Shown: positions 1-64,000 of the stretch, piece after piece
Numbering within the stretch: position 1 is the first letter of the stretch
Layout: the number at the start of each line of letters is the position of its first letter
DNA from: Akkermansia muciniphila
GTDB lineage: Bacteria; Verrucomicrobiota; Verrucomicrobiia; Opitutales; Opitutaceae
Direction of reading: 5' to 3'
DNA: 64,000 bases
NCBI GenBank assembly: GCA_945888375.1
Contig: CAMCZZ010000017.1
Span: 1-64,000, forward strand
The notes under the pieces: model-generated
The model's database searches: none
What the model was told of the DNA's origin: nothing
Seen by the model: only the letters and a program-made list of their open reading frames with translations
Translations under genes and position numbers: made by a program

Positions 1-344
1 TTTTTCAAAGATCAGCTTCCCGATTTAGGGGAAAGAGTTCAAATCAACTAAACCTCCTCACTCCGGTCAATGACTTTTTTCAAAATCATCAAAAAAGTTT
101 CCAAGGCCTTTGCAATGAACCCCCCTTCTCCTAGCAAACTTGCATCCGCTATTCGAAGGGGAGCGCGAACAATGGAAACCATCCTCTCTTCGACAAGCTC
201 GTTTTTAATTTAAAATTAACTTTATTGATAAGTTGTTCTTAGTTTGTTCTTTAAACTACACATTATCGACATTAAAACGAGCTAAGGTCTTTGCCGGCCT
301 TTAGTTTGAATGGGTAGCGGCCTCTGCTGCCGCAGCAATTGAAG
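1..344. other. AT-rich intergenic region downstream of fcl
   Basis: No convincing gene is visible in this stretch. It is clearly more AT-rich than the rest of the window, especially around 200-280. It lies downstream of the fcl stop codon on the minus strand. The only structure seen is a long-spaced inverted repeat (listed separately). A gene to the left of the window edge cannot be judged. Confidence 0.6.
196..283. repeat. Spaced inverted repeat downstream of fcl
   Basis: The arm at 196-209 (AGCTCGTTTTTAAT) is the reverse complement of the arm at 271-283 (ATTAAAACGAGCT) apart from one extra T. A 61-base AT-rich spacer separates them. In the fcl transcript it could form a large stem-loop, but no T-tract follows it, so a classical terminator is doubtful. 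A remnant of a mobile element end is an alternative. Confidence 0.45.
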
Positions 345-1280
345 TTATTTGCGCAAGTTCCCTTCGGACATCTCGGTAAGGAAGCTGGCATAGGTCCGAT
401 CGATACCGTCGCGGAGGGGAATACGGGCGGCCCAGCCGTGTGAGGAGAGGCGAGAGACATCCATTAGTTTGCGAGGCGTGCCGTCAGGTTTTGAGGCATC
501 CCAGACGATGCGGCCGGAGTATCCAACCACGTTTGCTACGGTCTGGGTGAGCTCGCGAATGGTGACGTCGATGCCGGTGCCGACGTTTATCCAATCGGGC
601 GGGTTTTCGAGGCTCAGGAGGAAAGCGCAGGCATCGGCTAGGTCATCAACATGAAGGAACTCGCGGCGAGGTGACCCGGTGCCCCAGGCGGCAACCTCAG
701 GGACACCGGCCACTTTTGCCTCGTGGAAGCGGCGAATGAGGGCCGGGAGGACGTGCGAGTTGGTGGGATGGTAGTTATCTCCAGGCCCGTAGAGGTTAGT
801 GGGCATGGCGGAGTGGAAGAGGACCCCGTATTGTTTGCGGTAATACTGGGCGAGTTTGAGGCCGGCGATTTTGGCGATGGCGTAGGCCTCGTTGGTGGGC
901 TCAAGGGCGGAAGTGAGCAAACACTCCTCCGTCATCGGTTGAAGGGCCTGCCTTGGATAGATGCAGGAACTCCCCAAGTAAAGCAACCGGGGCACGCCAG
1001 CACGCCAAGCTCCATCGATGCATGCGCTGGCGATGGCAAGATTTTCGAAAAGAAACTCCGCTGGATATGTATTGTTTGCATGAATACCACCTACTTTCGC
1101 AGCTGCGACAATCACAGCGTCGGGACGCTCGCTGGCGTGGAAGGCGGCTACGGCGCGGGAGTCGGCAAGGTCTAGCTCGCGACGGGAGCGGAGGAGCAGC
1201 TCGACCCCGGGACGATCGGCGAGACGGCGCACCAGGGCGGATCCGACCATGCCTTGGTGTCCGGCGATATGGATTTTCAT
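345..1280 (-). CDS. fcl: GDP-L-fucose synthase
   Basis: This is an epimerase/reductase of the extended short-chain dehydrogenase family. It converts GDP-4-keto-6-deoxy-D-mannose to GDP-L-fucose in the cytoplasm with NADPH. The N-terminus carries the Rossmann glycine motif G7-H-Q-G10-M-V-G13. The catalytic Y133-xxx-K137 lies in the sequence [10 protein letters not shown], with the Ser region GSSCIYP at about 103-109. A family-typical stretch [18 protein letters not shown] follows. At 311 residues it has the usual length. It lies 39 bases downstream of gmd on the same strand, so the two consecutive steps of GDP-fucose synthesis probably form one operon feeding surface polysaccharide assembly. 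Confidence 0.95.
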
Positions 1281-1319
1281 GAGCGAGAGATGAGGAGTGA
1301 GCCTTAGCGGGGAGCGGTT

Positions 1320-2336
1320 TTAGACCTTGGGAAGTTTAGCGATTTGCGCCTCACGTTTGGCCAGTTCGAGGTCATGCTCGGTCATGATTTTCACGAGGTC
1401 CTTGAAGCGGACCTTTGGCTCCCATCCGAGTTGCTTTTTGGCCTTGGCGGGGTCGCCAATAAGGAGCTCGACCTCTGCGGGGCGCTCGTAACGGGCGTCG
1501 TATTTGACGTATTTCTCCCAATCGAGGCCCAGGAGACCGAAGCACTCTTGGCAGAACTCGCGAACAGTGTGGGTCTCGTTGGTCGCCACAACGTAGTCGT
1601 CGGGTTTTTCCTGCTGGAGCATGAGCCACATCATCTCGACGTATTCCTTGGCGTAGCCCCAATCGCGCTGGGCGTCGATGTTACCGAGGTAAAGGACATC
1701 CTGAAGTCCGAGTTTAATGCGAGTGGCGGCACGGGTCACCTTGCGGGTAACGAATGTCTCGCCGCGGCGCTCACTCTCATGATTAAATAGTATGCCATTG
1801 GATGCGTGCATGTTATAGGACTCCCGATAATTGACCGTTAGCCAGTAGGCGTAAACCTTGGCGCAACCGTAGGGGGAACGGGGCCAGAAGGGCGTGAGCT
1901 CGGTCTGAGGCACTTGCTGCACCTTGCCGAACATCTCCGAAGACGAAGCCTGATAATAACGCACTTTATTCACCAAACCGGCCTCACGAATGGCCTCGAG
2001 AATGCGAAGGGCGCCCAAACCATCAACGTCCCCAGTGTATTCCGGAATGTCGAAAGAAACGCGCACATGCGACTGGGCGCCAAGGTTATAGATCTCGTCG
2101 GGCTTCAGGTCATAGAGCAGCTTCACCATTTGCACGGAATCGGCGAGATCGCCATAGTGCAAAAACAGGCGCGCCTTGTCGAAATGCGGGTCCTGGTAGA
2201 TGTGATCGATGCGGGCGGTGTTGAAGGTGGACGCACGACGCACGATGCCGTGCACCTCATACCCTTTGTTTAGAAGAAGTTCCGCGAGATAGGAACCGTC
2301 TTGACCCGTGATACCAGTGATGAGCGCTTTTTTCAT
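1320..2336 (-). CDS. gmd: GDP-mannose 4,6-dehydratase
   Basis: This NADP-dependent enzyme dehydrates GDP-D-mannose to GDP-4-keto-6-deoxy-D-mannose, the first committed step to GDP-L-fucose. The start at 2336 gives [20 protein letters not shown], with the GxxGxxG motif at residues 8-14. An upstream in-frame start at 2393 would add 19 residues before the Rossmann fold and is unlikely. The catalytic Y156-xxx-K160 (SPYGCAK) and the SSSEMFG segment at 131-137 are present, as are the [15 protein letters not shown] residues typical of Gmd. The 338-residue length fits the family. No Shine-Dalgarno sequence precedes the start; instead a perfect palindrome overlaps the start codon (see 2335-2353). Confidence 0.95.
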
Positions 2337-2353
2337 AGTGGTTAAACCACTAT
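2335..2353. promoter_or_regulatory. Palindrome overlapping the gmd start codon
   Basis: A perfect inverted repeat with two 9-base arms (ATAGTGGTT / AACCACTAT) around a single central A. The gmd ATG sits inside one arm (2334-2336 on the plus strand). It could be an operator, or an RNA hairpin that hides the start codon. The arm itself contains TATAGT, which resembles a -10 box and would place transcription start close to the ATG. The function is inferred; only the palindrome is seen. Confidence 0.5.
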
Positions 2354-2478
2354 AAAAGTGAAGTGTGACATGTATGCGCGCAAGCATGCTCATAGTTGTA
2401 ATACATATCTAAAATTGATCATAAAAACATGGATGTCGGAGGACTTGCGCAGAGCCCAGCTGAAGCCAAATTAGCTAA

Positions 2479-3021
2479 ATGCAAGTGGTGTTATTCGCAG
2501 TTCAATCGGTGGATGGATACATCACCCAGCGCCAGACGGCGGGGGATACCTTTGCCTCCGCAGCGGATCGCGCACATTTCCGAGAGGCGATCCGGGCCTG
2601 CGACGCCTGTGTGCTGGGTGGGAAGACCTATGACCTGTCCAAGGCTCGTATGCGACCCGAGGCATTTCCAACGCTGCGACGGGTAGTTTGGACGCGAAAC
2701 CCGGAGTCGCGGGCAGCGGAGAGTCTTTCCGGGGTGCTGGAGTTTACCAACGAGAGTCCGCTTGAGACAGTGGCGCGGCTCCAAGCGGATGGCCGACAGC
2801 GCTGCGCGCTGCTGGGTGGCGGGCAGGTCAACGCGGCCTGGCTGGAAGCAGGTTTGGTAGACGAGATATGGTTGACCGTGGAGTCGGCTCTTTTTGGCGA
2901 GGGCACACCACTAGCCGGTAGCCGGGGACAACCGGGGCCAGAGCGGCAATTACTGCTCCGGGAGATAAAGGTTCTGGCCGAAGGCGGCCCGGTGTTATTG
3001 CGCTACGAGGTGAAAAAATGA
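2479..3021 (+). CDS. Dihydrofolate reductase family protein (RibD C-terminal type)
   Basis: A 180-residue protein of the RibD_C/DHFR-like fold. It starts MQVVLFAVQSVDGYIT, matching the family's first strand and substrate loop. The nucleotide-binding region CVLGGKTYDL lies near 55 and the glycine turn CALLGGGQVNAAWL near 115. The family then continues with LVDEIWLTVESALFGEGTPL. Stand-alone members are NADPH-dependent reductases of uncertain substrate, so riboflavin synthesis should not be assumed. It overlaps the next gene by four bases (ATGA), which suggests translational coupling. Confidence 0.85.
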   Translation: MQVVLFAVQSVDGYITQRQTAGDTFASAADRAHFREAIRACDACVLGGKTYDLSKARMRPEAFPTLRRVVWTRNPESRAAESLSGVLEFTNESPLETVARLQADGRQRCALLGGGQVNAAWLEAGLVDEIWLTVESALFGEGTPLAGSRGQPGPERQLLLREIKVLAEGGPVLLRYEVKK

Positions 3022-3287
3022 GCCCCAAAATTTCATTTTGGATGCGCCGGGCGGGTGGGTTTTTCCTGAGCGTGATCGTGCTATGCTTAATAGGGGTGGC
3101 CTTGGGAGCGGCGGTGTTTCCCTGGGCGGGCAAGCTAGGCGGTTCGCGAAAATCGCTACTCGAACTCGCCGTGCTGGGCGCACGAACGGGAGGGTTTTTC
3201 TTCCTTGTCTGGGCTCCGGGTGCGGCCCTCGTCCACGAGTTTATACGAGCGGAGAAAGAACGACGGAAGGCCGCTGAAACAGTCTAG
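3018..3287 (+). CDS. Small membrane protein, unknown
   Basis: An 89-residue protein with two predicted membrane helices: about residues 12-36 (FFLSVIVLCLIGVALGAAVF) and about 55-72 (GFFFLVWAPGAALVHEF). A charged C-terminal tail (RAEKERRKAA) follows. Its ATG overlaps the stop codon of the reductase gene by four bases, so it is probably co-translated with it. No family was recognised. The reading frame is supported by the overlap and the coherent hydrophobic pattern. Confidence 0.6.
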   Translation: MSPKISFWMRRAGGFFLSVIVLCLIGVALGAAVFPWAGKLGGSRKSLLELAVLGARTGGFFFLVWAPGAALVHEFIRAEKERRKAAETV

Positions 3288-3616
3288 GGCATCTGGGCTG
3301 GGCCAGCCAAACCGTGACCGGAATCCGTGGCGTAGTGTTTTATGATGCTAATTGAAACAAACTCGCGCGTCGCTCCGTCCAAAACGTCCAACCACCCAAA
3401 GCCCATCCGATAGCTCCGGTTCCCACCGCAGTATCTCTTAAGTTCCGCAGAAAACCCCACGGGCGGAACCGCAACCGGTTCATACTGTCTGAACGGCCTT
3501 GCCGTGCGCAACGGTAACCGCCCGAGCACCGTCAGGCGTTCATTGCTTCGCCAGTCCCCACCCCGCTGAGTTCCGGTTTTCCTTCGTTAGCGAACGTTCG
3601 CTGCCCCCCTCTCTTC
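3288..3616. other. Intergenic promoter region of the pectin operon
   Basis: No gene is supported in these 329 bases; the short open frames read here have no coherent composition. The region precedes the first gene of the plus-strand pectin operon. Its one clear structure is the palindrome at 3589-3602. No -35/-10 pair could be assigned with confidence. Confidence 0.5.
3589..3602. promoter_or_regulatory. Candidate operator before the pectin operon
   Basis: AGCGAACGTTCGCT is a perfect 14-base palindrome with a central CG, ending 14 bases before the ATG at 3617. LacI-family operators commonly have a central CG in such a palindrome, and LacI-type repressors often control uronate genes. No regulator gene is present nearby, so this assignment is an inference from position and symmetry only. 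Confidence 0.4.
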
Positions 3617-5752
3617 ATGCTCCGCCTGCTCTTCGCCCCACTTTTGGCCCTCGCCTTGATACCGCGCACGGTTGCCGCGCCCATCGATCGCCAGGCCGTG
3701 GTTTCCCGTCATAATGTCCACAACACCCGAATCGACCCCGAGAGCGCGCTGACGCTCGGTAATGGCGACTTCGCCCTCACCGTGGACGTCACCGGCCTCC
3801 AGGGCCTTGAACGCATCTACCTCGACAACGGCCTGCCGCTCGAAACCCGCGCCATCTGGGCTTGGCACGAGTTCCCCAACCCCGAGGGCCACACCTTAGC
3901 CGACGCCTCCGGACCCATCGATTTCCACGGCCGCCAGATTCTCTACCCGATCCGCCAAAAAACCCCCGCCGGCGCCTATTTCCGCGAGAACCCCCAGCCC
4001 ATGCCGCTCGGCCAGTTGTCGTTCACCCTCTTCGACGAACCCCTCCGCACCGAAGACATCGCTGGAGTCGACCAGACCCTCGACCTCTGGACCGGCGTCG
4101 TCACCAGCCGCCTGCTCGTGCGCGGCGAACCGCTCGAGGTCATCACCGTCGCCCACGGCACCGCCGCGGTCGTCGGGGTCGAGGCCCGCTCACCGCTCAT
4201 CGCCCGCGGTGAGCTGCAAGTGCGCCTGCGTTTCCCCTACGCCTACCGCACCGCCATCGCCCACAAGCCACCCTTTATCTGGGAACAACCGGATAAACAC
4301 ACGACCACGCTCGCAGTCGTCGCGCCCGACCACGCCCGCCTAGAGCGCACGAGCGACACCACCCGCTACGCGACCGATCTGCGCTGGTCCACGCCCGCCC
4401 TGGTCTCCGAGGTCGCCCCGCACGATTTCCGCCTGCGCGCGACGACGGGCGACACCCTCGCCTTCACCTGCGCCTTCGCCGACCCGGCCCACCCCGCGCC
4501 CGTTGAGAGTTTCACCACCACCCGCGCCAACTCTGCCGACGCTTGGCGCGACCACTGGACCAAGGGAGGCCTGATCGACCTCTCCGCCGCCACCGATCCG
4601 CGCGCCAAGGAGCTCGAGCGTCGAATCTTGCTTTCGCTCTATCTGATGAAGGTGAACTACGCCGGCGCCTTCCCGCCCGCCGAGACCGGGCTCCAACATC
4701 TGAGCTGGTTCGGCAAACACAACTCCGAGGTCTACTTCCTGCACGCCGCCCAGTTTTACCAGTGGGGTCACGTTGACCTCTTGGAAAAGGGCCTCGCCTG
4801 GTATCGGCGCATCCTGCCGCTCGGCGTCGCCCAAGCCCGGACCGAAGGATTCACCGGCGTGCGTTGGCCCAAGATGTCCGGCATCGACGGCCGCCCCTCC
4901 CCCGGCGGCATCAATCCCTACATCATCTGGAACCAGCCCAATCCAATCTACCTCGCCGAGCTGGTTTACCGCGCCAAGCCCACCCCCGCCACCCTCGCGC
5001 TTTACCGCGACCTGGTTTTCGAGTCGGCAAACTTCCTCGCCTCCTTCGCCCACCGCGATCCCGCCACCGGCGTCTACCACCTCGGCCCGCCGCTGAAAAA
5101 CGTCACCGAAAGCACCCGCCCCGAACTCGTGCGCAACCCGGCCTTCGAGGTCGCTTTCTGGCACTACGGCCTGACCCTCGCGCAAACTTGGCGAGAACGC
5201 CTCGGCCTCCCCCGCGAGCCACTTTGGGACGACGTTGTCCAGCACCTTGCCCCCCTCCCCACCACGCCCGGCCCGGACGGCCCGCTCTACCTCGAGATCG
5301 AGGGCGTCGGAGATATCTATGCTCCCGGCAAAAGCGGTATCCCCACCTCCATGCTCCTCGCCCTAGGCTACCTCCCCGCCACCCCGAAGCTCGACGTCGC
5401 CACCGCCCGCCGCACCTTCCACGTGATCAACGAACGCAACGGTCTCGATCGCTGGCTGAGCTGGCAAATGGGCCAGGGCGCCCTCACCGCCGCCCGCCTC
5501 GGCGAACCCGCCACCGCCATCGAGATCCTCACCAACACCGCCGCCCCCGCTCGCTTCCTGCCCAGCGGCTACGTGCGCCGCCCGAGGGATCCCGACGGCG
5601 CCGTCGCCTACCTGCCGGTCAACTCCGCCTTCCTCTGCGCCGTTGGGCTGATGGCCGGGGGCTGGGAAGGCGCCCCCTCCGGCACCGCCCCAGGCTTCCC
5701 GAAAGACGGCAAATGGGAAATCCGCTCGGAGGGTCTCCTGCCCATGCCCTAA
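3617..5752 (+). CDS. Secreted (alpha/alpha)6-type glycosidase candidate
   Basis: A 711-residue exported protein. The signal peptide is MLRLLFAPLLALALIPRTVA, with cleavage probably at AA-PID. A beta-sandwich-like N-terminal half (about 25-300) contains ALTLGNGDFALTVDVTG. It is followed by a helical half rich in Trp with segments such as WFGKHNSEVYFLHAAQFY, IIWNQPNPIYLAEL and LAQTWRERLGLPREPLWDD. This arrangement resembles six-hairpin glycoside hydrolases such as GH65 or GH95, but the exact family was not recognised. A paralogue lies at 27424-29595. Where that paralogue has GPELRESPGG, this one has GIDGRPSPGG, so a candidate acidic residue differs. It is the first gene of a pectin operon and probably acts on oligosaccharides outside the cytoplasm. 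Confidence 0.6.
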   Translation: MLRLLFAPLLALALIPRTVAAPIDRQAVVSRHNVHNTRIDPESALTLGNGDFALTVDVTGLQGLERIYLDNGLPLETRAIWAWHEFPNPEGHTLADASGPIDFHGRQILYPIRQKTPAGAYFRENPQPMPLGQLSFTLFDEPLRTEDIAGVDQTLDLWTGVVTSRLLVRGEPLEVITVAHGTAAVVGVEARSPLIARGELQVRLRFPYAYRTAIAHKPPFIWEQPDKHTTTLAVVAPDHARLERTSDTTRYATDLRWSTPALVSEVAPHDFRLRATTGDTLAFTCAFADPAHPAPVESFTTTRANSADAWRDHWTKGGLIDLSAATDPRAKELERRILLSLYLMKVNYAGAFPPAETGLQHLSWFGKHNSEVYFLHAAQFYQWGHVDLLEKGLAWYRRILPLGVAQARTEGFTGVRWPKMSGIDGRPSPGGINPYIIWNQPNPIYLAELVYRAKPTPATLALYRDLVFESANFLASFAHRDPATGVYHLGPPLKNVTESTRPELVRNPAFEVAFWHYGLTLAQTWRERLGLPREPLWDDVVQHLAPLPTTPGPDGPLYLEIEGVGDIYAPGKSGIPTSMLLALGYLPATPKLDVATARRTFHVINERNGLDRWLSWQMGQGALTAARLGEPATAIEILTNTAAPARFLPSGYVRRPRDPDGAVAYLPVNSAFLCAVGLMAGGWEGAPSGTAPGFPKDGKWEIRSEGLLPMP

Positions 5753-5841
5753 ATCCCGCATCGCCGGTTGATCATTTTTTGCGGCTTCTACGCCATTTGA
5801 GTCCACATCCTCGTCCTTCCGCTGATTATTTAGCTTATTCC

Positions 5842-6672
5842 ATGAAGAAAATCTTCACCCGCTCCGCCACTGAGACCGCCGGCTTCGACACCGCCCGCCT
5901 GCGCGCCGAACACCTCCTTCCCGCGCTTTTCCAGCCCGGCCACGTCGAGCTCGCCTGGTGGGAGACCGACCGCACCGTGGCCGCCGGCATCATGCCCGCC
6001 GAGGCCCCGCTGGCCTTGCCCAATCCACCCGACCTGCGCGCCGGTTTCTTCCTCGAGCGCCGCGAAGCCGGCATCGTCAATATCGGCGGCCCCGGCACGA
6101 TCACCGTGGACGGCGTCGTCCACACCCTCGCTCCACTCGACGCCCTTTACCTCGGTCGCGGCGCCCGCGACGTCACCTTCGCCTCTGAATCATCCGCCGC
6201 CCCGGCGAAGTTCTGGCTGCTCAGCTACCCGGCCCACGCCGCCTACCCGACCCGCCACGTATCCTTCGCCACCGCCGAGACCGCCGTGCTTGGCGCCCCC
6301 GCCACCGCCAACGAACGCCATCTCACCAAACTCATCCACGCCGGCGCCTTCCCCACCTGCCAAGTCGTCATGGGCGTGACCCGCATGCAACCCGGCGGCG
6401 TCTGGAACACTATGCCGCCCCATACCCACCTGCGCCGCTCCGAAGTCTACCTCTACTTCGAAGTGCAGCCCGCCCACGCCGTCTTCCATTTCATGGGCCA
6501 ACCCCAGGAAACGCGCCACTTGCTGGTTCACAACGAGGAGGCCGTGCTCTCCGCCCCTTGGTCCATCCACAGCGGCGTCGGCACCGCCCGCTATTCCTTC
6601 GTCTGGGGCATGGGCGGCGAAAACCAGGAGTTCGCCGACATGGACCCCGCCCCCGTCGCCGACCTGCGCTGA
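5842..6672 (+). CDS. kduI: 4-deoxy-L-threo-5-hexosulose-uronate ketol-isomerase
   Basis: KduI isomerises 4-deoxy-L-threo-5-hexosulose uronate, the product released from unsaturated galacturonate, to 3-deoxy-D-glycero-2,5-hexodiulosonate. The cupin metal ligands H194, H196, E201 (HTHLRRSEVYLYFE) and H243 are all visible. The frame is open far upstream inside the preceding gene, but MKKIFTRSATETAGFD at 5842 is the natural start and gives the standard length of 276 residues. The enzyme is cytoplasmic and has no signal peptide. It is followed by kduD, so two consecutive steps of the pathway are adjacent. Confidence 0.95.
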   Translation: MKKIFTRSATETAGFDTARLRAEHLLPALFQPGHVELAWWETDRTVAAGIMPAEAPLALPNPPDLRAGFFLERREAGIVNIGGPGTITVDGVVHTLAPLDALYLGRGARDVTFASESSAAPAKFWLLSYPAHAAYPTRHVSFATAETAVLGAPATANERHLTKLIHAGAFPTCQVVMGVTRMQPGGVWNTMPPHTHLRRSEVYLYFEVQPAHAVFHFMGQPQETRHLLVHNEEAVLSAPWSIHSGVGTARYSFVWGMGGENQEFADMDPAPVADLR

Positions 6673-6756
6673 CGCCGACCCCAAGCAATCCGTCAAATGT
6701 CCCAAGTCTAAAAGTCCCACGTTGAGCGCGGCGCGCTCCGCGCGCAGGTGACGACG

Positions 6757-6801
6757 TTCGACCTTCGACTTCTCTACCTCCGACCTTTCGACCTTCGACT
6801 T
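6757..6801. repeat. Direct repeat in the kduI-kduD spacer
   Basis: The 15-base word TTCGACCTTCGACTT occurs exactly at 6757-6771 and 6787-6801, with a shorter related copy between them. It lies in the 140-base spacer before kduD. The word itself is built from two smaller GACTT/GACCT units, so slippage is a simple origin. Confidence 0.7.
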
Positions 6802-6812
6802 CCCCCCAACCC

Positions 6813-7574
6813 ATGATCCTAGATCTTTTCCGCCTCGACGGCCAGACCGCCCTCGTCACCGGCGCCTCCCGCGGCCTCGGCGCCACCATGGCCGAGGCCC
6901 TCGCCCAGGCCGGCGCCGATGTCATCCTCGTCGCCCGCGGCGACCTCTCCGCCACCGCCAAACTCGTCGAGGCCGCCGGCCGGCGCGCGTTCACCTTTTC
7001 CGCCGATCAGGCCAGCCGCCCCTCCATCGAGCGCCTCTGCGCCGCGCTGGGGGACTCGCTCCCGGTCCCGGATATCCTAGTCAACAATGGCGGCACCATC
7101 CGGCGCGCCAACTTCACCGAGTTCTCGCTGACTGATTGGGACGAAGTGCTCGAGACCAACCTCACCGCCCCCTTTCGCCTCAGCCAACGCGTCGCCTCCG
7201 CTTGGATCGCCGCCGGCCGCGGCGGCAAGATCATCCACACCGCCTCCATGCTTTCCTTCCAAGGCGGCGTGCGCGTCGCCTCCTACACCGCCTCCAAAAG
7301 CGCCCTCGCCGGCCTCACCCGCCTGATGGCCAACGAACTCGCCGCTAAGGGCATCAACGTCAACGCCATCGCCCCCGGCTACATGGCGACCGACAACACC
7401 GCCCAGCTCCGCGCCGACCCGGTGCGCAACCAGGCCATCCTCGACCGCATCCCCGCCGCCCGCTGGGGCCAGTCCGCCGACCTCGCCGGCGCGACCGTCT
7501 TCCTCGCCTCCCGCGCCTCCGACTACGTCAACGGCCACATCCTCGCCGTCGACGGCGGCTGGCTCGCCCGCTGA
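6813..7574 (+). CDS. kduD: 2-dehydro-3-deoxy-D-gluconate 5-dehydrogenase
   Basis: A classical short-chain dehydrogenase of 253 residues. It reduces 3-deoxy-D-glycero-2,5-hexodiulosonate to 2-keto-3-deoxy-D-gluconate with NAD(P)H. The cofactor motif TGASRGLG is at residues 16-23, NNGG at about 91-94, the catalytic Ser at about 145, and Y158-xxx-K162 in YTASKSALAGLTR. The C-terminus YVNGHILAVDGGW is standard. The start MILDLFRLDGQTALVTGA matches the KduD family closely. It directly follows kduI. Confidence 0.93.
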   Translation: MILDLFRLDGQTALVTGASRGLGATMAEALAQAGADVILVARGDLSATAKLVEAAGRRAFTFSADQASRPSIERLCAALGDSLPVPDILVNNGGTIRRANFTEFSLTDWDEVLETNLTAPFRLSQRVASAWIAAGRGGKIIHTASMLSFQGGVRVASYTASKSALAGLTRLMANELAAKGINVNAIAPGYMATDNTAQLRADPVRNQAILDRIPAARWGQSADLAGATVFLASRASDYVNGHILAVDGGWLAR

Positions 7575-7604
7575 CCCGCCGGGCCGCCCGGCCACCTCTT
7601 CGAA

Positions 7605-7633
7605 TTTCAGATTTTCAGCGTTTCAGCGTTTCA
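7605..7633. repeat. 8-base tandem repeat after kduD
   Basis: The unit TTTCAGCG occurs twice in tandem (7613-7628), with partial copies on both sides (TTTCAGA before, TTTCA after). It lies in the 76-base spacer before the DUF4861 gene. No function is apparent. Confidence 0.7.
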
Positions 7634-7650
7634 AAATTTATCCCAATCCG

Positions 7651-8883
7651 ATGCCCCTCACCCTACCCCTCTTCGCCGCCCTGGCGGCCGCCGCCATCTT
7701 GGCCCTGCCCGCCTCCGCCGCCGATAAACTCGTCGTCACCGTCACCCATCCGTTGGCCATCGCCCGCCCCTCCGAGACCATCACCGTGCCTTGGTCCGAG
7801 GTGAACAAGGCCCTCCCGCACGCCCTCATCCAAAAGATCGCCGTGCGCGACGCCTCCGGCCGCATCCTGCCCCACCAGGTGACCAACGTCGCCCCCCAGG
7901 CCAAGGACCCCGAGCGTATCGGCGCCGCCTACGGCGACTTGATCTTCCAGCACGACTTCGCCCCCGGCGAACAATCCGCGACCTTCACCGTCGAACAAAC
8001 CGAGACGGTCTCGCCGCCCTTCCCCGTCAAGGCCTTCGCCCGCCAGGTCCCGGAACGCCTCGATGACTTCGCCTGGGAAAACGACCGCCTCGCCCACCGC
8101 ACCTACGGCCCCGCCCTCGCCGCGCCCGCTCCCGCCGGCGCCGTCAAGGAGGTGCTCGTCACCAGCGGCCTCGATCTCTGGTGCAAGCGCGTGGACTACC
8201 CGGTCGTAGACCGCTGGTATAACAAAGGCCACGACCACTACCATTTCGACCAAGGAGAGGGCATGGACATGTATGGCGTGTCCGCGTCCCGCGGCTGCGG
8301 CGGCACCGGCGTCTGGGCCGACGGGCGTCTCCACGTTTCCTCCAACTACAAGTCCGCCCGCGTCCTCGCCAACGGCCCCGTCCGCGCCATCTTCGAGCTC
8401 ACCTACGACACCTGGGCCGCCGACGGCGTCTTCGTCTCCGAGGTGAAACGCTTCACGGTCGATGCCGGCCGCAACCTCGACCGCATCGAAAGCACCTTCG
8501 CCGCCACCGGCAAAACGCCCGAACTCACCATCGGCATCGGCCTGCACAAGAATCCGGCCGATAAAAATCAGGACCCGCTCGTGACGCTCACGCCCGACGC
8601 CTCCGCCGGCACCCTAGCCCAGTGGATCGCGCAAAAAACCAACGGCGCCCTCGGCACCGCCATCGTGCTCGTCGATCCCGCCGCCTTCGCCGGTTTCGCC
8701 GAGGATGCGCGCAACTCCCTCGTCCTCGCCAAGGTCGCCCCGGGCCAACCGCTCCGCTACCTCGCCGGCGCCGGCTGGGACCGCGCCGGCCACTACCCCG
8801 ACCAGGCGTCGTGGCTCGCCTACGTCGCCACCGAGTCCGCCCGCGCCCGCTCCCCCGTTACCGTAACCCTTTCCACCCGCTAA
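7651..8883 (+). CDS. Secreted DUF4861 family protein
   Basis: A 410-residue protein with the signal peptide MPLTLPLFAALAAAAILALP, cleaved near ASA-ADK. The family is recognised from SEVNKALPHALIQKIAVRD, GRILPHQVTN, and the middle segment with VVDRWYNKGHDHYHFDQGEG and YGVSASRGCGGTGVW. DUF4861 proteins recur in polysaccharide-utilisation loci for pectin and ulvan next to unsaturated uronyl hydrolases; their precise activity is not known to me. The His/Asp/Tyr-rich segment at about 190-205 is a plausible active or metal site (inference). It sits between kduD and the GH105-GH28 fusion in one operon. Confidence 0.75.
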   Translation: MPLTLPLFAALAAAAILALPASAADKLVVTVTHPLAIARPSETITVPWSEVNKALPHALIQKIAVRDASGRILPHQVTNVAPQAKDPERIGAAYGDLIFQHDFAPGEQSATFTVEQTETVSPPFPVKAFARQVPERLDDFAWENDRLAHRTYGPALAAPAPAGAVKEVLVTSGLDLWCKRVDYPVVDRWYNKGHDHYHFDQGEGMDMYGVSASRGCGGTGVWADGRLHVSSNYKSARVLANGPVRAIFELTYDTWAADGVFVSEVKRFTVDAGRNLDRIESTFAATGKTPELTIGIGLHKNPADKNQDPLVTLTPDASAGTLAQWIAQKTNGALGTAIVLVDPAAFAGFAEDARNSLVLAKVAPGQPLRYLAGAGWDRAGHYPDQASWLAYVATESARARSPVTVTLSTR

Positions 8884-8900
8884 ACTCCGCCCCGGAGTAA

Positions 8901-8991
8901 GAGCAAAGACGCGAAGGCGCGAAGTTCGATCCCCCCATCACCTTTCCCTCCGCCTTCGCTCTGACCTTACCGTCTTCGCGACTTTGTGCTT
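8901..8991. repeat. Imperfect intergenic inverted repeat
   Basis: The left arm near 8902-8916 (AGCAAAGACGCGAAG) is an imperfect inverse of the right arm near 8973-8991, which contains CTTCGCGACTTTGTGCTT. Additional CTTCGC/GCGAAG words lie between them. It resembles small palindromic intergenic repeats seen in many bacterial genomes. It overlaps a possible upstream GTG start of the next gene at 8984, which argues for the later ATG. Confidence 0.5.
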
Positions 8992-9019
8992 AAATCCTCT
9001 GCTCCCCGCTTCCTCACCC

Positions 9020-11647
9020 ATGCGCCCCCTCACCCGCCTCCTCGCCCCGCTCCTCCTCGCCTGCCTGCCGCTCTCCGCCGCCGACGCGCCGATCCAAAAG
9101 TTCGGCGACGCCAGCCCCCTCGAATGGTCCGTGCGCATGGCCCGCTCCGAAATGGCCCGCCAAGGCGATCGGATGTTTTACGACGCCAATCCCAAGGCCA
9201 AGTGGTCCTACACCGCGCCTTTGGTCGGCTTGTCCCTGATGCGCCTCTCCGTCCAGACCGGCGACGCCTCCTTCGGCGCCTACGGCGTGCGCACCGCCAC
9301 CTCCTTCCTCAACGCCGACGGCACCATCGCCGGCTACCGGAAAGACGAGTTCAACATCGACCTCGTGGCCCCCGGCAAGGTCCTCGTCCTCGCCTGGGAA
9401 CAGGGCGACCGCTCCCCCGCCCTGCGCACTGCCATCGAGACGCTGCGCGACCAGATGCGCACCCACCCGCGCACCAGCGAGGGCGGCTTCTGGCACAAGC
9501 AGCGCTACCCGCACCAGATGTGGCTCGACGGCCTGTTCATGGCCTCCCCTTTCCTCGCCCACTACGCCCAGACCTTCAACGAGCCCGCCCTCTACGACGA
9601 CATCGCCAAACAAATCATCCTGATGGATCGCCACGGCTGGAACGCCGCCAAACAGCTCCACCATCACGCTTGGGACGAGGCCCGCGCCCAGCCCTGGGCC
9701 GACAAGACCACCGGCCTTTCCCCCAGCTTCTGGAGCCGCTCCGTCGGCTGGTATGCCATGGCCTTGGTGGACACCCTGGAGTATCTGCCCGTCACCCACC
9801 CCGAGGTGGATAAGATCACCGAGATCCTCGACCGCCTCGCCACCGGCGTCGTGCGCTGGCAGGACCCCGCCACCGGCTGCTGGTGGCAGGTCACCGACCA
9901 GGCCGACCGCGAGGGCAACTACCTCGAAGGCACCGCCACCGCGATGTTCAACTACACCCTGGCGAAGGGCATCGCCCGCGGCTACCTCTCCCGCGAAAAA
10001 TACCTGCCCGCCCTGCTCAAGGGCTACGCCGGCATGATCCAAACCCTCGTCCGCACCGAGCCCGACGGCACCATCAGCCTCACCCAGTGCTGCGAAGTCG
10101 CCGGCCTCGGCGGCATGGGCAAGAACAACCACCCGCGCGACGGCTCCTTCGCCTACTACATCAGCGAGCCGATCATCGCCAACGATCACAAGGGCGTCGG
10201 CCCTTTCATCTCGACCGGCGCCGAGCTGGAAAAAATCCTACGCGCGCCGAGCCCCCGCTCCCTCGCCGACCAGGCCGGCCCCGGCTTCCAAGCCCGCGGT
10301 TGGGAGGATTATGAGAAGGTCCTCGCCCGCATCCAGGCCCCGACCTTCCCCGACCGCGACTTCCCCATCACCGCTTTCGGCGCTAAGCCCGGCGCCGAGG
10401 CCGCGCCCGACGCCAACACCGCCGCCCTCGCCGCCGCCATCCAGGCCGCCCACAGCGCCGGCGGCGGCCGCGTGGTGGTTCCCCCGGGCCTCTGGCGCAC
10501 CGGCGCCATCCACTTGAAGAGCAACGTCAACCTCCACGTCACCAAGGACGCCACCCTGCTCTTCTCGACCCGCCCCGCCGACTACCCCATCGTCCAGACC
10601 CGCTGGGAAGGCGTGGAGTTAATGAACTACTCCGCGCTCATCTACGCGTTTGAGCAGACCAACATCGCGGTCACCGGTCAGGGCACCCTCGACGGCGGCG
10701 CCACCCTCGATGACTGGTGGAGCTGGAACAAAAAAGGCCAGGGCGCTGCCCAGAAACAAAAACCCGCCCGCGACCGCCTCGTCGCCCTCGCCGAGACCGA
10801 CACACCCGTCGAGCAGCGCGTCTTTGGCGACGGCCACTTCCTCCGCCCCAACTTCGTCCAACCCTACCGCTGCACCAACGTCCTCATCGAGGGAGTCACC
10901 CTCCTTCGCTCACCGATGTGGATCATCCACCCGACGTTCTGCACCAACGTCACCGTGCGCGGCCTCACTATTCGCTCCCACGGCAGCAACAACGACGGAT
11001 GTGACCCTGAGTCCTCCCGCGACGTGCTGATCGAGAACACCCTCTTCGACACCGGCGACGACTGCATCGCGATCAAATCCGGTCGCAATGGTGACGGTCG
11101 CCGCGTGCCCATCCCCTCCGAAAACATCGTCGTGCGCGGCTGCACCATGAAGGACGGCCACGGCGGCGTGGTGCTCGGCTCGGAATGCTCCGCGGGCATC
11201 CGCAACGTCTTCGTCGAGAACTGCACCATGGACAGCCCCGAACTCGATCGCGCCCTGCGTTTCAAAAACAACGCCGTGCGCGGCGGCGTGCTGGAAAACG
11301 TCTTCATGCGCGACGTGACCATCGGTAAGGTGGTCGAGGCCGTCGTGACCATCGACCTGCTCTACGAGGAGGGCGCCAAGGGCCTCTTCAAACCCATCGT
11401 GCGCAACGTGCAGCTAGACCGCGTCACCGCCACCGCCGCCCCCCGCGTGCTCTACGTGCGGAGCTTCCCCGGCGCCGTCGTGGATGACATCCGCATCCAC
11501 GACTCGGAATTCAAGGGCCTGACTCAGGCCGAGGTTGTGCAAGGCGCTGGAAGTGTATTTTTTCGCAATGTCACTTTCACTCCGGCCAACCTAAAGCCGG
11601 GCAAAAACTCCGTTCCGCCCCCCGCCGCCGCACCCGCCGCCCCCTAA
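9020..11647 (+). CDS. GH105-GH28 fusion: unsaturated rhamnogalacturonyl hydrolase plus polygalacturonase
   Basis: An 875-residue secreted two-enzyme protein. The start at 9020 gives the signal peptide MRPLTRLLAPLLLACLPLSA; the GTG at 8984 lies in a repeat. Residues about 25-420 are GH105, with HQMWLDGLFM (candidate catalytic D170), SRSVGWYAMALVD and the WWQVTDQ region. GH105 removes 4,5-unsaturated uronic acid from rhamnogalacturonan fragments. Residues about 445-860 are a GH28 right-handed beta-helix starting FPITAFGAKPG. It has all four GH28 motifs: NNDGCD (D659, D662), TGDDC (D680, D681), GHGG and RFK. The fusion couples chain cutting with removal of lyase products. It is followed 24 bases later by the transporter gene. 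Confidence 0.88.
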   Translation: MRPLTRLLAPLLLACLPLSAADAPIQKFGDASPLEWSVRMARSEMARQGDRMFYDANPKAKWSYTAPLVGLSLMRLSVQTGDASFGAYGVRTATSFLNADGTIAGYRKDEFNIDLVAPGKVLVLAWEQGDRSPALRTAIETLRDQMRTHPRTSEGGFWHKQRYPHQMWLDGLFMASPFLAHYAQTFNEPALYDDIAKQIILMDRHGWNAAKQLHHHAWDEARAQPWADKTTGLSPSFWSRSVGWYAMALVDTLEYLPVTHPEVDKITEILDRLATGVVRWQDPATGCWWQVTDQADREGNYLEGTATAMFNYTLAKGIARGYLSREKYLPALLKGYAGMIQTLVRTEPDGTISLTQCCEVAGLGGMGKNNHPRDGSFAYYISEPIIANDHKGVGPFISTGAELEKILRAPSPRSLADQAGPGFQARGWEDYEKVLARIQAPTFPDRDFPITAFGAKPGAEAAPDANTAALAAAIQAAHSAGGGRVVVPPGLWRTGAIHLKSNVNLHVTKDATLLFSTRPADYPIVQTRWEGVELMNYSALIYAFEQTNIAVTGQGTLDGGATLDDWWSWNKKGQGAAQKQKPARDRLVALAETDTPVEQRVFGDGHFLRPNFVQPYRCTNVLIEGVTLLRSPMWIIHPTFCTNVTVRGLTIRSHGSNNDGCDPESSRDVLIENTLFDTGDDCIAIKSGRNGDGRRVPIPSENIVVRGCTMKDGHGGVVLGSECSAGIRNVFVENCTMDSPELDRALRFKNNAVRGGVLENVFMRDVTIGKVVEAVVTIDLLYEEGAKGLFKPIVRNVQLDRVTATAAPRVLYVRSFPGAVVDDIRIHDSEFKGLTQAEVVQGAGSVFFRNVTFTPANLKPGKNSVPPPAAAPAAP

Positions 11648-11671
11648 CTACCCACCCTCCCTCCCCGCGTA

Positions 11672-13006
11672 ATGTCCTCCCTGCCTACCTCCACCCCGCT
11701 CGGCCGTTTCCGCTGGCGCATCTGCGCCGTGTTGTTCCTCGCGACGACGATCAACTACATCGACCGAAACGTGTTTTCGTTCACCATGCTGGACGAGACC
11801 TTCCGCCACCAGATGCTGGGCATCCCGCTCGGCCAGCCGCTCACCGACGCGGACATGGCGCTTTTCCGCGAGAAGATGAGCCACCTCGATGCCATCTTTA
11901 AATACTGCTACGCCTTTGGCTTCCTGCTGGCCGGCTGGCTGATCGACCGCATCGGCATCCGCCGCGGCTACGCTGTCGGCATCGGCGGCTGGAGCATCGC
12001 CGCCGTGATGCACGGCCTGGTCCACACCGTGACCGGCATGGGTTGGGCCCGCGGCCTCCTCGGCGTGGGTGAGGCCACCAATTTCCCCTCCGCGATCAAA
12101 ACCGTGTCGGAATGGTTCCCCAAAAAGGAACGTAGCTTCGCGACCGGCATCTTCAACGCCGGGGCCAACGTCGGCATCATCATCACCGCCCTCTGCGTGC
12201 CCTTCATCATCGCCCACTGGGGCTGGCGCGCCTCCTTCATCGTCACGGGCGCGATCGGCGTCTTTGTCCTTTTCTGGTGGCTGAGCATCTACCGCGCGCC
12301 CGAGGACCATCCCAAACTGTCCAAGGAGGAGCTCGCCCATATCCGCCAGGACGGACCGCCCGACAGCGGTAAACCCGCCAAATGGCGCGAAATCCTCGGC
12401 TACCGCGCCACCTGGGCCTTCGCCATTCCCAAGTTCATGACCGACGCCATCTGGTGGTTTTATCTCACTTGGCTGCCGACCTTTTTTAACAGCAACCCAG
12501 CCTTCGACACCAAGCTGAACCTGAAGCAGGTCGGCATCCCGTTCCTCGTCATCTACCTGGTTTCCGACTTCGGCAGCATCTTCTTCGGCTGGCTGGCCAC
12601 CAAGTTCATCGGCCTGGGCTGGTCGGTGAACAAAGCCCGCAAGGTCACCATGCTGATCTGCGCCTGCTGCGTCGTGCCCATCGTCTTCGCCTCGATGACG
12701 TCCAGCATCACGCTCGCCATCGCCCTAATCGCCCTCGCCACCGCCGCCCACCAGGGTTGGAGCGCCAACCTGTTCACCACCGTCGCCGACCAGTTCCCCC
12801 GCCGCGCCGTGGGTAGCGTCGTCGGCATCGGCGGCCTCGCCGGCGGCCTCGGCGGAGCCCTGCTCGCCGCCAAGGTCGGCTTCATCATCAACACCGGTGG
12901 CTACGTGCCCCTGTTCGCGATCGCCGCCTCCGCCTACCTGCTCGCGTTGCTCATTCTGCACACCCTCAGCCCCAAATTGGCCACGGTGGAACTGCGCGCG
13001 AACTGA
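11672..13006 (+). CDS. MFS transporter, hexuronate (ACS) type
   Basis: A 444-residue inner-membrane transporter with about 12 hydrophobic segments. The first helix with INYIDRNVFSF, the loop GEATNFPSAIKTVSEWFPKK and the segment ATGIFNAGANVG are hallmarks of the anion:cation symporter family that includes the hexuronate transporter ExuT. It most likely imports galacturonate or unsaturated uronates produced by the neighbouring enzymes. Substrate is inferred from context. Spacing to both neighbours is about 20 bases, so it is co-transcribed with the pectin genes. A second ACS-type transporter is at 21727-23091. Confidence 0.85.
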   Translation: MSSLPTSTPLGRFRWRICAVLFLATTINYIDRNVFSFTMLDETFRHQMLGIPLGQPLTDADMALFREKMSHLDAIFKYCYAFGFLLAGWLIDRIGIRRGYAVGIGGWSIAAVMHGLVHTVTGMGWARGLLGVGEATNFPSAIKTVSEWFPKKERSFATGIFNAGANVGIIITALCVPFIIAHWGWRASFIVTGAIGVFVLFWWLSIYRAPEDHPKLSKEELAHIRQDGPPDSGKPAKWREILGYRATWAFAIPKFMTDAIWWFYLTWLPTFFNSNPAFDTKLNLKQVGIPFLVIYLVSDFGSIFFGWLATKFIGLGWSVNKARKVTMLICACCVVPIVFASMTSSITLAIALIALATAAHQGWSANLFTTVADQFPRRAVGSVVGIGGLAGGLGGALLAAKVGFIINTGGYVPLFAIAASAYLLALLILHTLSPKLATVELRAN

Positions 13007-13026
13007 AGCCCGCCCGGCCCCACCCC

Positions 13027-14148
13027 ATGAAATCCGCCGTCCGCTTGATGACGGCTGGGCTGCTCCTTGGCGTCCCCGCCCTTTCCGCCGCCGAGGTCAC
13101 CTGGAAAACCGCCCTCGTCCAGCCCGTCGAGTGGTATGCCACCACTCCAGCCCGCACCCTCGCCGACAGCGTCCTGCTCTACCAGACCCCGTCGGGCGGC
13201 TGGCCCAAAAACACCGACTTCTCCGACCCGCCCACCGACGAGTTTCTCGAGGATGTCCGGATGGACCACCGCGACGCCACGATCGACAACAACGCCACCA
13301 CCACCCCGCTGCGTTACCTCGCCCGCGTCCTCTCCGCCGCAAACGACGAGCGCACCCGGGCCGCCTTCGAACGCGGCTTCGACTACCTGCTCGCCGCCCA
13401 ATACGAAAACGGCGGCTGGCCCCAGTATTACCCGCTGCGCGAAGGCTACTACACCCGCATCACTTACAACGATAATGCCATGGTGAACGTGCTCGAGTTC
13501 CTGCGCGACGCCGCGCGGGGCGAGCCACCCTACAGCTTCGTGAACGCCGACCGTCGCGCCCGCGCCGCCGCCGCCGTGGCCAAGGGCATCGATTGCATCC
13601 TGCGCACCCAGGTCCGCGACGCCGAGGGCCGCCTCACCGCCTGGTGCGCCCAGCACGACGAGACCACCCTGGCCCCCGCTTGGGCGCGCAACTTCGAGCC
13701 GCCCTCCCTCTCCGGCGGCGAGAGCGTGGGTATCACGCGTTTCCTCGTCGCGATCGAGCAACCCTCGCCCGAGGTCCGCACCGCCGTCGAAGGCGCCATC
13801 GCCTGGTTTGAGAAAGTGAAAATCACCGGCCTGCGCTATGAGGGCTTCAAGGACGCCGAAGGCAAAAAAGACCGCCGCGTCGTGCCCGACCCCGCCGCCC
13901 CACCCCTCTGGGCCCGCTTTTACGAACTCGGCACCGACCGTCCCCTCTTCATGGGCCGGGACAAAGCCGTCCACTACGCCCTCGCCGAGATCGAGCGCGA
14001 ACGCCGCGCCGGCTACAGTTACTACACCACCAACGCGCGCACCCTCCTTGACAGCCATTACCCGCGCTGGCGCAAACGCCTCGAAAAAGCCGACGCCCTC
14101 GCGGCCAAGACCGCCGAAAAGGCGAAGCGGTCCGCTTCAAAGCCCTGA
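13027..14148 (+). CDS. Pectate lyase, PL10 family
   Basis: A 373-residue exported protein with the signal peptide MKSAVRLMTAGLLLGVPALS, cleaved near AEV. Residues TLADSVLLYQTPSGGWPKN, MDHRDATIDNNATTTPLRYL and YENGGWPQYYPLREGYYT are typical of PL10 pectate lyases, which have an (alpha/alpha)3 toroid. They cleave polygalacturonate by beta-elimination and need calcium. The C-terminal part includes GRDKAVHYALAEIERERRAGYSYY. The Lys-rich tail may be disordered. It would generate the unsaturated ends that GH105 and KduI then process. Confidence 0.88.
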   Translation: MKSAVRLMTAGLLLGVPALSAAEVTWKTALVQPVEWYATTPARTLADSVLLYQTPSGGWPKNTDFSDPPTDEFLEDVRMDHRDATIDNNATTTPLRYLARVLSAANDERTRAAFERGFDYLLAAQYENGGWPQYYPLREGYYTRITYNDNAMVNVLEFLRDAARGEPPYSFVNADRRARAAAAVAKGIDCILRTQVRDAEGRLTAWCAQHDETTLAPAWARNFEPPSLSGGESVGITRFLVAIEQPSPEVRTAVEGAIAWFEKVKITGLRYEGFKDAEGKKDRRVVPDPAAPPLWARFYELGTDRPLFMGRDKAVHYALAEIERERRAGYSYYTTNARTLLDSHYPRWRKRLEKADALAAKTAEKAKRSASKP

Positions 14149-14158
14149 CCTCATCCCC

Positions 14159-15133
14159 ATGCACCGCGCTTTCCGCCTCCGTTTCGTCTGGCTCGCCGCG
14201 CTCCTCGCCCTGGCCCTGCGCGCCTTCGCCACCGCGCCCGACGCCACCGTCGCCGCCGACGGCACCGGCGACTACACCTCCCTCCAGGAAGCCATCTCGA
14301 AGGCCCCCATGCGCACCGGCGCGAACGACCCTCACTGGGTCATTCAGGTAAAACCCGGCACCTACCGCGAACGCATCTACGTCCAGCGCGAACGCGGTCG
14401 CATCCTCGTGCGCGGCGCGGACGCCGCCACCACCACGATCACCTTCGATCTGCATGCGAATCTCCCCGGTCCCGACGGCAAACCCCTCGGCACCTTCGCC
14501 ACGCCCACCGTCCACATCGACGGCGACGGCATGATCTGGGATGACCTCACCCTCGCCAACACCGCCGGCCCCGTCGGCCAGGCCCTTGCCCTCCGCGCCG
14601 ACGGCGACCGCCTCGTTTTCCGGCGCTGCCGCTTCCTCGGCTGGCAGGACACCATGCTGCTCAACCGCGGCCGCCACTACTTCGAGGACTGTTACATTGA
14701 GGGCCACGTCGATTTTATCTTTGGTGCCGCCACCGCGTTTTTCTCCCGCTGCCACGTCCACGCCCTGCGCGACGGCTACATCACCGCCGCCAGCACGCCC
14801 GAGGGCACGACCCACGGCTTCGTCTTCGCCGACGGCCGCGTCACCACCGGACCCGAGGTGATTAAGGGCGTCTACCTCGGCCGCCCGTGGCGCGATTTTG
14901 CCAAGACCGTTTTCCTCCGCACCGAGCTGGCCGGAAACATCCGCGCTGAGGGCTGGCACAACTGGAACAAGCCCGCCGCCGAGCAGACCACGTTCTACGC
15001 CGAGTTCGCCAACACCGGCCCCGGCGCGTCCCCCGCCACCCGAGTCCCTTGGGCCAGGACCCTCGACGAAGCGGCCGCCAACACCCTCACCCCTGCCGAC
15101 GTCATGCTATTCAATTGCTTTGGAAGACCTTAA
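14159..15133 (+). CDS. Pectin methylesterase, CE8 family
   Basis: A 324-residue secreted esterase that removes methyl groups from homogalacturonan, exposing it to lyases. The start at 14159 gives MHRAFRLRFVWLAALLALAL as signal peptide; the frame is open upstream inside the PL10 gene but that part is a shadow. The N-terminus of the fold is VAADGTGDYTSLQEAI. The catalytic residues are visible: D164 in GWQDTM, D185 in GHVDFIFGAA and R242 in YLGRPWR. It is 10 bases downstream of the PL10 lyase gene and is the last gene of this operon. Confidence 0.92.
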   Translation: MHRAFRLRFVWLAALLALALRAFATAPDATVAADGTGDYTSLQEAISKAPMRTGANDPHWVIQVKPGTYRERIYVQRERGRILVRGADAATTTITFDLHANLPGPDGKPLGTFATPTVHIDGDGMIWDDLTLANTAGPVGQALALRADGDRLVFRRCRFLGWQDTMLLNRGRHYFEDCYIEGHVDFIFGAATAFFSRCHVHALRDGYITAASTPEGTTHGFVFADGRVTTGPEVIKGVYLGRPWRDFAKTVFLRTELAGNIRAEGWHNWNKPAAEQTTFYAEFANTGPGASPATRVPWARTLDEAAANTLTPADVMLFNCFGRP

Positions 15134-15482
15134 CCCGAAACCTAAGCTCATTCACTGAGATTTACCCGACCCCCTAGGGCTTCTGCATTTTTGCGCAACC
15201 CCGTTGCTGACCCCTCTGGTGCACCTCGGATTTCGCTCCCTACCATCTGCTCCGCAATCTTGCCCAAAGATGCTGCCCTCGCCCTCGATCAACGTGCGGT
15301 CGCGGCGGTAGTCGCCACATCGCGGGGCTTCACGGCTGCGGTAACGTCCGGCCGCCTCATTGCAGCGAATCCTCTTTTTTGGAAAAATACCCCCCCTATT
15401 TTATGTGGGTTTTTTAGCCCGATTATCACTACTGATTATTGCCCCCGACTAATCACCCCCGCCGGGTTTCGCGTTCATCTCC
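15134..15482. other. Intergenic region before the 1192-aa secreted protein
   Basis: These 349 bases hold no supported gene. An 8-base palindrome TTGCGCAA lies at 15191-15198. A run of C followed by TATTTTATGTGGGTTTTTTAG near 15390-15415 could be a weak terminator-like element, but no good stem was found. The promoter of the downstream gene is presumably here. Confidence 0.45.
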
Positions 15483-18400
15483 ATGTTACCCATTTCATTC
15501 GACGGGCCCCCGTCCTTTCGCGTAGCCGTCGCACCCCAGTCATTACGCACCGCCCTTTTCTTGGTCATGGCCGGCATCGTGCCAGCCGCGCGAGGCGACA
15601 TCACCTACACGTTGCAATTTGACCCGGCCTCCTCGGCCCTGGCCCAGCAGGTGGCCAACTCCGTCGCGGTGGCGGCCGCATTCTACAACCAGAACGGCTC
15701 GTTCAACAAACACTGGAACGTTTACTACAACGCGGGCATTCCGACCGCCGAGGCCAACTACACCGGTTACATGGGCTTCGGCGGCACCCGCAACGAGCGC
15801 GTTGTTTTTCATGAGGCCGCCCACACGTTCGGCATGGGCACCCACGGCACCTACCCGGGCCTGATCTCCGGCGGTGTCTGGAAGGGGTTCTATGGCAATC
15901 GCGCCCAGGCGGAGAGCTTTGCCGCCTATGCGGACGGGCTCCATGGCGACGGGCACGCCATCTGGCCAGGCGGCTTCAATTACGACAACGAGGACGGCAC
16001 CGCAACACGTTACCACCACACCCGGGTCATGGCCGGCATCCGCGCCGACATGGGCATCCTGTCCTACACCCGCGAGGCTCGCCACGAGGCCGTGGTCTAC
16101 GGAGAGACCGCGGTTTTCCAAATCGAATCTCCGCTCGCCGGCACTTGGCAGTGGTATCGGAACGACGTGGCCCTGTTCAATGGGGGCAACGTCTCCGGGG
16201 CCAACACCGCCACGTTGCGCATCACCGACGTCCAGCCCGCTCACGCCGGTTCCTACCGCTGCACGGTCACCGGCGCGAATGAGACGCTCAACAGCCGCCC
16301 TCGTCAGCTCTGGGTCCATCCCGCTCCGCTGGTCGGCCAGTGGGATTTTAACGGCACTCCCGCCGACGCCACCGGCACCCACGCCGGTGTCGCGACCGGC
16401 TCGCCCGTCTACGTCGCCGGCCGGAGCGGCCAGGCGGTGGACCTGGATGGTGCCGACGATTTCATTACCCTACCGGCCGCGGCCGGGCGACTGCGCGAGC
16501 TCACCGTGGCCACCTGGGTCAACTGGGATGGTGGCGGCGACTGGCAGCGCATCTTTGATTTCGGCACCGGCACCAACCAGTATCTCTTCCTCACCCCACG
16601 CGCCGGCGGCGCCGGCCTGCGCCTCGCCTTGAGGGATGCCTTCAACGGCCGGGACGTCGAATTCGTCGTCAACTCCACGACTCTCCCCACCGGCCAATGG
16701 GTTCACCTCGTCGCCGTGCTGCGCGAGCGCTACCTCACACTCTACGTGAACGGCCGCGCCATCGGCTCGGTTTTCGACCTGCGCAGCAGTCCGGCGGATT
16801 TCCCGACGACGCAAAACTACATCGGGAAAAGCCAATTTGCCGACCCGCTCTTCAACGGTCGGGTGGACGACTTTCGCGTCTATGCCCGGGCCCTGGGCGG
16901 CGCGGATGTCTGGACGCTCTGGGGCCAAAGCGCCAACCAGCCGCCGGTCTTCTCCGTGAGCACCCTGACCCTGCCCGCGGCCAGCGCGGTCGAGCCCTAC
17001 GCCGCCCAGAACCTCGCCCCTTACGCCAGCGACCCCGACGGCCAGGCGCTGACGTTTACCAAACTCGACGGTCCCGCCTGGCTCTCCGTCGCCGCCAACG
17101 GCCAGCTCTCCGGTCAACCCGGCCCCGAAAACGCCGGGGATAATCTTTTTGTGGTCCGTCTCACCGACACCGCCGGCGCCAGCTCGGACATCACCCTCAC
17201 CATTCCCGTCCAGACCCCGCCGCCCGCCATCGTCACCGCCGGCGCCAGCGTGCCCGTCAGCGATGCCGACGATATCTCGTGGTTTGCCGCCAACCTGGGC
17301 GAACTCGATGGCATCGACGGCGCGGCCAGCGCCTCCACGAACGACGCGTCCACCTACGTCGCGGCCGATCGCACCAGCAAAGGCCAGACCTTCACCACTG
17401 GTTCGCACGCCCAGGGCTATCACCTCCAATCTTTCACCGTGCAGCATGTGACCTGGCCCGTGCTCACCGCGCCCGGCACCAGCTACGACCTCCAGCCGGG
17501 CGACACGTGGCGTGTGCAGATCGGCACTCTCGCCGGCACGACCAAGCAGGCCTTGCTCAACTACGTCGCCACCTACGACGGGGCCGCGCTCACCGGCTCG
17601 GGCAACACCGGCACCGGCCGCCACCTCACCTTTAACCTGTCCGCGCTCGGCCTCCAGCTCGCCGCCGGCACCCCCTATTACTTCGAGGTCGCGCCCCTGA
17701 ACGGAGCGCCCTTCTTCGAGCTCGCCAGCTCCCGAACCGGTTCCTACGCCGGCGGCACCGCTTTTCGTGGCAACTCGGTCGGCACCATCGGCACCCAGAT
17801 CGTTCCGCTCACGGGTGACTACGTCTTTCACGTCAACCTGACCCGCCGCCAGCCCCAAACTCCCGCCACCGTCGCTTACTGGACTTTCGAGGAAGGCGGC
17901 GTCGCCAACACCTACGTGCCCTATACCCGCACCAACTCCGGCCAGTATGACGGCACCCTGCTCGACCTTTCCGGCCATGCCAACCACGCCTCGGCCTGGG
18001 CCGGCAACTGGCACTGGTATCGCTCCATCGTGCCCGCCGCCACTACCCCGCAGACCGGCCTCGCCAACACCCGCAGTCTGCAAAACGCCAACAGCTTTCC
18101 CGCCCTCTCCGCCATCGGCACCGGCTTGACCACGTGGAGCCCGTCGCAGTGGACGCTCGAAGCCGTCATCCGGCCGGACAACGCCGCCAACGGTTACCAA
18201 ACCATCATCGGCCGCGACAGTCGGGGTGCCCATACCCCGGACCCAGCTCTTGCCGCGCTTTATTTCGGCCTGGCACCGAGCGGCAACCTCCGCGCCGCCT
18301 TCACCGACGCCGCCGGCAACCTCTGGAATCTTACCTCCGCCGCCGGTGCCATCCAGTCGGGCAAATGGCACGCCCTCGCCGCCACCTCCGACGGCGTAAC

Positions 18401-19061
18401 CCTGTCGCTCTACCGAAAGAATCTCACCGACGGCGAGACCCACTACACCCGCCTCGGGACCCTTGACCTTTCCACCAGCGCCAACCCCGCCCTCTCCACC
18501 GGCACCGGCGATGGCGCCGACTGGGATGCCGGCGTCTTTTCGCTCGGCCGCGGCCTCTACAACGGCGGACACACCGACCGCTTTTTCGGTTACCTCGACG
18601 ATATCCGCCTGAGCGAAGGCGCGCTCGCTCCAGCGAGCTTTCTCTACTCGCCACCGGTGCCCACCTACGCGACCTGGATCGCCAGCTACCCCGGCGCGGC
18701 CGCGCAGACTGCCTTTGACGCCGACCCGGATGGCGACGGCCTGGCGAACGGACTAGAAGCCGTTTTCGGCACCCACCCCGGCTCGCCCTCCGCCGGGCTG
18801 CGCGACGTGGCACGTAGCGCGACAACGCTGACTTTCGCGCATCCGCAAAATGCGACCGCCGCAGCCGATATCACCACGACCTATGAATGGTCGCGCGACC
18901 TCCAAACTTGGCATGCGTCCGGTGTCACGGTCGATGGCACCGGCGTGACTTTGTCGGCTATCGCCAGCACCCCGCAGGCGGGCACCACCACCGTCACGGC
19001 CACGATCATCGGGGCGAATCCCGATCGCCTGTTCGTGCGGCTGCGGGCGAGCACGTTTTGA
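15483..19061 (+). CDS. Giant secreted LamG/Ig protein with zinc-protease-like N-terminus
   Basis: 1192 residues. After a signal region (about 1-38) there is a domain (about 40-205) with HEAAHTFGMGTH at 110-121. This resembles the HExxHxxGxxH zinc motif of metzincin peptidases but has the last His one residue later. Then come an Ig-like domain (about 206-280), a LamG/concanavalin-type domain (about 282-482), a cadherin-like domain (about 485-580), an unassigned beta-rich segment (about 585-790) and a second LamG (about 795-1060). The last 130 residues contain DADPDGDGLANGLEAVFG and end in DRLFVRLRAS, a module shared with three other giant proteins here. It is extracellular; binding of plant polysaccharide or protein is inferred. 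Confidence 0.75.
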   Translation: MLPISFDGPPSFRVAVAPQSLRTALFLVMAGIVPAARGDITYTLQFDPASSALAQQVANSVAVAAAFYNQNGSFNKHWNVYYNAGIPTAEANYTGYMGFGGTRNERVVFHEAAHTFGMGTHGTYPGLISGGVWKGFYGNRAQAESFAAYADGLHGDGHAIWPGGFNYDNEDGTATRYHHTRVMAGIRADMGILSYTREARHEAVVYGETAVFQIESPLAGTWQWYRNDVALFNGGNVSGANTATLRITDVQPAHAGSYRCTVTGANETLNSRPRQLWVHPAPLVGQWDFNGTPADATGTHAGVATGSPVYVAGRSGQAVDLDGADDFITLPAAAGRLRELTVATWVNWDGGGDWQRIFDFGTGTNQYLFLTPRAGGAGLRLALRDAFNGRDVEFVVNSTTLPTGQWVHLVAVLRERYLTLYVNGRAIGSVFDLRSSPADFPTTQNYIGKSQFADPLFNGRVDDFRVYARALGGADVWTLWGQSANQPPVFSVSTLTLPAASAVEPYAAQNLAPYASDPDGQALTFTKLDGPAWLSVAANGQLSGQPGPENAGDNLFVVRLTDTAGASSDITLTIPVQTPPPAIVTAGASVPVSDADDISWFAANLGELDGIDGAASASTNDASTYVAADRTSKGQTFTTGSHAQGYHLQSFTVQHVTWPVLTAPGTSYDLQPGDTWRVQIGTLAGTTKQALLNYVATYDGAALTGSGNTGTGRHLTFNLSALGLQLAAGTPYYFEVAPLNGAPFFELASSRTGSYAGGTAFRGNSVGTIGTQIVPLTGDYVFHVNLTRRQPQTPATVAYWTFEEGGVANTYVPYTRTNSGQYDGTLLDLSGHANHASAWAGNWHWYRSIVPAATTPQTGLANTRSLQNANSFPALSAIGTGLTTWSPSQWTLEAVIRPDNAANGYQTIIGRDSRGAHTPDPALAALYFGLAPSGNLRAAFTDAAGNLWNLTSAAGAIQSGKWHALAATSDGVTLSLYRKNLTDGETHYTRLGTLDLSTSANPALSTGTGDGADWDAGVFSLGRGLYNGGHTDRFFGYLDDIRLSEGALAPASFLYSPPVPTYATWIASYPGAAAQTAFDADPDGDGLANGLEAVFGTHPGSPSAGLRDVARSATTLTFAHPQNATAAADITTTYEWSRDLQTWHASGVTVDGTGVTLSAIASTPQAGTTTVTATIIGANPDRLFVRLRASTF

Positions 19062-19188
19062 GTCGGACCCAGCGACATTCGTGACGCCCTCACCGGATCA
19101 TACCTGGCCACGTAGATTTAGCCCGCATACCGCGATTATCCCGGCGACGTATCGCCCGAGTTTTTGATTAGTTGCGGAATCCGCGGCC

Positions 19189-20835
19189 TCAACGACTCAA
19201 CCTGAAGGCGCCGAAGTCGGCGTGAGCCGCCGTCAACGTGGCCCCCTGCGTAGCGCGACAGAATACGCCCACCTTGGCGCCAACCCAGCGGCTTGCGCTG
19301 GCCGTGAAGGGGGCGCCCAGCGCCACGAAGGGCGCGGAGTCACCCTTCGCCGGCCGGTAGTAAAAACGACAGACGAGATCGGCCTCGACCTCCACCCTAA
19401 GCTCAACCGCTTGGCCGGGCGACCAAGGCAACGTCGCCACCACCGTCTCGCCCCCTCCTTTATCAGCCCGAGCGCAATGCACCTGCACCAGATCCTGGAA
19501 GCCACCCGCACGGGCACAAAGACCGATCCAGCCATAGTCATAGCCAAAAATGATCAAGCCCGCGCGTGCGTCCCCGGCTGAACCGTCCAAGACCAGTGTG
19601 GTCTGTGCCGTGAATGCCGGCGCGGGAAACTTCTGCATCAGGAGATTGGGCGCCAGCCAGAGCGAATCCGCCGCCGACGCCGGCACCGCTCGCAGCCGCA
19701 GACCCGCCTCATCCCCTGCGCGAGGCAGAACCCAGTCCGCGTCGGGATTCCCCTGCCATTGCCACTGGAGCCCAGGTTTACCGGAGCCGAAGTCATCGCT
19801 CGTCGCCGGCTCCCGCGCCGGTTGCAAAGGCAAATCGGGCTTGGCGTGCGCCAGCACCGGCTCGCCCGTGCCGTCTCCGTCCGCATCGTCGCCCATCACG
19901 GGCCAACCGTCCGCCCGCCAACTCATGGGCTGCAAATGCACCACGCGCCCATGCGCCGGCATTTCCTGGAAGTGAAAAAACCAGTCCTGCCCGCCCGGCG
20001 TGGTCACCCACGCGCCCTGGTGCGGTCCGTTGACCGGCGTGCCGCCCTGCGCGAGCACGATGCGGTTTTCGTAAGGCCCAAGGATCGTGCGCGACCGAAA
20101 CACCGCCTGATAACCTTCGGCCACGCCGCCCGCCGGGGCGAAGACGTAATACCAGCCGTCGCGCTTGTAGAGCTTAGGCCCCTCCAAGGTCCGCCAGCCG
20201 GGCAGCTGATCGCCGTCGATCACCACCCGCCCCTCGTCCAGCACGCGGGCGCCGTCCGGACTCATTTCGTGCAAGGTCAGCCGGTTGTTGATCCCCGACC
20301 GGCTCTTCGCCCAGCCGTGGATCAACCAGGCGCGGCCGTCATCGTCCCAGAGCGGACACGGATCGATCAGCCCGCGCCCCGGAAGCAGCAAGTGCGGCTC
20401 GCTCCACGCCCCGCGTGGATCGTCCGCCGTGATGACATAGAGACCAAAGTCGGGATCCGGATAAAAAATCCAGAACCGCCCGGCATGGTAGCGCAGAGCC
20501 GGCGCCCATACGCCTTCGCCGTGACGCGGTTTGCTGAAATGCTCCGTCGGCACGAGCGCCGGCAAGGCGTGGTTGACCAGAGTCCAGTTGACCAGGTCCC
20601 GCGAGTGCAGGATGGGCAGGCCGGGCACGTGGCCAAAGCTGGAGGAGGTCATCCAATAGTCCTCGCCCACCCGGATCGCATCGGGATCGGAGTAGTCGGC
20701 ATGGAGAACCGGGTTGCGATAGGTGCCGTCGCCCTGGTCCGCCACCCAGGGCGAAGCCGCGGCGGGACCGGCGGCGATTTCAGGCCGCAAACCAATAAGC
20801 GAGGTGGCGATCATAAGGGCAAAAAAACGCGACAT
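19189..20835 (-). CDS. GH43 glycosidase (beta-xylosidase/arabinofuranosidase type)
   Basis: A 548-residue secreted glycoside hydrolase. After a signal peptide (about 1-27), the five-bladed propeller starts with GTYRNPVLHADYSDPDAI, where D50 is the likely catalytic base. IDPCP (D158) matches the pKa-modulating Asp and LEGPKLYKRDGWYY (E218) the acid. The second half (about 340-548) is a beta-sandwich of the GH43 C-terminal type. Such enzymes release xylose or arabinose from side chains, here probably of pectin or associated xylan. It is the last gene of a three-gene minus-strand operon, 9 bases after the esterase gene. Confidence 0.87.
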   Translation of the reverse strand: MSRFFALMIATSLIGLRPEIAAGPAAASPWVADQGDGTYRNPVLHADYSDPDAIRVGEDYWMTSSSFGHVPGLPILHSRDLVNWTLVNHALPALVPTEHFSKPRHGEGVWAPALRYHAGRFWIFYPDPDFGLYVITADDPRGAWSEPHLLLPGRGLIDPCPLWDDDGRAWLIHGWAKSRSGINNRLTLHEMSPDGARVLDEGRVVIDGDQLPGWRTLEGPKLYKRDGWYYVFAPAGGVAEGYQAVFRSRTILGPYENRIVLAQGGTPVNGPHQGAWVTTPGGQDWFFHFQEMPAHGRVVHLQPMSWRADGWPVMGDDADGDGTGEPVLAHAKPDLPLQPAREPATSDDFGSGKPGLQWQWQGNPDADWVLPRAGDEAGLRLRAVPASAADSLWLAPNLLMQKFPAPAFTAQTTLVLDGSAGDARAGLIIFGYDYGWIGLCARAGGFQDLVQVHCARADKGGGETVVATLPWSPGQAVELRVEVEADLVCRFYYRPAKGDSAPFVALGAPFTASASRWVGAKVGVFCRATQGATLTAAHADFGAFRLSR

Positions 20836-20844
20836 TTAAAAAAA

Positions 20845-21723
20845 TTAGCGCCCGGCCTGAGCGGGCCCCAGCTTGGAATGCAGCCAGTCGGTCAACACTC
20901 GCGACCAGCCTGGATCGGCAGCCGACCACTCCGCGAGGCGATGACCGGCGCCAGGCAAGACGTGCAATTCGCAATCGCCCTCCAGGGCAAGCAAGCGCGC
21001 CCGAAACGCGATCGATTGATCGAGCGCCACCGTTTTATCCGCGTCGCCATGCAACAACAGCGTGGGCGGATAACCCGCCTTGACCACATTCACAGGCGAT
21101 TGCGCGGCGAGAAACGCCAGGTTCTCCGGGGACATCTCGGCCTTCAGACCAAACAAGGCCTGCAACGAGGTGCTCGGCGCCCCGCGCCGCTTGGAATCGG
21201 ACTCGAGATCGCTCACCGCCGCGCACCCCACCACCGCACGCACCGGAGTCGCACCCCCTTCCGCCGCCACCGCAGCGAAAAGCGCGATGTGTCCGCCGGC
21301 GGAATGCCCCATGATGGCGATACGGTCCGGATCACCGCCAAACTCCGCCGCGTGCGCGCGCACCCACGCCACCGCCGCGCGCGTGTCTTCGAGACAGGCC
21401 GGCCAGCGATTGGCCGGCGCCAGGCGATAGTTGATCGACACCCACACGAAGCCCGCCTCGGTGAGCGGCTCAAACCAAGGCCGGATGTCCGCGCCCGCGC
21501 CGGGTTTTTCCGTGCCCGCTTTATCCCCGCCCGACCAGCCGCCGCCATGCACTAAAATAACCACCGGAAAAGGCCCCTGGCCGTCAGGCCTGGCAATATC
21601 GAGCCGCAGCGTTTCCCCGCCGGCCTCGCCATACACGACGTCGCGCCGCACTTCGACGGCACCAAGCCCGGCGACACCCGCGAAAAAAAACCCGGTCAGG
21701 ACAATAAAAGTGGAAACGCGCAT
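20845..21723 (-). CDS. Secreted alpha/beta hydrolase (carbohydrate esterase type)
   Basis: A 292-residue protein with an N-terminal signal region MRVSTFIVLTGFFFAGVAGL. It has the oxyanion motif HGGGW (59-63), the nucleophile elbow GHSAGG (S141), the acid in LLHGDADKTV and the His in LPGAGHRL. This is the BD-FAE/acetyl esterase-lipase group, whose members remove acetyl or feruloyl groups from plant polysaccharides. The gene is placed between the transporter (3 bases upstream) and GH43 (9 bases downstream), so a deacetylating role is a reasonable inference. Confidence 0.82.
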   Translation of the reverse strand: MRVSTFIVLTGFFFAGVAGLGAVEVRRDVVYGEAGGETLRLDIARPDGQGPFPVVILVHGGGWSGGDKAGTEKPGAGADIRPWFEPLTEAGFVWVSINYRLAPANRWPACLEDTRAAVAWVRAHAAEFGGDPDRIAIMGHSAGGHIALFAAVAAEGGATPVRAVVGCAAVSDLESDSKRRGAPSTSLQALFGLKAEMSPENLAFLAAQSPVNVVKAGYPPTLLLHGDADKTVALDQSIAFRARLLALEGDCELHVLPGAGHRLAEWSAADPGWSRVLTDWLHSKLGPAQAGR

Positions 21724-21726
21724 GGT

Positions 21727-23091
21727 TTAGTTAGAGTTGGCCTTATCCGAGGTTACCCCGATACGCGGCACGAGCATCTGCACGATCGCCAGCGAAATAA
21801 GGTAAAGCAGAGAGGCGGCGGCGAAGATCAGCGAGTAACTGCCGGTTTTTTGCAGCACCAACCCGATGACCTCCGCGACAACCGCCCCGGTCATGAAACA
21901 TACAAATCCACCCAAACCCACCGTCGAGCTGATTGCCTGCTTCGGCATCGTATCCGAGACCACACTGAAGAGATTGGCGGACCAGCCCTGGTGGGCCGAA
22001 CCGGCCAGGCCGACGATCAGCACCGCGACCAACGCGGAGGGCGCGTGGGGCGCGAGACAGATGGGGACCACCGAAGCGGCGCAAATCAGGAGGGTGGTCT
22101 TGCGTGCCTTGTTCACCGACCAGCCCAGATTCAGCAAACGCCCGGCCAGCCAGCCACCCGTCACTCCGCCCACCGAGGCGAAGAAATAAAATACCGCTGT
22201 CCACTTCCCGACCTCAGCCAGTTCCAGCTTGAAGGTCTTGTGCATGAAATCCGGGAAATAAAACATATAGATACCCCACACCGGCCCCGCCAGCACGCTC
22301 GCCGCCAGATAAGCCCAGACCGCCCGGTAGCGCAGCAACGAGAACCAGGATACCCTTTCCTTGGGCTCCTCGACCGGAACCACGCCGGAACGTATGTAGT
22401 CGAGCTCGGCCGCCGAGAGCCGCGGATGCTTCTCCGGCGAATCGTAAAGCCACCACCACAAGGCCAGCCAGACGACCCCGAGCGCGCCGGTGACATAGAA
22501 GGTCGCCGCCCACCCCAGGTGGCCATAAATCCACGGCACTACGATGGGACAAAGGATCGCGCCGACATTGGTGCCGGCGTTAAAAATCCCTGTCGCCAAA
22601 GCTCGTTCCTTCACGGGAAACCACTCCGCCACCGTCTTGATCGCCGCCGGGAAATTCCCGCCCTCGGTCAAGCCCAGCGCCACCCGCGCCGACATGAAGC
22701 CGAGCACCGTGGCGGGCAATACCCACGGCGCAGACGCCCCCAGCCAGGTCAGGTCGATGGTCAACTTCAGGTCGGGCGCGATCAGACTGACCAACCCGTG
22801 CCCCGCCGCCGCCAGACTCCACAAAAAGACAAACCACGGCAGCCCGCGCTTGACCCCCAGCCGATCCACCACGCGACCGCCGAAAAGATAGCCAAAGGCA
22901 TACGCCATTTGAAAGGCCGACGCGATGTGCGCGTAGTCCGTCTCGCTCCAACGCAACTCGTCGCTCAGCGGCTGCTTCAGGATGCCGATGATATTTCGGT
23001 CGATGTAATTGAGCGCGACGGAGCCGAAAAGCAGACCACAAATGGTCCAACGAAAACGGCCCGGCTCGGGAGAGGCAGGGGAAACGGGCAT
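21727..23091 (-). CDS. MFS transporter, ACS family
   Basis: A 454-residue 12-helix transporter. The start at 23091 (MPVSPASPEPGRFRWTICGL) is preferred over an upstream one that adds a Gly-rich stretch. Family signatures are LNYIDRNIIGILK, GLTEGGNFPAAIKTVAEWFP and ATGIFNAGTNVGAI. It is homologous to the transporter at 11672-13006 but clearly diverged. It heads the operon with the esterase and GH43 genes and is divergent from the GH28 gene across a palindrome. A uronate or oligosaccharide acid is the likely substrate. Confidence 0.85.
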   Translation of the reverse strand: MPVSPASPEPGRFRWTICGLLFGSVALNYIDRNIIGILKQPLSDELRWSETDYAHIASAFQMAYAFGYLFGGRVVDRLGVKRGLPWFVFLWSLAAAGHGLVSLIAPDLKLTIDLTWLGASAPWVLPATVLGFMSARVALGLTEGGNFPAAIKTVAEWFPVKERALATGIFNAGTNVGAILCPIVVPWIYGHLGWAATFYVTGALGVVWLALWWWLYDSPEKHPRLSAAELDYIRSGVVPVEEPKERVSWFSLLRYRAVWAYLAASVLAGPVWGIYMFYFPDFMHKTFKLELAEVGKWTAVFYFFASVGGVTGGWLAGRLLNLGWSVNKARKTTLLICAASVVPICLAPHAPSALVAVLIVGLAGSAHQGWSANLFSVVSDTMPKQAISSTVGLGGFVCFMTGAVVAEVIGLVLQKTGSYSLIFAAASLLYLISLAIVQMLVPRIGVTSDKANSN

Positions 23092-23146
23092 AAGGGGTCC
23101 GGCTAATCCGCCCCAACCCCGCCCTCCGCGCAACCTCCGCCGCCGC

Positions 23147-23170
23147 GCTCATCGTTGCGCAACAATGAGC
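23147..23170. promoter_or_regulatory. 24-base palindrome in the divergent pectin promoter region
   Basis: GCTCATCGTTGC at 23147-23158 is followed by GCAACAATGAGC at 23159-23170. The two halves are reverse complements except for one position pair (C in the left half, A in the right). It lies 56 bases from the start of the minus-strand MFS gene and 173 bases from the plus-strand GH28 gene. Length, symmetry and position make it a strong candidate operator for both operons. The binding protein is not in the window. Confidence 0.6.
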
Positions 23171-23342
23171 ACGCCGCCCCCCTTTGCCTTTTGTTTCCGC
23201 AAGCGTTGGGTTCCGTCATCGCCCCCCCGGGGGTTTGAGGCCCGCCCTTCCCTATGCTTCCCTCGCTGGTCCCAAGCCCGGACCGCCTGCCCCCAAGCCC
23301 GGCCGCCGGCACCCGTTAACCCGACCGCCCTACCCCTCCGCC

Positions 23343-24836
23343 ATGATCCTGCCCCGCCCTCCCCGCCTCCTCCTCGGCGTCCTCCTCGCGTTCACCGGCC
23401 TCGACGCGTGCTTCGCCACGCTGACCGCGCCGGTCGTCCCGGTCGCTCCGGCCACGCCCGTCATCCCCACCCACCGGACCAGCCTGACTGACTTCGGCGG
23501 TGTGCCCGACGGCGAGACGCTCAACACCGCCGCCTTCGCCCGCGCCCTCGCGGCCCTCGCCGAAAAAGGCGGCGGCACCCTGGTCGTGCCACCCGGCGTC
23601 TGGCTCACCGGACCGATCGAACTCCGCAGCCACATCAATCTGCACGTCGAAGCCGGCGCACTCATCCAGTTCTCGCGCGACACGACCCTTTACCCAGTGC
23701 GGGGCTTCGATGCCCGCGGCGAAAAATCCATCGACACCCAGTCCCCGCTCTCCGGTGAAAAACTCGAAGACATTGCCATCACCGGCGCGGGCGTGATCGA
23801 CGGCGGCGGCGACGTCTGGCGCCTGATCAAAAAACCCAAGACCACCGAGCCGTTCTGGAAGGCCCTCGTGGCCTCCGGCGGCGTGCTCAACCCCAAGGGC
23901 ACCGAGTGGTGGCCCAGCCAAGCCGCGATGGACGGCGCCGCCGCCACCGCCGCGCTCGAGGCCGGGGGCTCGCTCGACCCCGCCGCCTACGAACCCTACC
24001 GCCTTTACCTCCGCCCCCGCCTGCTGCGCCTGCTCGACTGCCGCCGCGTGCTGATCGAGGGCGTGACCTTCCGCAACGCCCCCAACTGGACCCTCCACCC
24101 CTGGCTCTGCGAGGACCTGACCCTGCGCGACGTGAAAATCTTCAACGACCGTTGGGCGCAAAACAGCGACGCCATGGACATCGATTCCTGCCGCCGCGTC
24201 CACGTGACCGGGTGCATCATCGACACCGGCGACGACGGCCTCTGCATCAAGTCCGGCAAAGATGCCTCCGGCCGCCGCCTCGGCGTGCCCACCGAAGACG
24301 TGTTGATCGAGAACTGCACCGTCTACGAGGGCCACGGCGGCTTCACCATCGGCAGCGAGATGTCCGGCGGCGTGCGGAACGTCCTCGTGCGCAACTGCAC
24401 CTTCATCGGCACCGCCATCGGCCTCCGCTTCAAAACCGTGCGCGGTCGCGGCGGCGTGGTCGAAAACATCCACATCACCGGCATCCGCATGACCGGTATC
24501 GAGAACGCCGCCATCGATTTCAACTTCTTCTACGCCTCCAACGGCAAACCGACCGAGGCCACGCCGGAACCCACCGTCGAAACGCCGACTTTCCGCCACA
24601 TCCTGATCGAGGATGTGGTCTCCCGCGGCAGCGCCACCCCGCTCGTGATGCGCGGCCTGCCCGAGATGCCGCTGCGCGCCATCACCCTGCGCGACGTGTC
24701 CCTCTCCGCCGCGCGCGGCGCCGATCTGCTCAACTGCGACGGCATCGTCTTCGAACGCGTGCGGATCCGCGCCGCCCAGGGCGAGCCGGTCACCAGCCAG
24801 GCCGTCACCCGCAGCACCCTGACCCTCGTCCCCTGA
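23343..24836 (+). CDS. GH28 polygalacturonase
   Basis: A 497-residue secreted right-handed beta-helix enzyme. The start at 23343 gives MILPRPPRLLLGVLLAFTGL as signal peptide. The domain begins with SLTDFGGVPDGETLNTAAFA and VVPPGVWLTGPIELRSHINL. All catalytic motifs are present: NSDAMDID, DTGDDGLCIKSGK, EGHGGFTIGSE and IGLRFKT. It hydrolyses galacturonic linkages in polygalacturonan or rhamnogalacturonan. It is the first gene of a four-gene plus-strand operon and lies 6 bases from the next gene. Confidence 0.92.
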   Translation: MILPRPPRLLLGVLLAFTGLDACFATLTAPVVPVAPATPVIPTHRTSLTDFGGVPDGETLNTAAFARALAALAEKGGGTLVVPPGVWLTGPIELRSHINLHVEAGALIQFSRDTTLYPVRGFDARGEKSIDTQSPLSGEKLEDIAITGAGVIDGGGDVWRLIKKPKTTEPFWKALVASGGVLNPKGTEWWPSQAAMDGAAATAALEAGGSLDPAAYEPYRLYLRPRLLRLLDCRRVLIEGVTFRNAPNWTLHPWLCEDLTLRDVKIFNDRWAQNSDAMDIDSCRRVHVTGCIIDTGDDGLCIKSGKDASGRRLGVPTEDVLIENCTVYEGHGGFTIGSEMSGGVRNVLVRNCTFIGTAIGLRFKTVRGRGGVVENIHITGIRMTGIENAAIDFNFFYASNGKPTEATPEPTVETPTFRHILIEDVVSRGSATPLVMRGLPEMPLRAITLRDVSLSAARGADLLNCDGIVFERVRIRAAQGEPVTSQAVTRSTLTLVP

Positions 24837-24842
24837 CCCGCC

Positions 24843-26522
24843 ATGCCCCTCACCCGCTTCCTCCGCCTGCCCCTGCTTTGCGCCTTCCTGCTCACGCCCG
24901 CATTTCTCCGCGCGGCCCCGCACTTGGTCCTCGTCGGCGACTCCACCGTGACCGACAACGCCGGCTGGGGCCTCGGCTTCCGGCAGTTTCTCGCCGAGGG
25001 CGTGGAGTTGTCCAACACGGCGCGCGGCGGACGCAGTTCCATGAGCTTTATCGTCGAAGGTTCGTGGACCAAGGCCCTCGCGCTCAAGGGCGACTACTAC
25101 CTCATCCAGTTCGGCCATAACGACGAGCCCGGCAAACCCGGCCGCTCCACCACCGAGGCGGAATACCGTGGCTACCTAGAACGCTACGTGGATGAAACCC
25201 GCGCCGCCGGCGCCACGCCCGTGCTCGTGACCTCACTCGTGCGCCGCCAATTCAAGACCCCGGACAATGCCCACCTGATCACGTCCAGCCTGCAAAACCG
25301 CGCCGAGATCGTGCGCGCCATCGCCCGCGAAAAAAACGTCCCCCTCGTCGAGCTCCACGACCGCAGCAAGGAACTCTGCGAAAAACTCGGCAAGGAAGGC
25401 TGCCTCGTCTTCAGCCCGCCCAAAGAAAACGGCCAGTTCGACGGCACCCACCTCAACGCCGAGGGTTACGTTCGCTTCGGCCGCATCGTCGCCGAGGAAC
25501 TCAGCCGCGCCGTGCCCGCGCTCGCGCCGCTGCTCCGCGCCGAGCCCCGCGACCCGCGGCCCGTCGCTGGGGAGACCCGTCACGACGCGGTCGTCGCCTT
25601 CGACGGTTCCGGCACGCACACGTCCGTGCAGGCCGCCATCGACGCCGCGCCCACCTCCGCCACCGCCGCCAAACCCTTCCGCATCCTGGTCAAATCCGGC
25701 GTCTACCGGGAGCACGTCGTCGTCCCCGCCGACAAACCCTTCCTCCAGCTCCGCGGGGAACCTGGCATGGGGGCCGAGACTGTGATCACGCTGGATACAA
25801 ACGTGAAAACGCCCGTCCCCGGCGACACCGGCGGAAAAACCCTCTCCACCGCCGAGAGTGCCACCGTGCTCGTGCTCGCGTCCGATTTCACCGCCGAAAA
25901 CCTCACCTTTGAAAACACCACCACCCGCGAGCAAAAAGTGCAGGCCCTCGCCTTCTACGTGACCGGCGATCGCGCCATCCTGCGCCGCTGCCGTTTCCTC
26001 GGCTGGCAGGACACGCTCCGCGCCGATTCACCCAAGGGCGGACCGGTCGCACGCCAATACTTCGCCGAGTGCGAGATCACCGGCCACGTTGATTTTATCT
26101 ACGCGGCGGGCACGGCGGTCTTCGATCGCTGCCGCATCCACTGCCGCGCCGACGGCTACATCACCGCCGCGAGCACCCGCGAGGCCGCGCCCTTCGGCTA
26201 CGTTTTCCTCGACTGCGTCGTCACCACCGCGCCCGAAGTCGAGAAAGGCGTCTACCTCGGCCGCCCATGGCGCCCCTTCGCCGCGACCGCGTTCATTCGC
26301 TGCGATTTGCAGGGAAAAATTCGCGCCGAGGGCTGGCACAATTGGGGCAAAACCGAGAACGAAAAAACCGCCCGCTACGCCGAGCATCGCAACACCGGCC
26401 CCGGCGCCGACCGGACCGCGCGGGTCAGCTGGGCGCGCGAACTCACCGAGGCCGAAGCCGCCGCCTACACCGTCCCCAACATCCTCGGCGGCGCCGACGG
26501 CTGGAACCCCGCCACGCGCTGA
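24843..26522 (+). CDS. CE12-CE8 fusion: rhamnogalacturonan acetylesterase plus pectin methylesterase
   Basis: A 559-residue secreted protein with two esterase domains. After the signal peptide (about 1-24), residues about 26-240 are an SGNH hydrolase of the CE12 type. It has GDST (S34), an NTARGGRSS block, FGHNDE, and the catalytic pair D200/H203 in DGTHLNAEG. Residues about 250-550 are a CE8 beta-helix starting VVAFDGSGTHTSVQAAI, with D390 (GWQDT), D417 (GHVDFIYAAG) and R474 (GRPWR). One polypeptide thus removes both acetyl and methyl esters from pectin. It sits between GH28 and an alpha/beta hydrolase gene. Confidence 0.9.
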   Translation: MPLTRFLRLPLLCAFLLTPAFLRAAPHLVLVGDSTVTDNAGWGLGFRQFLAEGVELSNTARGGRSSMSFIVEGSWTKALALKGDYYLIQFGHNDEPGKPGRSTTEAEYRGYLERYVDETRAAGATPVLVTSLVRRQFKTPDNAHLITSSLQNRAEIVRAIAREKNVPLVELHDRSKELCEKLGKEGCLVFSPPKENGQFDGTHLNAEGYVRFGRIVAEELSRAVPALAPLLRAEPRDPRPVAGETRHDAVVAFDGSGTHTSVQAAIDAAPTSATAAKPFRILVKSGVYREHVVVPADKPFLQLRGEPGMGAETVITLDTNVKTPVPGDTGGKTLSTAESATVLVLASDFTAENLTFENTTTREQKVQALAFYVTGDRAILRRCRFLGWQDTLRADSPKGGPVARQYFAECEITGHVDFIYAAGTAVFDRCRIHCRADGYITAASTREAAPFGYVFLDCVVTTAPEVEKGVYLGRPWRPFAATAFIRCDLQGKIRAEGWHNWGKTENEKTARYAEHRNTGPGADRTARVSWARELTEAEAAAYTVPNILGGADGWNPATR

Positions 26523-26540
26523 GACCACCCGCGTTTTATC

Positions 26541-27404
26541 ATGTCATCCATACACCGATTTCTAGTCTCTATCCTTGGTGGATTGGCGGTATTGCGCGCC
26601 GCCGAACTACCCAAACCGATCGCTCTTCCGCTTTGGCCCGGATCGCCCCCCGGTATGGTCGAGGGCGCCACCCCCGGCGCCGACGACGGCACGGGCCGCT
26701 GGCGCCAGGTGGGGGTGCCCGGCCTCCTGCTTTACCAACCGGCGGAGCCCGCCCCCGCCGGCGGCCGCCCCGTCCTCATCGCCTGCCCCGGCGGCGGCTA
26801 CACCCACCTCACACGCCTCGTGGGCGCCGACGGCGCGGTCGAGGCCCTGCTGCCCAAAGGCTTCGTGCTGATCGCGCTCAAATATCGCACCACCCCGCCG
26901 TCCGCCGACGTGGAGGCCGAGGCGCTCGCCGACGGAGAACGCGCCGTCCGGCTGGCGCGCCACCACGCGACCGAGTGGGGCATCGACCCCGCCCGGGTCG
27001 GCATGGTCGGCTGGTCGGCCGGTGCGAACCTCGTGCTCAATGTCGCCTGCCACTCCGATTCCGGGCTGCCCGTTAGCACCGATCCCGTCGAACGGATGAG
27101 CAGTCGGCCCGACTTCGTCGTGCTGCTCAGCCCCTGGCCGGCAAAGCGCGACAACGCGGCGTATCCCGTTCCCCACGACGCTCCTCCCGCCTTCATCGGC
27201 TCCGCCGAGGACGACAAGACCGCTCCCGCCGCCTTCGCCCGAGGGATCGCAGCCGGCTACGCCGAGGCGAAAGCCCCCTGCCATCTTTGGGTCGTTCCAA
27301 CCGGCGGTCACGGCGCCTTTACCATAGGCGCGCCCGGCGAAGGAGGCGTTTGGATCGATCGTTTCCTGCCGTGGCTCACCAGCTTGCCCCTAAGCGCGCG
27401 GTAA
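26541..27404 (+). CDS. Secreted alpha/beta hydrolase (esterase)
   Basis: A 287-residue protein with a signal peptide (about 1-21, ending near LRA-AEL). The segment PLWPGSPPG near 30-38 is common in sugar-locus esterases of this type. It has CPGGGY in the oxyanion region, the nucleophile S159 in GWSAGAN, the acid in GSAEDDKT and the His in GGHGAF. Probable pectin or xylan acetylesterase; substrate is inferred from context. It follows the CE12-CE8 gene by 18 bases and precedes the glycosidase gene by 19. Confidence 0.8.
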   Translation: MSSIHRFLVSILGGLAVLRAAELPKPIALPLWPGSPPGMVEGATPGADDGTGRWRQVGVPGLLLYQPAEPAPAGGRPVLIACPGGGYTHLTRLVGADGAVEALLPKGFVLIALKYRTTPPSADVEAEALADGERAVRLARHHATEWGIDPARVGMVGWSAGANLVLNVACHSDSGLPVSTDPVERMSSRPDFVVLLSPWPAKRDNAAYPVPHDAPPAFIGSAEDDKTAPAAFARGIAAGYAEAKAPCHLWVVPTGGHGAFTIGAPGEGGVWIDRFLPWLTSLPLSAR

Positions 27405-27423
27405 AACCTTCGCGCCCTCCCCC

Positions 27424-29595
27424 GTGCCCCCGCCGCTGCTTCCGCCGCGCCTACTCTCGTTCTGCCTTCCTTGGGTAGCCGTCTTCATGCCCTTTTCGGC
27501 TTCCTGCGGCGCCCCGATCGACCGCGAGGCGCTGGTCTCGCGTCACTCGCCGACGCTTCAGGCCGTGGACTATGATTCCCCGCTTACCGTGGGCAACGGC
27601 GGCTTCGCCTTCACCGCCGACGTCACCGGGCTGCAAAGCTTTCCCGAGGCCTACCACCGTGAAGGCATTCCCACCGAGACACTCTCCCGCTGGGCCTGGG
27701 TGCGGGACGAAAATCCCGCCGGGGTCACCCTCGCGGACGCGAATCGCGACTTCACCCACCCCGACGGCTCCGTCCACGGCTACCCGACGATCAGCCGGTC
27801 CGAAGCCGGCCAGTGGCTGCGCCGCAACCCTCGCATCCACCCGCTCGGCCAGGTCGCGCTGGATTGGCAAAAACCCGACGGCTCGGCCTTCGCTCGGTCC
27901 GACGTGCACGACCTCGCCCAGCGCCTCGACCTCTGGCGCGGCGTGGTTGAAAGCCGTTACACCTTGGACGGTCGCGCCGTCTCGGTCACCACCGCCTGCC
28001 GGCCGGACGAGGACACGGTGCTCATCCGCATCGAGTCCGCCCTCGTCGCCGACGGCGTGCTGGGCGTTCGTCTGGCCTTCCCGGCGGGCCACGATCTCCG
28101 GGTCAACCACACCCCCGGCTACGACTGGTCGCGACCCGATGCCCACCGCTCCGAACTGGTCGACGCCACCCGCATCGAGCGCCGCGTGGCCGACCTGACC
28201 TATCGGGTGAACCTGAGTCGCCCCGCCGCCCCGGTGCCCGGCGCGCCCCACACGTTTCTCGTTCGCGCCGAGGCCGGCCGCCGCGTGCTCGAGCTGGCGG
28301 TGAATTTCGCCCGCGATAAACTCTCCGTAACCGCCTGCGATTTCGAACTCGTCGCGCGCCACTGGGCCGACTTTTGGCGCGCCTCGGCCGCCGCCGATTT
28401 CTCCGGCAGCACCGATCCGCTCGCCGCCGGGTTCGAACGGCGCGTCGTGCTTTCCCAATACCTGACCGCCGTGCAGCTGGCCGGCGACGTGCCCCCGGCC
28501 GAGAGCGGCCTCACCTGCGCCACCTGGTATGGCAAGCACCACACCGAGATGATCTGGTGGCACGCGGCCCACTTCGCGCTCTGGGGCCACCCCGAGCTGC
28601 TGGCACGCAACCTCGATTGGTATGTCGCCCGCCTGCCCGAGGCCCGCGCCATCGCCGCCGGCCGCGGCCTAGGCGGCGCTCGCTGGGCCAAAATGGTCGG
28701 CCCCGAGCTGCGCGAAAGTCCGGGCGGCAACCCGCTGATCGTGTGGAACCAGCCGCACCCGATCTACCTCGCCGAATTGCTCCACCGCGCCTCGCCCACG
28801 CCCGCCACCCTCGAACGCTACGGCGCCCTGGTCCAGGAATCCGCCGAGGCCCTCGCCTCCATGCTCTGGCTCGACCCCGCCCGCGACCGCTACGTGCTCG
28901 GTCCCCCGCTCTGGATCGCCCAGGAAATCTACGATCAGGCCACCAGCCAAAACCCCGGCTTCGAACTCGCCTACTGGCGCTGGTCGCTCCAGCTCGCCCA
29001 AACCTGGCGCGAGCGCCGCGGCCTGCCGCGCGAACCGCGCTGGGACGACATCGTCCGCCGGCTTTCGCACCTTCCCAAAAAGGACGGCAAATACGTCGCC
29101 CTCGAGTCCCATCCCGACACCTGGGACAACCTCGCCAGCCGCCACGACCACCCCAGCATGTTGATGTCGCTCGGCGTCCTGCCCGCCACCGATTTTGTGG
29201 ACCGCGCCACCATGGACCGCACCCTCGACGCCGTCCTGCGCGATTGGGATTGGGAGGAGAAGATCTGGGGCTGGGACTACCCCATGATCGCCATGAACGC
29301 CGCGCGGCTCGGCCGCCCGGGCGACGCGGTGGAGATCCTGCTGCGCGAAGGCCCCAATAACCGCTACACCGCTGCCGGTCATTGCCCGCAACGGCCCGCC
29401 AGCCGCGTCAAACGCGACCCCGGCCCGGGCCAGCCGCGCTACGACCTCGCCACCTACCTACCCGCAAACGGTGCCTTCTTGTCAGCCGCCGCCCTTCTGC
29501 TCGGTGGGTGGGACGGTGCGAGCGGCGAACATCCCGGCCTGCCCGCCGATGGCACGTGGTCGGTGCGAACCGAAGGTTGGAAAACTCTGCCCTGA
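27424..29595 (+). CDS. Secreted (alpha/alpha)6-type glycosidase candidate, paralogue of 3617-5752
   Basis: A 723-residue protein that uses a GTG start at 27424; an ATG at 27487 is the alternative but would shorten the signal sequence. The mature part begins about APIDREALVSRHSP, as in the paralogue (APIDRQAVVSRHN). The helical second half has WYGKHHTEMIWWHAAHFALW, KMVGPELRESPGGNP, VWNQPHPIYLAEL and WRERRGLPREPRWDDIV. GPE-type motifs carry the general acid in some related hydrolases, so Glu in GPELRE is a candidate (inference). Family number not recognised. It is the last gene of the GH28/CE12-CE8 operon. Confidence 0.6.
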   Translation: MPPPLLPPRLLSFCLPWVAVFMPFSASCGAPIDREALVSRHSPTLQAVDYDSPLTVGNGGFAFTADVTGLQSFPEAYHREGIPTETLSRWAWVRDENPAGVTLADANRDFTHPDGSVHGYPTISRSEAGQWLRRNPRIHPLGQVALDWQKPDGSAFARSDVHDLAQRLDLWRGVVESRYTLDGRAVSVTTACRPDEDTVLIRIESALVADGVLGVRLAFPAGHDLRVNHTPGYDWSRPDAHRSELVDATRIERRVADLTYRVNLSRPAAPVPGAPHTFLVRAEAGRRVLELAVNFARDKLSVTACDFELVARHWADFWRASAAADFSGSTDPLAAGFERRVVLSQYLTAVQLAGDVPPAESGLTCATWYGKHHTEMIWWHAAHFALWGHPELLARNLDWYVARLPEARAIAAGRGLGGARWAKMVGPELRESPGGNPLIVWNQPHPIYLAELLHRASPTPATLERYGALVQESAEALASMLWLDPARDRYVLGPPLWIAQEIYDQATSQNPGFELAYWRWSLQLAQTWRERRGLPREPRWDDIVRRLSHLPKKDGKYVALESHPDTWDNLASRHDHPSMLMSLGVLPATDFVDRATMDRTLDAVLRDWDWEEKIWGWDYPMIAMNAARLGRPGDAVEILLREGPNNRYTAAGHCPQRPASRVKRDPGPGQPRYDLATYLPANGAFLSAAALLLGGWDGASGEHPGLPADGTWSVRTEGWKTLP

Positions 29596-29644
29596 ACCGG
29601 GCGAGAAAGCTCCGCAGAACCGCGCCCCGCCGCCGTTCACGACC

Positions 29645-32600
29645 TCAACGCGGGGTCACGCTGAGGCGAAAGAAAACCCGCGCGCCATCGATCGGCGCCC
29701 TGACGGTCACCTGCTCGTGCGTAAGGTTCAGCGGCTGCACGGTCACGCCGACCCCGCCGGTTCCGGCCAAGAGCGGAGACCAGGTGATCAGATCGTTGGA
29801 TTTTTGGACCACGAGTTCGAACAAGGTCTCGGCCTCGAGCTGGCGCGGGAAGGAAAACGCCGCCACGGTGGCGGATTCAGCCACGCAAACGGGCCGGGGG
29901 GCGCTGGCCGGATCGAGCGGCAGCCCTCCCTGGATGAACTCAAACACGTTGGCCACTCCATCCTCGTCGGCATCGGCCTCAGGCGCGCCGTTGCCGGCCA
30001 CGTTCAACCCATGCTCGGCGAGAAACGACGTGTAGGCGTCGGGTGGCGGCGCCACCGGCAACGGCTCGTAATCCACGCGCAGGCTGGAGATCGTGACTCG
30101 CGACACGGAGGTGTTGCCCACGTTGCGATAGCCGATGGCGATGGCGTCGAACGCGCCCGCCACGTCCGCCGGCAAGACACCGGACGCCGTGGTGACGGCC
30201 GAGGAGGAGAATATCGCCGCCGCCGTCGTGTCGGTGCCCGCGTGCACGGTGCAACCCAGGGTGAACGCGGCGGCGGCGGAACGCGTGAGCGTGACGGTAA
30301 GCGTGTAGGTCTGGCTGTCGGCGAAGGTCAGCGCCGCGGGCGACGAGGAGGCGGTGCCGATGGCCGTGGCGATCGCGGACGAGCTGGTGCCGGGCACGAT
30401 CAGGGACTGGGAAGCGTTCGAGGCGCCGTTCTGCGCGCCGCGGGCCTCGAGAAGCCCCGTCGCCGAGGCGTTGGCGATGCCCGCGCGGTAACCGCGCCAG
30501 TTCTGCGCGCCGCCGGTGGCGAGCGACGTCGAGGTCGAGACGAGCAGGGAATTGATCAACCCGGTGTGGGGCGACACACCCCCGGAATTGAAAAATCCCA
30601 CGCCCAGGTGGCGGACATTGGTCGGGACAAACACCAGCCGGGCCCGGAGCACGTCGCCGACGGCGGACAGCGTCCGGGGCGTGGCCGCAAAAAGGGCCGC
30701 CGCCTCGACCACGCCGGACGTGGTGATCGGCATGGTCAGATCAAGCGGACGCGCCTCGACCAGCCCGGTCGTGGCGGGATCATCGCCCACGCTGGAGGTG
30801 GAGGCGTTTTTCGACGACATGACAAACCAGTTGGTCGACGTGCCGGAGAGCGCGGGCGAGGCCGCATGGATGGTGTTGCTCGCGAAGGTCGTCGCGAACA
30901 CGCTACCGGCGGAAACCGCGACGGTCAGGGTCGCCGCCGCGCTGGTTGCCGTGCCGAAAGAATTGGTGACCACGACTCGATAGTCGCCCGCATCGCTTGT
31001 CGCCACGGCCGGAAGGGAAAAGGTCGCCAACGTGGCGCCCGGAATCGGCACGGAGCCCTTATACCACTGGTAGGTCAGAGGCGCGGAACCGGCGACGCTG
31101 ACGGAAAATGACGCCGCCTGGCCGGCCGCGACGGTGAGCGCGGCGGGATCGGCGAGGATGCTCGGTGCGGTCGCGAGCACGCTCACCGTGGCGGCCGGCG
31201 ATCGCACGGAACCGTAGGGGTTTCCCAATACCACCTTGTAGACTCCGCCGTCCGCGAGCGATGCCGCGGCAACGACGTAGGTGGCGGTCGTGGCCCCCGC
31301 GATCGGCTCATCGTCCTTGAACCACTGGTAGGTCAAGGGGCCGGTGCCGGAGGCGGTGACGGCCAGGTTCAGGGCGGCGCCGGACGCGACGGTGACGGAG
31401 GCGGGAGCGACGTCGATGACGGGCAGGGGAAAAGCGGGCGCGGCGAGTTCGTTGAGGTAGTTCTCCAGCCGGGTGTAGCCTTCGGAGTCGACCAGGTTGC
31501 GATCCGAGGAATCGGCGGGATTCAAGCCGCGCGCGGTCTCCCAGGCGTCGGGCATTCCGTCGGCATCGGAATCGGACGCGGCGGGGGCGGAAACGAGCGC
31601 GGGCCAGCCGCCGACGTCGGCCTGCGAATCGATAATGCCGGGGATGTTTCCCTTGGAGCCATAAAAGGTCACCGTCCCGTTGGTCACTTCTCCGGCGATG
31701 CGGGTGTCAATCACGTCGCGGGCCGGCAGACGGCAGCCGGCGTAAGCCAGCACCAGCGGAAACGAGGCCTGCGCCGTCTGGGTTACCACGGCCGGGGCGG
31801 CGAAGGGAGTGTCGGTCCGGATGGCCGGGAAGTCGGCGGAGGGGATCACTTGCACGCCACCGTTCCAGTTGTTGGCCGTCACCGCGGTGCTGGCGGTGGT
31901 CCAGTTTCCGGTGATGTGAAAGAGGCTCAGGGTGGCTCCGGTCGACAGGGCGTTGCGGGTGGGCTCGAGGATGCGATAACGGGAAGTGCCGGTGCTGGTC
32001 GCGGGACCGTTTTTATAGGTGTTGTTCACCAGGTTGTGGCGCGCCGGCAGCCCGGTGTCGGTCGGCTCGCCGCCATAGGTCGAGTTCCCGCGCCAGTTGT
32101 AGATCACGTTGTTTCGCATATCCACGAGTTCGCCGTCGGTGTTGTGCGTGCGGGCGCCGTTGAAGCGCGGATTGCGGCTGTCGTGGTGGGCCAGGAGATT
32201 GTGATGAAAAGTGGCGCCGAGGCCGCCCCAGATGCCGCCGTAGCCGTGGGCGCCCTTGCTGTGCACGGAGTCCCGCATGCTTTCGGTGATGAAACACCAC
32301 TGCAGCGTCAGGTTGGTGTTGTCGTAAGTGCTCGAGGTCTCGTCCACCGACCAGGAAAACGAACAGTGGTCGATAATCAGATCGCTACCGTAGCGGGACG
32401 AGAACGCGTCGGTCTCCACGCCGGCGACGTTTCCCAGGCGGACACGCAGGAAACGCAGGATGACGTTGGTCGAGTTGCTGATGTCGAGCGGACGATAGGC
32501 GAGACAGATGCCGTCGCCCGGTGCGGTCTGTCCGGCGATGGTCAGATTGCCCTGCGTGATCCGCAAGGTGGACTGGAGGTAGATCGTCCCGGAGATGGCG

Positions 32601-32896
32601 AAGACCACGGTGCGCGGCGGAGAGGCCGCCGAGCGACCGGTCACACCAGCGCGCAAGGACCCCGGACCGCTGTCGTTGAGATTGGTCACCACGTAAACCT
32701 CGCCGCCGCGCCCGCCGCTGGCGAAGCGGCCAAAACCCTCCGCACCGGGAAACGCCGGCGTCTGCCCGCGTAAGCCTTCGCCGGCTAAAATCGCGATACA
32801 AACCGCGAGGCCCGCCACTAGACGCAACCGGAAAGGAAGGGAAAGATCCCCAGGCACGACTCGCTTCGAAAAAAATACAGCCAAGGGCGTCGACAT
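29645..32896 (-). CDS. Giant secreted pectate lyase (PL1-like) with Ig, novel and C-terminal modules
   Basis: 1083 residues. After a signal segment ending near residue 44, FPGAEGFGRFASGGRGGEVY opens a PL1-like right-handed beta-helix (about 45-450). It contains VTNLNDSGPGSLRAG, IAGQTAPGDGI, LIIDHCSFSWSVDE, ESMRDSVHSKGAHGYGGIWG and FHHNLLAHHDSRNPRFNG. Then follow a DSDADGMPDAWE calcium-type segment, two Ig-like domains (about 500-585 and 586-672), one copy of a domain of unknown function (about 665-943) also found twice in the protein at 40519-44121, and a C-terminal module with DADEDGVANVFEF that ends in ARVFFRLSVTPR. It would cleave pectate at or near the cell surface. It is convergent with the preceding operon. 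Confidence 0.85.
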   Translation of the reverse strand: MSTPLAVFFSKRVVPGDLSLPFRLRLVAGLAVCIAILAGEGLRGQTPAFPGAEGFGRFASGGRGGEVYVVTNLNDSGPGSLRAGVTGRSAASPPRTVVFAISGTIYLQSTLRITQGNLTIAGQTAPGDGICLAYRPLDISNSTNVILRFLRVRLGNVAGVETDAFSSRYGSDLIIDHCSFSWSVDETSSTYDNTNLTLQWCFITESMRDSVHSKGAHGYGGIWGGLGATFHHNLLAHHDSRNPRFNGARTHNTDGELVDMRNNVIYNWRGNSTYGGEPTDTGLPARHNLVNNTYKNGPATSTGTSRYRILEPTRNALSTGATLSLFHITGNWTTASTAVTANNWNGGVQVIPSADFPAIRTDTPFAAPAVVTQTAQASFPLVLAYAGCRLPARDVIDTRIAGEVTNGTVTFYGSKGNIPGIIDSQADVGGWPALVSAPAASDSDADGMPDAWETARGLNPADSSDRNLVDSEGYTRLENYLNELAAPAFPLPVIDVAPASVTVASGAALNLAVTASGTGPLTYQWFKDDEPIAGATTATYVVAAASLADGGVYKVVLGNPYGSVRSPAATVSVLATAPSILADPAALTVAAGQAASFSVSVAGSAPLTYQWYKGSVPIPGATLATFSLPAVATSDAGDYRVVVTNSFGTATSAAATLTVAVSAGSVFATTFASNTIHAASPALSGTSTNWFVMSSKNASTSSVGDDPATTGLVEARPLDLTMPITTSGVVEAAALFAATPRTLSAVGDVLRARLVFVPTNVRHLGVGFFNSGGVSPHTGLINSLLVSTSTSLATGGAQNWRGYRAGIANASATGLLEARGAQNGASNASQSLIVPGTSSSAIATAIGTASSSPAALTFADSQTYTLTVTLTRSAAAAFTLGCTVHAGTDTTAAAIFSSSAVTTASGVLPADVAGAFDAIAIGYRNVGNTSVSRVTISSLRVDYEPLPVAPPPDAYTSFLAEHGLNVAGNGAPEADADEDGVANVFEFIQGGLPLDPASAPRPVCVAESATVAAFSFPRQLEAETLFELVVQKSNDLITWSPLLAGTGGVGVTVQPLNLTHEQVTVRAPIDGARVFFRLSVTPR

Positions 32897-33431
32897 CAGA
32901 AATCAGGATTGGGGGGGGTAACCGAGTCCTAAACTAAGGGGAAACCACGGAACGCGGCAACCTGCACGAAATTCCAATTCCGCCCCCTATCGCAAAGATA
33001 ACGGCGCGCACATCGTTGCGCTCGGCCTTCACGCGACCCGAGCCCACGGCCCCAACCGTCAGGCTGCGCCGGGGACTAATACATCGGGCACCAAACCGTC
33101 AGTGCTAGGCCGACTAGCGCTGCAAAAAGCTCATAAAAGGAAATCCCGAGATGCAGGCTACGTTCCGGAAAATGACACAGCATTATATCCGACATAATTT
33201 TAACGAATCCAATATACCGCCCTACGCACACATCCATTTTGCCTCGAACCTACCGCCCTACGTCGTGGCTGCAATCTTGAGTCGCCGCCACAATTCAACA
33301 ATGAGCACAAAATGTCTAAGCTTTGGCAACAATGCGCGCATAGCGCTATCTTTAAGATCTATCGATTTAATCAATGAAAGGGGAAGGTGTCCGTGACGTT
33401 CAAGTTCGGCGCCGCTTACCCCCCCCACAAA
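32897..33431. other. Divergent promoter region
   Basis: 535 bases between the PL1-like gene (minus) and the PEP-CTERM gene (plus), relatively AT-rich to the right. A short open frame at 33151-33396 has no recognisable features and is not called. Notable words are TACCGCCCTACG at 33215-33226 and again at 33251-33262, and the adjacent palindromes TGCGCGCA and TAGCGCTA at 33333-33348. Segments at 33011-33021 and 33296-33308 match the two halves of the 23147-23170 palindrome. Confidence 0.5.
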
Positions 33432-35408
33432 ATGAATAAACAACTGTCCCGTGATATTACGCGAGGCCGCTTCGTGAAGGCTTCGCTCGCCCTTGGTCTT
33501 CTCGCCACCTTACAAACCCTCGACGCCGCAACCTCATCCTGGTCAGGCACCGCAGGCGCGACCTGGAACAACGCCGGCAACTGGGATGCTCTTCCAGCGG
33601 CCTCCGGCGACTCCTTGGTTTTCGCAGGCACATCTAACCTTGCCAATAGCAACGACTACGTCACCGGCGTGGCTGGTATCACATTTAATAGTGGTGCTGG
33701 AGCATTCACTCTCGGAGGTAATGTGCTCACCGTCGCATCCGGTGGCTCCATCACGAACAACTCCACGAGCGGTCAGACTCTCGCCATGCCGCTGACCAAT
33801 AGCGGCGCCACCACCCTAAACGCGGCTTCGGGCAACCTCACGCTCACTGGTTTACTCGGCGGCGGCTCGCTGGTGATCGACGGCGCCGGCGGAAATACGG
33901 TGACCTTGACACGTGCCGCCAGCAACACCTTCGGCATGGGGGCAACCGTCAATAGCGGCGGCACCTTGGTGCTCTTTAACACGTCCGGAAACGCCCTTTC
34001 CAATTTCGTAACCATCAACGACGGCGGCACGGTAAAGTTGGGCGGCACCTCCATCGATCAGATTCACTTTAATTCCGTCCTCACCCTTAACGGCGCGAGC
34101 GCGCTTTTTGACCTAAACGGGAAAAACGAAGAAGTCGGCAAACTGCTCGGCACCGCCGGAAGCGTCCGAAACAACAATGCGACAACGGCGACGCTGACCA
34201 TTGGTGGCGGCACCAACAACAGTGATTTCAGTAATATTCTCCTCGCCAACGGAACGGGCACCTTGGGGGTGACCACCCGCGCGGTCGCTAACACCTATAC
34301 CTTTGGCGCGGCAAATACCTATACCGGCAAAACTACCCTAGGCGGCACCTCCAACGTTTCAGTCCTCGCCGATGGCGGCGTGGCAAGTTCCATCGGCCAG
34401 TCTACCAATGCCAGCTCCAACCTTGCCATAGGCAACTCGGGCGTTCTGCGCTACACCGGCGCGTCCGCCAGCACTGATCGCAACTTCACCACCGGCACCG
34501 GCTCTGTGATCGAGATCGTAAACGCCGCGACCAACCTCGTGTTAACCGGCACCAGTTTTGGTGCATTCACTAAAACCGGACCGGGCACGCTCACGCTTTC
34601 CGGCAACGTCGCCAACGCGGCGGCCCCCTCCGTTTCCGCCGGCGTGCTGGTGCTAAACGCGCCCGGCGCCAACGCGTTTACCGGCGCCATCACCGTCGCC
34701 AACGGCGGCACCATGCGCCTCGGAGCCGCCAGCACCGGAAACATGATCCACGACAACACCACCTTGGCCGTCAATACCGGCGGCACCTTCGACATGGGTG
34801 GTCAAAGCGAGAAGTTCAAAAGCATCTCCGGCGCAGGCACCTTTATTAATTCCGGCCTGAACCAGTCCACGCTTACGGTCAGCGGATTCAGCGGTAGCAG
34901 CACCTTCGGCGGCGTGATCAGCGGCGATATCGCCCTGACGCACACCGACGCCAGCTCGTCCACGACCCTCAACGGCCTCAACACCTACAGCGGCAACACC
35001 ACGATAAACAGCGCCACCGCGACGTTTACCCTGGGCTCCACCGGCGGCCTTACGTTTTATATAGGCGACAACGGAATCAATAACCAAGTGACCGGTGTTT
35101 CGGGCGCGACCGCCAACTTCAATGGCCGATTCTCCTTCGATTTGTCTTCCGCCGAGACGATCGACGGCTACTCCTGGACCATCGTAAACACCAGCAGCCT
35201 GGTGACTTCTTATGGCGGGACCTTTGTGATCGATGGCTTCACAAACAACGCTGGGGTCTGGAGCAAGACGGATGCGGGCGCGACTTGGACATTCGCCCAG
35301 ACCTCTGGTATACTTAGCGTCAGCACCATACCCGAACCGGCGTCATTCGCCGCCGTGATCGGCTTGGCCGCATTGGGCGCAAGCGGCCTACGTCGACGCC
35401 GACGCTGA
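33432..35408 (+). CDS. PEP-CTERM protein with autotransporter-associated beta-strand repeats
   Basis: 658 residues. The start at 33432 (MNKQLSRDITRGRFVKASLA) gives a signal peptide ending near LDA-ATS; an upstream GTG at 33387 adds 15 residues without a signal character. The body is a Gly/Asn/Thr-rich parallel beta-helix made of repeats such as FTKTGPGTLTLSGNVANA and NGGTMRLGAAST. The C-terminus is a PEP-CTERM signal: IPEPASF, a hydrophobic stretch AAVIGLAALGASGL and an Arg cluster. Such signals are cut by an exosortase for surface attachment; no exosortase gene is in the window. A strong terminator follows. Confidence 0.88.
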   Translation: MNKQLSRDITRGRFVKASLALGLLATLQTLDAATSSWSGTAGATWNNAGNWDALPAASGDSLVFAGTSNLANSNDYVTGVAGITFNSGAGAFTLGGNVLTVASGGSITNNSTSGQTLAMPLTNSGATTLNAASGNLTLTGLLGGGSLVIDGAGGNTVTLTRAASNTFGMGATVNSGGTLVLFNTSGNALSNFVTINDGGTVKLGGTSIDQIHFNSVLTLNGASALFDLNGKNEEVGKLLGTAGSVRNNNATTATLTIGGGTNNSDFSNILLANGTGTLGVTTRAVANTYTFGAANTYTGKTTLGGTSNVSVLADGGVASSIGQSTNASSNLAIGNSGVLRYTGASASTDRNFTTGTGSVIEIVNAATNLVLTGTSFGAFTKTGPGTLTLSGNVANAAAPSVSAGVLVLNAPGANAFTGAITVANGGTMRLGAASTGNMIHDNTTLAVNTGGTFDMGGQSEKFKSISGAGTFINSGLNQSTLTVSGFSGSSTFGGVISGDIALTHTDASSSTTLNGLNTYSGNTTINSATATFTLGSTGGLTFYIGDNGINNQVTGVSGATANFNGRFSFDLSSAETIDGYSWTIVNTSSLVTSYGGTFVIDGFTNNAGVWSKTDAGATWTFAQTSGILSVSTIPEPASFAAVIGLAALGASGLRRRRR

Positions 35409-35439
35409 TCCGGCGGGAGAGACTTCCGAATCAAAGTGC

Positions 35440-35472
35440 AGCGGTCCCGCCCGAAATGCGGGACCGCTTTTG
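35440..35472 (+). terminator. Rho-independent terminator after the PEP-CTERM gene
   Basis: A perfect hairpin with arms GCGGTCCCGC (35441-35450) and GCGGGACCGC (35458-35467), a 7-base loop and an extra A-T closing pair, followed by TTTTGT. It lies 32 bases after the stop codon. Confidence 0.9.
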
Positions 35473-35550
35473 TCTTGGCGCCATCATCGTGGTGTTCGCG
35501 TGCCCATTATACAGTTAGCCCTTGGTCAGTTAGCAAAGTAATACAATCTT

Positions 35551-38500
35551 ATGAAACTAAAACAGCGTTCCGTATTCTGTTTAGGATTTTTATCTTCCAT
35601 GCTCTTTATGGGCGGGGTGTCCGGTGTGGCCCAGGAACGGCCGGCCGTCTTTGTAAAGTATTCCACCAGCCAAGTGGCGGCAGGCACGACGCCAACCACC
35701 GCGCCGGTCGCAACGATCGCTGCCCCCGGGTCCGGCTGGGACTATTCCGCCGCCGCTCCCTTTTCCGGGACCACGTGGAATGTTATCCAGCGCCCCAATC
35801 CTGGAATTCCGTCGGGCGCCTTGAATGGAGCCATTGGTGTTTATCCGGTCAACTCGGCCAACAATATAGCACTTGCCTCGCCTGCCGGTGATGCGACGTC
35901 GGTTCGCCTCACCGTGTCCTTGAACATCGCGGATCTGGAGGCCAACAGTTCCACCCGTGCCGAGCCGAACACTGGAACGGGCGGCAACAGCAGCCTCGCT
36001 CCTGCCGGTCTCATGAATCAGGCTTGGCGCATCTTCCGAGGAGGCAACAGCGTCGTCCACCAATTCTCGGGACTCCCGGCGGGCGCGAATTATTATGTTT
36101 ACTGTTATGCGTCCACGACGACCGCAGGCCAAGGATCCCGTTTCACGCTGGATGCGGCAAACGTCCCGGGAGGGGACGGCATCACCACCCGCTTCCTCGA
36201 GACTCGGGGCGGCAATTCAGGCAATGTCTTTATCAACAATGGCACTTCCATCGCGCCGAACACGCCTGCCGTCGTGGACCAAGCCAGCAAGGCCACAGAT
36301 ACCACCACCTGGGGGCGCTTCCATGCCGTGGTAAACGCCTCGGGCGGCCTAGTGCTTCGTAATTCGAAAAATCCCGCCAACGGCGTGAATTTTTTCCAAG
36401 GTTTTCAGCTTATACCCTTTCCCCTCCCCGCCATCACCCAACAACCCAGCCCAACGGTGATCGGGTCGAGCGGCGGCGTGGTCATACTCACGGTGGCCGC
36501 CACCGGTGATGGCGCTCTTTCCTACCAATGGCGCAAAGGCGGCGTCGCCCTATCGGACAGCGCCACGCTTTCCGGCTCCAATACCGCCACGCTCACTTTG
36601 TCGAACGCCACCGAGGCGGATAGCGGCTCTTACGACGTCCTGGTCAGCAATCCCGGCGGTTCACTCCCCAGCTCGGCCTCTGTTATCACCATAAGCAACG
36701 AGGCGATCGCCCCGTCGATCGTCACACCACCCGCCGGCGCGACCGGCTTAAGCGGCCAAAACGCGAGTTTCTCCATCCAAGCTCTCGGAACCTCTCCGAT
36801 CACTTATCAATGGCAGAAGAGTTTAAACAATTCGGACTTCACCGATATCATCAACGCCACGGGCTCCGTCCTGACCCTTACCGGGCTCTCCACGGCGGAC
36901 GCCGGTTACTATCGGGTGATAATCACGAACTCCGTCAGCTCCGTGACCAGTGCTTCAGCGGCCTTGGTGGTTGCCCCGGTCATCACGACTCCGCCGGCCA
37001 GCGCCGTCGTCGCCACGTCCGGAAACCACACTCTCTTGGTATCGGCGGACGCGGGCCAGGGCTCGCCCGAGGCCATCACTTATGTTTGGAAATTCAACGG
37101 CACCACCGTCACCAACGGCGGCGCCTACTCGGGTGCCACGTCGGCCAATCTCAGCGTCACCGGTTTCGGCGCCTCGCATTCCGGTTACTACACGGTGACC
37201 ATCTCCAACTCGGCCGGCGCCGTAACCTCCGCGCCCGTCTATGTCGGAGTGCCCACCAGCCAATCGGTGACTTTCGCACCGGGCAACAACGCTACGGGCA
37301 TCGCCGTCGATCAACAGCTGCGCATCGTGCTGGACTCGACCCCGCGCCTGGGCAAATCGGGCGTGCTGCGCGTGCACGACGCTGAAAACGACGCCGTGGT
37401 CACAACGGTGGATATCTCCAGCTTCGTCACCTACGCGCCGGGTAACTCGACCGCCATCATACCCAATGCGGCTATCCGCCCGATGCAGGGATCTTCGGGA
37501 GGCACCACGCTGGCCACGACCAACTATTACTACACACCCATCGCCATTTATGGCAACGAGGCGTGGATCACCCTGCCCATCCGGCTTTCCTACGCCAAGA
37601 CCTACTACGTCACCACCGACGACGCCCTGCTGCTCGACTCGACCAACGCCGCGCTGCCCGCCGTGACCAGCCCGACCGCGTGGCGCTTCTCCACCAAAGC
37701 GGCCGCGCTTGAAACCCCCACCGAATCGACCGGCCCGACCACTCTCACGCTCGGTTTGGACGGAACGGGCGATTTCGCCACGTTGCAAGCGGCCTTCGAC
37801 TGGATCCCGTTGAACAACACCCTCGAGCGCACCATAGAGGTGCGGCCTAGTGTGTATAGAGATAATGCCACGCTCGGTTTCGGGCGCAACAAAGTGCGGA
37901 TCATCGGCCAGGGAACCAAACGCACCGATGTGCAGTTCATCTATCCCTACGCCTATTTTGCGCCGCCCACCAGCGTTTCCACCGCCGGATCAGTTCGTCT
38001 CGAAGGTGACGACGTCACCGTCCGCAATCTCACCCTAGATAATCTCATTTACTACGACTACAGTCCCACCGGTCGTCCGGAGAACGTGAATGCGGCCCTC
38101 AATGGTGCCACCAACACGCTTCATACCACGGGTAAACGCATCGTGTTCGACAATGTCTTGGTAAAGGGCGGTCAGGATACCTATTGGGGCAACAAGGGAA
38201 TATCGTATTTCTACAACTGCGAAGTCTGGGGCACGGTGGACTTCATCTATGGCGCCGCCCTCGCCGTTTTCGACCGTTGCACGATCGTCGAACTGCGCTC
38301 CACCGGGGGGCCGATCTGCGCCCCCTACACCGCATACGCCCAGCCCTACGGAGAGGTTTTCCTGAACTGCAGCTTCCCCCGCGCGCTGGTCGCCAATGGC
38401 TACCCGTATGATGTCGGACTCGGCACCACCACCTTCATGCGGCCCTGGGGCCAGGATGGCCACACCGCGATCATCAACTGTGAACTCGGCGCCCACTTCA

Positions 38501-40029
38501 GCACAAAAGGCTGGAGCGACTGGAGCGGACGGGAAAACACCTGCCGTGCCATCGAATACGGCAACACCGCCATCGGCGGCGGCGCCACTTCAACGCCCGC
38601 CCAGCGCCAGGCCGCCGGCGCCTACTGGCTCAATACCGTGGACCCGGACTATACCACATCTTCGATGTCGCCGACCGACGCATTGTTGGTCTCGCCCGGA
38701 GGCAACGGAAACCGCATCGCCGTCACGATCAATCCCGCCGATTATACACTCCCGGCCATTTTCGGCCACGCCTACTTCGGACTCAATGGCTGGATGCCGG
38801 TGGTCGAAGATTCGATCGCTCCCGCCATCACGACTCCCCCATCTTCTCGCCGGGTCGCGATAGGCGATGGAGTCACCTTTAGCGTCGAGGCCACCGGCAG
38901 CCCGGTGCTGACCTATGAGTGGCGCAAAAACAACGTTCCCATTCCCGCCGCCCTTTCCTCCAGCTATACCATCCCCTCGGTTCAGGCCGGCGACACCGCG
39001 GCATACACTTGCGTGGTTCGAAACGGTGCCGGCGAAGCGACTTCAGCCGCCGCGCAACTCACCGTCTTGTCTCCATTTGCACTTTGGGCGGACTCCTATG
39101 CCCTCGACGGCACCGTCGCAGGCTTTGCCAGTGCGGATTCCGACGGCGACGGGGTCGCCAACCTGCTCGAATATGTGCTCGGAGGGGATCCGGCCGAGCG
39201 CGATTCAAATATCCTACCTCAGGTGACCCTGGTGGATGCTGTCGATGGCCGACACCTCGTTATGGAGTATGACCGGGCGATCACGGCATCCGCCATCGCC
39301 AACGTGATCGAGACTTCGTCCGACCTCGCTTCTTGGGCCGTCCGCACCCACGGCGTGGACGCCGAGATCGAGATTCTGCCGCTTCTTGGCATCGCCCTCA
39401 ACGTGGACTGCAATAGCTCCGCGGGAAATAACTACACCGGCCTCGCCGTCGCGCCCGGGTCCGGCACCTCATGGAACAGTTTTGTGTCTCCCGGTGCTGG
39501 TGCTCCGACGGGCACCCTCACCGGCGTTTTGGATAGCTCCGGTGCGGCCACCACGAGCAGCGTGACCCTAACCAGCTCCGGTTCGGACATCTATGTTTGG
39601 AACGATGCAAGCACGGGCGCGCCGAACCCGACGCTACTCATGCAAGATTACCTCTTCGGTAACACCTACACGGTAACCATGAACGGCCTGCCGCAAGGCG
39701 ACTACCTGCTTTACGTTTACGCCCACGGCAACGCGGACAACCAAACGTCCCTCGTCACGCTCGCCGCCGGTAATGGCGGAGGAAGCAAAACCACCGCCAC
39801 TTCCGGCACCACCACCTTCCGGGACGCATTCGCGACCGGGGCGGAGGGTATTGCCTACGTCAAGTTTGCGCCCACCGTCGGGGCGTCCGGATCGCTCCAG
39901 TTCAGTTGCGGCAACTACCTCAACGGCTTTCAATTGGTGCAGCAAATCAACCCAGGATTTGAGCGTGTGCGCGTCACCATTCCCTACTCCGACAGTAAGC
40001 TTTTTGTTCGGTTGCGGGTAACCGAATGA
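35551..40029 (+). CDS. Giant secreted CE8 pectinesterase with Ig domains and duplicated beta-sandwich
   Basis: 1492 residues. Signal peptide about 1-27. The domains, in order, are: a beta-rich domain (about 30-289); three Ig-like domains (about 291-385, 389-475, 476-568); an Ig/SbsA-like domain (about 570-716); CE8 pectin methylesterase (about 731-1080, with LGLDGTGDFATLQAAFD, GGQDTYWGNKG, GTVDFIYGAA and MRPWGQ); and a fourth Ig-like domain (about 1091-1175). The C-terminal module begins FALWADSYALDG with DSDGDGVANLLEYVLGG and ends in DSKLFVRLRVTE. A second copy of the N-terminal beta-rich domain (about 1280-1469, NCBI-type family unknown to me) is inserted inside that C-terminal module. It acts outside the cell on methylated pectin. 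Confidence 0.85.
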   Translation: MKLKQRSVFCLGFLSSMLFMGGVSGVAQERPAVFVKYSTSQVAAGTTPTTAPVATIAAPGSGWDYSAAAPFSGTTWNVIQRPNPGIPSGALNGAIGVYPVNSANNIALASPAGDATSVRLTVSLNIADLEANSSTRAEPNTGTGGNSSLAPAGLMNQAWRIFRGGNSVVHQFSGLPAGANYYVYCYASTTTAGQGSRFTLDAANVPGGDGITTRFLETRGGNSGNVFINNGTSIAPNTPAVVDQASKATDTTTWGRFHAVVNASGGLVLRNSKNPANGVNFFQGFQLIPFPLPAITQQPSPTVIGSSGGVVILTVAATGDGALSYQWRKGGVALSDSATLSGSNTATLTLSNATEADSGSYDVLVSNPGGSLPSSASVITISNEAIAPSIVTPPAGATGLSGQNASFSIQALGTSPITYQWQKSLNNSDFTDIINATGSVLTLTGLSTADAGYYRVIITNSVSSVTSASAALVVAPVITTPPASAVVATSGNHTLLVSADAGQGSPEAITYVWKFNGTTVTNGGAYSGATSANLSVTGFGASHSGYYTVTISNSAGAVTSAPVYVGVPTSQSVTFAPGNNATGIAVDQQLRIVLDSTPRLGKSGVLRVHDAENDAVVTTVDISSFVTYAPGNSTAIIPNAAIRPMQGSSGGTTLATTNYYYTPIAIYGNEAWITLPIRLSYAKTYYVTTDDALLLDSTNAALPAVTSPTAWRFSTKAAALETPTESTGPTTLTLGLDGTGDFATLQAAFDWIPLNNTLERTIEVRPSVYRDNATLGFGRNKVRIIGQGTKRTDVQFIYPYAYFAPPTSVSTAGSVRLEGDDVTVRNLTLDNLIYYDYSPTGRPENVNAALNGATNTLHTTGKRIVFDNVLVKGGQDTYWGNKGISYFYNCEVWGTVDFIYGAALAVFDRCTIVELRSTGGPICAPYTAYAQPYGEVFLNCSFPRALVANGYPYDVGLGTTTFMRPWGQDGHTAIINCELGAHFSTKGWSDWSGRENTCRAIEYGNTAIGGGATSTPAQRQAAGAYWLNTVDPDYTTSSMSPTDALLVSPGGNGNRIAVTINPADYTLPAIFGHAYFGLNGWMPVVEDSIAPAITTPPSSRRVAIGDGVTFSVEATGSPVLTYEWRKNNVPIPAALSSSYTIPSVQAGDTAAYTCVVRNGAGEATSAAAQLTVLSPFALWADSYALDGTVAGFASADSDGDGVANLLEYVLGGDPAERDSNILPQVTLVDAVDGRHLVMEYDRAITASAIANVIETSSDLASWAVRTHGVDAEIEILPLLGIALNVDCNSSAGNNYTGLAVAPGSGTSWNSFVSPGAGAPTGTLTGVLDSSGAATTSSVTLTSSGSDIYVWNDASTGAPNPTLLMQDYLFGNTYTVTMNGLPQGDYLLYVYAHGNADNQTSLVTLAAGNGGGSKTTATSGTTTFRDAFATGAEGIAYVKFAPTVGASGSLQFSCGNYLNGFQLVQQINPGFERVRVTIPYSDSKLFVRLRVTE

Positions 40030-40518
40030 TATCACGCCCCAAATCCGATTAAATCCATCGCCAAGCCCTGACCAAACAATTCCGGGTGTCGCCAAGGGAT
40101 GTGGCGGGACACCCGGCGGAGCGGGGCTTGGCGTTCATTTTTATACACGTTCCGAACGCCGGGAAGACCGTCAAATAGCATGTCCTGCCCCGTTTGGCCG
40201 AACGGCCATCTTGTGCAACCCCATCCCCTGAACCGCACCAAGCCCACCAATCTCGACTGATCTAAAGTGGAGCCTCGTGGACAAAAATTCGAAAACAAGT
40301 CGTTAGATCGGGATAATTCAACAATGCGAACAAGCGGGCCGCTTGTCGCCACGTTCCCGGCGACGTAATCCTCATCTCGCTTCGTTTACCCTTCAGCCCC
40401 CGACCCCACGACAGTTCGCCGCCGAAAGCCTCCCCGAAGATGCGTCTTCGTATCCGTATCTTCGTCACCAATTGTCCGAATTTTATTCCGTAATTAGTTC
40501 CCAGAAAAGCCTTTTATC
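40030..40518. other. Intergenic region between two giant-protein genes
   Basis: 489 bases with no supported gene; a minus-strand open frame at 40032-40352 lacks any recognisable character. It holds the terminator structure at 40081-40146, a hairpin TGGCCG-AA-CGGCCA at 40195-40208, and the word AATTCAACAATG at 40315-40326 that also occurs before the PEP-CTERM gene. The right end, around 40480-40500 (GAATTTTATTCCGTAATTAG), is AT-rich and may contain the promoter. Confidence 0.5.
40081..40146 (+). terminator. Complex stem-loop terminator candidate
   Basis: Two alternative pairings are visible: CGGGTGTC (40083-40090) with GACACCCG (40108-40115), and GCCAAG (40091-40096) with CTTGGC (40127-40132), the latter followed by GTTCATTTTTAT. 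The T-rich end after the outer stem suggests termination of the 1492-aa gene. The competing stems could also act as a switch, but there is no evidence for a ligand. Confidence 0.55.
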
Positions 40519-43500
40519 ATGAAACCCCAAACCCCCAAATCCATCCTCCGAGCCACCACCATGGCTGCGCTCGCCTGGCTCACCGCATCCGACGGTATCG
40601 CCGCGACCGTGTTTGAGACCACTTTCGCCAGCGACGTCATCGTCTCGGCAACTACCGCTGCGGGCACCCTCACCCCGACTTCGGCCAACTGGTATTTAAT
40701 GTCCAACAAAGACGCCCGCGGCGGCAGCAGCGTCAACGGGACGGGCGGCCTCACCATCAGCCACACCTCGTCCACCTCGGCGGTTGCCGAAGCCACCGCC
40801 CGCCTGACGACCGCCCCGATCGAGCTGAGAGACGTTAACGATTACATCGAAGCCAGTGGCACCTTTTACACCGATCGCGTCCTGAATTTCGTCATCGGCC
40901 TATATAATTCCGGCGGGGTCGAGCCCTTGGTCACGGGCGCCAATGGCACCACCCTGCTCGCCAACTCCGCACTGGTTTCGAGCATCACGGGACCGGTCGG
41001 AGGCACGCTAGGCTGGAAGGGATATCGCGCCCAGGTAAGCAACGCCTACAGCGGCACCGCCCCCAACCAGGTCACGATCGGTTCCACCACCGGCAGCATC
41101 CAAGCCCGCCAGGCCCAGACCGGTGCAAGCATGAACTACCAAGCCTACGATCTCCTCAGTGTAGGCACCGGCGGCTTCAATTCGCCCACCGCCATCAGCA
41201 TCGGCACGGTTCCGGCGTCGGCCACATCCTTGGTCTGGGCCAACGGTTTCGCCCAAGAATACCGTTTCACCTACCGAATCACCCGCTCCTCCTCGACCGC
41301 GTTTCTGATCGCCTACACCATCAAGGATGCGACCGATGCCGTCCTTTTCTCCACCAGCGGCACCACCACGGCCGCCACCGCGCTTCCGTCTGCCATTACC
41401 AGCGCCTTCGATAGCTTCGCGTTCGGCATGCGCAACAACTCGGTGAATGCGATCGGCTCGGTTTCCACCATCAGCCTCACCCAGTTCAAGGTCACCGGAC
41501 AAAACGCCGACATCGCCCGCGTCGTCACCCCGCCTCAGAACCAAAATCTCGTCCCCGGCCAAGCCGCCTCGCTCACCGTTTCCGCCTCCGGCGCCGGCAC
41601 CCTTACGTATCAATGGTTCAAGGACACCTTCGCGATCCCCGGTGCCACCAACGCCAGCCTCCCCATCGTCTCCGCGTCGTCCGCCGACATCGGCTCTTAC
41701 ACCGTCGTCGTGCGCAACGCCTTCGGTTTCGAAACCAGCGCCGCCGCCAACGTGAACGTGGTCGAAGCCTCCGCTCCCGTTTTCACTCTCCAACCCGAGA
41801 ACCAGTCGGTGAATGCGGGCACGACCCTCACCCTCGCCTCGACCGCCTCCGGCGCACCCACCCCCACCTTCCAGTGGTATAAAAACAACACCCTCATCCC
41901 CGGCGCGACCCTCGCCACCTACACCGTTCCTTCTGTCACCACCGACAACGCGGGTGAATACAAGGTCATCGCCACGAACAGCCAGGGCTCCGTCACCAGC
42001 GATGTCGTGACCATCACGATCGTCACCGCCACCCCCTCCATCAGCGCCCAACCCGCCCCCGTGACCGTGAACGTCGGCGCAGCGATCAACCTCGAAGTCA
42101 CCGCGACCGGCATCCCCACCCCGACCTACCAGTGGTTCAAAAACAACGTCGCCATCGATGGTGCCACCGCCGCCACCTACACCATCACCAGCGCCACCAC
42201 CGCGGACATCGGCAACTACTCCGTGGACGTCATCAACTCGATCGGCACCTTGCGCAGCGCCGACGCCGGGGTGACCGTAACCGTCGTCCCGCCCTCCGTC
42301 ACTACCCCGCCCGGCAACGTAACCGTGGTGTATGGCAACAGCACCACGCTGACCGCGGCCTACGCGGGCTCCTTGCCCCGCACCTACCAGTGGTATCGAA
42401 ACAGCACGCTCATCCCCGGAGCCACCGGCTCGTCCTACACCATCACCTCGGCCACCCTGGCGGATGCCGGCGACTATTACGTCGTCGTCTCGAACGAGGA
42501 TCCGACCAACGCGACCTCGGCCACGGCGGTCGTCACCGTGCTGTTCGCCAACGAATCCGCCGTGCTGAACACCGACTTTACGACCTCGGCCTTCCACAAC
42601 GCCGACGCGCCCATCACCGCGACCTCGACCAGCTGGTGGGTCCTTTCCAGCAAGAACAACGCCTTGTCTTCCACCATCGGCGATGATGCCGCCACACTCG
42701 AAGTGGTCGAAGCCCGGCCCTTGACCCTGAAGTTCAACAGCACCACCGGCTCCAGCATCGTCGAAACTGCCGCGCGCTTCTCATCCACCCCGGTGAGCCT
42801 GGCCAACTCCGGCGACTACCTCCGCCTCACCGCCAACCTGCGAGGCAAAAACCTGCGCATCCTCGCCTTCGGACTCTTCAATTCAGGCGGCATCAATCCC
42901 TTCCCGCTTTGGGGCAGCCCGACGGTCGACATCATCGCCGCAGGAGCCAGCAACAACGCGGCTGTCGGCAAGGGAACCCAGGGTTGGGTCGGCTATCGCT
43001 CCTCGATCCAGGCCACCAGCAGCGCCGGCGATGTCGGCACGCGCCCGGCCCAAACCACCAGCACGAGCAATCGCGGCAATGAACTCCTGATGCCCCCGAA
43101 CAGCACCGGCGCCGCCCACGGCGAGCCGGCCGGCGTTCAGGTCGGCACCGTGCCCTCCTTGGGAGTCAACGCCGCCTTCGTCAACGACACCGACTACACC
43201 CTGGTCTACACCATCGCTCGCAGCGGCTCGGACCAATACACGATCAACTACCAGCTCTTCGCCGGTCTCACCGCCACGGGGAGTCCGCTCTACGCCTCCG
43301 GCGCCACCACGACCGCGGCAGGAACCCTTCCCTCCGAGGTTACCCAGACCTTCGACGCCGTTGCCGTCGGGTTCCGCAACATGGACACCACCGTCATCCC
43401 CGAAATCACCATTAGCAGCCTGCGCATCGACCTCGGGACCGCCGTCTCACCTGTTGCGCCGTCGTTCACCACCCACCCGACCGCCCAAACCCTCTCCATC

Positions 43501-44121
43501 GGCGATCCCCTCACCCTCACTGCCTCCGCCAGCGGCGCCCCCACTCCCTCCTACCAGTGGTATAAGGATGACGTCATTATCGACGGAGCCACCGGGTCGA
43601 CCTATTCGATTGCTTCGGTCGTGACCGGCAACGCCGGCAGCTACAAAGTCGTCGCCACCAACGCCGTCGACAGTGCCACCAGTAACGCCGCCATCGTTAC
43701 GGTCGGAAGCGTGGTTCTCTCGCCTTACGAAACCTGGGCCGACGCCGAAAATCTAACCGTGGGTTTTGACGACGGCGCCTCCCAAGACCCCGACAAGGAC
43801 GGGGTCGTCAACCTCCTCGAATTCGCCTTGGGCGGCACCCCCCTCTCCGCCGCCTCGGCACCCGCGCCTGTCCTCGCCCGCAACGGCGCCAACCTCACCC
43901 TCACGTTCGACGTGAAGACCGTGGCTTTGACCCAGTTCGACGTTTCCGCCGAACTCACGTCCGATCTCGTCACCTGGGCCACAGCCGTCCACGGCACCTC
44001 CGGGGTCACCATCGTCTCCACCCCCCTGGATGGCTCGACCAACCGCGTGGTCGTCACCTTCCCCGCCGGCCCCGCCCGCACCTTCGCCCGCGTTCGCGTC
44101 AGCCCCATCGCCACGCCGTAA
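40519..44121 (+). CDS. Giant secreted Ig-repeat protein with two copies of an unknown domain
   Basis: 1200 residues with a signal peptide (about 1-29, ending GIAA). Domain order: unknown domain copy A (about 30-330), four Ig-like domains (about 335-415, 417-503, 504-590, 591-678), unknown domain copy B (about 680-974), a fifth Ig-like domain (about 980-1068) and the C-terminal module (about 1070-1200) with DPDKDGVVNLLEFALGG and ending FARVRVSP. The unknown domain is recognised by FNSGG-type, GYRA-type and AFD..A.G.RN motifs and also occurs in the PL1-like protein. No catalytic domain was seen. It may be a surface or matrix protein that binds pectin (inference). Confidence 0.8.
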   Translation: MKPQTPKSILRATTMAALAWLTASDGIAATVFETTFASDVIVSATTAAGTLTPTSANWYLMSNKDARGGSSVNGTGGLTISHTSSTSAVAEATARLTTAPIELRDVNDYIEASGTFYTDRVLNFVIGLYNSGGVEPLVTGANGTTLLANSALVSSITGPVGGTLGWKGYRAQVSNAYSGTAPNQVTIGSTTGSIQARQAQTGASMNYQAYDLLSVGTGGFNSPTAISIGTVPASATSLVWANGFAQEYRFTYRITRSSSTAFLIAYTIKDATDAVLFSTSGTTTAATALPSAITSAFDSFAFGMRNNSVNAIGSVSTISLTQFKVTGQNADIARVVTPPQNQNLVPGQAASLTVSASGAGTLTYQWFKDTFAIPGATNASLPIVSASSADIGSYTVVVRNAFGFETSAAANVNVVEASAPVFTLQPENQSVNAGTTLTLASTASGAPTPTFQWYKNNTLIPGATLATYTVPSVTTDNAGEYKVIATNSQGSVTSDVVTITIVTATPSISAQPAPVTVNVGAAINLEVTATGIPTPTYQWFKNNVAIDGATAATYTITSATTADIGNYSVDVINSIGTLRSADAGVTVTVVPPSVTTPPGNVTVVYGNSTTLTAAYAGSLPRTYQWYRNSTLIPGATGSSYTITSATLADAGDYYVVVSNEDPTNATSATAVVTVLFANESAVLNTDFTTSAFHNADAPITATSTSWWVLSSKNNALSSTIGDDAATLEVVEARPLTLKFNSTTGSSIVETAARFSSTPVSLANSGDYLRLTANLRGKNLRILAFGLFNSGGINPFPLWGSPTVDIIAAGASNNAAVGKGTQGWVGYRSSIQATSSAGDVGTRPAQTTSTSNRGNELLMPPNSTGAAHGEPAGVQVGTVPSLGVNAAFVNDTDYTLVYTIARSGSDQYTINYQLFAGLTATGSPLYASGATTTAAGTLPSEVTQTFDAVAVGFRNMDTTVIPEITISSLRIDLGTAVSPVAPSFTTHPTAQTLSIGDPLTLTASASGAPTPSYQWYKDDVIIDGATGSTYSIASVVTGNAGSYKVVATNAVDSATSNAAIVTVGSVVLSPYETWADAENLTVGFDDGASQDPDKDGVVNLLEFALGGTPLSAASAPAPVLARNGANLTLTFDVKTVALTQFDVSAELTSDLVTWATAVHGTSGVTIVSTPLDGSTNRVVVTFPAGPARTFARVRVSPIATP

Positions 44122-44135
44122 TCGCCCGCCTCACG

Positions 44136-44169
44136 GCGCGTCGCCGCCCGCTCGGCGACGCGCTTTTTA
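44136..44169 (+). terminator. Rho-independent terminator
   Basis: A perfect 11-base stem GCGCGTCGCCG (44136-44146) / CGGCGACGCGC (44153-44163) with a 6-base loop, followed by TTTTTA. It lies 14 bases after the stop of the 1200-aa protein gene. Confidence 0.92.
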
Positions 44170-44288
44170 TCTTCACGCGCAACGACGTGCACGAAGCACC
44201 GATTGTCCCGCCGCCCTCCTTTTGTTTATAAAACCGCTAAGGCTCGCCTCCGCCCCGCGCCAGGCCCTACCCCCAGCCGCCTAACCCA

Positions 44289-45086
44289 ATGCAAACCCCC
44301 ACCTCGCGCCCCGCGACCCGTAGCGACGCGTTCACCCTGATCGAGTTGCTCACCGTAATCGCGATCATCGGAATCCTTGCCGCCATTATCATCCCCACCG
44401 TGGGATCCGTCCGAAACAAAGCCAAATCGCTGAAATGCACCCAACAGCTCAGGACTTGGGGCCAGGCGGTTCGAGTCTTCACCAACGATAACAAGGGCGA
44501 TATCGCCCTGACCATGAACGTCGGCACCCCGACCAACAATGAGGGCCCCGGCAAACTCTACTCCTCCTACCTGGGCTCGGCCCGCGTCTCCGGCGAAAGC
44601 ATCGGCGTGACCGGCAATTCGATGGACTCCATGGATTACTTCTCCACCTGCCCCACCCTCGACCGCACGAACGATACTTCAGGTGGTGCCGTAAACACTC
44701 GCCGCAGCTACTCCTTCATCAAACCGGACGGCGCAAAACGCATCACCGGCGGCAACAAATTCGGCCGCACCAACATCACTGTCGATTACTACAATCTTGG
44801 CAGCGCCAGAGGCTCAAGCCGACTGATCTTGATGATCGAGGCCAAAGACCCGGCGACTTCCGGCTGCTTGGACTGCACCTCGCTTTCCTCCTTCGGCACC
44901 GCGATTGCGACCAACGTTAAACCTATCCTGGTAAAAACGGAGGCCGCCATCGAGGTCCGCCATAACGGCGTGGTCAACGTGTTGTTCCTCGACGGTTCCG
45001 TCCGCCAGATGCGCCTCACTGAACTCGACATCAATAGCATGCCCCCCGCCACCCGCGCCCAAGCTGCACCGCTGTTCACGCTTTAA
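44289..45086 (+). CDS. Prepilin-like protein with H-X9-DG motif
   Basis: 265 residues. The type IV prepilin/pseudopilin N-terminus is A14-FTLIELLTVIAIIGILAAI, with Glu at mature position 5 and one hydrophobic helix. The residue before the cleavage site is Ala where Gly is usual. The body is globular. Near the end H225 and D235-G lie in RHNGVVNVLFLDGSV, the H-X9-DG motif found in very numerous pseudopilin-like proteins of Verrucomicrobiota and Planctomycetota. Its role is unknown; an inner-membrane anchored surface protein handled by a type II secretion-like apparatus is likely. It is flanked by terminators on both sides, so it forms its own transcription unit. Confidence 0.85.
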   Translation: MQTPTSRPATRSDAFTLIELLTVIAIIGILAAIIIPTVGSVRNKAKSLKCTQQLRTWGQAVRVFTNDNKGDIALTMNVGTPTNNEGPGKLYSSYLGSARVSGESIGVTGNSMDSMDYFSTCPTLDRTNDTSGGAVNTRRSYSFIKPDGAKRITGGNKFGRTNITVDYYNLGSARGSSRLILMIEAKDPATSGCLDCTSLSSFGTAIATNVKPILVKTEAAIEVRHNGVVNVLFLDGSVRQMRLTELDINSMPPATRAQAAPLFTL

Positions 45087-45120
45087 GCGCTCGCACCACT
45101 CCACCATCCACCCCCTCCCG

Positions 45121-45155
45121 CGCCGCCGCTGACCCAGCGGCGGCGTCTTTCTTTT
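45121..45155 (+). terminator. Rho-independent terminator
   Basis: A perfect 11-base stem CGCCGCCGCTG (45121-45131) / CAGCGGCGGCG (45135-45145) with a 3-base loop, followed by TCTTTCTTTT. It closes the prepilin-like gene and ends 5 bases before the GH28 start codon. Confidence 0.9.
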
Positions 45156-45159
45156 CCCC

Positions 45160-46476
45160 ATGCATCCCCGCCTCCGCTTTGCTTCCCTGAGCCTGCTCAC
45201 CCTCGCGGCCGCCTCCATCCTCCGCGCCTCCCCCGACGTCCGCCCCGCCCTGCCCGACATCCCCGACCGCGTGTTCCGGATCGCCGACTACGGCGCCATC
45301 CCGAACGACGACCTCGACGACACCTCCGCCTTCACCAAAGCCTTCGCCGCCGTGTCCGCCGCCGGCGGCGGCCGCCTCGTGGTCGCGCCCGGCGACTACC
45401 ACACCGGCCACCTCAAACTCGTCGGCCGCCTCGACCTCCACCTGGAGAAAGGCGCGCGCCTCGTGTTCTCCACCGACCCCGACGCCTACCGCATCCAAGA
45501 TCGCAAATTCAACCCGCTCGTCGCCGCCACCGGCGTGGATGACCTCGCCATCACCGGCGAAGGCGTGCTCGACGGCAACGGCCAGGCCTGGTGGACCGAG
45601 GCACGCGCCTTTAAGGACGCCGCCCGCGCCCGCGGCGACGCCAACGAGGAGATCGGCCGCCCCCGCCTGCTGATCATCGACAAGGCCAGACGCGTGCTCG
45701 TCCAGGGCGTCACCCTGACCAACTCCCCCCAGTTCCACTTCATACCCTCCCGCTGCGAGGACGTCACCATCCGCGACGTGACCGTCCGCGCCCCCCACAC
45801 CGCGCCAAACACCGACGGCATCGATCCCTCCGCCAGCCGCCGCGTGCTGATCGCCGGCTGCGTGATCGACACCGGCGACGACAACATCGCGATCAAGTCC
45901 GGCAAACCCGAGCACGGTCCGGTCGAGGACATGCTGGTCGAGCACTGCACCTTCCTCGGCGGCCACGGCATGTCCATCGGCAGCGAGACCTACGGCGGCG
46001 TGCGCAACCTCACCGTCCGCCACTGCACCTTCGAGGGCACCGAGGCCGGCATCCGCATGAAATCCGCCCGCGGCCGCGGCGGTCTGTCCGAGAATCTGAC
46101 CTACCACGACCTCACGCTGCGCAACGTCGAAATCGCGATCCAGATCACCAGCTTCTACCCCAACAAAACCACGCCCAAACCCGGCGTCGCCGACCCCGTG
46201 CCCGCCACCCGCGATCCCCGCACCCCCGCCTGGAAAAACATCGTCATCCGCGACGTCCGCTCCACCGGCGGCACCAAGTCCGCCGGTATCATCATCGGCC
46301 TTTCCGACGAGCCGGTGACGAACATCACGATGGAAAACGTTTTCATAGAATCCCCGGTCGGCTTGCGCGTGGCCAACGCCCGAGGCATCTCCCTCAAAAA
46401 CGTCGAAATAAAAGTCGCCAAGGGCGAACCTTGGCTAGTCGAGGCTTCCGCCGAAGCCCCCCATGTGCTTCCCTGA
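45160..46476 (+). CDS. GH28 polygalacturonase
   Basis: 438 residues, secreted (signal peptide about 1-24). The fold starts FRIADYGAIPNDDLDDTSAF and VVAPGDYHTGHLKLVGRLDL. Catalytic motifs: NTDGIDP, DTGDDNIAIKSGK, GGHGMSIGSE and IRMKS. Compared with the two other GH28 domains in the window, the GHG motif is followed by Met rather than Gly and the RxK motif reads RMK; both are common family variants. It is followed 25 bases later by the UxaE-like gene. The close terminator upstream implies its own promoter or read-through. Confidence 0.92.
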   Translation: MHPRLRFASLSLLTLAAASILRASPDVRPALPDIPDRVFRIADYGAIPNDDLDDTSAFTKAFAAVSAAGGGRLVVAPGDYHTGHLKLVGRLDLHLEKGARLVFSTDPDAYRIQDRKFNPLVAATGVDDLAITGEGVLDGNGQAWWTEARAFKDAARARGDANEEIGRPRLLIIDKARRVLVQGVTLTNSPQFHFIPSRCEDVTIRDVTVRAPHTAPNTDGIDPSASRRVLIAGCVIDTGDDNIAIKSGKPEHGPVEDMLVEHCTFLGGHGMSIGSETYGGVRNLTVRHCTFEGTEAGIRMKSARGRGGLSENLTYHDLTLRNVEIAIQITSFYPNKTTPKPGVADPVPATRDPRTPAWKNIVIRDVRSTGGTKSAGIIIGLSDEPVTNITMENVFIESPVGLRVANARGISLKNVEIKVAKGEPWLVEASAEAPHVLP

Positions 46477-46501
46477 GCGCCAATTCCGTCCTATCACCAC
46501 C

Positions 46502-48355
46502 ATGTCCGCCCGTCTCAACGCCTTCCTCCTCGCCAACGACCTCCGCATCGCCTCGAACCCGTGCGTGAGCCCCGACTTCTGCCTCGATTGGCCCGCCTTG
46601 CGCGCCCTCCTGGTTTCCGGCGGAGCCGGCCTGAAAACCTGGGCGGCCAGCCGCTTCGCCACCGCCCACGGCGAATGGACCCTGGTCGAGAATCCCGCCA
46701 CCGGTGATCACGCCTGGCGCCTCGCCGCCGCCTCGCCCGACGTCTCCGCGCTGACCGACGGCGTGATCGCCGGCGAAGGCACGGCCTTTTTCCCCGCCAG
46801 CTGGACCAACCTGCTCGCGCTGAAGAACCACATCCTCGCCCACGATCCCGCCGCCACCATTTTCCCCTCCGCCGGCGGCAACCTCGGCCGCGGCACCCTC
46901 GGCGTCGGCGCCCGCTTCACCACCCTCCACTGGCCCGCCGTGGAGTGGGCCATGGCCCAGCTCGGCCTCGGCCTGACCGCCAACCAAAACTCCATCCCCC
47001 GCGAACTAGTCTACGACGTCGACGCCATGCTCGACGGCAAACTCGACACCGTCCCCTTCCCCTTCATCGGCGCCAACGTGCCCGAGGGCCACCAGGGCCA
47101 GAGCGTCGAGGGCATGAGCCACGGCTGCGTGCTTTCGAAGCTGAAAAACGGCTTCCACCACCGCCGCATCGCCTGGTCCTTTAACGCCGACCACCAGCCC
47201 ATCGGCGGCAAGTTCGACCACCGCGAGGACGCCCTCGTGCGCGGCTGTCTGCTCGCCAGCTACATCACCTTCGACCTCTCGCCCGAACTCGCCGCCGGCA
47301 CCCGCGCCCGCCTGGCCGACATCGACGCCACCCTTGTGGCCAAGGTCCGCGCCCGCGTCGCCGCCGCCGGCCTGACCCTCGACGAGACCGCCTTCACCGC
47401 CCTGCTGGAGTCCGTCTGGCCGTCCATGGCCAAGATGAAGCGCCGCGACGAAAAATACGCCGCCGCCCGCGCCGCCGCCTTCTCCGCCGAGACCGGCTGC
47501 GCCTACCTGCGCGAGCTCTCCATCGACGAGCTGCCCGGCCTGACCACCCCCGAGACCACCGCCGTCATGCTCGCGCTGTGCGAGGCCCTAGGCATGAAGA
47601 TCCACTTCGTCGCCCCCGCCTTCGGCTTCCAGAAGAACATGCCCTACCCCGACAACGTCGCCCTGCGCGCGTTGATCGAGAAACAGTGGGCCGTCTGCCG
47701 CGCCTTCGAGGTCGGCATCGGCTTTCACTCCGGCTCGGGCAAGTCCGCCGAGAACTACCAGGTGATGGGCGCCGTCACCGGCTCCCGCCTCGAGATCAAG
47801 ACCTCCGGCCGCTACACCTACGAGATGGGCCGCGCCCTCTTCGCCTCGCGCGACGCCGGCGACCAGGCGCTCTGGGCCGACTGGTATCGCTTCACCGTCG
47901 AGCTCGCCCTCGCCGGCGCCTTCGCCGCCGACGTCACCGAGCGCAAGATGGCCCGCAGCTTCATCCTCGACGCCCTCGCCAAGGCCGGCGCCCCGGCCGT
48001 CGAGGCCGCCGTGTTCGCCGACGCCGCCTCCGCCCGCGCCGCGATCGAGGCCCTGCCCGCCAGCCCCGAGCACATGTTCTGGTTTGAATACAACTTCCTC
48101 TACGTCCTGGCCGCCGACGGCCGCGCCGAGAAGGCCGCGCTGGGCGACCACACCGCCGCCGGTTACCGCCAGCGCGCGCGCTTCTACGCGATCAGCGAGG
48201 AGGGCCGGCTGGGCTTCGCCAAAAACATCGCCGCCTACCTGCTTTTCCTCGCGGAAAACACCGGCCTCGCCCCCGCCGCGCGCGTCGCCGAAGCCCGTGC
48301 CCGGCTCGACGCCACGCCCAGCCTGGCCGCCTTCCACGCGGCAATCGGCGGGTAA
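46502..48355 (+). CDS. UxaE-like protein (tagaturonate/fructuronate epimerase family)
   Basis: 617 residues, cytoplasmic. The start at 46502 (MSARLNAFLLANDLRIASNP) is preferred over an upstream in-frame ATG at 46463. IGFHSGSGKSAENYQV and RLEIKTSGRYTYEMGRAL resemble the HSGSDKF and KTAG segments that I associate with the D-tagaturonate 3-epimerase family UxaE. FNADHQPIGGKFDHREDAL is a likely active-site loop. UxaE interconverts tagaturonate and fructuronate, linking galacturonate and glucuronate catabolism. It follows a polygalacturonase gene, which fits. It is longer than the roughly 480 residues I expect for the family, so a different sugar epimerase/isomerase activity remains possible. Confidence 0.55.
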   Translation: MSARLNAFLLANDLRIASNPCVSPDFCLDWPALRALLVSGGAGLKTWAASRFATAHGEWTLVENPATGDHAWRLAAASPDVSALTDGVIAGEGTAFFPASWTNLLALKNHILAHDPAATIFPSAGGNLGRGTLGVGARFTTLHWPAVEWAMAQLGLGLTANQNSIPRELVYDVDAMLDGKLDTVPFPFIGANVPEGHQGQSVEGMSHGCVLSKLKNGFHHRRIAWSFNADHQPIGGKFDHREDALVRGCLLASYITFDLSPELAAGTRARLADIDATLVAKVRARVAAAGLTLDETAFTALLESVWPSMAKMKRRDEKYAAARAAAFSAETGCAYLRELSIDELPGLTTPETTAVMLALCEALGMKIHFVAPAFGFQKNMPYPDNVALRALIEKQWAVCRAFEVGIGFHSGSGKSAENYQVMGAVTGSRLEIKTSGRYTYEMGRALFASRDAGDQALWADWYRFTVELALAGAFAADVTERKMARSFILDALAKAGAPAVEAAVFADAASARAAIEALPASPEHMFWFEYNFLYVLAADGRAEKAALGDHTAAGYRQRARFYAISEEGRLGFAKNIAAYLLFLAENTGLAPAARVAEARARLDATPSLAAFHAAIGG

Positions 48356-48375
48356 ACGCCCCCACGGGCCCGGCT

Positions 48376-48405
48376 GCGGCCGCCGCGTTTCACCCCGGCG
48401 GCCGC
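48376..48405. terminator. Candidate bidirectional terminator between convergent genes
   Basis: Arms GCGGCCGCC (48376-48384) and GGCGGCCGC (48397-48405) form a 9-base stem with a 12-base loop in the 62-base gap between the convergent UxaE-like and hsdR genes. There is no strong T-tract on either side, so efficient Rho-independent termination is uncertain. Confidence 0.4.
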
Positions 48406-48417
48406 TCGTTCCCTCGT

Positions 48418-50754
48418 CTACGCAACCCCCTCGGCGTAGAGGTATCGCTGAAACCCGGCGAAGGCTTTGGCGATCTCATCGGGCCTCCCTCCGAGGTCGG
48501 CCACGGCATCGGCGATGGAGTCGCGATACTTTAGCCGGAGCAGGGGGTTCAGCTTGGCTTGCTCCAGCTCCGACACGCCTTGCCGGACGTAGTGGTCGAG
48601 CACGAAGTCGAGAAACGCCCGCTGCTTGGCCCCGAAAGCGGAGTTGATATACACCCGCGCCTGCTTCGCGCGCTCGGTCCGCGTGACGGTCGGCGAGAGG
48701 TAGGCAACATACGCGAGCACGTCGAAGAGATCGCTGTTCTCGGCGTCGATGAGCTGTTGCATCGCCACCAGCTTGTCGTGGCCGAAATCCTTGTCGGCGA
48801 GACCTTGCAGAAGCCTGGCCCGCGTATCCGGCGCGCTCCACAACGCGCGGAGTTCCGCCTCGCTCTGGAAAAAGTCGGGCAGCTTGCCGAAGAGCAGCTC
48901 CATGAACTGCTGCGCGCTCATCGGCGTGCCATCGGGATGCCAGAAGCTGGTCGTCATCACGTGCTGGATGGCGCGCTCCTTGCCGTCGGCGAGTTTCACC
49001 TTGGCCTTCACGCGCCGGGTCTCCGGCGGCTCCGGGGTGGTCGGCGGTTCCGGGGGCGGCGGCGGCGGGCCGACAGGCGGGGTCGGCACCACCGGCTCGA
49101 CCGGTTCGCCATCCCACTCGGGGTCGAGGAAGTTGAGGTGCGCCTTCACGAAATCATGGATCGTGAAGTAGTCCTTGCCGTCGAAGAGCCGCGTGCCGCG
49201 ACCGATGATCTGCTTGAACTCGATCATGTTCGAGACCGGCCGCAGCAGCACGATGTTACGCACGTTGCGGGCGTCCACGCCGGTGGAGAGCTTTTGCGAC
49301 GTGGTCAGGATCGTCGGGATCGTCTTCTCGTTGTCTTGGAAATCGCGAAGGTGCTGATCGCCGAGCGCACCGTCGTCCGCCGTCACCCGCTGGCAGTAGT
49401 TCGGGTCCTTGCTGGCCTTGAGCTGGTTGACGAGGTCGCGCACGAGCAGCGCGTGGGCCTGGTTGGCGCAGAAAACGAGGGTCTTTTCCGCCTGGTTGAT
49501 CTGGCCGAGGAAAATCTCCACCCGCTTCTTTTCGCGTTCGCGGATCTCGATGCTGCGGTTGAAATCGCCTTCGAGGTAGCGTTTGCCGGGCTCGATCTCC
49601 CCCTCCATCACCGCGTCGTCGGACGTGTAAACGTAGTCGTCCAGCGTGGTCTGGATCTGCTTCACCCGGAAAGGCGTGAGGAAGCCGTCGTTGATGCCCT
49701 CCTTGAGCGAGTAGATGAAGACCGGTTCGCCGAAGTAGGCGTAGGTATCGACGTTGTTTTTCCGCTTGGGCGTGGCGGTGAGGCCGAGCTGCACCGCCGG
49801 GGCGAAATACTCCAGAATCTCGCGCCAGCTGCTTTCGTCGTTCGCGCCGCCGCGGTGACACTCGTCGATGACGATGAAGTCGAAAAAATCCGCCGGATAT
49901 TCGCCGAAATAGGGCGTGCCGTCCGGCCCCGACATGAAGGTTTGGAAGATGGTGAAGAACAGGCTGCCGTTTTTCGGCACCTTGCCCTTTTTGCGGATAT
50001 CCTCCGGCTTGATGCGCACCAGCGCGTCGTCGGCGAAGGCGGCGAACGAGGTGAAATCGTTGTAGGCCTGGGTCGCGAGCGTGTTGCGGTCGGCGAGGAA
50101 AAGGATGCGCGGACGGCGGGTCGGTTCGCCCGGCTGTTTCCAATCCCCGAGATTCCAGCGGGCTTGAAACAGCTTCCACACGATCTGGAACGCGATGGAG
50201 GTCTTGCCCGTGCCGGTGGCGAGCGTGAGCAGAATGCGCGAGTGCTCGCCGGCGATGCGCTCCAGCACGCGGTTGACCGCGATTTCCTGATAAAACCGCA
50301 GCGTCCAACTCCCGCTCTTGTCGGGCGACGACACGGCGGCGAAACGGTCGCGCCACGCATTGGCTTTGGCGAAGGTCCGCGCCCAAAGTTCTTCCGGCGA
50401 CGGATAGGCGGCGATCTCGCCTTCCTCGGCCGACTCCAGGTCCATGGCGTAGAGGCCCTTTCCGTTGGTCGTGTAGGTGAAGCGGATCGCCAGCTTGGCG
50501 GCGTAGTCCTTGGCCTGAGCGACGCCCTCGGTGAGTTCCTCGTCCCACGCCTTGGCCTCGACGACGGCGAGCTTGGTGTTGCGATAGACCAGCACGTAGT
50601 CGGCGATGTCCGCCTTGCCCCGCCGCCCGCGCCCCTCGATACGACCGGCGGTGATGCGGTGCTCGCGCAGGATCTTGCTGCCCTCGACGACGCCCCAGCC
50701 CGCCGCTCGCAAAGCGGGGTCGATGTGCTCGGCGCGCGTCTCGGCTTCGTTCAT
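48418..50754 (-). CDS. hsdR: Type I restriction enzyme R subunit (EcoEI-like)
   Basis: 778 residues. HsdR cleaves DNA and translocates it with ATP in complex with HsdM and HsdS. The nuclease domain is visible as D52...E66-A-K68 (ADYVLV, VVEAKA). The helicase has Walker A ATGTGKT (179-185), DECH (297-300), GLTATPKR and QIIGRGTRLF. The length near 780 and a separate C-terminal domain fit the EcoEI class. A proline-rich linker (PTPPVGPPPPPPEPP) separates helicase and C-terminal domain. The start at 50754 overlaps the mntA stop codon by four bases (ATGA), which defines the start. It is the last gene of the operon. Confidence 0.92.
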   Translation of the reverse strand: MNEAETRAEHIDPALRAAGWGVVEGSKILREHRITAGRIEGRGRRGKADIADYVLVYRNTKLAVVEAKAWDEELTEGVAQAKDYAAKLAIRFTYTTNGKGLYAMDLESAEEGEIAAYPSPEELWARTFAKANAWRDRFAAVSSPDKSGSWTLRFYQEIAVNRVLERIAGEHSRILLTLATGTGKTSIAFQIVWKLFQARWNLGDWKQPGEPTRRPRILFLADRNTLATQAYNDFTSFAAFADDALVRIKPEDIRKKGKVPKNGSLFFTIFQTFMSGPDGTPYFGEYPADFFDFIVIDECHRGGANDESSWREILEYFAPAVQLGLTATPKRKNNVDTYAYFGEPVFIYSLKEGINDGFLTPFRVKQIQTTLDDYVYTSDDAVMEGEIEPGKRYLEGDFNRSIEIREREKKRVEIFLGQINQAEKTLVFCANQAHALLVRDLVNQLKASKDPNYCQRVTADDGALGDQHLRDFQDNEKTIPTILTTSQKLSTGVDARNVRNIVLLRPVSNMIEFKQIIGRGTRLFDGKDYFTIHDFVKAHLNFLDPEWDGEPVEPVVPTPPVGPPPPPPEPPTTPEPPETRRVKAKVKLADGKERAIQHVMTTSFWHPDGTPMSAQQFMELLFGKLPDFFQSEAELRALWSAPDTRARLLQGLADKDFGHDKLVAMQQLIDAENSDLFDVLAYVAYLSPTVTRTERAKQARVYINSAFGAKQRAFLDFVLDHYVRQGVSELEQAKLNPLLRLKYRDSIADAVADLGGRPDEIAKAFAGFQRYLYAEGVA

Positions 50755-51098
50755 GCGGGCTGGACCGGAGCAGTCTGACCGGCACCTTGCCGACAATAAA
50801 AATCCTGGCCTACGCGCTGGATGTGATCGCGAAGACCCTCGTGATCGATCTGGTGGAGAATCGAAAGGTCTATGGTGTAGGGCAGAAGCAAATCATCCAG
50901 CTCACCCATGATTCTGAGCAAATCCCGATAACCCAGACCGCTACCCACGAGCGTTAGGTCTATGTCCGAACCGTTCTTGTAGTTCCCCTTGGCCCGTGAG
51001 CCATAAAGGATGGCCTTCTCCACTTCGGGATGCCCGGCCAGCACACCGCCGATCTTTTCCACCGTCTTTTCCGACAATCCAAATCGCGCGGCGCTCAT
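50751..51098 (-). CDS. mntA: MntA-like minimal nucleotidyltransferase antitoxin
   Basis: 115 residues. The MNT motif GSX10DXD is exact: G33-S34, ten residues (RAKGNYKNGS), D45-I-D47. In characterised HepT-MntA pairs the MNT protein adds AMP groups to a Tyr of the HEPN toxin and silences it. The toxin gene lies directly upstream with a four-base overlap, and the stop codon overlaps the hsdR start. The pair is thus tightly coupled to the restriction gene. Function is inferred from motif and gene order. Confidence 0.88.
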   Translation of the reverse strand: MSAARFGLSEKTVEKIGGVLAGHPEVEKAILYGSRAKGNYKNGSDIDLTLVGSGLGYRDLLRIMGELDDLLLPYTIDLSILHQIDHEGLRDHIQRVGQDFYCRQGAGQTAPVQPA

Positions 51099-51508
51099 TC
51101 GGTTTCGTGGGTCAAAGTTTCCAGACGTGACCGCAGTTTCACAAATTCGGCGTAGAAAACACCACGGATGCTTTGGGCAATCCCCTTTGCCGTCTCCTCA
51201 TTATAGGTGTGGCTGGTCAGCGCCCGGCTTTCGATCATCTTCATCCATGTTTCACCGTCCTCAAACAGGCCGCGCTTGAACGCCAACCGGAATGCATCAC
51301 GGCTGCCGAAGATATTACTCTCCCCCTGATCCTCAAAGAAATCTTTCAACGTGGTCCAGGCCAGCTCGTAGGTGTATTCGAAGCTCTGGATGAGACCCTG
51401 CTCCTCCATCTCATTGAGTTCACCCTTTTCGATGAACTTGGTCATCTGCCCGACCGCCTTTGAGTAGTTCTGAAAGCGTTGTTTCCAGCGGATATCTGGT
51501 TTGCTCAT
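51095..51508 (-). CDS. hepT: HepT-like HEPN toxin (nucleotidyltransferase substrate-binding family)
   Basis: 137 residues from the start at 51508 (MSKPDIRWKQRFQNYSKAVG); a start 14 codons upstream is less likely. It is an all-helical HEPN protein of the HI0074 group. The RNase motif RX4HXY is intact: R95-ALTS-H100-T-Y102 within SRALTSHTYNEETA. Y102 is the position modified by MntA in known systems. Such toxins cut RNA when not modified. The gene follows hsdS by 45 bases and overlaps mntA by four bases. Confidence 0.87.
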   Translation of the reverse strand: MSKPDIRWKQRFQNYSKAVGQMTKFIEKGELNEMEEQGLIQSFEYTYELAWTTLKDFFEDQGESNIFGSRDAFRLAFKRGLFEDGETWMKMIESRALTSHTYNEETAKGIAQSIRGVFYAEFVKLRSRLETLTHETE

Positions 51509-51553
51509 GGGTGGAAAGGTGGCGGGGGCGCGGGTTGAAGGAAATAGCAAAGC

Positions 51554-52780
51554 TCAGAGCTGGCCGGTGAAGGCTTGGTGCAGGAGCGATTTCTTCAAGG
51601 ACTCCAGCGCGGCGAGCTTTTGCTCGTAGAGGCGGGCGAGGCGTTGGGTTTCTTCCGAGAGAGCGTCTAGTGTTTCGACAATCGTTCGTTGGGTCGCGAT
51701 GGGCGGCACTGCGATGGGTAGCGTTTTTACAGCGCCATTGCTGATTTTCTTCATCGTCGGGTTCGCGCCTTGGGCTCTACCCATTATCTCCGCGCGCAGC
51801 ACCGGCGTGCGCAGTTGGTAATAAAGGAACTCCGTCAAAGCTCGGTCGGACATTGGCTTCATGCGCATGATGAGGTCCGGGTAAATGGTCGGCTTCTCGA
51901 TTCCCGAGGCGATAGCGACGTGGCCGACCAGTTCGGGCGTGTTGCTTCGTGTGATTAGGAAGTCGCCATTCTGAATCCAGTAACGTGCTTTGGAATCGGT
52001 CTTGGCTGAGGTGTGTTTCAGTTTGTCCGGCCTAAAGACAAATCCAGTGACCGACGAAAGTGTCAGAACCGGTGTTCCCAAAGCCGAATGATTTGCTGCC
52101 GGTGGCGACCAACCGTTCTGCGGTTGGGTGGCGAGCACCTTCTCCAGCGTCGTCTCCACCCACCCCGGGCCGCGCTGGGTGAAGACGGATTGGAGGTGGC
52201 TTTCGAAGAGGGCGCGGGCGTTTTGGAGGTTCTTTTCGGCGTTGGCTTTGGCGGTGGCGAGGCCCTCAAACGCTTCGTCCAGCAGCCCGACGATCCGCTG
52301 CTGTTCGGCCAGCGGGGGGACAGTGATAGGATAATCCTCGATGAACTCTTTCGAGACTCGTTTATGACCCACTGCCCCTGTCATCCGCGATGCACCTTCT
52401 TCCCGAAATGTTTCGCGAGAGAGGAAGTAATAGAGCCATTCCTTGCCGACCGTTGGATCAGGGCGAAAGACCATATATTCGCTCGATCCAAAGCCGACCC
52501 CATTTATCAGCCCATCGGCTATTCCAAGTTTCCCGTTCTCAAAACAGGGCGTGATTTTTGCGAGGAGCACATCGCCATCAGCGAAGTAAGTGTAGCTACC
52601 GACAACTGCCGAAAGCTGCTTGGTTTGTGTGGCCTTCACAAACTTCACGTCGATGCCGAGGTCTTCCATCGGCAGGAATGAAACTAGTGAAGACGCGGCG
52701 ACCTTTTCGCGGGCTTCGCCTTTCGGAGGTTTAATCAGGCATACCTCAGCGAGTGTCTTTATTTGCCACCCCTGCTTCAT
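51554..52780 (-). CDS. hsdS: Type I restriction-modification specificity subunit
   Basis: 408 residues. HsdS holds two target-recognition domains and determines the DNA sequence recognised by the complex. The start at 52780 gives MKQGWQIKTLAEVCLIKPPK, the typical first residues of an HsdS; an upstream start would read through a leftover hsdM tail in another frame. Two conserved helical spacers are seen: VPPLAEQQRIVGLLDEAFEG after the first domain, and VPPIATQRTIVETLDALSEE with SLLHQAFTGQL at the end. The ATG overlaps the TGA of an hsdM remnant (ATGA). Target sequence cannot be predicted. Confidence 0.92.
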   Translation of the reverse strand: MKQGWQIKTLAEVCLIKPPKGEAREKVAASSLVSFLPMEDLGIDVKFVKATQTKQLSAVVGSYTYFADGDVLLAKITPCFENGKLGIADGLINGVGFGSSEYMVFRPDPTVGKEWLYYFLSRETFREEGASRMTGAVGHKRVSKEFIEDYPITVPPLAEQQRIVGLLDEAFEGLATAKANAEKNLQNARALFESHLQSVFTQRGPGWVETTLEKVLATQPQNGWSPPAANHSALGTPVLTLSSVTGFVFRPDKLKHTSAKTDSKARYWIQNGDFLITRSNTPELVGHVAIASGIEKPTIYPDLIMRMKPMSDRALTEFLYYQLRTPVLRAEIMGRAQGANPTMKKISNGAVKTLPIAVPPIATQRTIVETLDALSEETQRLARLYEQKLAALESLKKSLLHQAFTGQL

Positions 52781-52819
52781 AAAAGCGCCTTGATGTTGCC
52801 CAGCACCTCGGCGCTCTCG
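52777..52819 (-). pseudogene. Remnant of the 3' end of hsdM in front of hsdS
   Basis: Read on the minus strand, this segment encodes ESAEVLGNIKALL followed by TGA, and the TGA overlaps the hsdS ATG. The intact hsdM ends with ESAEVLGNIKQLL plus a few residues. The DNA blocks 52789-52819 and 53690-53720 match in 30 of 31 bases, and the one difference is synonymous (GAG/GAA). This is best explained as the old end of hsdM, left behind when the KilA-N gene was inserted. Confidence 0.8.
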
Positions 52820-52833
52820 GTTTTCCGTGGCTT

Positions 52834-53664
52834 TCATTTGCCCTTCTTCCCTTCCGGTAACCGGGGTGTCCGTTCATCGGCGGTGAGCAGTTTCATCTGC
52901 TGGATGGCAATTTGATTGAGGCGGGTGAGGCGTTCGGGTTGGGGCAGGGCTTGGCCGATAAACAGGGCGTTGAGGTTTTCCAGATTGGAGAGGCACACGA
53001 GCTGGGCGCCGGTGGCCTGGTCGCGGATGTTGCCCTTTTCGCCGGGGTTTTGGCTGCGCCACTGGGCGGCGGTCTGGCCGAAGAGGGCCATGTTGAGCAC
53101 ATCGGCCTCGCTGGCATAGACGAGGCTGGTCTGGGCTTTGCCCAGCTCCGGCGGGATGAGGTGGGTCTGGATGGCGTCGGTGTGGATGCGGTAGTTGATC
53201 TTGGCGAGATTGCGGCGGATGTCCCAGCCGAGGGTCTGGCGCTCGGTTTCCTTAAGCCGCTGGAATTCCTTGATGAGGTAGAGCTTGAACTCGACCGAGA
53301 TCCACGCGGCGAACTCCAGGGCGATGTCTAGGTGGGCATAGGTGCCGCCGTAGCGCCCGGCCTTGGACTGGATGCCGATAGCCCCCGTGCGCTCGATCCA
53401 CTGCTTCGGGGTGAGGGTGAAGCTGTTGAGGCCGGCCTGCATTCTAATCCCGTCGAATTCGACGGGATTAAAACCGGGGTTGTTGATCTGCTCCCAGAGG
53501 CCTAGAAATTCGAGGGTGTTGCGGTTGCGCAGCCAGTTGCGGATCAGGTCATCGCTGGCCTCCGCGTTTTTATAGCGGGCGATGTCGGTCAGGCAGACGT
53601 AATCTTGGTCGTGGACGCCGGTGAGGCGGACTTCGCGGGCGAGCACTTCGATCTTCTTAGACAT
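52834..53664 (-). CDS. KilA-N domain protein within the RM operon
   Basis: 276 residues. The N-terminal half has the KilA-N pattern: a start with KIEVLAREVRLTG, DYVCLTDIARYKN (about 22-34), LIRNWLRNRNTLEFLGLWE, then GRYGGTYAHLDIALEFAAWI and FKLYLIKEFQRLKE. KilA-N is a DNA-binding domain common in phages and mobile elements. The C-terminal half is helical and ends in a Lys-rich tail. Its ATG overlaps the hsdM end by 8 bases, and its stop is followed at once by the hsdM remnant. It may regulate or modify the RM system, or be cargo brought by recombination; the role is unknown. Confidence 0.85.
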   Translation of the reverse strand: MSKKIEVLAREVRLTGVHDQDYVCLTDIARYKNAEASDDLIRNWLRNRNTLEFLGLWEQINNPGFNPVEFDGIRMQAGLNSFTLTPKQWIERTGAIGIQSKAGRYGGTYAHLDIALEFAAWISVEFKLYLIKEFQRLKETERQTLGWDIRRNLAKINYRIHTDAIQTHLIPPELGKAQTSLVYASEADVLNMALFGQTAAQWRSQNPGEKGNIRDQATGAQLVCLSNLENLNALFIGQALPQPERLTRLNQIAIQQMKLLTADERTPRLPEGKKGK

Positions 53665-55135
53665 GGTTTTTATCGATGTTTAGGAGTTGCTTGATGTTGC
53701 CCAGCACTTCGGCGCTCTCGGCGTCCAGCGCGGCGATTTCGTCCATGATGTCCTGCGGGCTGCGGTGGGTGACTTCCTCGCCGCCGTTGGGGTTTTTCAC
53801 GGACAGATCATAGGTCGTCGGGTCGATAGCGGCGACGTCCACCGACCACGATTTGGGCGAGTCGGCCTTGGTCTTTTGCAGGGCGATGAACTCGGCGAGG
53901 TCGGCGTCGTTGAGCGGGTTGGTCTTCCCCATGTTGCGGCCGGGGTCGAGCTGGTAGAACCAGACTTTGCGCGTCTTCGTGCCTTTCTCGAAGAAGAGCA
54001 CCACGGTCTTCACACCGGCACCGATGAACGTGCCGCCGGGGCAGTCGAGCACGGTGTGGAGGTTGCATTCTTCGAGGAGTTTTTGGCGCAGGCTGACGGA
54101 GGCGTTGTCGGTGTTGGAGAGGAAGGTGTTTTTGATGACGACGCCCGCGCGGCCGCCGGCCTTGAGGATTTTGATAAAGTGCTGGAGGAAGAGGAAGGCG
54201 GTCTCGCCGGTGCGGATGGGGAAGTTTTGCTGCACCTCCTTGCGCTCCTTGCCGCCGAAGGGCGGGTTGGCGACGATGACGTGGAAGCGGTCCTTCTCCT
54301 GCACGTCGGCGAGGTTCTCGGCGAGCGTGTTGGTGTGGATGATATTCGGCGCCTCGATGCCGTGCAGGATCATGTTCATGATCGCGATGACGTAGGCCAG
54401 GGACTTCTTCTCCTTCCCGTAGAAGGTGCGCTCCTGCAGGGCGCGGTCCTGGGCGGTGGTGCGCTGGGGATGGGCGGCGCGGAGGTAGTCGAAGGCCTCG
54501 CAGAGGAAGCCGGCCGAGCCGACGGCGGGATCGCAGATGGTCTCGCCGAGGCGGGGCGCGGTGACGGCGACGATGGCGCGGATGAGCGGGCGCGGGGTGT
54601 AGTATTCGCCGCCGTTGCGACCGGCGTTGCCCATGTTTTTGATCTTGGCCTCGTAGAGATGGGAGAGCTCGTGCTTCTCGGTCTGGGAGGCGAAGCGGAG
54701 CTCGTCGATATGGTCGATGATCTCGCGCAGGTTGTAGCCGCTCTGGATGCGGTTCTTTATTTCACCGAAGATCTCGCCGATCTTGTATTCGATGGTGTTG
54801 GGGCCGGTGGCCTTGGCCTTGAAGCCGTGCAGGTAGGGGAAGAGCTTGGCGTTGACGAACTGGATGAGGTCGTCGCCGGACAGGGCGGTGTTGTGGTCGA
54901 TCTTGCCGTCGGCGCCCTTGGGCGCGGCCCACGATTCCCAGCGGTAAGGTTGATCGAGGATGGGGGTGTAGCTCTTGCCGTCGAGGGCGGCCTCGGTGGC
55001 CTTGTCGTGTTCGAGGGCGTCGAGGTATTTGAGGAAGAGGAGCCAGGAGGTCTGCTCGGTGTAGTCGAGTTCGCTAGTGCAGCCGGCGTCCTTCCAGAGG
55101 ACGTCGTCGATGTTTTTGAAGGCTTGTTCGAACAT
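53657..55135 (-). CDS. hsdM: Type I restriction-modification methyltransferase subunit
   Basis: 492 residues from the start at 55135 (MFEQAFKNIDDVLWKDAGCT). N-terminal helical HsdM domain (about 1-150), then the N6-adenine methyltransferase domain. Motif I is DPAVGSAGF (202-210) and the catalytic motif IV is NPPF (290-293). EYYTPRPLIRAIVA (177-190) is characteristic of type I enzymes. The C-terminus ESAEVLGNIKQLLNIDKNHV is slightly longer than the remnant form before hsdS. It is the first gene of the operon; a promoter should lie in 55136-55214. Confidence 0.94.
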   Translation of the reverse strand: MFEQAFKNIDDVLWKDAGCTSELDYTEQTSWLLFLKYLDALEHDKATEAALDGKSYTPILDQPYRWESWAAPKGADGKIDHNTALSGDDLIQFVNAKLFPYLHGFKAKATGPNTIEYKIGEIFGEIKNRIQSGYNLREIIDHIDELRFASQTEKHELSHLYEAKIKNMGNAGRNGGEYYTPRPLIRAIVAVTAPRLGETICDPAVGSAGFLCEAFDYLRAAHPQRTTAQDRALQERTFYGKEKKSLAYVIAIMNMILHGIEAPNIIHTNTLAENLADVQEKDRFHVIVANPPFGGKERKEVQQNFPIRTGETAFLFLQHFIKILKAGGRAGVVIKNTFLSNTDNASVSLRQKLLEECNLHTVLDCPGGTFIGAGVKTVVLFFEKGTKTRKVWFYQLDPGRNMGKTNPLNDADLAEFIALQKTKADSPKSWSVDVAAIDPTTYDLSVKNPNGGEEVTHRSPQDIMDEIAALDAESAEVLGNIKQLLNIDKNHV

Positions 55136-55214
55136 GGGTGGGAAAAAGGAGACGCAATCGGGCGAGGGCTGGCGGGGTGACAAGCTACGGTGCAGGGCAA
55201 GCGCCCGCGCCGCC

Positions 55215-56498
55215 TCAGCCCCGCACCTGGCCGGTGCCGTCGATGAGGTATTTGTAGGAGCAGAGTTCGTTCAGCCCCATCGGCCCGCGCGCGTGCAGCC
55301 GGTCGGTGCTGATGCCGATCTCCGCGCCGAAACCGAATTCGAAGCCGTCGTTGAAGCGCGTGCTCGCGTTCCACGGCACCACCGCGCTGTCCACCGCCGC
55401 CTGGAAACGCCGCGCCGCCGCCTCGTCGGCCGTCACGATGACGTCGGTGTGGCCGGAGCTGTCGCGGTTGATGATCGCGACGGCAGACTCGAGGTCGGGA
55501 ACCACCTGCACCGCGATGATCAAATCGAGAAACTCGGCCCGAAAATCCGCCGCGCTCCCGGGCTCGGCCGGGATGGGCGGAGTCGCCGCCGCGAGGATCG
55601 CGCCCGCGGCTGGGTCGGTCCGCAGCACCACACCCCGGGATGCCAGTGCGGCGGCCAACCGGGGAAGGACGGCAGGGGCGAGGTCGGCGTGCACCAGCAG
55701 TTGCTCGGCCGCGTTACAGACGCCCGGCCGCTGGGTCTTGGCGTTGACCAGGATGGCTTCCGCCATGGCGGGATCGGCCGCGCGATCGACGTAGATGAAG
55801 CACACGCCGGTGTAGTGCTTGATGACGGGGATGGTGGAGTTCTCCGCCACGAAGCGGATGAGCGATTCGCCGCCGCGCGGGATGATGCAGTGGATGAGCG
55901 TATCGAGCTTGAGCAGGTGGTTAAGCGCGGCGCGGTCGGTCGTCGGGATGAGCTGGACCGCGTCCGCCGGCAGCCCGGCCTCGGCCAAGGCGCGCTGCAC
56001 GAGCGCGGCGAAGGCGGTGTTGGTATTAAAAATCTCCTTGCCGCCGCGGAGGATGCAGGCGTTGCCCGACTTCAGGCAGAGCACGGCGCAGTCGATGGTA
56101 ACGTTGGGCCGCGCCTCGTAGATGATACCGATCACGCCGATGGGCACGCGCACCCGGCGGATGTGCAGGCCATTCGGCCGCGTCCACGCCTCCAGCACCT
56201 GGCCGACCGGATCGGGAAGGTCTGCCACCTGTGCGACGGAGTCCGCCAAATGGGCGAGGCGCGACGGCGTGAGGGTGAGGCGATCGAGGCTCGCCGCTGG
56301 CAAACCGGCCGCGCGGGCCGCCTCGAGGTCGAGGAGATTGGCCGCCAGCAACTCCGCCTCGGCTGCCGGTAAAAGCCGAGCCAGCGCACGCAACGCGGCG
56401 TTTTTTTGCGCAGTCGGGGCGGTGGCGAGCACGAGCGAGGCCGCGCGGGCGCTCACGGCGATCTGGGTCACAAGGGCGGAAAGGTCGGGGGCGGACAT
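55215..56498 (-). CDS. proA: Gamma-glutamyl phosphate reductase
   Basis: 427 residues. ProA reduces gamma-glutamyl phosphate to glutamate semialdehyde with NADPH in proline synthesis. The catalytic Cys is C261 in [11 protein letters not shown]. Other family blocks are [18 protein letters not shown] (119-136), [13 protein letters not shown] and [15 protein letters not shown]. The start at 56498 ([15 protein letters not shown]) removes an unlikely upstream extension. The last residues ([15 protein letters not shown]) are also typical. No proB gene is in the window. The gene is divergent from queF. Confidence 0.96.
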
Positions 56499-56593
56499 GG
56501 GTCGGGCGGAATCGCAATCACGCCGGACCGGCACGGATTGGCAAGCACCCCGCTGGGCTTGTCAGCGCGCCACGCCGCGTTTTGCTCCCGAAC

Positions 56594-56971
56594 ATGCCCG
56601 ACGCCAAACTGCTCGAAACCTTTCCCAATCCCGCCCCCGAGCGCGACTTCCTCATCGCCCACACGCACCACGAGTTCACCTCGGTCTGCCCGATGACCGG
56701 CCACCCGGATTTCGCGACCATCACGGTCCGCTACACTCCGGAAAAAACCTGCGTCGAGTTAAAGTCCCTCAAGATCTACTTCCACGCCTTCCGCAACGAG
56801 GGCATCTTCTTCGAGGCCGTGACCAATAAGATTTGCGACGATCTCGGGGCCGCCCTCCTGCCCCGCCGGCTCGAGATCGTCTCCGAATGGAAGGCGCGCG
56901 GCGGCTTCACCTCTGTCGTCACTGCCATCTGGACGCCCAAGGCCAAGCCCGCCCGCAAGCGCGCCCGCTGA
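56594..56971 (+). CDS. queF: NADPH-dependent 7-cyano-7-deazaguanine reductase
   Basis: 125 residues, the short unimodular QueF type. It reduces preQ0 to preQ1 in queuosine synthesis. The catalytic Cys is C32 in SVCPMTGHPD, with the Asp at 39. ELKSLKIYFHAFRNEGIFFE contains the conserved substrate and NADPH-binding residues. The start at 56594 is chosen because family members start shortly before KLLETFPNPAP. Other queuosine genes are not nearby. Confidence 0.95.
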   Translation: MPDAKLLETFPNPAPERDFLIAHTHHEFTSVCPMTGHPDFATITVRYTPEKTCVELKSLKIYFHAFRNEGIFFEAVTNKICDDLGAALLPRRLEIVSEWKARGGFTSVVTAIWTPKAKPARKRAR

Positions 56972-56986
56972 GCCGGCCCGCGCCGC

Positions 56987-57340
56987 TCAACGCGACCCCG
57001 CGCGCGGCTCTCCGATGGGGCGGCCGGCCGCGTCCACCTCGACCTCGACCGGCACTTGAATGGTGCGTCCGTCCGCGGTGGTTTCACTCCGCCACGTGCG
57101 CACCACGCGGCGGTCGTTCTCGAAGGATTTGCCCGCTTGGGCCGTAAAACCCTGCCCCACGCCGACCACCGCACCGGCGACGTTGCCCGCCACCGCGCCA
57201 GTCGCAGCGCCCACCGCAGTGCCGAGCGCGGGACCGGGCTGGCGGGAATTGACGATACGGCCGTCGTCACGACTTGCGCAGCCGGTCAGCAGCCAAGCGC
57301 CGGAGAGCACCGAGAGAATCGCCCGCGAAGAGGTTTTCAT
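56987..57340 (-). CDS. Glycine-zipper lipoprotein
   Basis: 117 residues with a lipoprotein signal: MKTSSRAILSVLSGAWLLTGC, lipobox LLTGC with Cys at about 21. A glycine-zipper segment follows (GTAVGAATGAVAGNVAGAVVG, about 40-60), then a polar tail with EVEVDAAGRPIGEP. Such small outer-membrane lipoproteins resemble the SlyB/Rick-17-kDa type. The gene is convergent with queF and shares no operon. The open frame continues upstream, but only the start at 57340 gives a lipoprotein signal. Confidence 0.75.
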   Translation of the reverse strand: MKTSSRAILSVLSGAWLLTGCASRDDGRIVNSRQPGPALGTAVGAATGAVAGNVAGAVVGVGQGFTAQAGKSFENDRRVVRTWRSETTADGRTIQVPVEVEVDAAGRPIGEPRAGSR

Positions 57341-57428
57341 AAGTAGAGAAGAAACTGGGATGTGGACCTTGGAAACCGGAAAACGTTCCCCGTGCCCGTG
57401 ATGACCGAATCGCCCGGGAAACGGCGGC

Positions 57429-58361
57429 TCATCCGCCCCAGGCCAACAACACGGCCAAAACCACCGCCGAGCCCGCCGTGCTGCCCACCACGGTTTGCGC
57501 CGCCAGCGCCTCATCGCCACCCATCGCCTCGGCCATGGTGTAAGAGGCCACCGCCGTCGGACAGGCTAGCGCCACCAAAATCAAAACGCGCTCCACGCCG
57601 ACGATGCCCAACATCCCGGCCACGCCCCAGCCCGCCAACGGCGAGAGGAGAGTCTTGCCCGCCATCGCCAACCAGGCCGAGCGGGACCACGCCCCCGTGG
57701 GCAGGCTGGTCAAAACCGCGCCGATGGTGACCAAGGCAAGCGGCACCGCCATTTTCCCGATCAAAACCACCGTTTCATCCAGCGGCGCCGGGAGGACCCA
57801 GCCGCGCGCATAGGCCGCGCCCCCGAGCACACTCGCCCAAAGGATGGGGTTGCGGAACCATTCGGCCACCACGGTCCGCCACGAGACCTGCCCCGCACCC
57901 TGCGAGCTCACCACCAGCACCACGACGGAAAGCAGGTTATAAAGGATCATCATCGGCGCCAAAAGCAGCAGCACCCGCTCCGGCTCCAGCCCCGGAAACT
58001 TCAGCAGGATAGGCAGGCCGACAAAGGCCAGATTCCCCCGGAAAAAAGCCTGCGTAAACGTGCCCCGCGCCCGCCATTCCAGCCGCAAGGCCGACGCCAC
58101 CAGCCAGCCGGCCACCGCCAGCGCCACCGTGACTCCGCCCAGCACACCGAGCAGATCCCCCTCCCACGCCGCCCACCCGCTGCCCGCCCCCGGCCCGCCC
58201 CGCATCAGGCTGGCCACGATGAGACCGGGCAAGGCTACCCAGAAACAAAGACGGTTAAGACAGGCCAGCGCGCCCGCGCCAAAGAAGCCACCCCGCTGCA
58301 AAGCCGCGCCGAGCGCCACCAAGAGAAAAATCGGCCCGAGCAGTTCATAAACCAAACGCAT
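57429..58361 (-). CDS. AEC family transporter (auxin efflux carrier-like)
   Basis: 310 residues, about ten membrane helices. The start at 58361 (MRLVYELLGPIFLLVALGAA) puts the first helix at the N-terminus; the upstream extension is a shadow. Family blocks include FRGNLAFVGLPILLKF near one third of the protein and ALACPTAVASYTMAEAMGGD near the end, with the SYxMAxxxGGD-like motif typical of bacterial AEC proteins. These carriers move organic acids such as malate or malonate; the substrate is unknown here. Confidence 0.85.
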   Translation of the reverse strand: MRLVYELLGPIFLLVALGAALQRGGFFGAGALACLNRLCFWVALPGLIVASLMRGGPGAGSGWAAWEGDLLGVLGGVTVALAVAGWLVASALRLEWRARGTFTQAFFRGNLAFVGLPILLKFPGLEPERVLLLLAPMMILYNLLSVVVLVVSSQGAGQVSWRTVVAEWFRNPILWASVLGGAAYARGWVLPAPLDETVVLIGKMAVPLALVTIGAVLTSLPTGAWSRSAWLAMAGKTLLSPLAGWGVAGMLGIVGVERVLILVALACPTAVASYTMAEAMGGDEALAAQTVVGSTAGSAVVLAVLLAWGG

Positions 58362-58493
58362 CGCGCCACCCTGTCCCGGCCGCGCGAGCAGGCGCAATCG
58401 CCACCTTGCGCAAACGTTCGCGAGCCCCCGGGCGCGCCGTCCGCAACTTTGGGCTTCTGCCCCGCCCGCCGCCCCGCCAGCGTGGGTTTTCCC

Positions 58494-58823
58494 ATGTCCA
58501 CCCTCGCCACCCGCTTCGACGGCGTCGCCGTCCTCACCAAGGCCAACGTCTACTTCGACGGCAACGTCGTGTCGCACACCGTGCTGTTCGCCGACGGCAC
58601 GAAAAAGACCCTCGGGCTCATCCGGCCCGGCTCTTACTTCTTCGGCACTGCCGCCGCCGAGCGCATGGAGATCGTCGCCGGTGCCTGCCGGGTCACGCTC
58701 AAGGATCAGTCCGCCACCCAGGCCTACGCCGCCGGCACGGCCTTTGATGTCGCCGCCAACTCCGGCTTTACCATCGAGGTAGAGTCCGGCCTCTGCGAAT
58801 ACATCTGCTCGTTCCTTCCCTGA
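58494..58823 (+). CDS. ppnP: Pyrimidine/purine nucleoside phosphorylase PpnP
   Basis: 109 residues, a small cupin (former DUF1255/YaiE). It catalyses phosphorolysis of several nucleosides to base and ribose 1-phosphate. Conserved blocks: KANVYFDGNVVSHTVLFADG, KKTLGLIRPGSYFFGT, ERMEIVAGACRVTL, YAAGTAFDVAANSGFTIEV and the end YICSFLP. The start at 58494 is the first that keeps the full cupin with a short N-terminal lead. A strong terminator follows. Confidence 0.92.
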   Translation: MSTLATRFDGVAVLTKANVYFDGNVVSHTVLFADGTKKTLGLIRPGSYFFGTAAAERMEIVAGACRVTLKDQSATQAYAAGTAFDVAANSGFTIEVESGLCEYICSFLP

Positions 58824-58844
58824 GGCGGCAGTCGCTGCCAGACC

Positions 58845-58879
58845 CGCCGCCGCCGTGCCCTCGCGCCGGCGGCGTTTTT
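58845..58879 (+). terminator. Rho-independent terminator after ppnP
   Basis: An 8-base stem CGCCGCCG / CGGCGGCG (58867-58874; the left arm can pair in register at 58845-58852 or 58848-58855), followed by TTTTTGT. It lies 22 bases after the ppnP stop codon. Confidence 0.85.
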
Positions 58880-58926
58880 GTGCAGTGTGTCCTTCCTTCG
58901 CCCGCTCACTCAATCCCTTCTCCGCC

Positions 58927-59481
58927 ATGCGCAGCGTCTTCTACATCACCCTCCTCGGCATCACCCTTTGCACCATCGCACTCGTCGTGCGCAGCGGCAT
59001 GCTGATGCGCCAGAACCCGGGTGAACCGATCAACGCAGCCATGCGGCGCGCCCTCGCCGGCGTCGCCTACCAGTGGCCCGAGGCCGACGCCGCCCGCCTC
59101 GCCCAACGCTTCCCCGGCGCCATCGAGACGCCGAACGGCGCCCGCTACCTCGTCACCCAGGCCGGGACCGGCGCCGCCACCCCGCAAAAAGGCCAGGCCG
59201 TGGCCGTCCATTACACCGCCCGTTTTCTGACCAACGACGAGAAGATCGACGCCTCCGCCGACCACAGCGGGCCCTATAATTTCGTCGTTGGCCAGCCGAA
59301 CATTCTACCCGGCTGGACTGATGCGCTGGCCGGCATGCAGGTGGGCGAAAAACGTCTCGTCGCCCTGCCCTACTGGCTCGCCTACGGCGAAAAAGGGCAG
59401 CGGGGTAAAATCCCCGGCAAAGCCGCCCTGGTCCTCGAGATCGAGTTGGTCTCGATCAACCCCGCCCCGGCCGCGTCCTGA
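58927..59481 (+). CDS. FKBP-type peptidyl-prolyl isomerase, membrane anchored
   Basis: 184 residues. One N-terminal membrane segment (MRSVFYITLLGITLCTIALV) anchors it in the inner membrane with the domain outside. The FKBP domain (about 85-180) has QAVAVHYTARFLTND, the substrate pocket segment ILPGWTDALAGMQVGEKRLV and the end AALVLEIELVSI. The middle loop YWLAYGEKGQRGKIP matches the AYG..G...IP element of FKBPs. It would help folding of exported proteins. The start at 58927 is the first that gives a clean anchor. Confidence 0.88.
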   Translation: MRSVFYITLLGITLCTIALVVRSGMLMRQNPGEPINAAMRRALAGVAYQWPEADAARLAQRFPGAIETPNGARYLVTQAGTGAATPQKGQAVAVHYTARFLTNDEKIDASADHSGPYNFVVGQPNILPGWTDALAGMQVGEKRLVALPYWLAYGEKGQRGKIPGKAALVLEIELVSINPAPAAS

Positions 59482-59514
59482 GCAAGCCAAGGGCGGGGGC
59501 GCGTCCCCCCTAGC

Positions 59515-60165
59515 TCAAACGTGGCTCAACACGTCCGCGACCGGGAAACGCACTTTGGCGGCGGTGGCGTGCTTGTCCTCCACCGAGCGATACCCGACGG
59601 AACAGGAAACCACGGTGGCAAATTCGGTGCCGGCGAGGCCCAGGATCTCGTCGTAGGCGGCAGGATCAATGCCCTCCATCGGACAGGCATCCACCCCGAG
59701 CAAAGCCGCCGCGGCCATGAACTGGCCCAGCGCGATGTAAACCTGCTTGGTCGCCCACAGGTCAATGCCGCCTGCAGCGGTGATTTTTTCCACAAAGCCC
59801 GTCATCATGCCGCGATAAGGCGCGAGCGCCTCGAGCGAGCCGCCGCGCAACTCGATTTGCCGCGCGAGAAACTTATCCACATGGGCGACATCCACCCCCT
59901 TGCGCAGCGCGAAGACGACATGATGGGCCGCATCGACGACCTGCGCCTGCCCCCACGAAACCGGCAATAACTTCGCCCGCACCACGGGATCCGTGACGAC
60001 GATGAATTTCCAGGGCTGGAGACCGAAAGAGGACGGCGAGACCACGAGGGCATGTTCGAGCGCGGCCCAGACATCGGCGGGGATTTTCCGGGCCGGATCG
60101 AATTTCTTGGTGGCATAGCGCCAGTCGAGCGCGGCGGTGAGTTGGGCGGGAGTGATAGAGGTCAT
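59515..60165 (-). CDS. Nitroreductase family NAD(P)H oxidoreductase
   Basis: 216 residues. An FMN flavoprotein of the NfsB/YdgI-like group. The N-terminus is LDWRYATKKFDPARKIPADV with the conserved RYATKKFD block; PSSFGLQPWKFIVV (about 45-60) and the later VDACPMEGIDPAAYDEILGL are also characteristic. It reduces nitro compounds, quinones or similar acceptors; the physiological substrate is unknown. The start at 60165 (MTSITPAQLTAALDWRY) is family-like. It is 26 bases downstream of the Old Yellow Enzyme gene, another flavoprotein, so both are probably co-transcribed. Confidence 0.9.
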   Translation of the reverse strand: MTSITPAQLTAALDWRYATKKFDPARKIPADVWAALEHALVVSPSSFGLQPWKFIVVTDPVVRAKLLPVSWGQAQVVDAAHHVVFALRKGVDVAHVDKFLARQIELRGGSLEALAPYRGMMTGFVEKITAAGGIDLWATKQVYIALGQFMAAAALLGVDACPMEGIDPAAYDEILGLAGTEFATVVSCSVGYRSVEDKHATAAKVRFPVADVLSHV

Positions 60166-60191
60166 AGGAAGAAAAAAATAAATGAGTCCGC

Positions 60192-61262
60192 TCAAACTCC
60201 CAGGAAAGGGTAATCGGTGTAGCCGGCGGCCGCACCCGGGAGGTAAAAGGTGTTGGTATCAGGCTGGTTTAGCGGAGCGTTGAGCAGGAAACGACGCGGC
60301 AGATCAGGATTGGCGAGGAAGGGCACGCCATAGGCGATGGCATCAGCCAGACCCTCGGCGATGGCGGTCTCGCCGGCGTCACGGGTGAAACCGCCGTTGC
60401 GCACGAGCGCACCGGTGAAGTGTTGGCGTGCGATGCGGGCCAGCTCGTATTCGGCCGCTTGATCGTAGTTCGCATGGCGGAGCTCGAGGAAGCCGAGCGC
60501 GCGTTTCTCGCTCTCGGCCGCCACGTGGGCGACCAACCCGGCGGGATCGGAGTCAACCATGTCGTTAAATCCCACGAGCGGGGAGAAACGCAGGCCGACC
60601 CGGCCGATGCCAAAAACCGAGGCCGCGGCATCCACCACTTCGAACAGCAGGCGGGCCCGGTTCGCGATCGAGCCGCCGTAGGCGTCGGCACGGTCGTTGA
60701 CGCCATCCCGCAGGAACTGGTCGAGCAGATACCCGTGGGCGCCGTGCACCTGCACGCCATCAAACCCAGCCAGCTTGGCGTTGGCAGCAGCCACGCGGAA
60801 AAGCTCCACGATGCCGGGAATTTCATCGAGACGCAACGGCCGGGGCGCCGGGTAATCGAGCTTGCCCTCCGGCGTGTGAATGGTGTCGCCCCGGATGGGT
60901 TTGTCGGAGGATGAGACGGGCTGGCCGCCCGCGTTGAGCGCGGCGTGGGTGGCGCGGCCGGGGTGCCAGATTTGCAGGTAAATGCGCCCGCCGGAGGCAT
61001 GGACGGCGTCCGTCACGCGCTTCCACCCGGCGACGTGAGCCGCGGAGTGGATGCCCGGTTGGTGCTGCCAGGCTTGCCCGTCACCGGCGACCATCGTGGC
61101 CTCGGCGATGAGAAGACCGGCAGAGGCCCGCTGGCGGTAGTATTCAGCCATTAAATCTCCGGGGACGTTCAAGGCGTCGGCGCGCACCCGGGTGAGCGGG
61201 GCGAAGAGCACGCGATTCGGGATGGAGAGGGAGCCGAGCTGCGTCGGGGAAAGAAGTTTCAT
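60192..61262 (-). CDS. Old Yellow Enzyme family NADH:flavin oxidoreductase
   Basis: 356 residues. A TIM-barrel FMN enzyme that reduces activated C=C bonds in enones or nitro compounds, of the NemA type. Seen are NRVLFAPLTRVRADALNVPG, HPGRATHAALNAGGQPVSSS, and the FMN/substrate region QVHGAHGYLLDQFLRDGVND with RADAYGGSIANRARL. The C-terminus AGYTDYPFLGV is typical. The start at 61262 (MKLLSPTQLGSLSIPNRVLF) is clear. It lies between an iron alcohol dehydrogenase (61 bases upstream) and a nitroreductase, a likely redox/electrophile stress group. Confidence 0.93.
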   Translation of the reverse strand: MKLLSPTQLGSLSIPNRVLFAPLTRVRADALNVPGDLMAEYYRQRASAGLLIAEATMVAGDGQAWQHQPGIHSAAHVAGWKRVTDAVHASGGRIYLQIWHPGRATHAALNAGGQPVSSSDKPIRGDTIHTPEGKLDYPAPRPLRLDEIPGIVELFRVAAANAKLAGFDGVQVHGAHGYLLDQFLRDGVNDRADAYGGSIANRARLLFEVVDAAASVFGIGRVGLRFSPLVGFNDMVDSDPAGLVAHVAAESEKRALGFLELRHANYDQAAEYELARIARQHFTGALVRNGGFTRDAGETAIAEGLADAIAYGVPFLANPDLPRRFLLNAPLNQPDTNTFYLPGAAAGYTDYPFLGV

Positions 61263-61323
61263 GGGAATAAGGTTCGATTGAGCCGCTTGGCCCAAGCGAT
61301 TTCACGCTAAATGGCGGATAGTT

Positions 61324-62535
61324 TTAGAGCGTCTGGTCCTGCCGGGCAGTGTCCGCGAGAATAGCAACGACATCATCCCGTGTGATCGGGCCGAGGGCGT
61401 CGAGGGCCTGGCCGTCGCCGTAGGTTTTCACCGTGTAGTCAGCGATGCGCCCGAAGTCGGCCGCCGTGAATCCGAGCGAGGCGGCGGACTGGCGGAGGTT
61501 GACCGAGGCCAGCCAACGTTCGAAGTGCTGGATAAAGCCCTCAGCGCGGGCCGCCTCATCCCCCGCGAGGCCAAAGAGCCGCGTGCCGAGCTGGGCGAAA
61601 CGGGCGCCGGCGCGGCCGTGCGCCAGCAACCAGCGGAAGTAGGCCGGATAGAGCGTGGCCAGACCGCGCCCGTGGGCGAGAGCGGGCCGGACGCCACTCA
61701 TGCTGTGCTCGATGGCATGAAGCGGGAAGGCACCGTCTTGACGGCCCGCCCCTTGAAAACCGCAAAGCGCGAGGGTCGAGGCCCAGAGCAAGTCGCCACG
61801 GAGTTTCTCGTCGGCGAGAGCGGCGAGCTGGAGCGGAAGAGTCTCGATCACCGTCAACATCACGCCCTCGGCATGGCGGTCGGCCAGTGGTGAAGCATCG
61901 CCGCCCACGAGGTAGTTTTCAAACACGTGGCTGAGGATGTCCGCTGCGCCGTCGGCGGTAACGTGAGCCGGCACGGCGGTGGTGAAACGCGGGTTCAGCC
62001 AGGAGACCCGGGGCTTGAGGAAGTCGTGCCCGAGCACGCTTTTGCCCTGGGAGGCGCGCTGAGAGATGACGCTGTAAGGCGTGACTTCCGAGGCGGTGGC
62101 GGCCGTGGTGGCCACGCAGGCCAGGGGCAACGCCGCCTGGAGCTGGAAGGCTTTCGCGCCGCCAAGGGTGAAAGGCCAGATGTCGGTTTCGCCGGGCGTG
62201 ACGGCGAGCGCAGCGATGGCCTTGGCCGCATCCATCGCGGAACCGCCCCCGACCGCGACCACGAAGTCGCATCCCGCGGCGCGCAGTTCGGCGACCGCGC
62301 GGTTGACCGTCTCCGCCTCAGGATTGGGTTCGATGCCGGCAAACGCGGTGATTTTCACCCCGGCGGCGGTCAGCAGGGCCGAGACCTCGGCGAGGTAACC
62401 AAGACGGACGACCGAACCCGAACCAGTGACAACAAAGGCGTGCGTGCCGAGCTTGGCGGCGGAAGCAGCGAACGCCGCGCCCTTTTCGGGTCCGAACTGC
62501 AACTCAGTAGGAAGATGGAGCGTAAAGGAATGCAT
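61324..62535 (-). CDS. Iron-containing alcohol dehydrogenase
   Basis: 403 residues. A type III NAD(P)-dependent dehydrogenase of the YqhD/BdhA-like group (butanol dehydrogenase type). The nucleotide motif is GGGSAMDAAKAIA; ATTAATASEVTPYSVI follows. Metal ligands are in DGAADILSHVFE and HAIEHSMSGVRPALAHGRGL. The start at 62535 (MHSFTLHLPTELQFGPEKG) fits the family. It likely reduces aldehydes. It is the first gene of a minus-strand group with the two flavoenzymes and is divergent from the ABC exporter. Confidence 0.92.
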   Translation of the reverse strand: MHSFTLHLPTELQFGPEKGAAFAASAAKLGTHAFVVTGSGSVVRLGYLAEVSALLTAAGVKITAFAGIEPNPEAETVNRAVAELRAAGCDFVVAVGGGSAMDAAKAIAALAVTPGETDIWPFTLGGAKAFQLQAALPLACVATTAATASEVTPYSVISQRASQGKSVLGHDFLKPRVSWLNPRFTTAVPAHVTADGAADILSHVFENYLVGGDASPLADRHAEGVMLTVIETLPLQLAALADEKLRGDLLWASTLALCGFQGAGRQDGAFPLHAIEHSMSGVRPALAHGRGLATLYPAYFRWLLAHGRAGARFAQLGTRLFGLAGDEAARAEGFIQHFERWLASVNLRQSAASLGFTAADFGRIADYTVKTYGDGQALDALGPITRDDVVAILADTARQDQTL

Positions 62536-62744
62536 GAAACTCTTGAGTAACCCGCCCCCAGCGAAGAAGCAAACGGCGGAATGGGCAAAAGCCCGGTGTG
62601 CGGGTGACAAATTCGCGACGCCGCCGCCCCAAAGCCCGCCCGCCACGTTTTAATAAAAACGGGGAAGTCACCGGCTGGAACCTGATAACGCTCGCAACTG
62701 AAAACTTGATCGCAAGCCCGCGAGCTCGCAGGTCATGCTGCTCT

Positions 62745-64000
62745 ATGTCAGCGCCCCGCCCCATCGCCAACGAGCCGGTTTCCGACTGGCGTTTGGTGCG
62801 GCGTCTCATCGGTCTTGCCTGGCGTTACCGCGTGCGCTGCCTCCAGGTGATGCTGCTGCAGGGTGTCCTGCTTTTTTTGGGCTTGGCTGGCCTTTTTTTT
62901 ACCGGACACGGGATTGATTACGTCAAGTCGGTCGTGGAAGCCGCGGCCGTGCCCGGCGCCACGGTTCCGACTTTTCACCTCGCCGGACTACCCGCCCCGC
63001 CGGCCACGTGGCCGCCCATCGCGCTGATCGCCGCCTTCGCCGGCTGCATTCTGGCCTTGGCCGTCCTGCGAGCCGGCCTGAATTACATCTACAGCATCGC
63101 GATCAACATCCTCGTGCAGCGGCACCTGGTGGTCGACCTGCGCACCGAACTGTATGCCAAGTTGCAACGGTTGAGCTTTCGGTTCTTTGACGCCAATACC
63201 ACGGGCTCCATCATCACCCGCGTCACCGGCGACGTTCAAAACGTGCGCATGTTTCTCGATCAGGTTTTGATCCAGAGCTTCATCATGGCGGTGTCCCTGA
63301 CCGTCTACCTTGTCTACATGCTCAGCCTGAGCCCGGGCCTCACCATCGCCTGCCTTTCAACCACGCCGGTGCTGGCGATCGCCTCGGTGTGTTTCTCGCG
63401 CTGGATTCAGCCCCGCTACGCCGAAAACCGGGTGCTGGTGGAGAATCTGGTCCAGCATTTCACCGAGTCGATCCAGGGCACCCAGGTGATCAAGGCCTTT
63501 GGTCGGGAGGACGAGGACCGCGCCGCCTTCGCCTTGCGCAACGACCGGGTGCGCGACCAGCAACGGGGTATTTTCTGGCGGGTGAGCACCTTCTCCCCCG
63601 CGATCGGCCTGCTGACCCGGGTCAACCTCCTCGTCTTGCTCGGCTACGGCGGCTGGCTCGTCACCCAAGGCAAACTGCCCCTCGGCGCCGGTCTGGTGGT
63701 GTTCGCCGGTCTGCTCGAACAGTTCTCCGGCCAGGTCAACCAGCTCGCCACTATCGTGAACAGCGTGCAACAGTCGCTCGTCGCCTCGCGCCGCGTCTTT
63801 GAGATTCTCGATACGCCGGTCGAGGTGGCGGACGCCCCCGACGCCCGCCCCTGTCCCCAACTGCGCGGCGAGGTGCGCTTCGAGGCGGTGCACTTCGCCT
63901 ACGGCCGCCCGGCGGACGGCGCTCCTTTTGTGCTGCACGGTATCGACCTGCACGTCCCCGCCGGCGCCTGCGTCGCCATTCTCGGGGCCACGGGCGCCGG
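62745..64000 (+). CDS. ABC exporter, permease-ATPase half-transporter (cut by window end)
   Basis: 418 residues are visible, and the gene runs past the window. It begins MSAPRPIANEPVSDWRLVRR. Six membrane helices occupy about residues 30-340, with the MsbA-like coupling segment LQRLSFRFFDANTTGSIITR and ESIQGTQVIKAFGREDED. The ATPase domain starts near 375 (EVRFEAVHFAYG), and the sequence stops inside Walker A at GATGAG. It belongs to the MsbA/lipid or multidrug exporter group. Substrate is unknown. Confidence 0.88.
   Translation, partial: MSAPRPIANEPVSDWRLVRRLIGLAWRYRVRCLQVMLLQGVLLFLGLAGLFFTGHGIDYVKSVVEAAAVPGATVPTFHLAGLPAPPATWPPIALIAAFAGCILALAVLRAGLNYIYSIAINILVQRHLVVDLRTELYAKLQRLSFRFFDANTTGSIITRVTGDVQNVRMFLDQVLIQSFIMAVSLTVYLVYMLSLSPGLTIACLSTTPVLAIASVCFSRWIQPRYAENRVLVENLVQHFTESIQGTQVIKAFGREDEDRAAFALRNDRVRDQQRGIFWRVSTFSPAIGLLTRVNLLVLLGYGGWLVTQGKLPLGAGLVVFAGLLEQFSGQVNQLATIVNSVQQSLVASRRVFEILDTPVEVADAPDARPCPQLRGEVRFEAVHFAYGRPADGAPFVLHGIDLHVPAGACVAILGATGA

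Follow-up and report, generated by a model that had tools for sequence, protein, structure and literature searches.

What is the segment of roughly 280-300 residues that occurs three times within 64,000 nucleotides of Verrucomicrobial DNA, once in a PL1-like pectate lyase and twice in a 1200-aa protein, and what does it do there? The sequence-only reading of this DNA had described the three as copies of an apparently undescribed secreted domain and had suggested a carbohydrate-binding or wall-targeting role. The features that bear on the question, within the window (the whole 64,000-nucleotide stretch analysed), are as follows.

8984-11647, plus strand: GH88 plus GH28 in one frame (Pfam)
13838-15133, plus strand: pectinesterase (PF01095 match at 14240-15094)
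19189-20835, minus strand: GH43 with a C-terminal ConA-like domain (Pfam)
24843-26522, plus strand: pectinesterase (PF01095 match at 25584-26492)
29645-32896, minus strand: 1083-aa PL1-like pectate lyase with catalytic part, two Ig-like domains, a domain copy and a C-terminal element (ORF, NCBIfam PelZ, Pfam Ig)
30065-30892, minus strand: domain copy, lyase residues 669-944 (alignment, blastp, profile E 4e-134, AlphaFold)
30920-31423, minus strand: pair of Ig-like domains separating the catalytic part from the domain copy, within residues 492-659 (Pfam Ig_2, I-set)
31592-32773, minus strand: catalytic PL1-like part, residues 42-435 (NCBIfam NF041900 stretch; Pectate_lyase_4 weak)
35551-40029, plus strand: 1492-aa Ig-rich pectinesterase, the gene directly before that of the 1200-aa protein (Pfam Pectinesterase E 3e-25)
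40519-44121, plus strand: 1200-aa protein with two domain copies, five Ig-like stretches and a C-terminal element (ORF, five Pfam Ig_3)
40618-41499, plus strand: first domain copy of the 1200-aa protein (alignment, blastp, profile E 2e-116, AlphaFold)
41527-42567, plus strand: Ig-like region between the two copies (Pfam Ig stretches, divided by eye)
42568-43437, plus strand: second domain copy of the 1200-aa protein (alignment, blastp, profile E 5e-142; HMM boundary 42571-43437)
46463-48355, plus strand: tagaturonate epimerase (UxaE) of uronate catabolism (Pfam E 5e-7, over the cut-off)

The homology claimed for the three segments, and their placement, held up: all lie in open frames, align over nearly their full length at 29-39% pairwise identity, and share 55 invariant columns in a three-row alignment in which the landmarks listed earlier, from TTFAS/TDFTTS to the ISSLRVD-like end, are visible. 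Within the three-sequence set, blastp aligned the lyase copy with the second copy of the 1200-aa protein at 38.7% identity (E 1e-62) and with the first at 36.8% (E 3e-45), and the first with the second at 29% (E 2e-35). On its own genome, a profile built from the three copies matched 4 of the 17 scored candidates, namely the window copies and one left out of profile building, at C1:278667-279497 (E 6.6e-29). This fourth copy, outside the window, bears a PEP-CTERM-like tail beyond the domain, and stand-alone copies likewise have such a tail outside the domain (both seen by eye). Chance likeness of low-complexity secreted sequence was ruled out by the near end-to-end alignment and by the restriction to four genomic places. 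Recent tandem duplication as the source of the copies found no support, the window copies falling into three separate tree groups, each of which also contains copies from other genomes.

Across 25 domain members, neither Pfam-A (best E 0.035) nor NCBIfam (best E 0.067) contained a family matching more than one member, and the single-member matches (Pfam E 0.035-0.64, NCBIfam E 0.067-0.11) were taken as chance. At E up to 1, the 25 members matched none of the lectin or alginate-lyase families of Pfam and none of the PEP-CTERM or choice-of-anchor families of NCBIfam; a PDB sequence search up to E 10 returned one chance match (E 2.4). A literature search on the domain family, a cultured relative or pectin-linked modules, covering titles and the starts of abstracts of freely available journal papers, found no paper treating the domain. 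An assignment to a named family was sought in Pfam-A and NCBIfam, and the sequence-only reading, which recognised no named family, is supported for both. The sequence family looks unnamed in these collections; "undescribed" fits that family but not the fold, which is well known and very common.

AlphaFold models of the lyase copy (pLDDT 81.8, pTM 0.85) and of the first copy of the 1200-aa protein (pLDDT 74.6, pTM 0.81) adopt a concanavalin-A-like jelly roll; both match lectins, and Foldseek places PL7 and PL14 alginate lyases among the best matches of each. The lyase-copy model matches tepary bean lectin at Foldseek E 5e-7 and lectins at VIA Z 12.1-13.3 over 168-193 residues (rmsd 3.1-4.3) among the 50 matches listed, the absence of a family from that listing carrying no weight as evidence. 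The domain is accordingly modelled as a two-sheet jelly roll and predicted to belong to the ConA-like lectin/glucanase fold superfamily. It resembles legume and other L-type lectins (ConA-like, ERGIC-53) in this predicted fold, but differs in sequence (7-13% identity, no Pfam match), in being bacterial and in being appended to pectin enzymes. It is also unlike the ConA-like domains on other window proteins, Laminin_G_3 (PF13385) and GH43_C2 (PF17851), which match their own Pfam models. X122 (TtX122A/B), Cip1 and the PL20 glucuronan lyase offer a further parallel: these are reported to be jelly-roll modules of large secreted carbohydrate-related proteins with, like our domain, a conserved arginine on one face, whereas the other conserved residues of X122 (His, Phe, Met) and its architecture (redox proteins) differ (PMC10916295). 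The X122 structure 8q2a ranks 12 and 22 by Foldseek for the two models, at 12 and 7% identity.

Six residues, W132, G134, Y135, R151, Q154 and G254 (lyase-copy numbering), are invariant over the 25 members, among which identity falls to 24%. Arg, Gln and Tyr columns are conserved, while no histidine column is invariant or nearly so. PL7 and PL14 alginate lyases, which share the fold at about 10% identity, use an Arg/Gln/His/Tyr catalytic set. Judging from strand alternation, R151 and R256 would face away from the core, and the conserved Y135 and Y196 appear to be in phase with hydrophobic strand positions.

In the lyase of the window, NCBIfam PelZ covers residues 42-435 at E 6e-30, scoring 104 bits where the cut-off is 840, and Pectate_lyase_4 of Pfam matches weakly (E 0.059). 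Because PF00544 gives no match above its cut-off, the kinship of the window lyase rests on the sub-cut-off PelZ match, and that of its relatives on phmmer with the window lyase. Two of these relatives, in G014 and G002, share 78-79% identity with the window lyase in the catalytic part; their appended domain is only 39-40% identical to the window copy, versus 67-96% in the other four, and groups in the tree with a copy that belongs to a two-copy protein. These lyases keep the catalytic part and bear another domain paralogue and another C-terminal end. Since the C-terminal element changed too (35-36% identity, versus 57-90% in the other four), the whole C-terminal half may have been replaced rather than the domain alone.

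The link of the domain to pectin enzymes is strong. A pectin enzyme accompanies 26 of 28 strongly matching genes, in the same frame in 13 and adjacent in 13. This count excludes weak matches in G196 and G717 (E 7e-4 to 4e-6), G482 and the second matches in G453 and G455 (unrecovered at E 0.01 in frames) and the remote copies of G019 and G500 (L052, L089, L090), and takes two G589 fragments at contig ends (L087, L088) as one gene by assumption. Outside the genus, the domain lies N-terminal to Ig domains and CE8 (L049), PL1 (L051), CE8 plus PL1 (L083, L084), a PL1-like lyase (L050, phmmer only) or CE8 plus GH28 (L088, where the contig holds just the latter half of the domain). All four stand-alone genes of the genus adjoin PL1-like lyase genes, and one from another genus adjoins a frame that encodes both CE8 and a PelX-like part; one domain copy adjoins three GH28 genes. 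Six two-copy genes adjoin a lyase, and that of the window adjoins the pectinesterase. Among 15 genomes of the genus, pectinesterase occurs in all 7 that are domain-positive and in none of the 8 that are domain-negative (Fisher p 1.6e-4, a value that ignores kinship). It also occurs in 113 of the 239 genomes of the family that have no strong domain match; the domain is therefore dispensable for pectin use. A carbohydrate-binding module in the CAZy sense is a discrete domain within a carbohydrate-active enzyme with demonstrated carbohydrate binding, and the first of these features is seen in the 13 genes in frame with PL1-like, PL1, CE8 or GH28.

We lean towards the view that the segment is a secreted, non-catalytic ConA-like jelly-roll module, exchangeable between proteins, for pectin or a pectin-derived glycan, the binding and the ligand being what we infer. 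The binding or wall-targeting role suggested earlier has become likelier through the lectin-like predicted fold, the pectin-enzyme fusions in other genera and the exchange between proteins. CBM77 and other pectin-binding modules would be alike in role, but no such Pfam match appeared at E up to 1. On the lyase, the domain would tether the catalytic part to its substrate. The 1200-aa protein has a signal peptide just ahead of the first copy (by eye), and Pfam found no catalytic family in it, leaving no recognised enzyme; two copies on a rod of Ig domains could make it an adhesin of the surface or matrix, able to capture or cross-link pectin. The fourth copy, through its PEP-CTERM-like tail, might capture pectin at the cell surface. 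A candidate site comprises the putatively outward-facing W132, R151, Q154 and R256 of the lyase copy, whose two arginines might engage the carboxylates of galacturonate.

The fold is no guarantee of binding, because TtX122A/B, domains of similar fold from shipworm-symbiont redox proteins, reportedly lacked both clear activity and significant binding to walls when tested (PMC10916295). The same observation favours a structural or protein-protein module, a jelly roll that packs on Ig domains or a surface matrix for spacing, oligomerisation or display and has no glycan ligand, as does the usual company of Ig-like domains or a PEP-CTERM-like tail and the fusion of one copy to RCC1 repeats (L047, in G010) and of another to autotransporter-type repeats. 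We regard this as rather unlikely: a spacer is not expected to track pectinesterase across the genus, nor, where identity is down to about 24%, to retain an outward-facing Arg and an invariant Trp and Gln, and the Ig-rich pectinesterase at 35551-40029, which has no profile match to the domain, manages without it.

Less probable still is a lectin-like module for a non-pectin glycan, such as an algal polysaccharide or the cell's own exopolysaccharide, whose presence at these loci would be incidental. Some genomes that lack pectinesterase do contain remote relatives bearing PEP-CTERM-like tails; the remote relatives of G019 and G500 (E about 1e-7 to 3e-8) lie in genomes of this kind, next to genes with weak GH42 or GH5 matches at best, or none. 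PEP-CTERM sorting is reported to be tied to exopolysaccharide (PMC1569441). The strong members of five genera of the family and of G158 and G340, however, accompany pectin enzymes, save L047, whose 20 kb contain neither a PL1-like nor a CE8 match, and L085, truncated by a contig end. That the domain is instead a new family of polysaccharide lyase for pectic uronates, with charge neutralisation by R151, Q154 and R256, which would give the 1200-aa protein two catalytic domains and the PEP-CTERM-like copies an enzymatic role at the surface, is very improbable: the fold matches to PL7 and PL14 and the two arginines and glutamine, of a kind that neutralises a uronate carboxylate, agree with it, but the missing histidine column, the apparent phase of both tyrosines and the frequent fusion to pectin enzymes that are already complete and need no further lyase do not.

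Few pectin-binding modules are known, and this family, which accompanies pectin enzymes in several genera, offers a clear candidate for such a probe of pectin. It also gives an annotation profile for the large Ig-rich secreted enzymes of Verrucomicrobia, which are rich in unassigned regions. Should the 1200-aa protein catch pectin without catalysis, Verrucomicrobia would have in it an equivalent of the glycan-capture proteins of other phyla. In freshwater Verrucomicrobia, the domain probably helps to hold pectin enzymes, or the cell itself, onto plant pectin.

The three segments that the sequence-only reading had proposed as copies of one secreted domain are real and homologous: blastp aligns them over nearly their full length, with pairwise identities of 36.8%, 38.7% and 29% (E values of 3e-45, 1e-62 and 2e-35 in a three-sequence set). 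Their positions and host proteins are as follows.

Domain copies and host proteins in the window
29645-32896, minus strand: PL1-like lyase, comprising a catalytic part, two Ig-like domains, a domain copy and a C-terminal element
30065-30892, minus strand: domain copy in the lyase (blastp alignment)
40519-44121, plus strand: 1200-aa protein with two domain copies and five Ig-like stretches
40618-41499, plus strand: first domain copy in the 1200-aa protein (blastp alignment)
42568-43437, plus strand: second domain copy in the 1200-aa protein (blastp alignment)

The catalytic part of the lyase is akin to NCBIfam PelZ (E 6e-30), at a score far under the model's cut-off, and Pfam recognizes no enzyme in the 1200-aa protein, whose gene is directly preceded by that of an Ig-rich pectinesterase without a domain copy (Pfam and profile search). 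The window is a pectin-degradation neighbourhood, also encoding GH43, two further pectinesterases, tagaturonate epimerase, and GH88 with GH28 in one 887-aa frame (8984-11647), an apparent fusion enzyme for pectin oligosaccharides. The host genome (3.2 Mb, 39 contigs, the window being C17:1-64000) carries a fourth copy, found with the three-copy profile on contig C1 (C1:278667-279497, E 6.6e-29), in a frame that by eye shows a signal peptide and a PEP-CTERM-like tail. Judged by the domain, Opitutaceae MAGs and Verrucomicrobia bacterium IMCC26134, whose genome is complete, are among the near relatives; at the locus L027 (CAMCHD010000051.1) the lyase domain is 96% identical.

Several further features of the locus were observed. 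A 1192-aa protein (15483-19061) combines two Laminin_G_3 stretches with Ig-like domains, and shares with the lyase and the 1200-aa protein a C-terminal element. That element, which may serve in sorting or anchoring, contains a DxDGxxNxxE-like stretch, TSP3-like as judged by eye, and ends much like FxRLxV. Type I restriction-modification genes (HsdR, HsdM; 48418-55183) adjoin the pectin locus. In 5 of 27 scanned stretches the domain gene has as its immediate neighbour a prepilin-like gene, recognized by its N-terminal methylation motif, which is possibly a surface-display or export partner of the domain protein; the window's genome has 32 PF07963 matches.

Prepilin-like genes adjoining domain genes (motif pattern; L numbers denote loci around domain genes)
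window 44289-45086
L031:7535-8383
L048:3-995
L049:8007-8906
L090:10111-10845

The earlier impression that the domain belongs to no named family also stands: in a scan of 25 members at E values up to 1, it is unnamed in Pfam-A and NCBIfam. Five Pfam-A families (best E 0.035) and three NCBIfam families (best E 0.067) were each matched by a single member; these matches are taken as chance, and the only match in a PDB sequence search (E 2.4) was judged likewise.

Structural models were generated with AlphaFold2 from 20 sequences of the window and its relatives. The lyase copy (pLDDT 81.8, pTM 0.85) and the first copy of the 1200-aa protein (pLDDT 74.6, pTM 0.81, initial 21 residues below 50) are both modeled as almost entirely beta structure. 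In Foldseek searches of the PDB, the lyase copy retrieves a tepary bean lectin (E 5e-7), further L-type lectins, alginate lyases of PL7 and PL14, and TtX122B, and the first copy a legume lectin (E 1e-5), PL7, PL14 and TtX122B, with modest TM-scores (at most 0.47 in the best 50 matches of each model). In VIA-align, the best 50 matches of the lyase-copy model reach Z 13.3-12.1 (rmsd 3.1-4.3, 168-193 residues, 7-13% identity), the two highest being partner chains in alpha-amylase complexes and the remainder mostly legume lectins or ERGIC-53; 463 of 1000 chains reach Z 8. The models thus lend good support to a predicted ConA-like jelly roll. The nearest caution against reading binding from this fold is X122: two such jelly rolls with a conserved arginine patch have been solved, and neither clear activity nor significant wall binding could be shown (PMC10916295).

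The genomic context links the domain to pectin enzymes. We considered 28 strongly matching genes with known surroundings (two fragments in genome G589 taken as one), many of them orthologous, which by our own grouping leaves about ten architectures as independent cases; all except the window's own came from domain-profile searches of whole genomes rather than from inspecting pectinase neighbourhoods. In 13 of the 28, a pectin enzyme lies in the same open frame: the lyase of seven genus genomes, CE8 (L049), PL1 (L051), CE8 with PL1 (L083, L084), CE8 with GH28 (L088), and a PL1-like lyase at L050 detected by phmmer, with no lyase found there by Pfam or NCBIfam. In another 13, the enzyme is a neighbouring gene: six two-copy genes adjoin the lyase (at L032 the contig end truncates the gene, leaving one copy visible), the window's two-copy gene adjoins the pectinesterase, four stand-alone genes adjoin PL1-like genes, L048 lies with three GH28 genes, and L086 with a frame of pectinesterase and a PelX-like part under cut-off. 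The locus of L085 is cut off. The one clear exception is L047:6859-10296 (genome G010), where a copy is fused to RCC1-type repeats as well as Ig-like domains, with no PL1-like or CE8 match across its 20 kb. At L063/L086 (genome G426), another region, which looks jelly-roll-like by eye and starts near RDTWQDG, lies ahead of the Ig, pectinesterase and PelX-like parts of the giant L086 frame (2-11845, minus strand), and may represent a sister family.

Across genomes, the three-copy profile matches 8 of 57 (own genome counted), including 7 of 15 in the genus. The wider A4 profile matches at least 16 of 252 family genomes, in at least 7 of 49 genera, and at least 6 of 387 in a phylum sample, and the A3 profile at least 6 of 384 in a class sample, these being lower bounds since at most 6-10 candidates were scored per genome. 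Pectinesterase (PF01095) occurs in 126 of the 252 family genomes. By Fisher tests, which ignore kinship, include seven genus genomes that are only 77-86% complete and count some genomes where the pectinesterase is part of the domain gene itself, the two co-occur in the same 7 of 15 genus genomes and are both missing from the other 8 (p 1.6e-4); pectinesterase is present in 13/13 family genomes whose match is strong (E at most 1e-20) versus 113/239 others (p 9e-5), in 6/6 versus 113/231 outside the genus (p 0.015), and in 14 of all 16 matching genomes (p 0.0016). Of the three genomes with weak matches, G019 and G500 gave no pectinesterase match. Remote relatives with PEP-CTERM-like tails lie near LacI-like regulators, by eye (L052:9087-10154, L089:8923-10173, L090:9097-10107), in genomes without a pectinesterase match, and their neighbouring genes have weak GH42 or GH5 matches at best; perhaps the module has been adapted to other glycans there.

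A tree of 29 copies separates the lyase copies from five genomes, the N-terminal copies from two-copy proteins (with the RCC1 copy), two C-terminal sets, stand-alone copies and other-genus copies. The exceptions are the lyase domains of genomes G014 and G002, which join the G006 C-terminal copy (support 99/97). Compared with the window lyase, their catalytic parts show 78-79% identity, not below G006, G010 and G011 (71-75%), while the appended domain is 39-40% identical to the window's versus 67-96% in the other four. Because the C-terminal element differs as well (35-36% versus 57-90%), the exchange went beyond the domain and may have covered the entire C-terminal half; the pattern agrees with exchange of binding modules and falls short of proof.

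Numbered by the lyase copy, L75, G99, W132, G134, Y135, R151, Q154 and G254 are invariant in 25 diverse members, and F3, L100, P108, Y196, D249 and R256 nearly so. R151 and R256 alternate with core-type strand positions and should, by prediction, face outward; Y135 and Y196 are in phase with hydrophobic positions of the model strands. A putative site made up of an aromatic residue, a glutamine and two arginines would match an acidic sugar polymer.

We slightly favour reading the domain as a secreted putative binding module for pectin, a reading slightly weakened by the size of the piece exchanged in G014 and G002, which is more than the domain. As part of the lyase it would keep the enzyme on pectin. 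The pair of copies carried on an Ig rod in the 1200-aa protein might bind two chains, or one chain together with the cell surface, and a copy with a PEP-CTERM-like tail could anchor pectin at the cell. By the Pfam-A and NCBIfam scans the domain is a new sequence family on an old fold, its role likely an ordinary one, and its interest lies in its recurrent tie to pectin degradation and in a testable candidate binding site.
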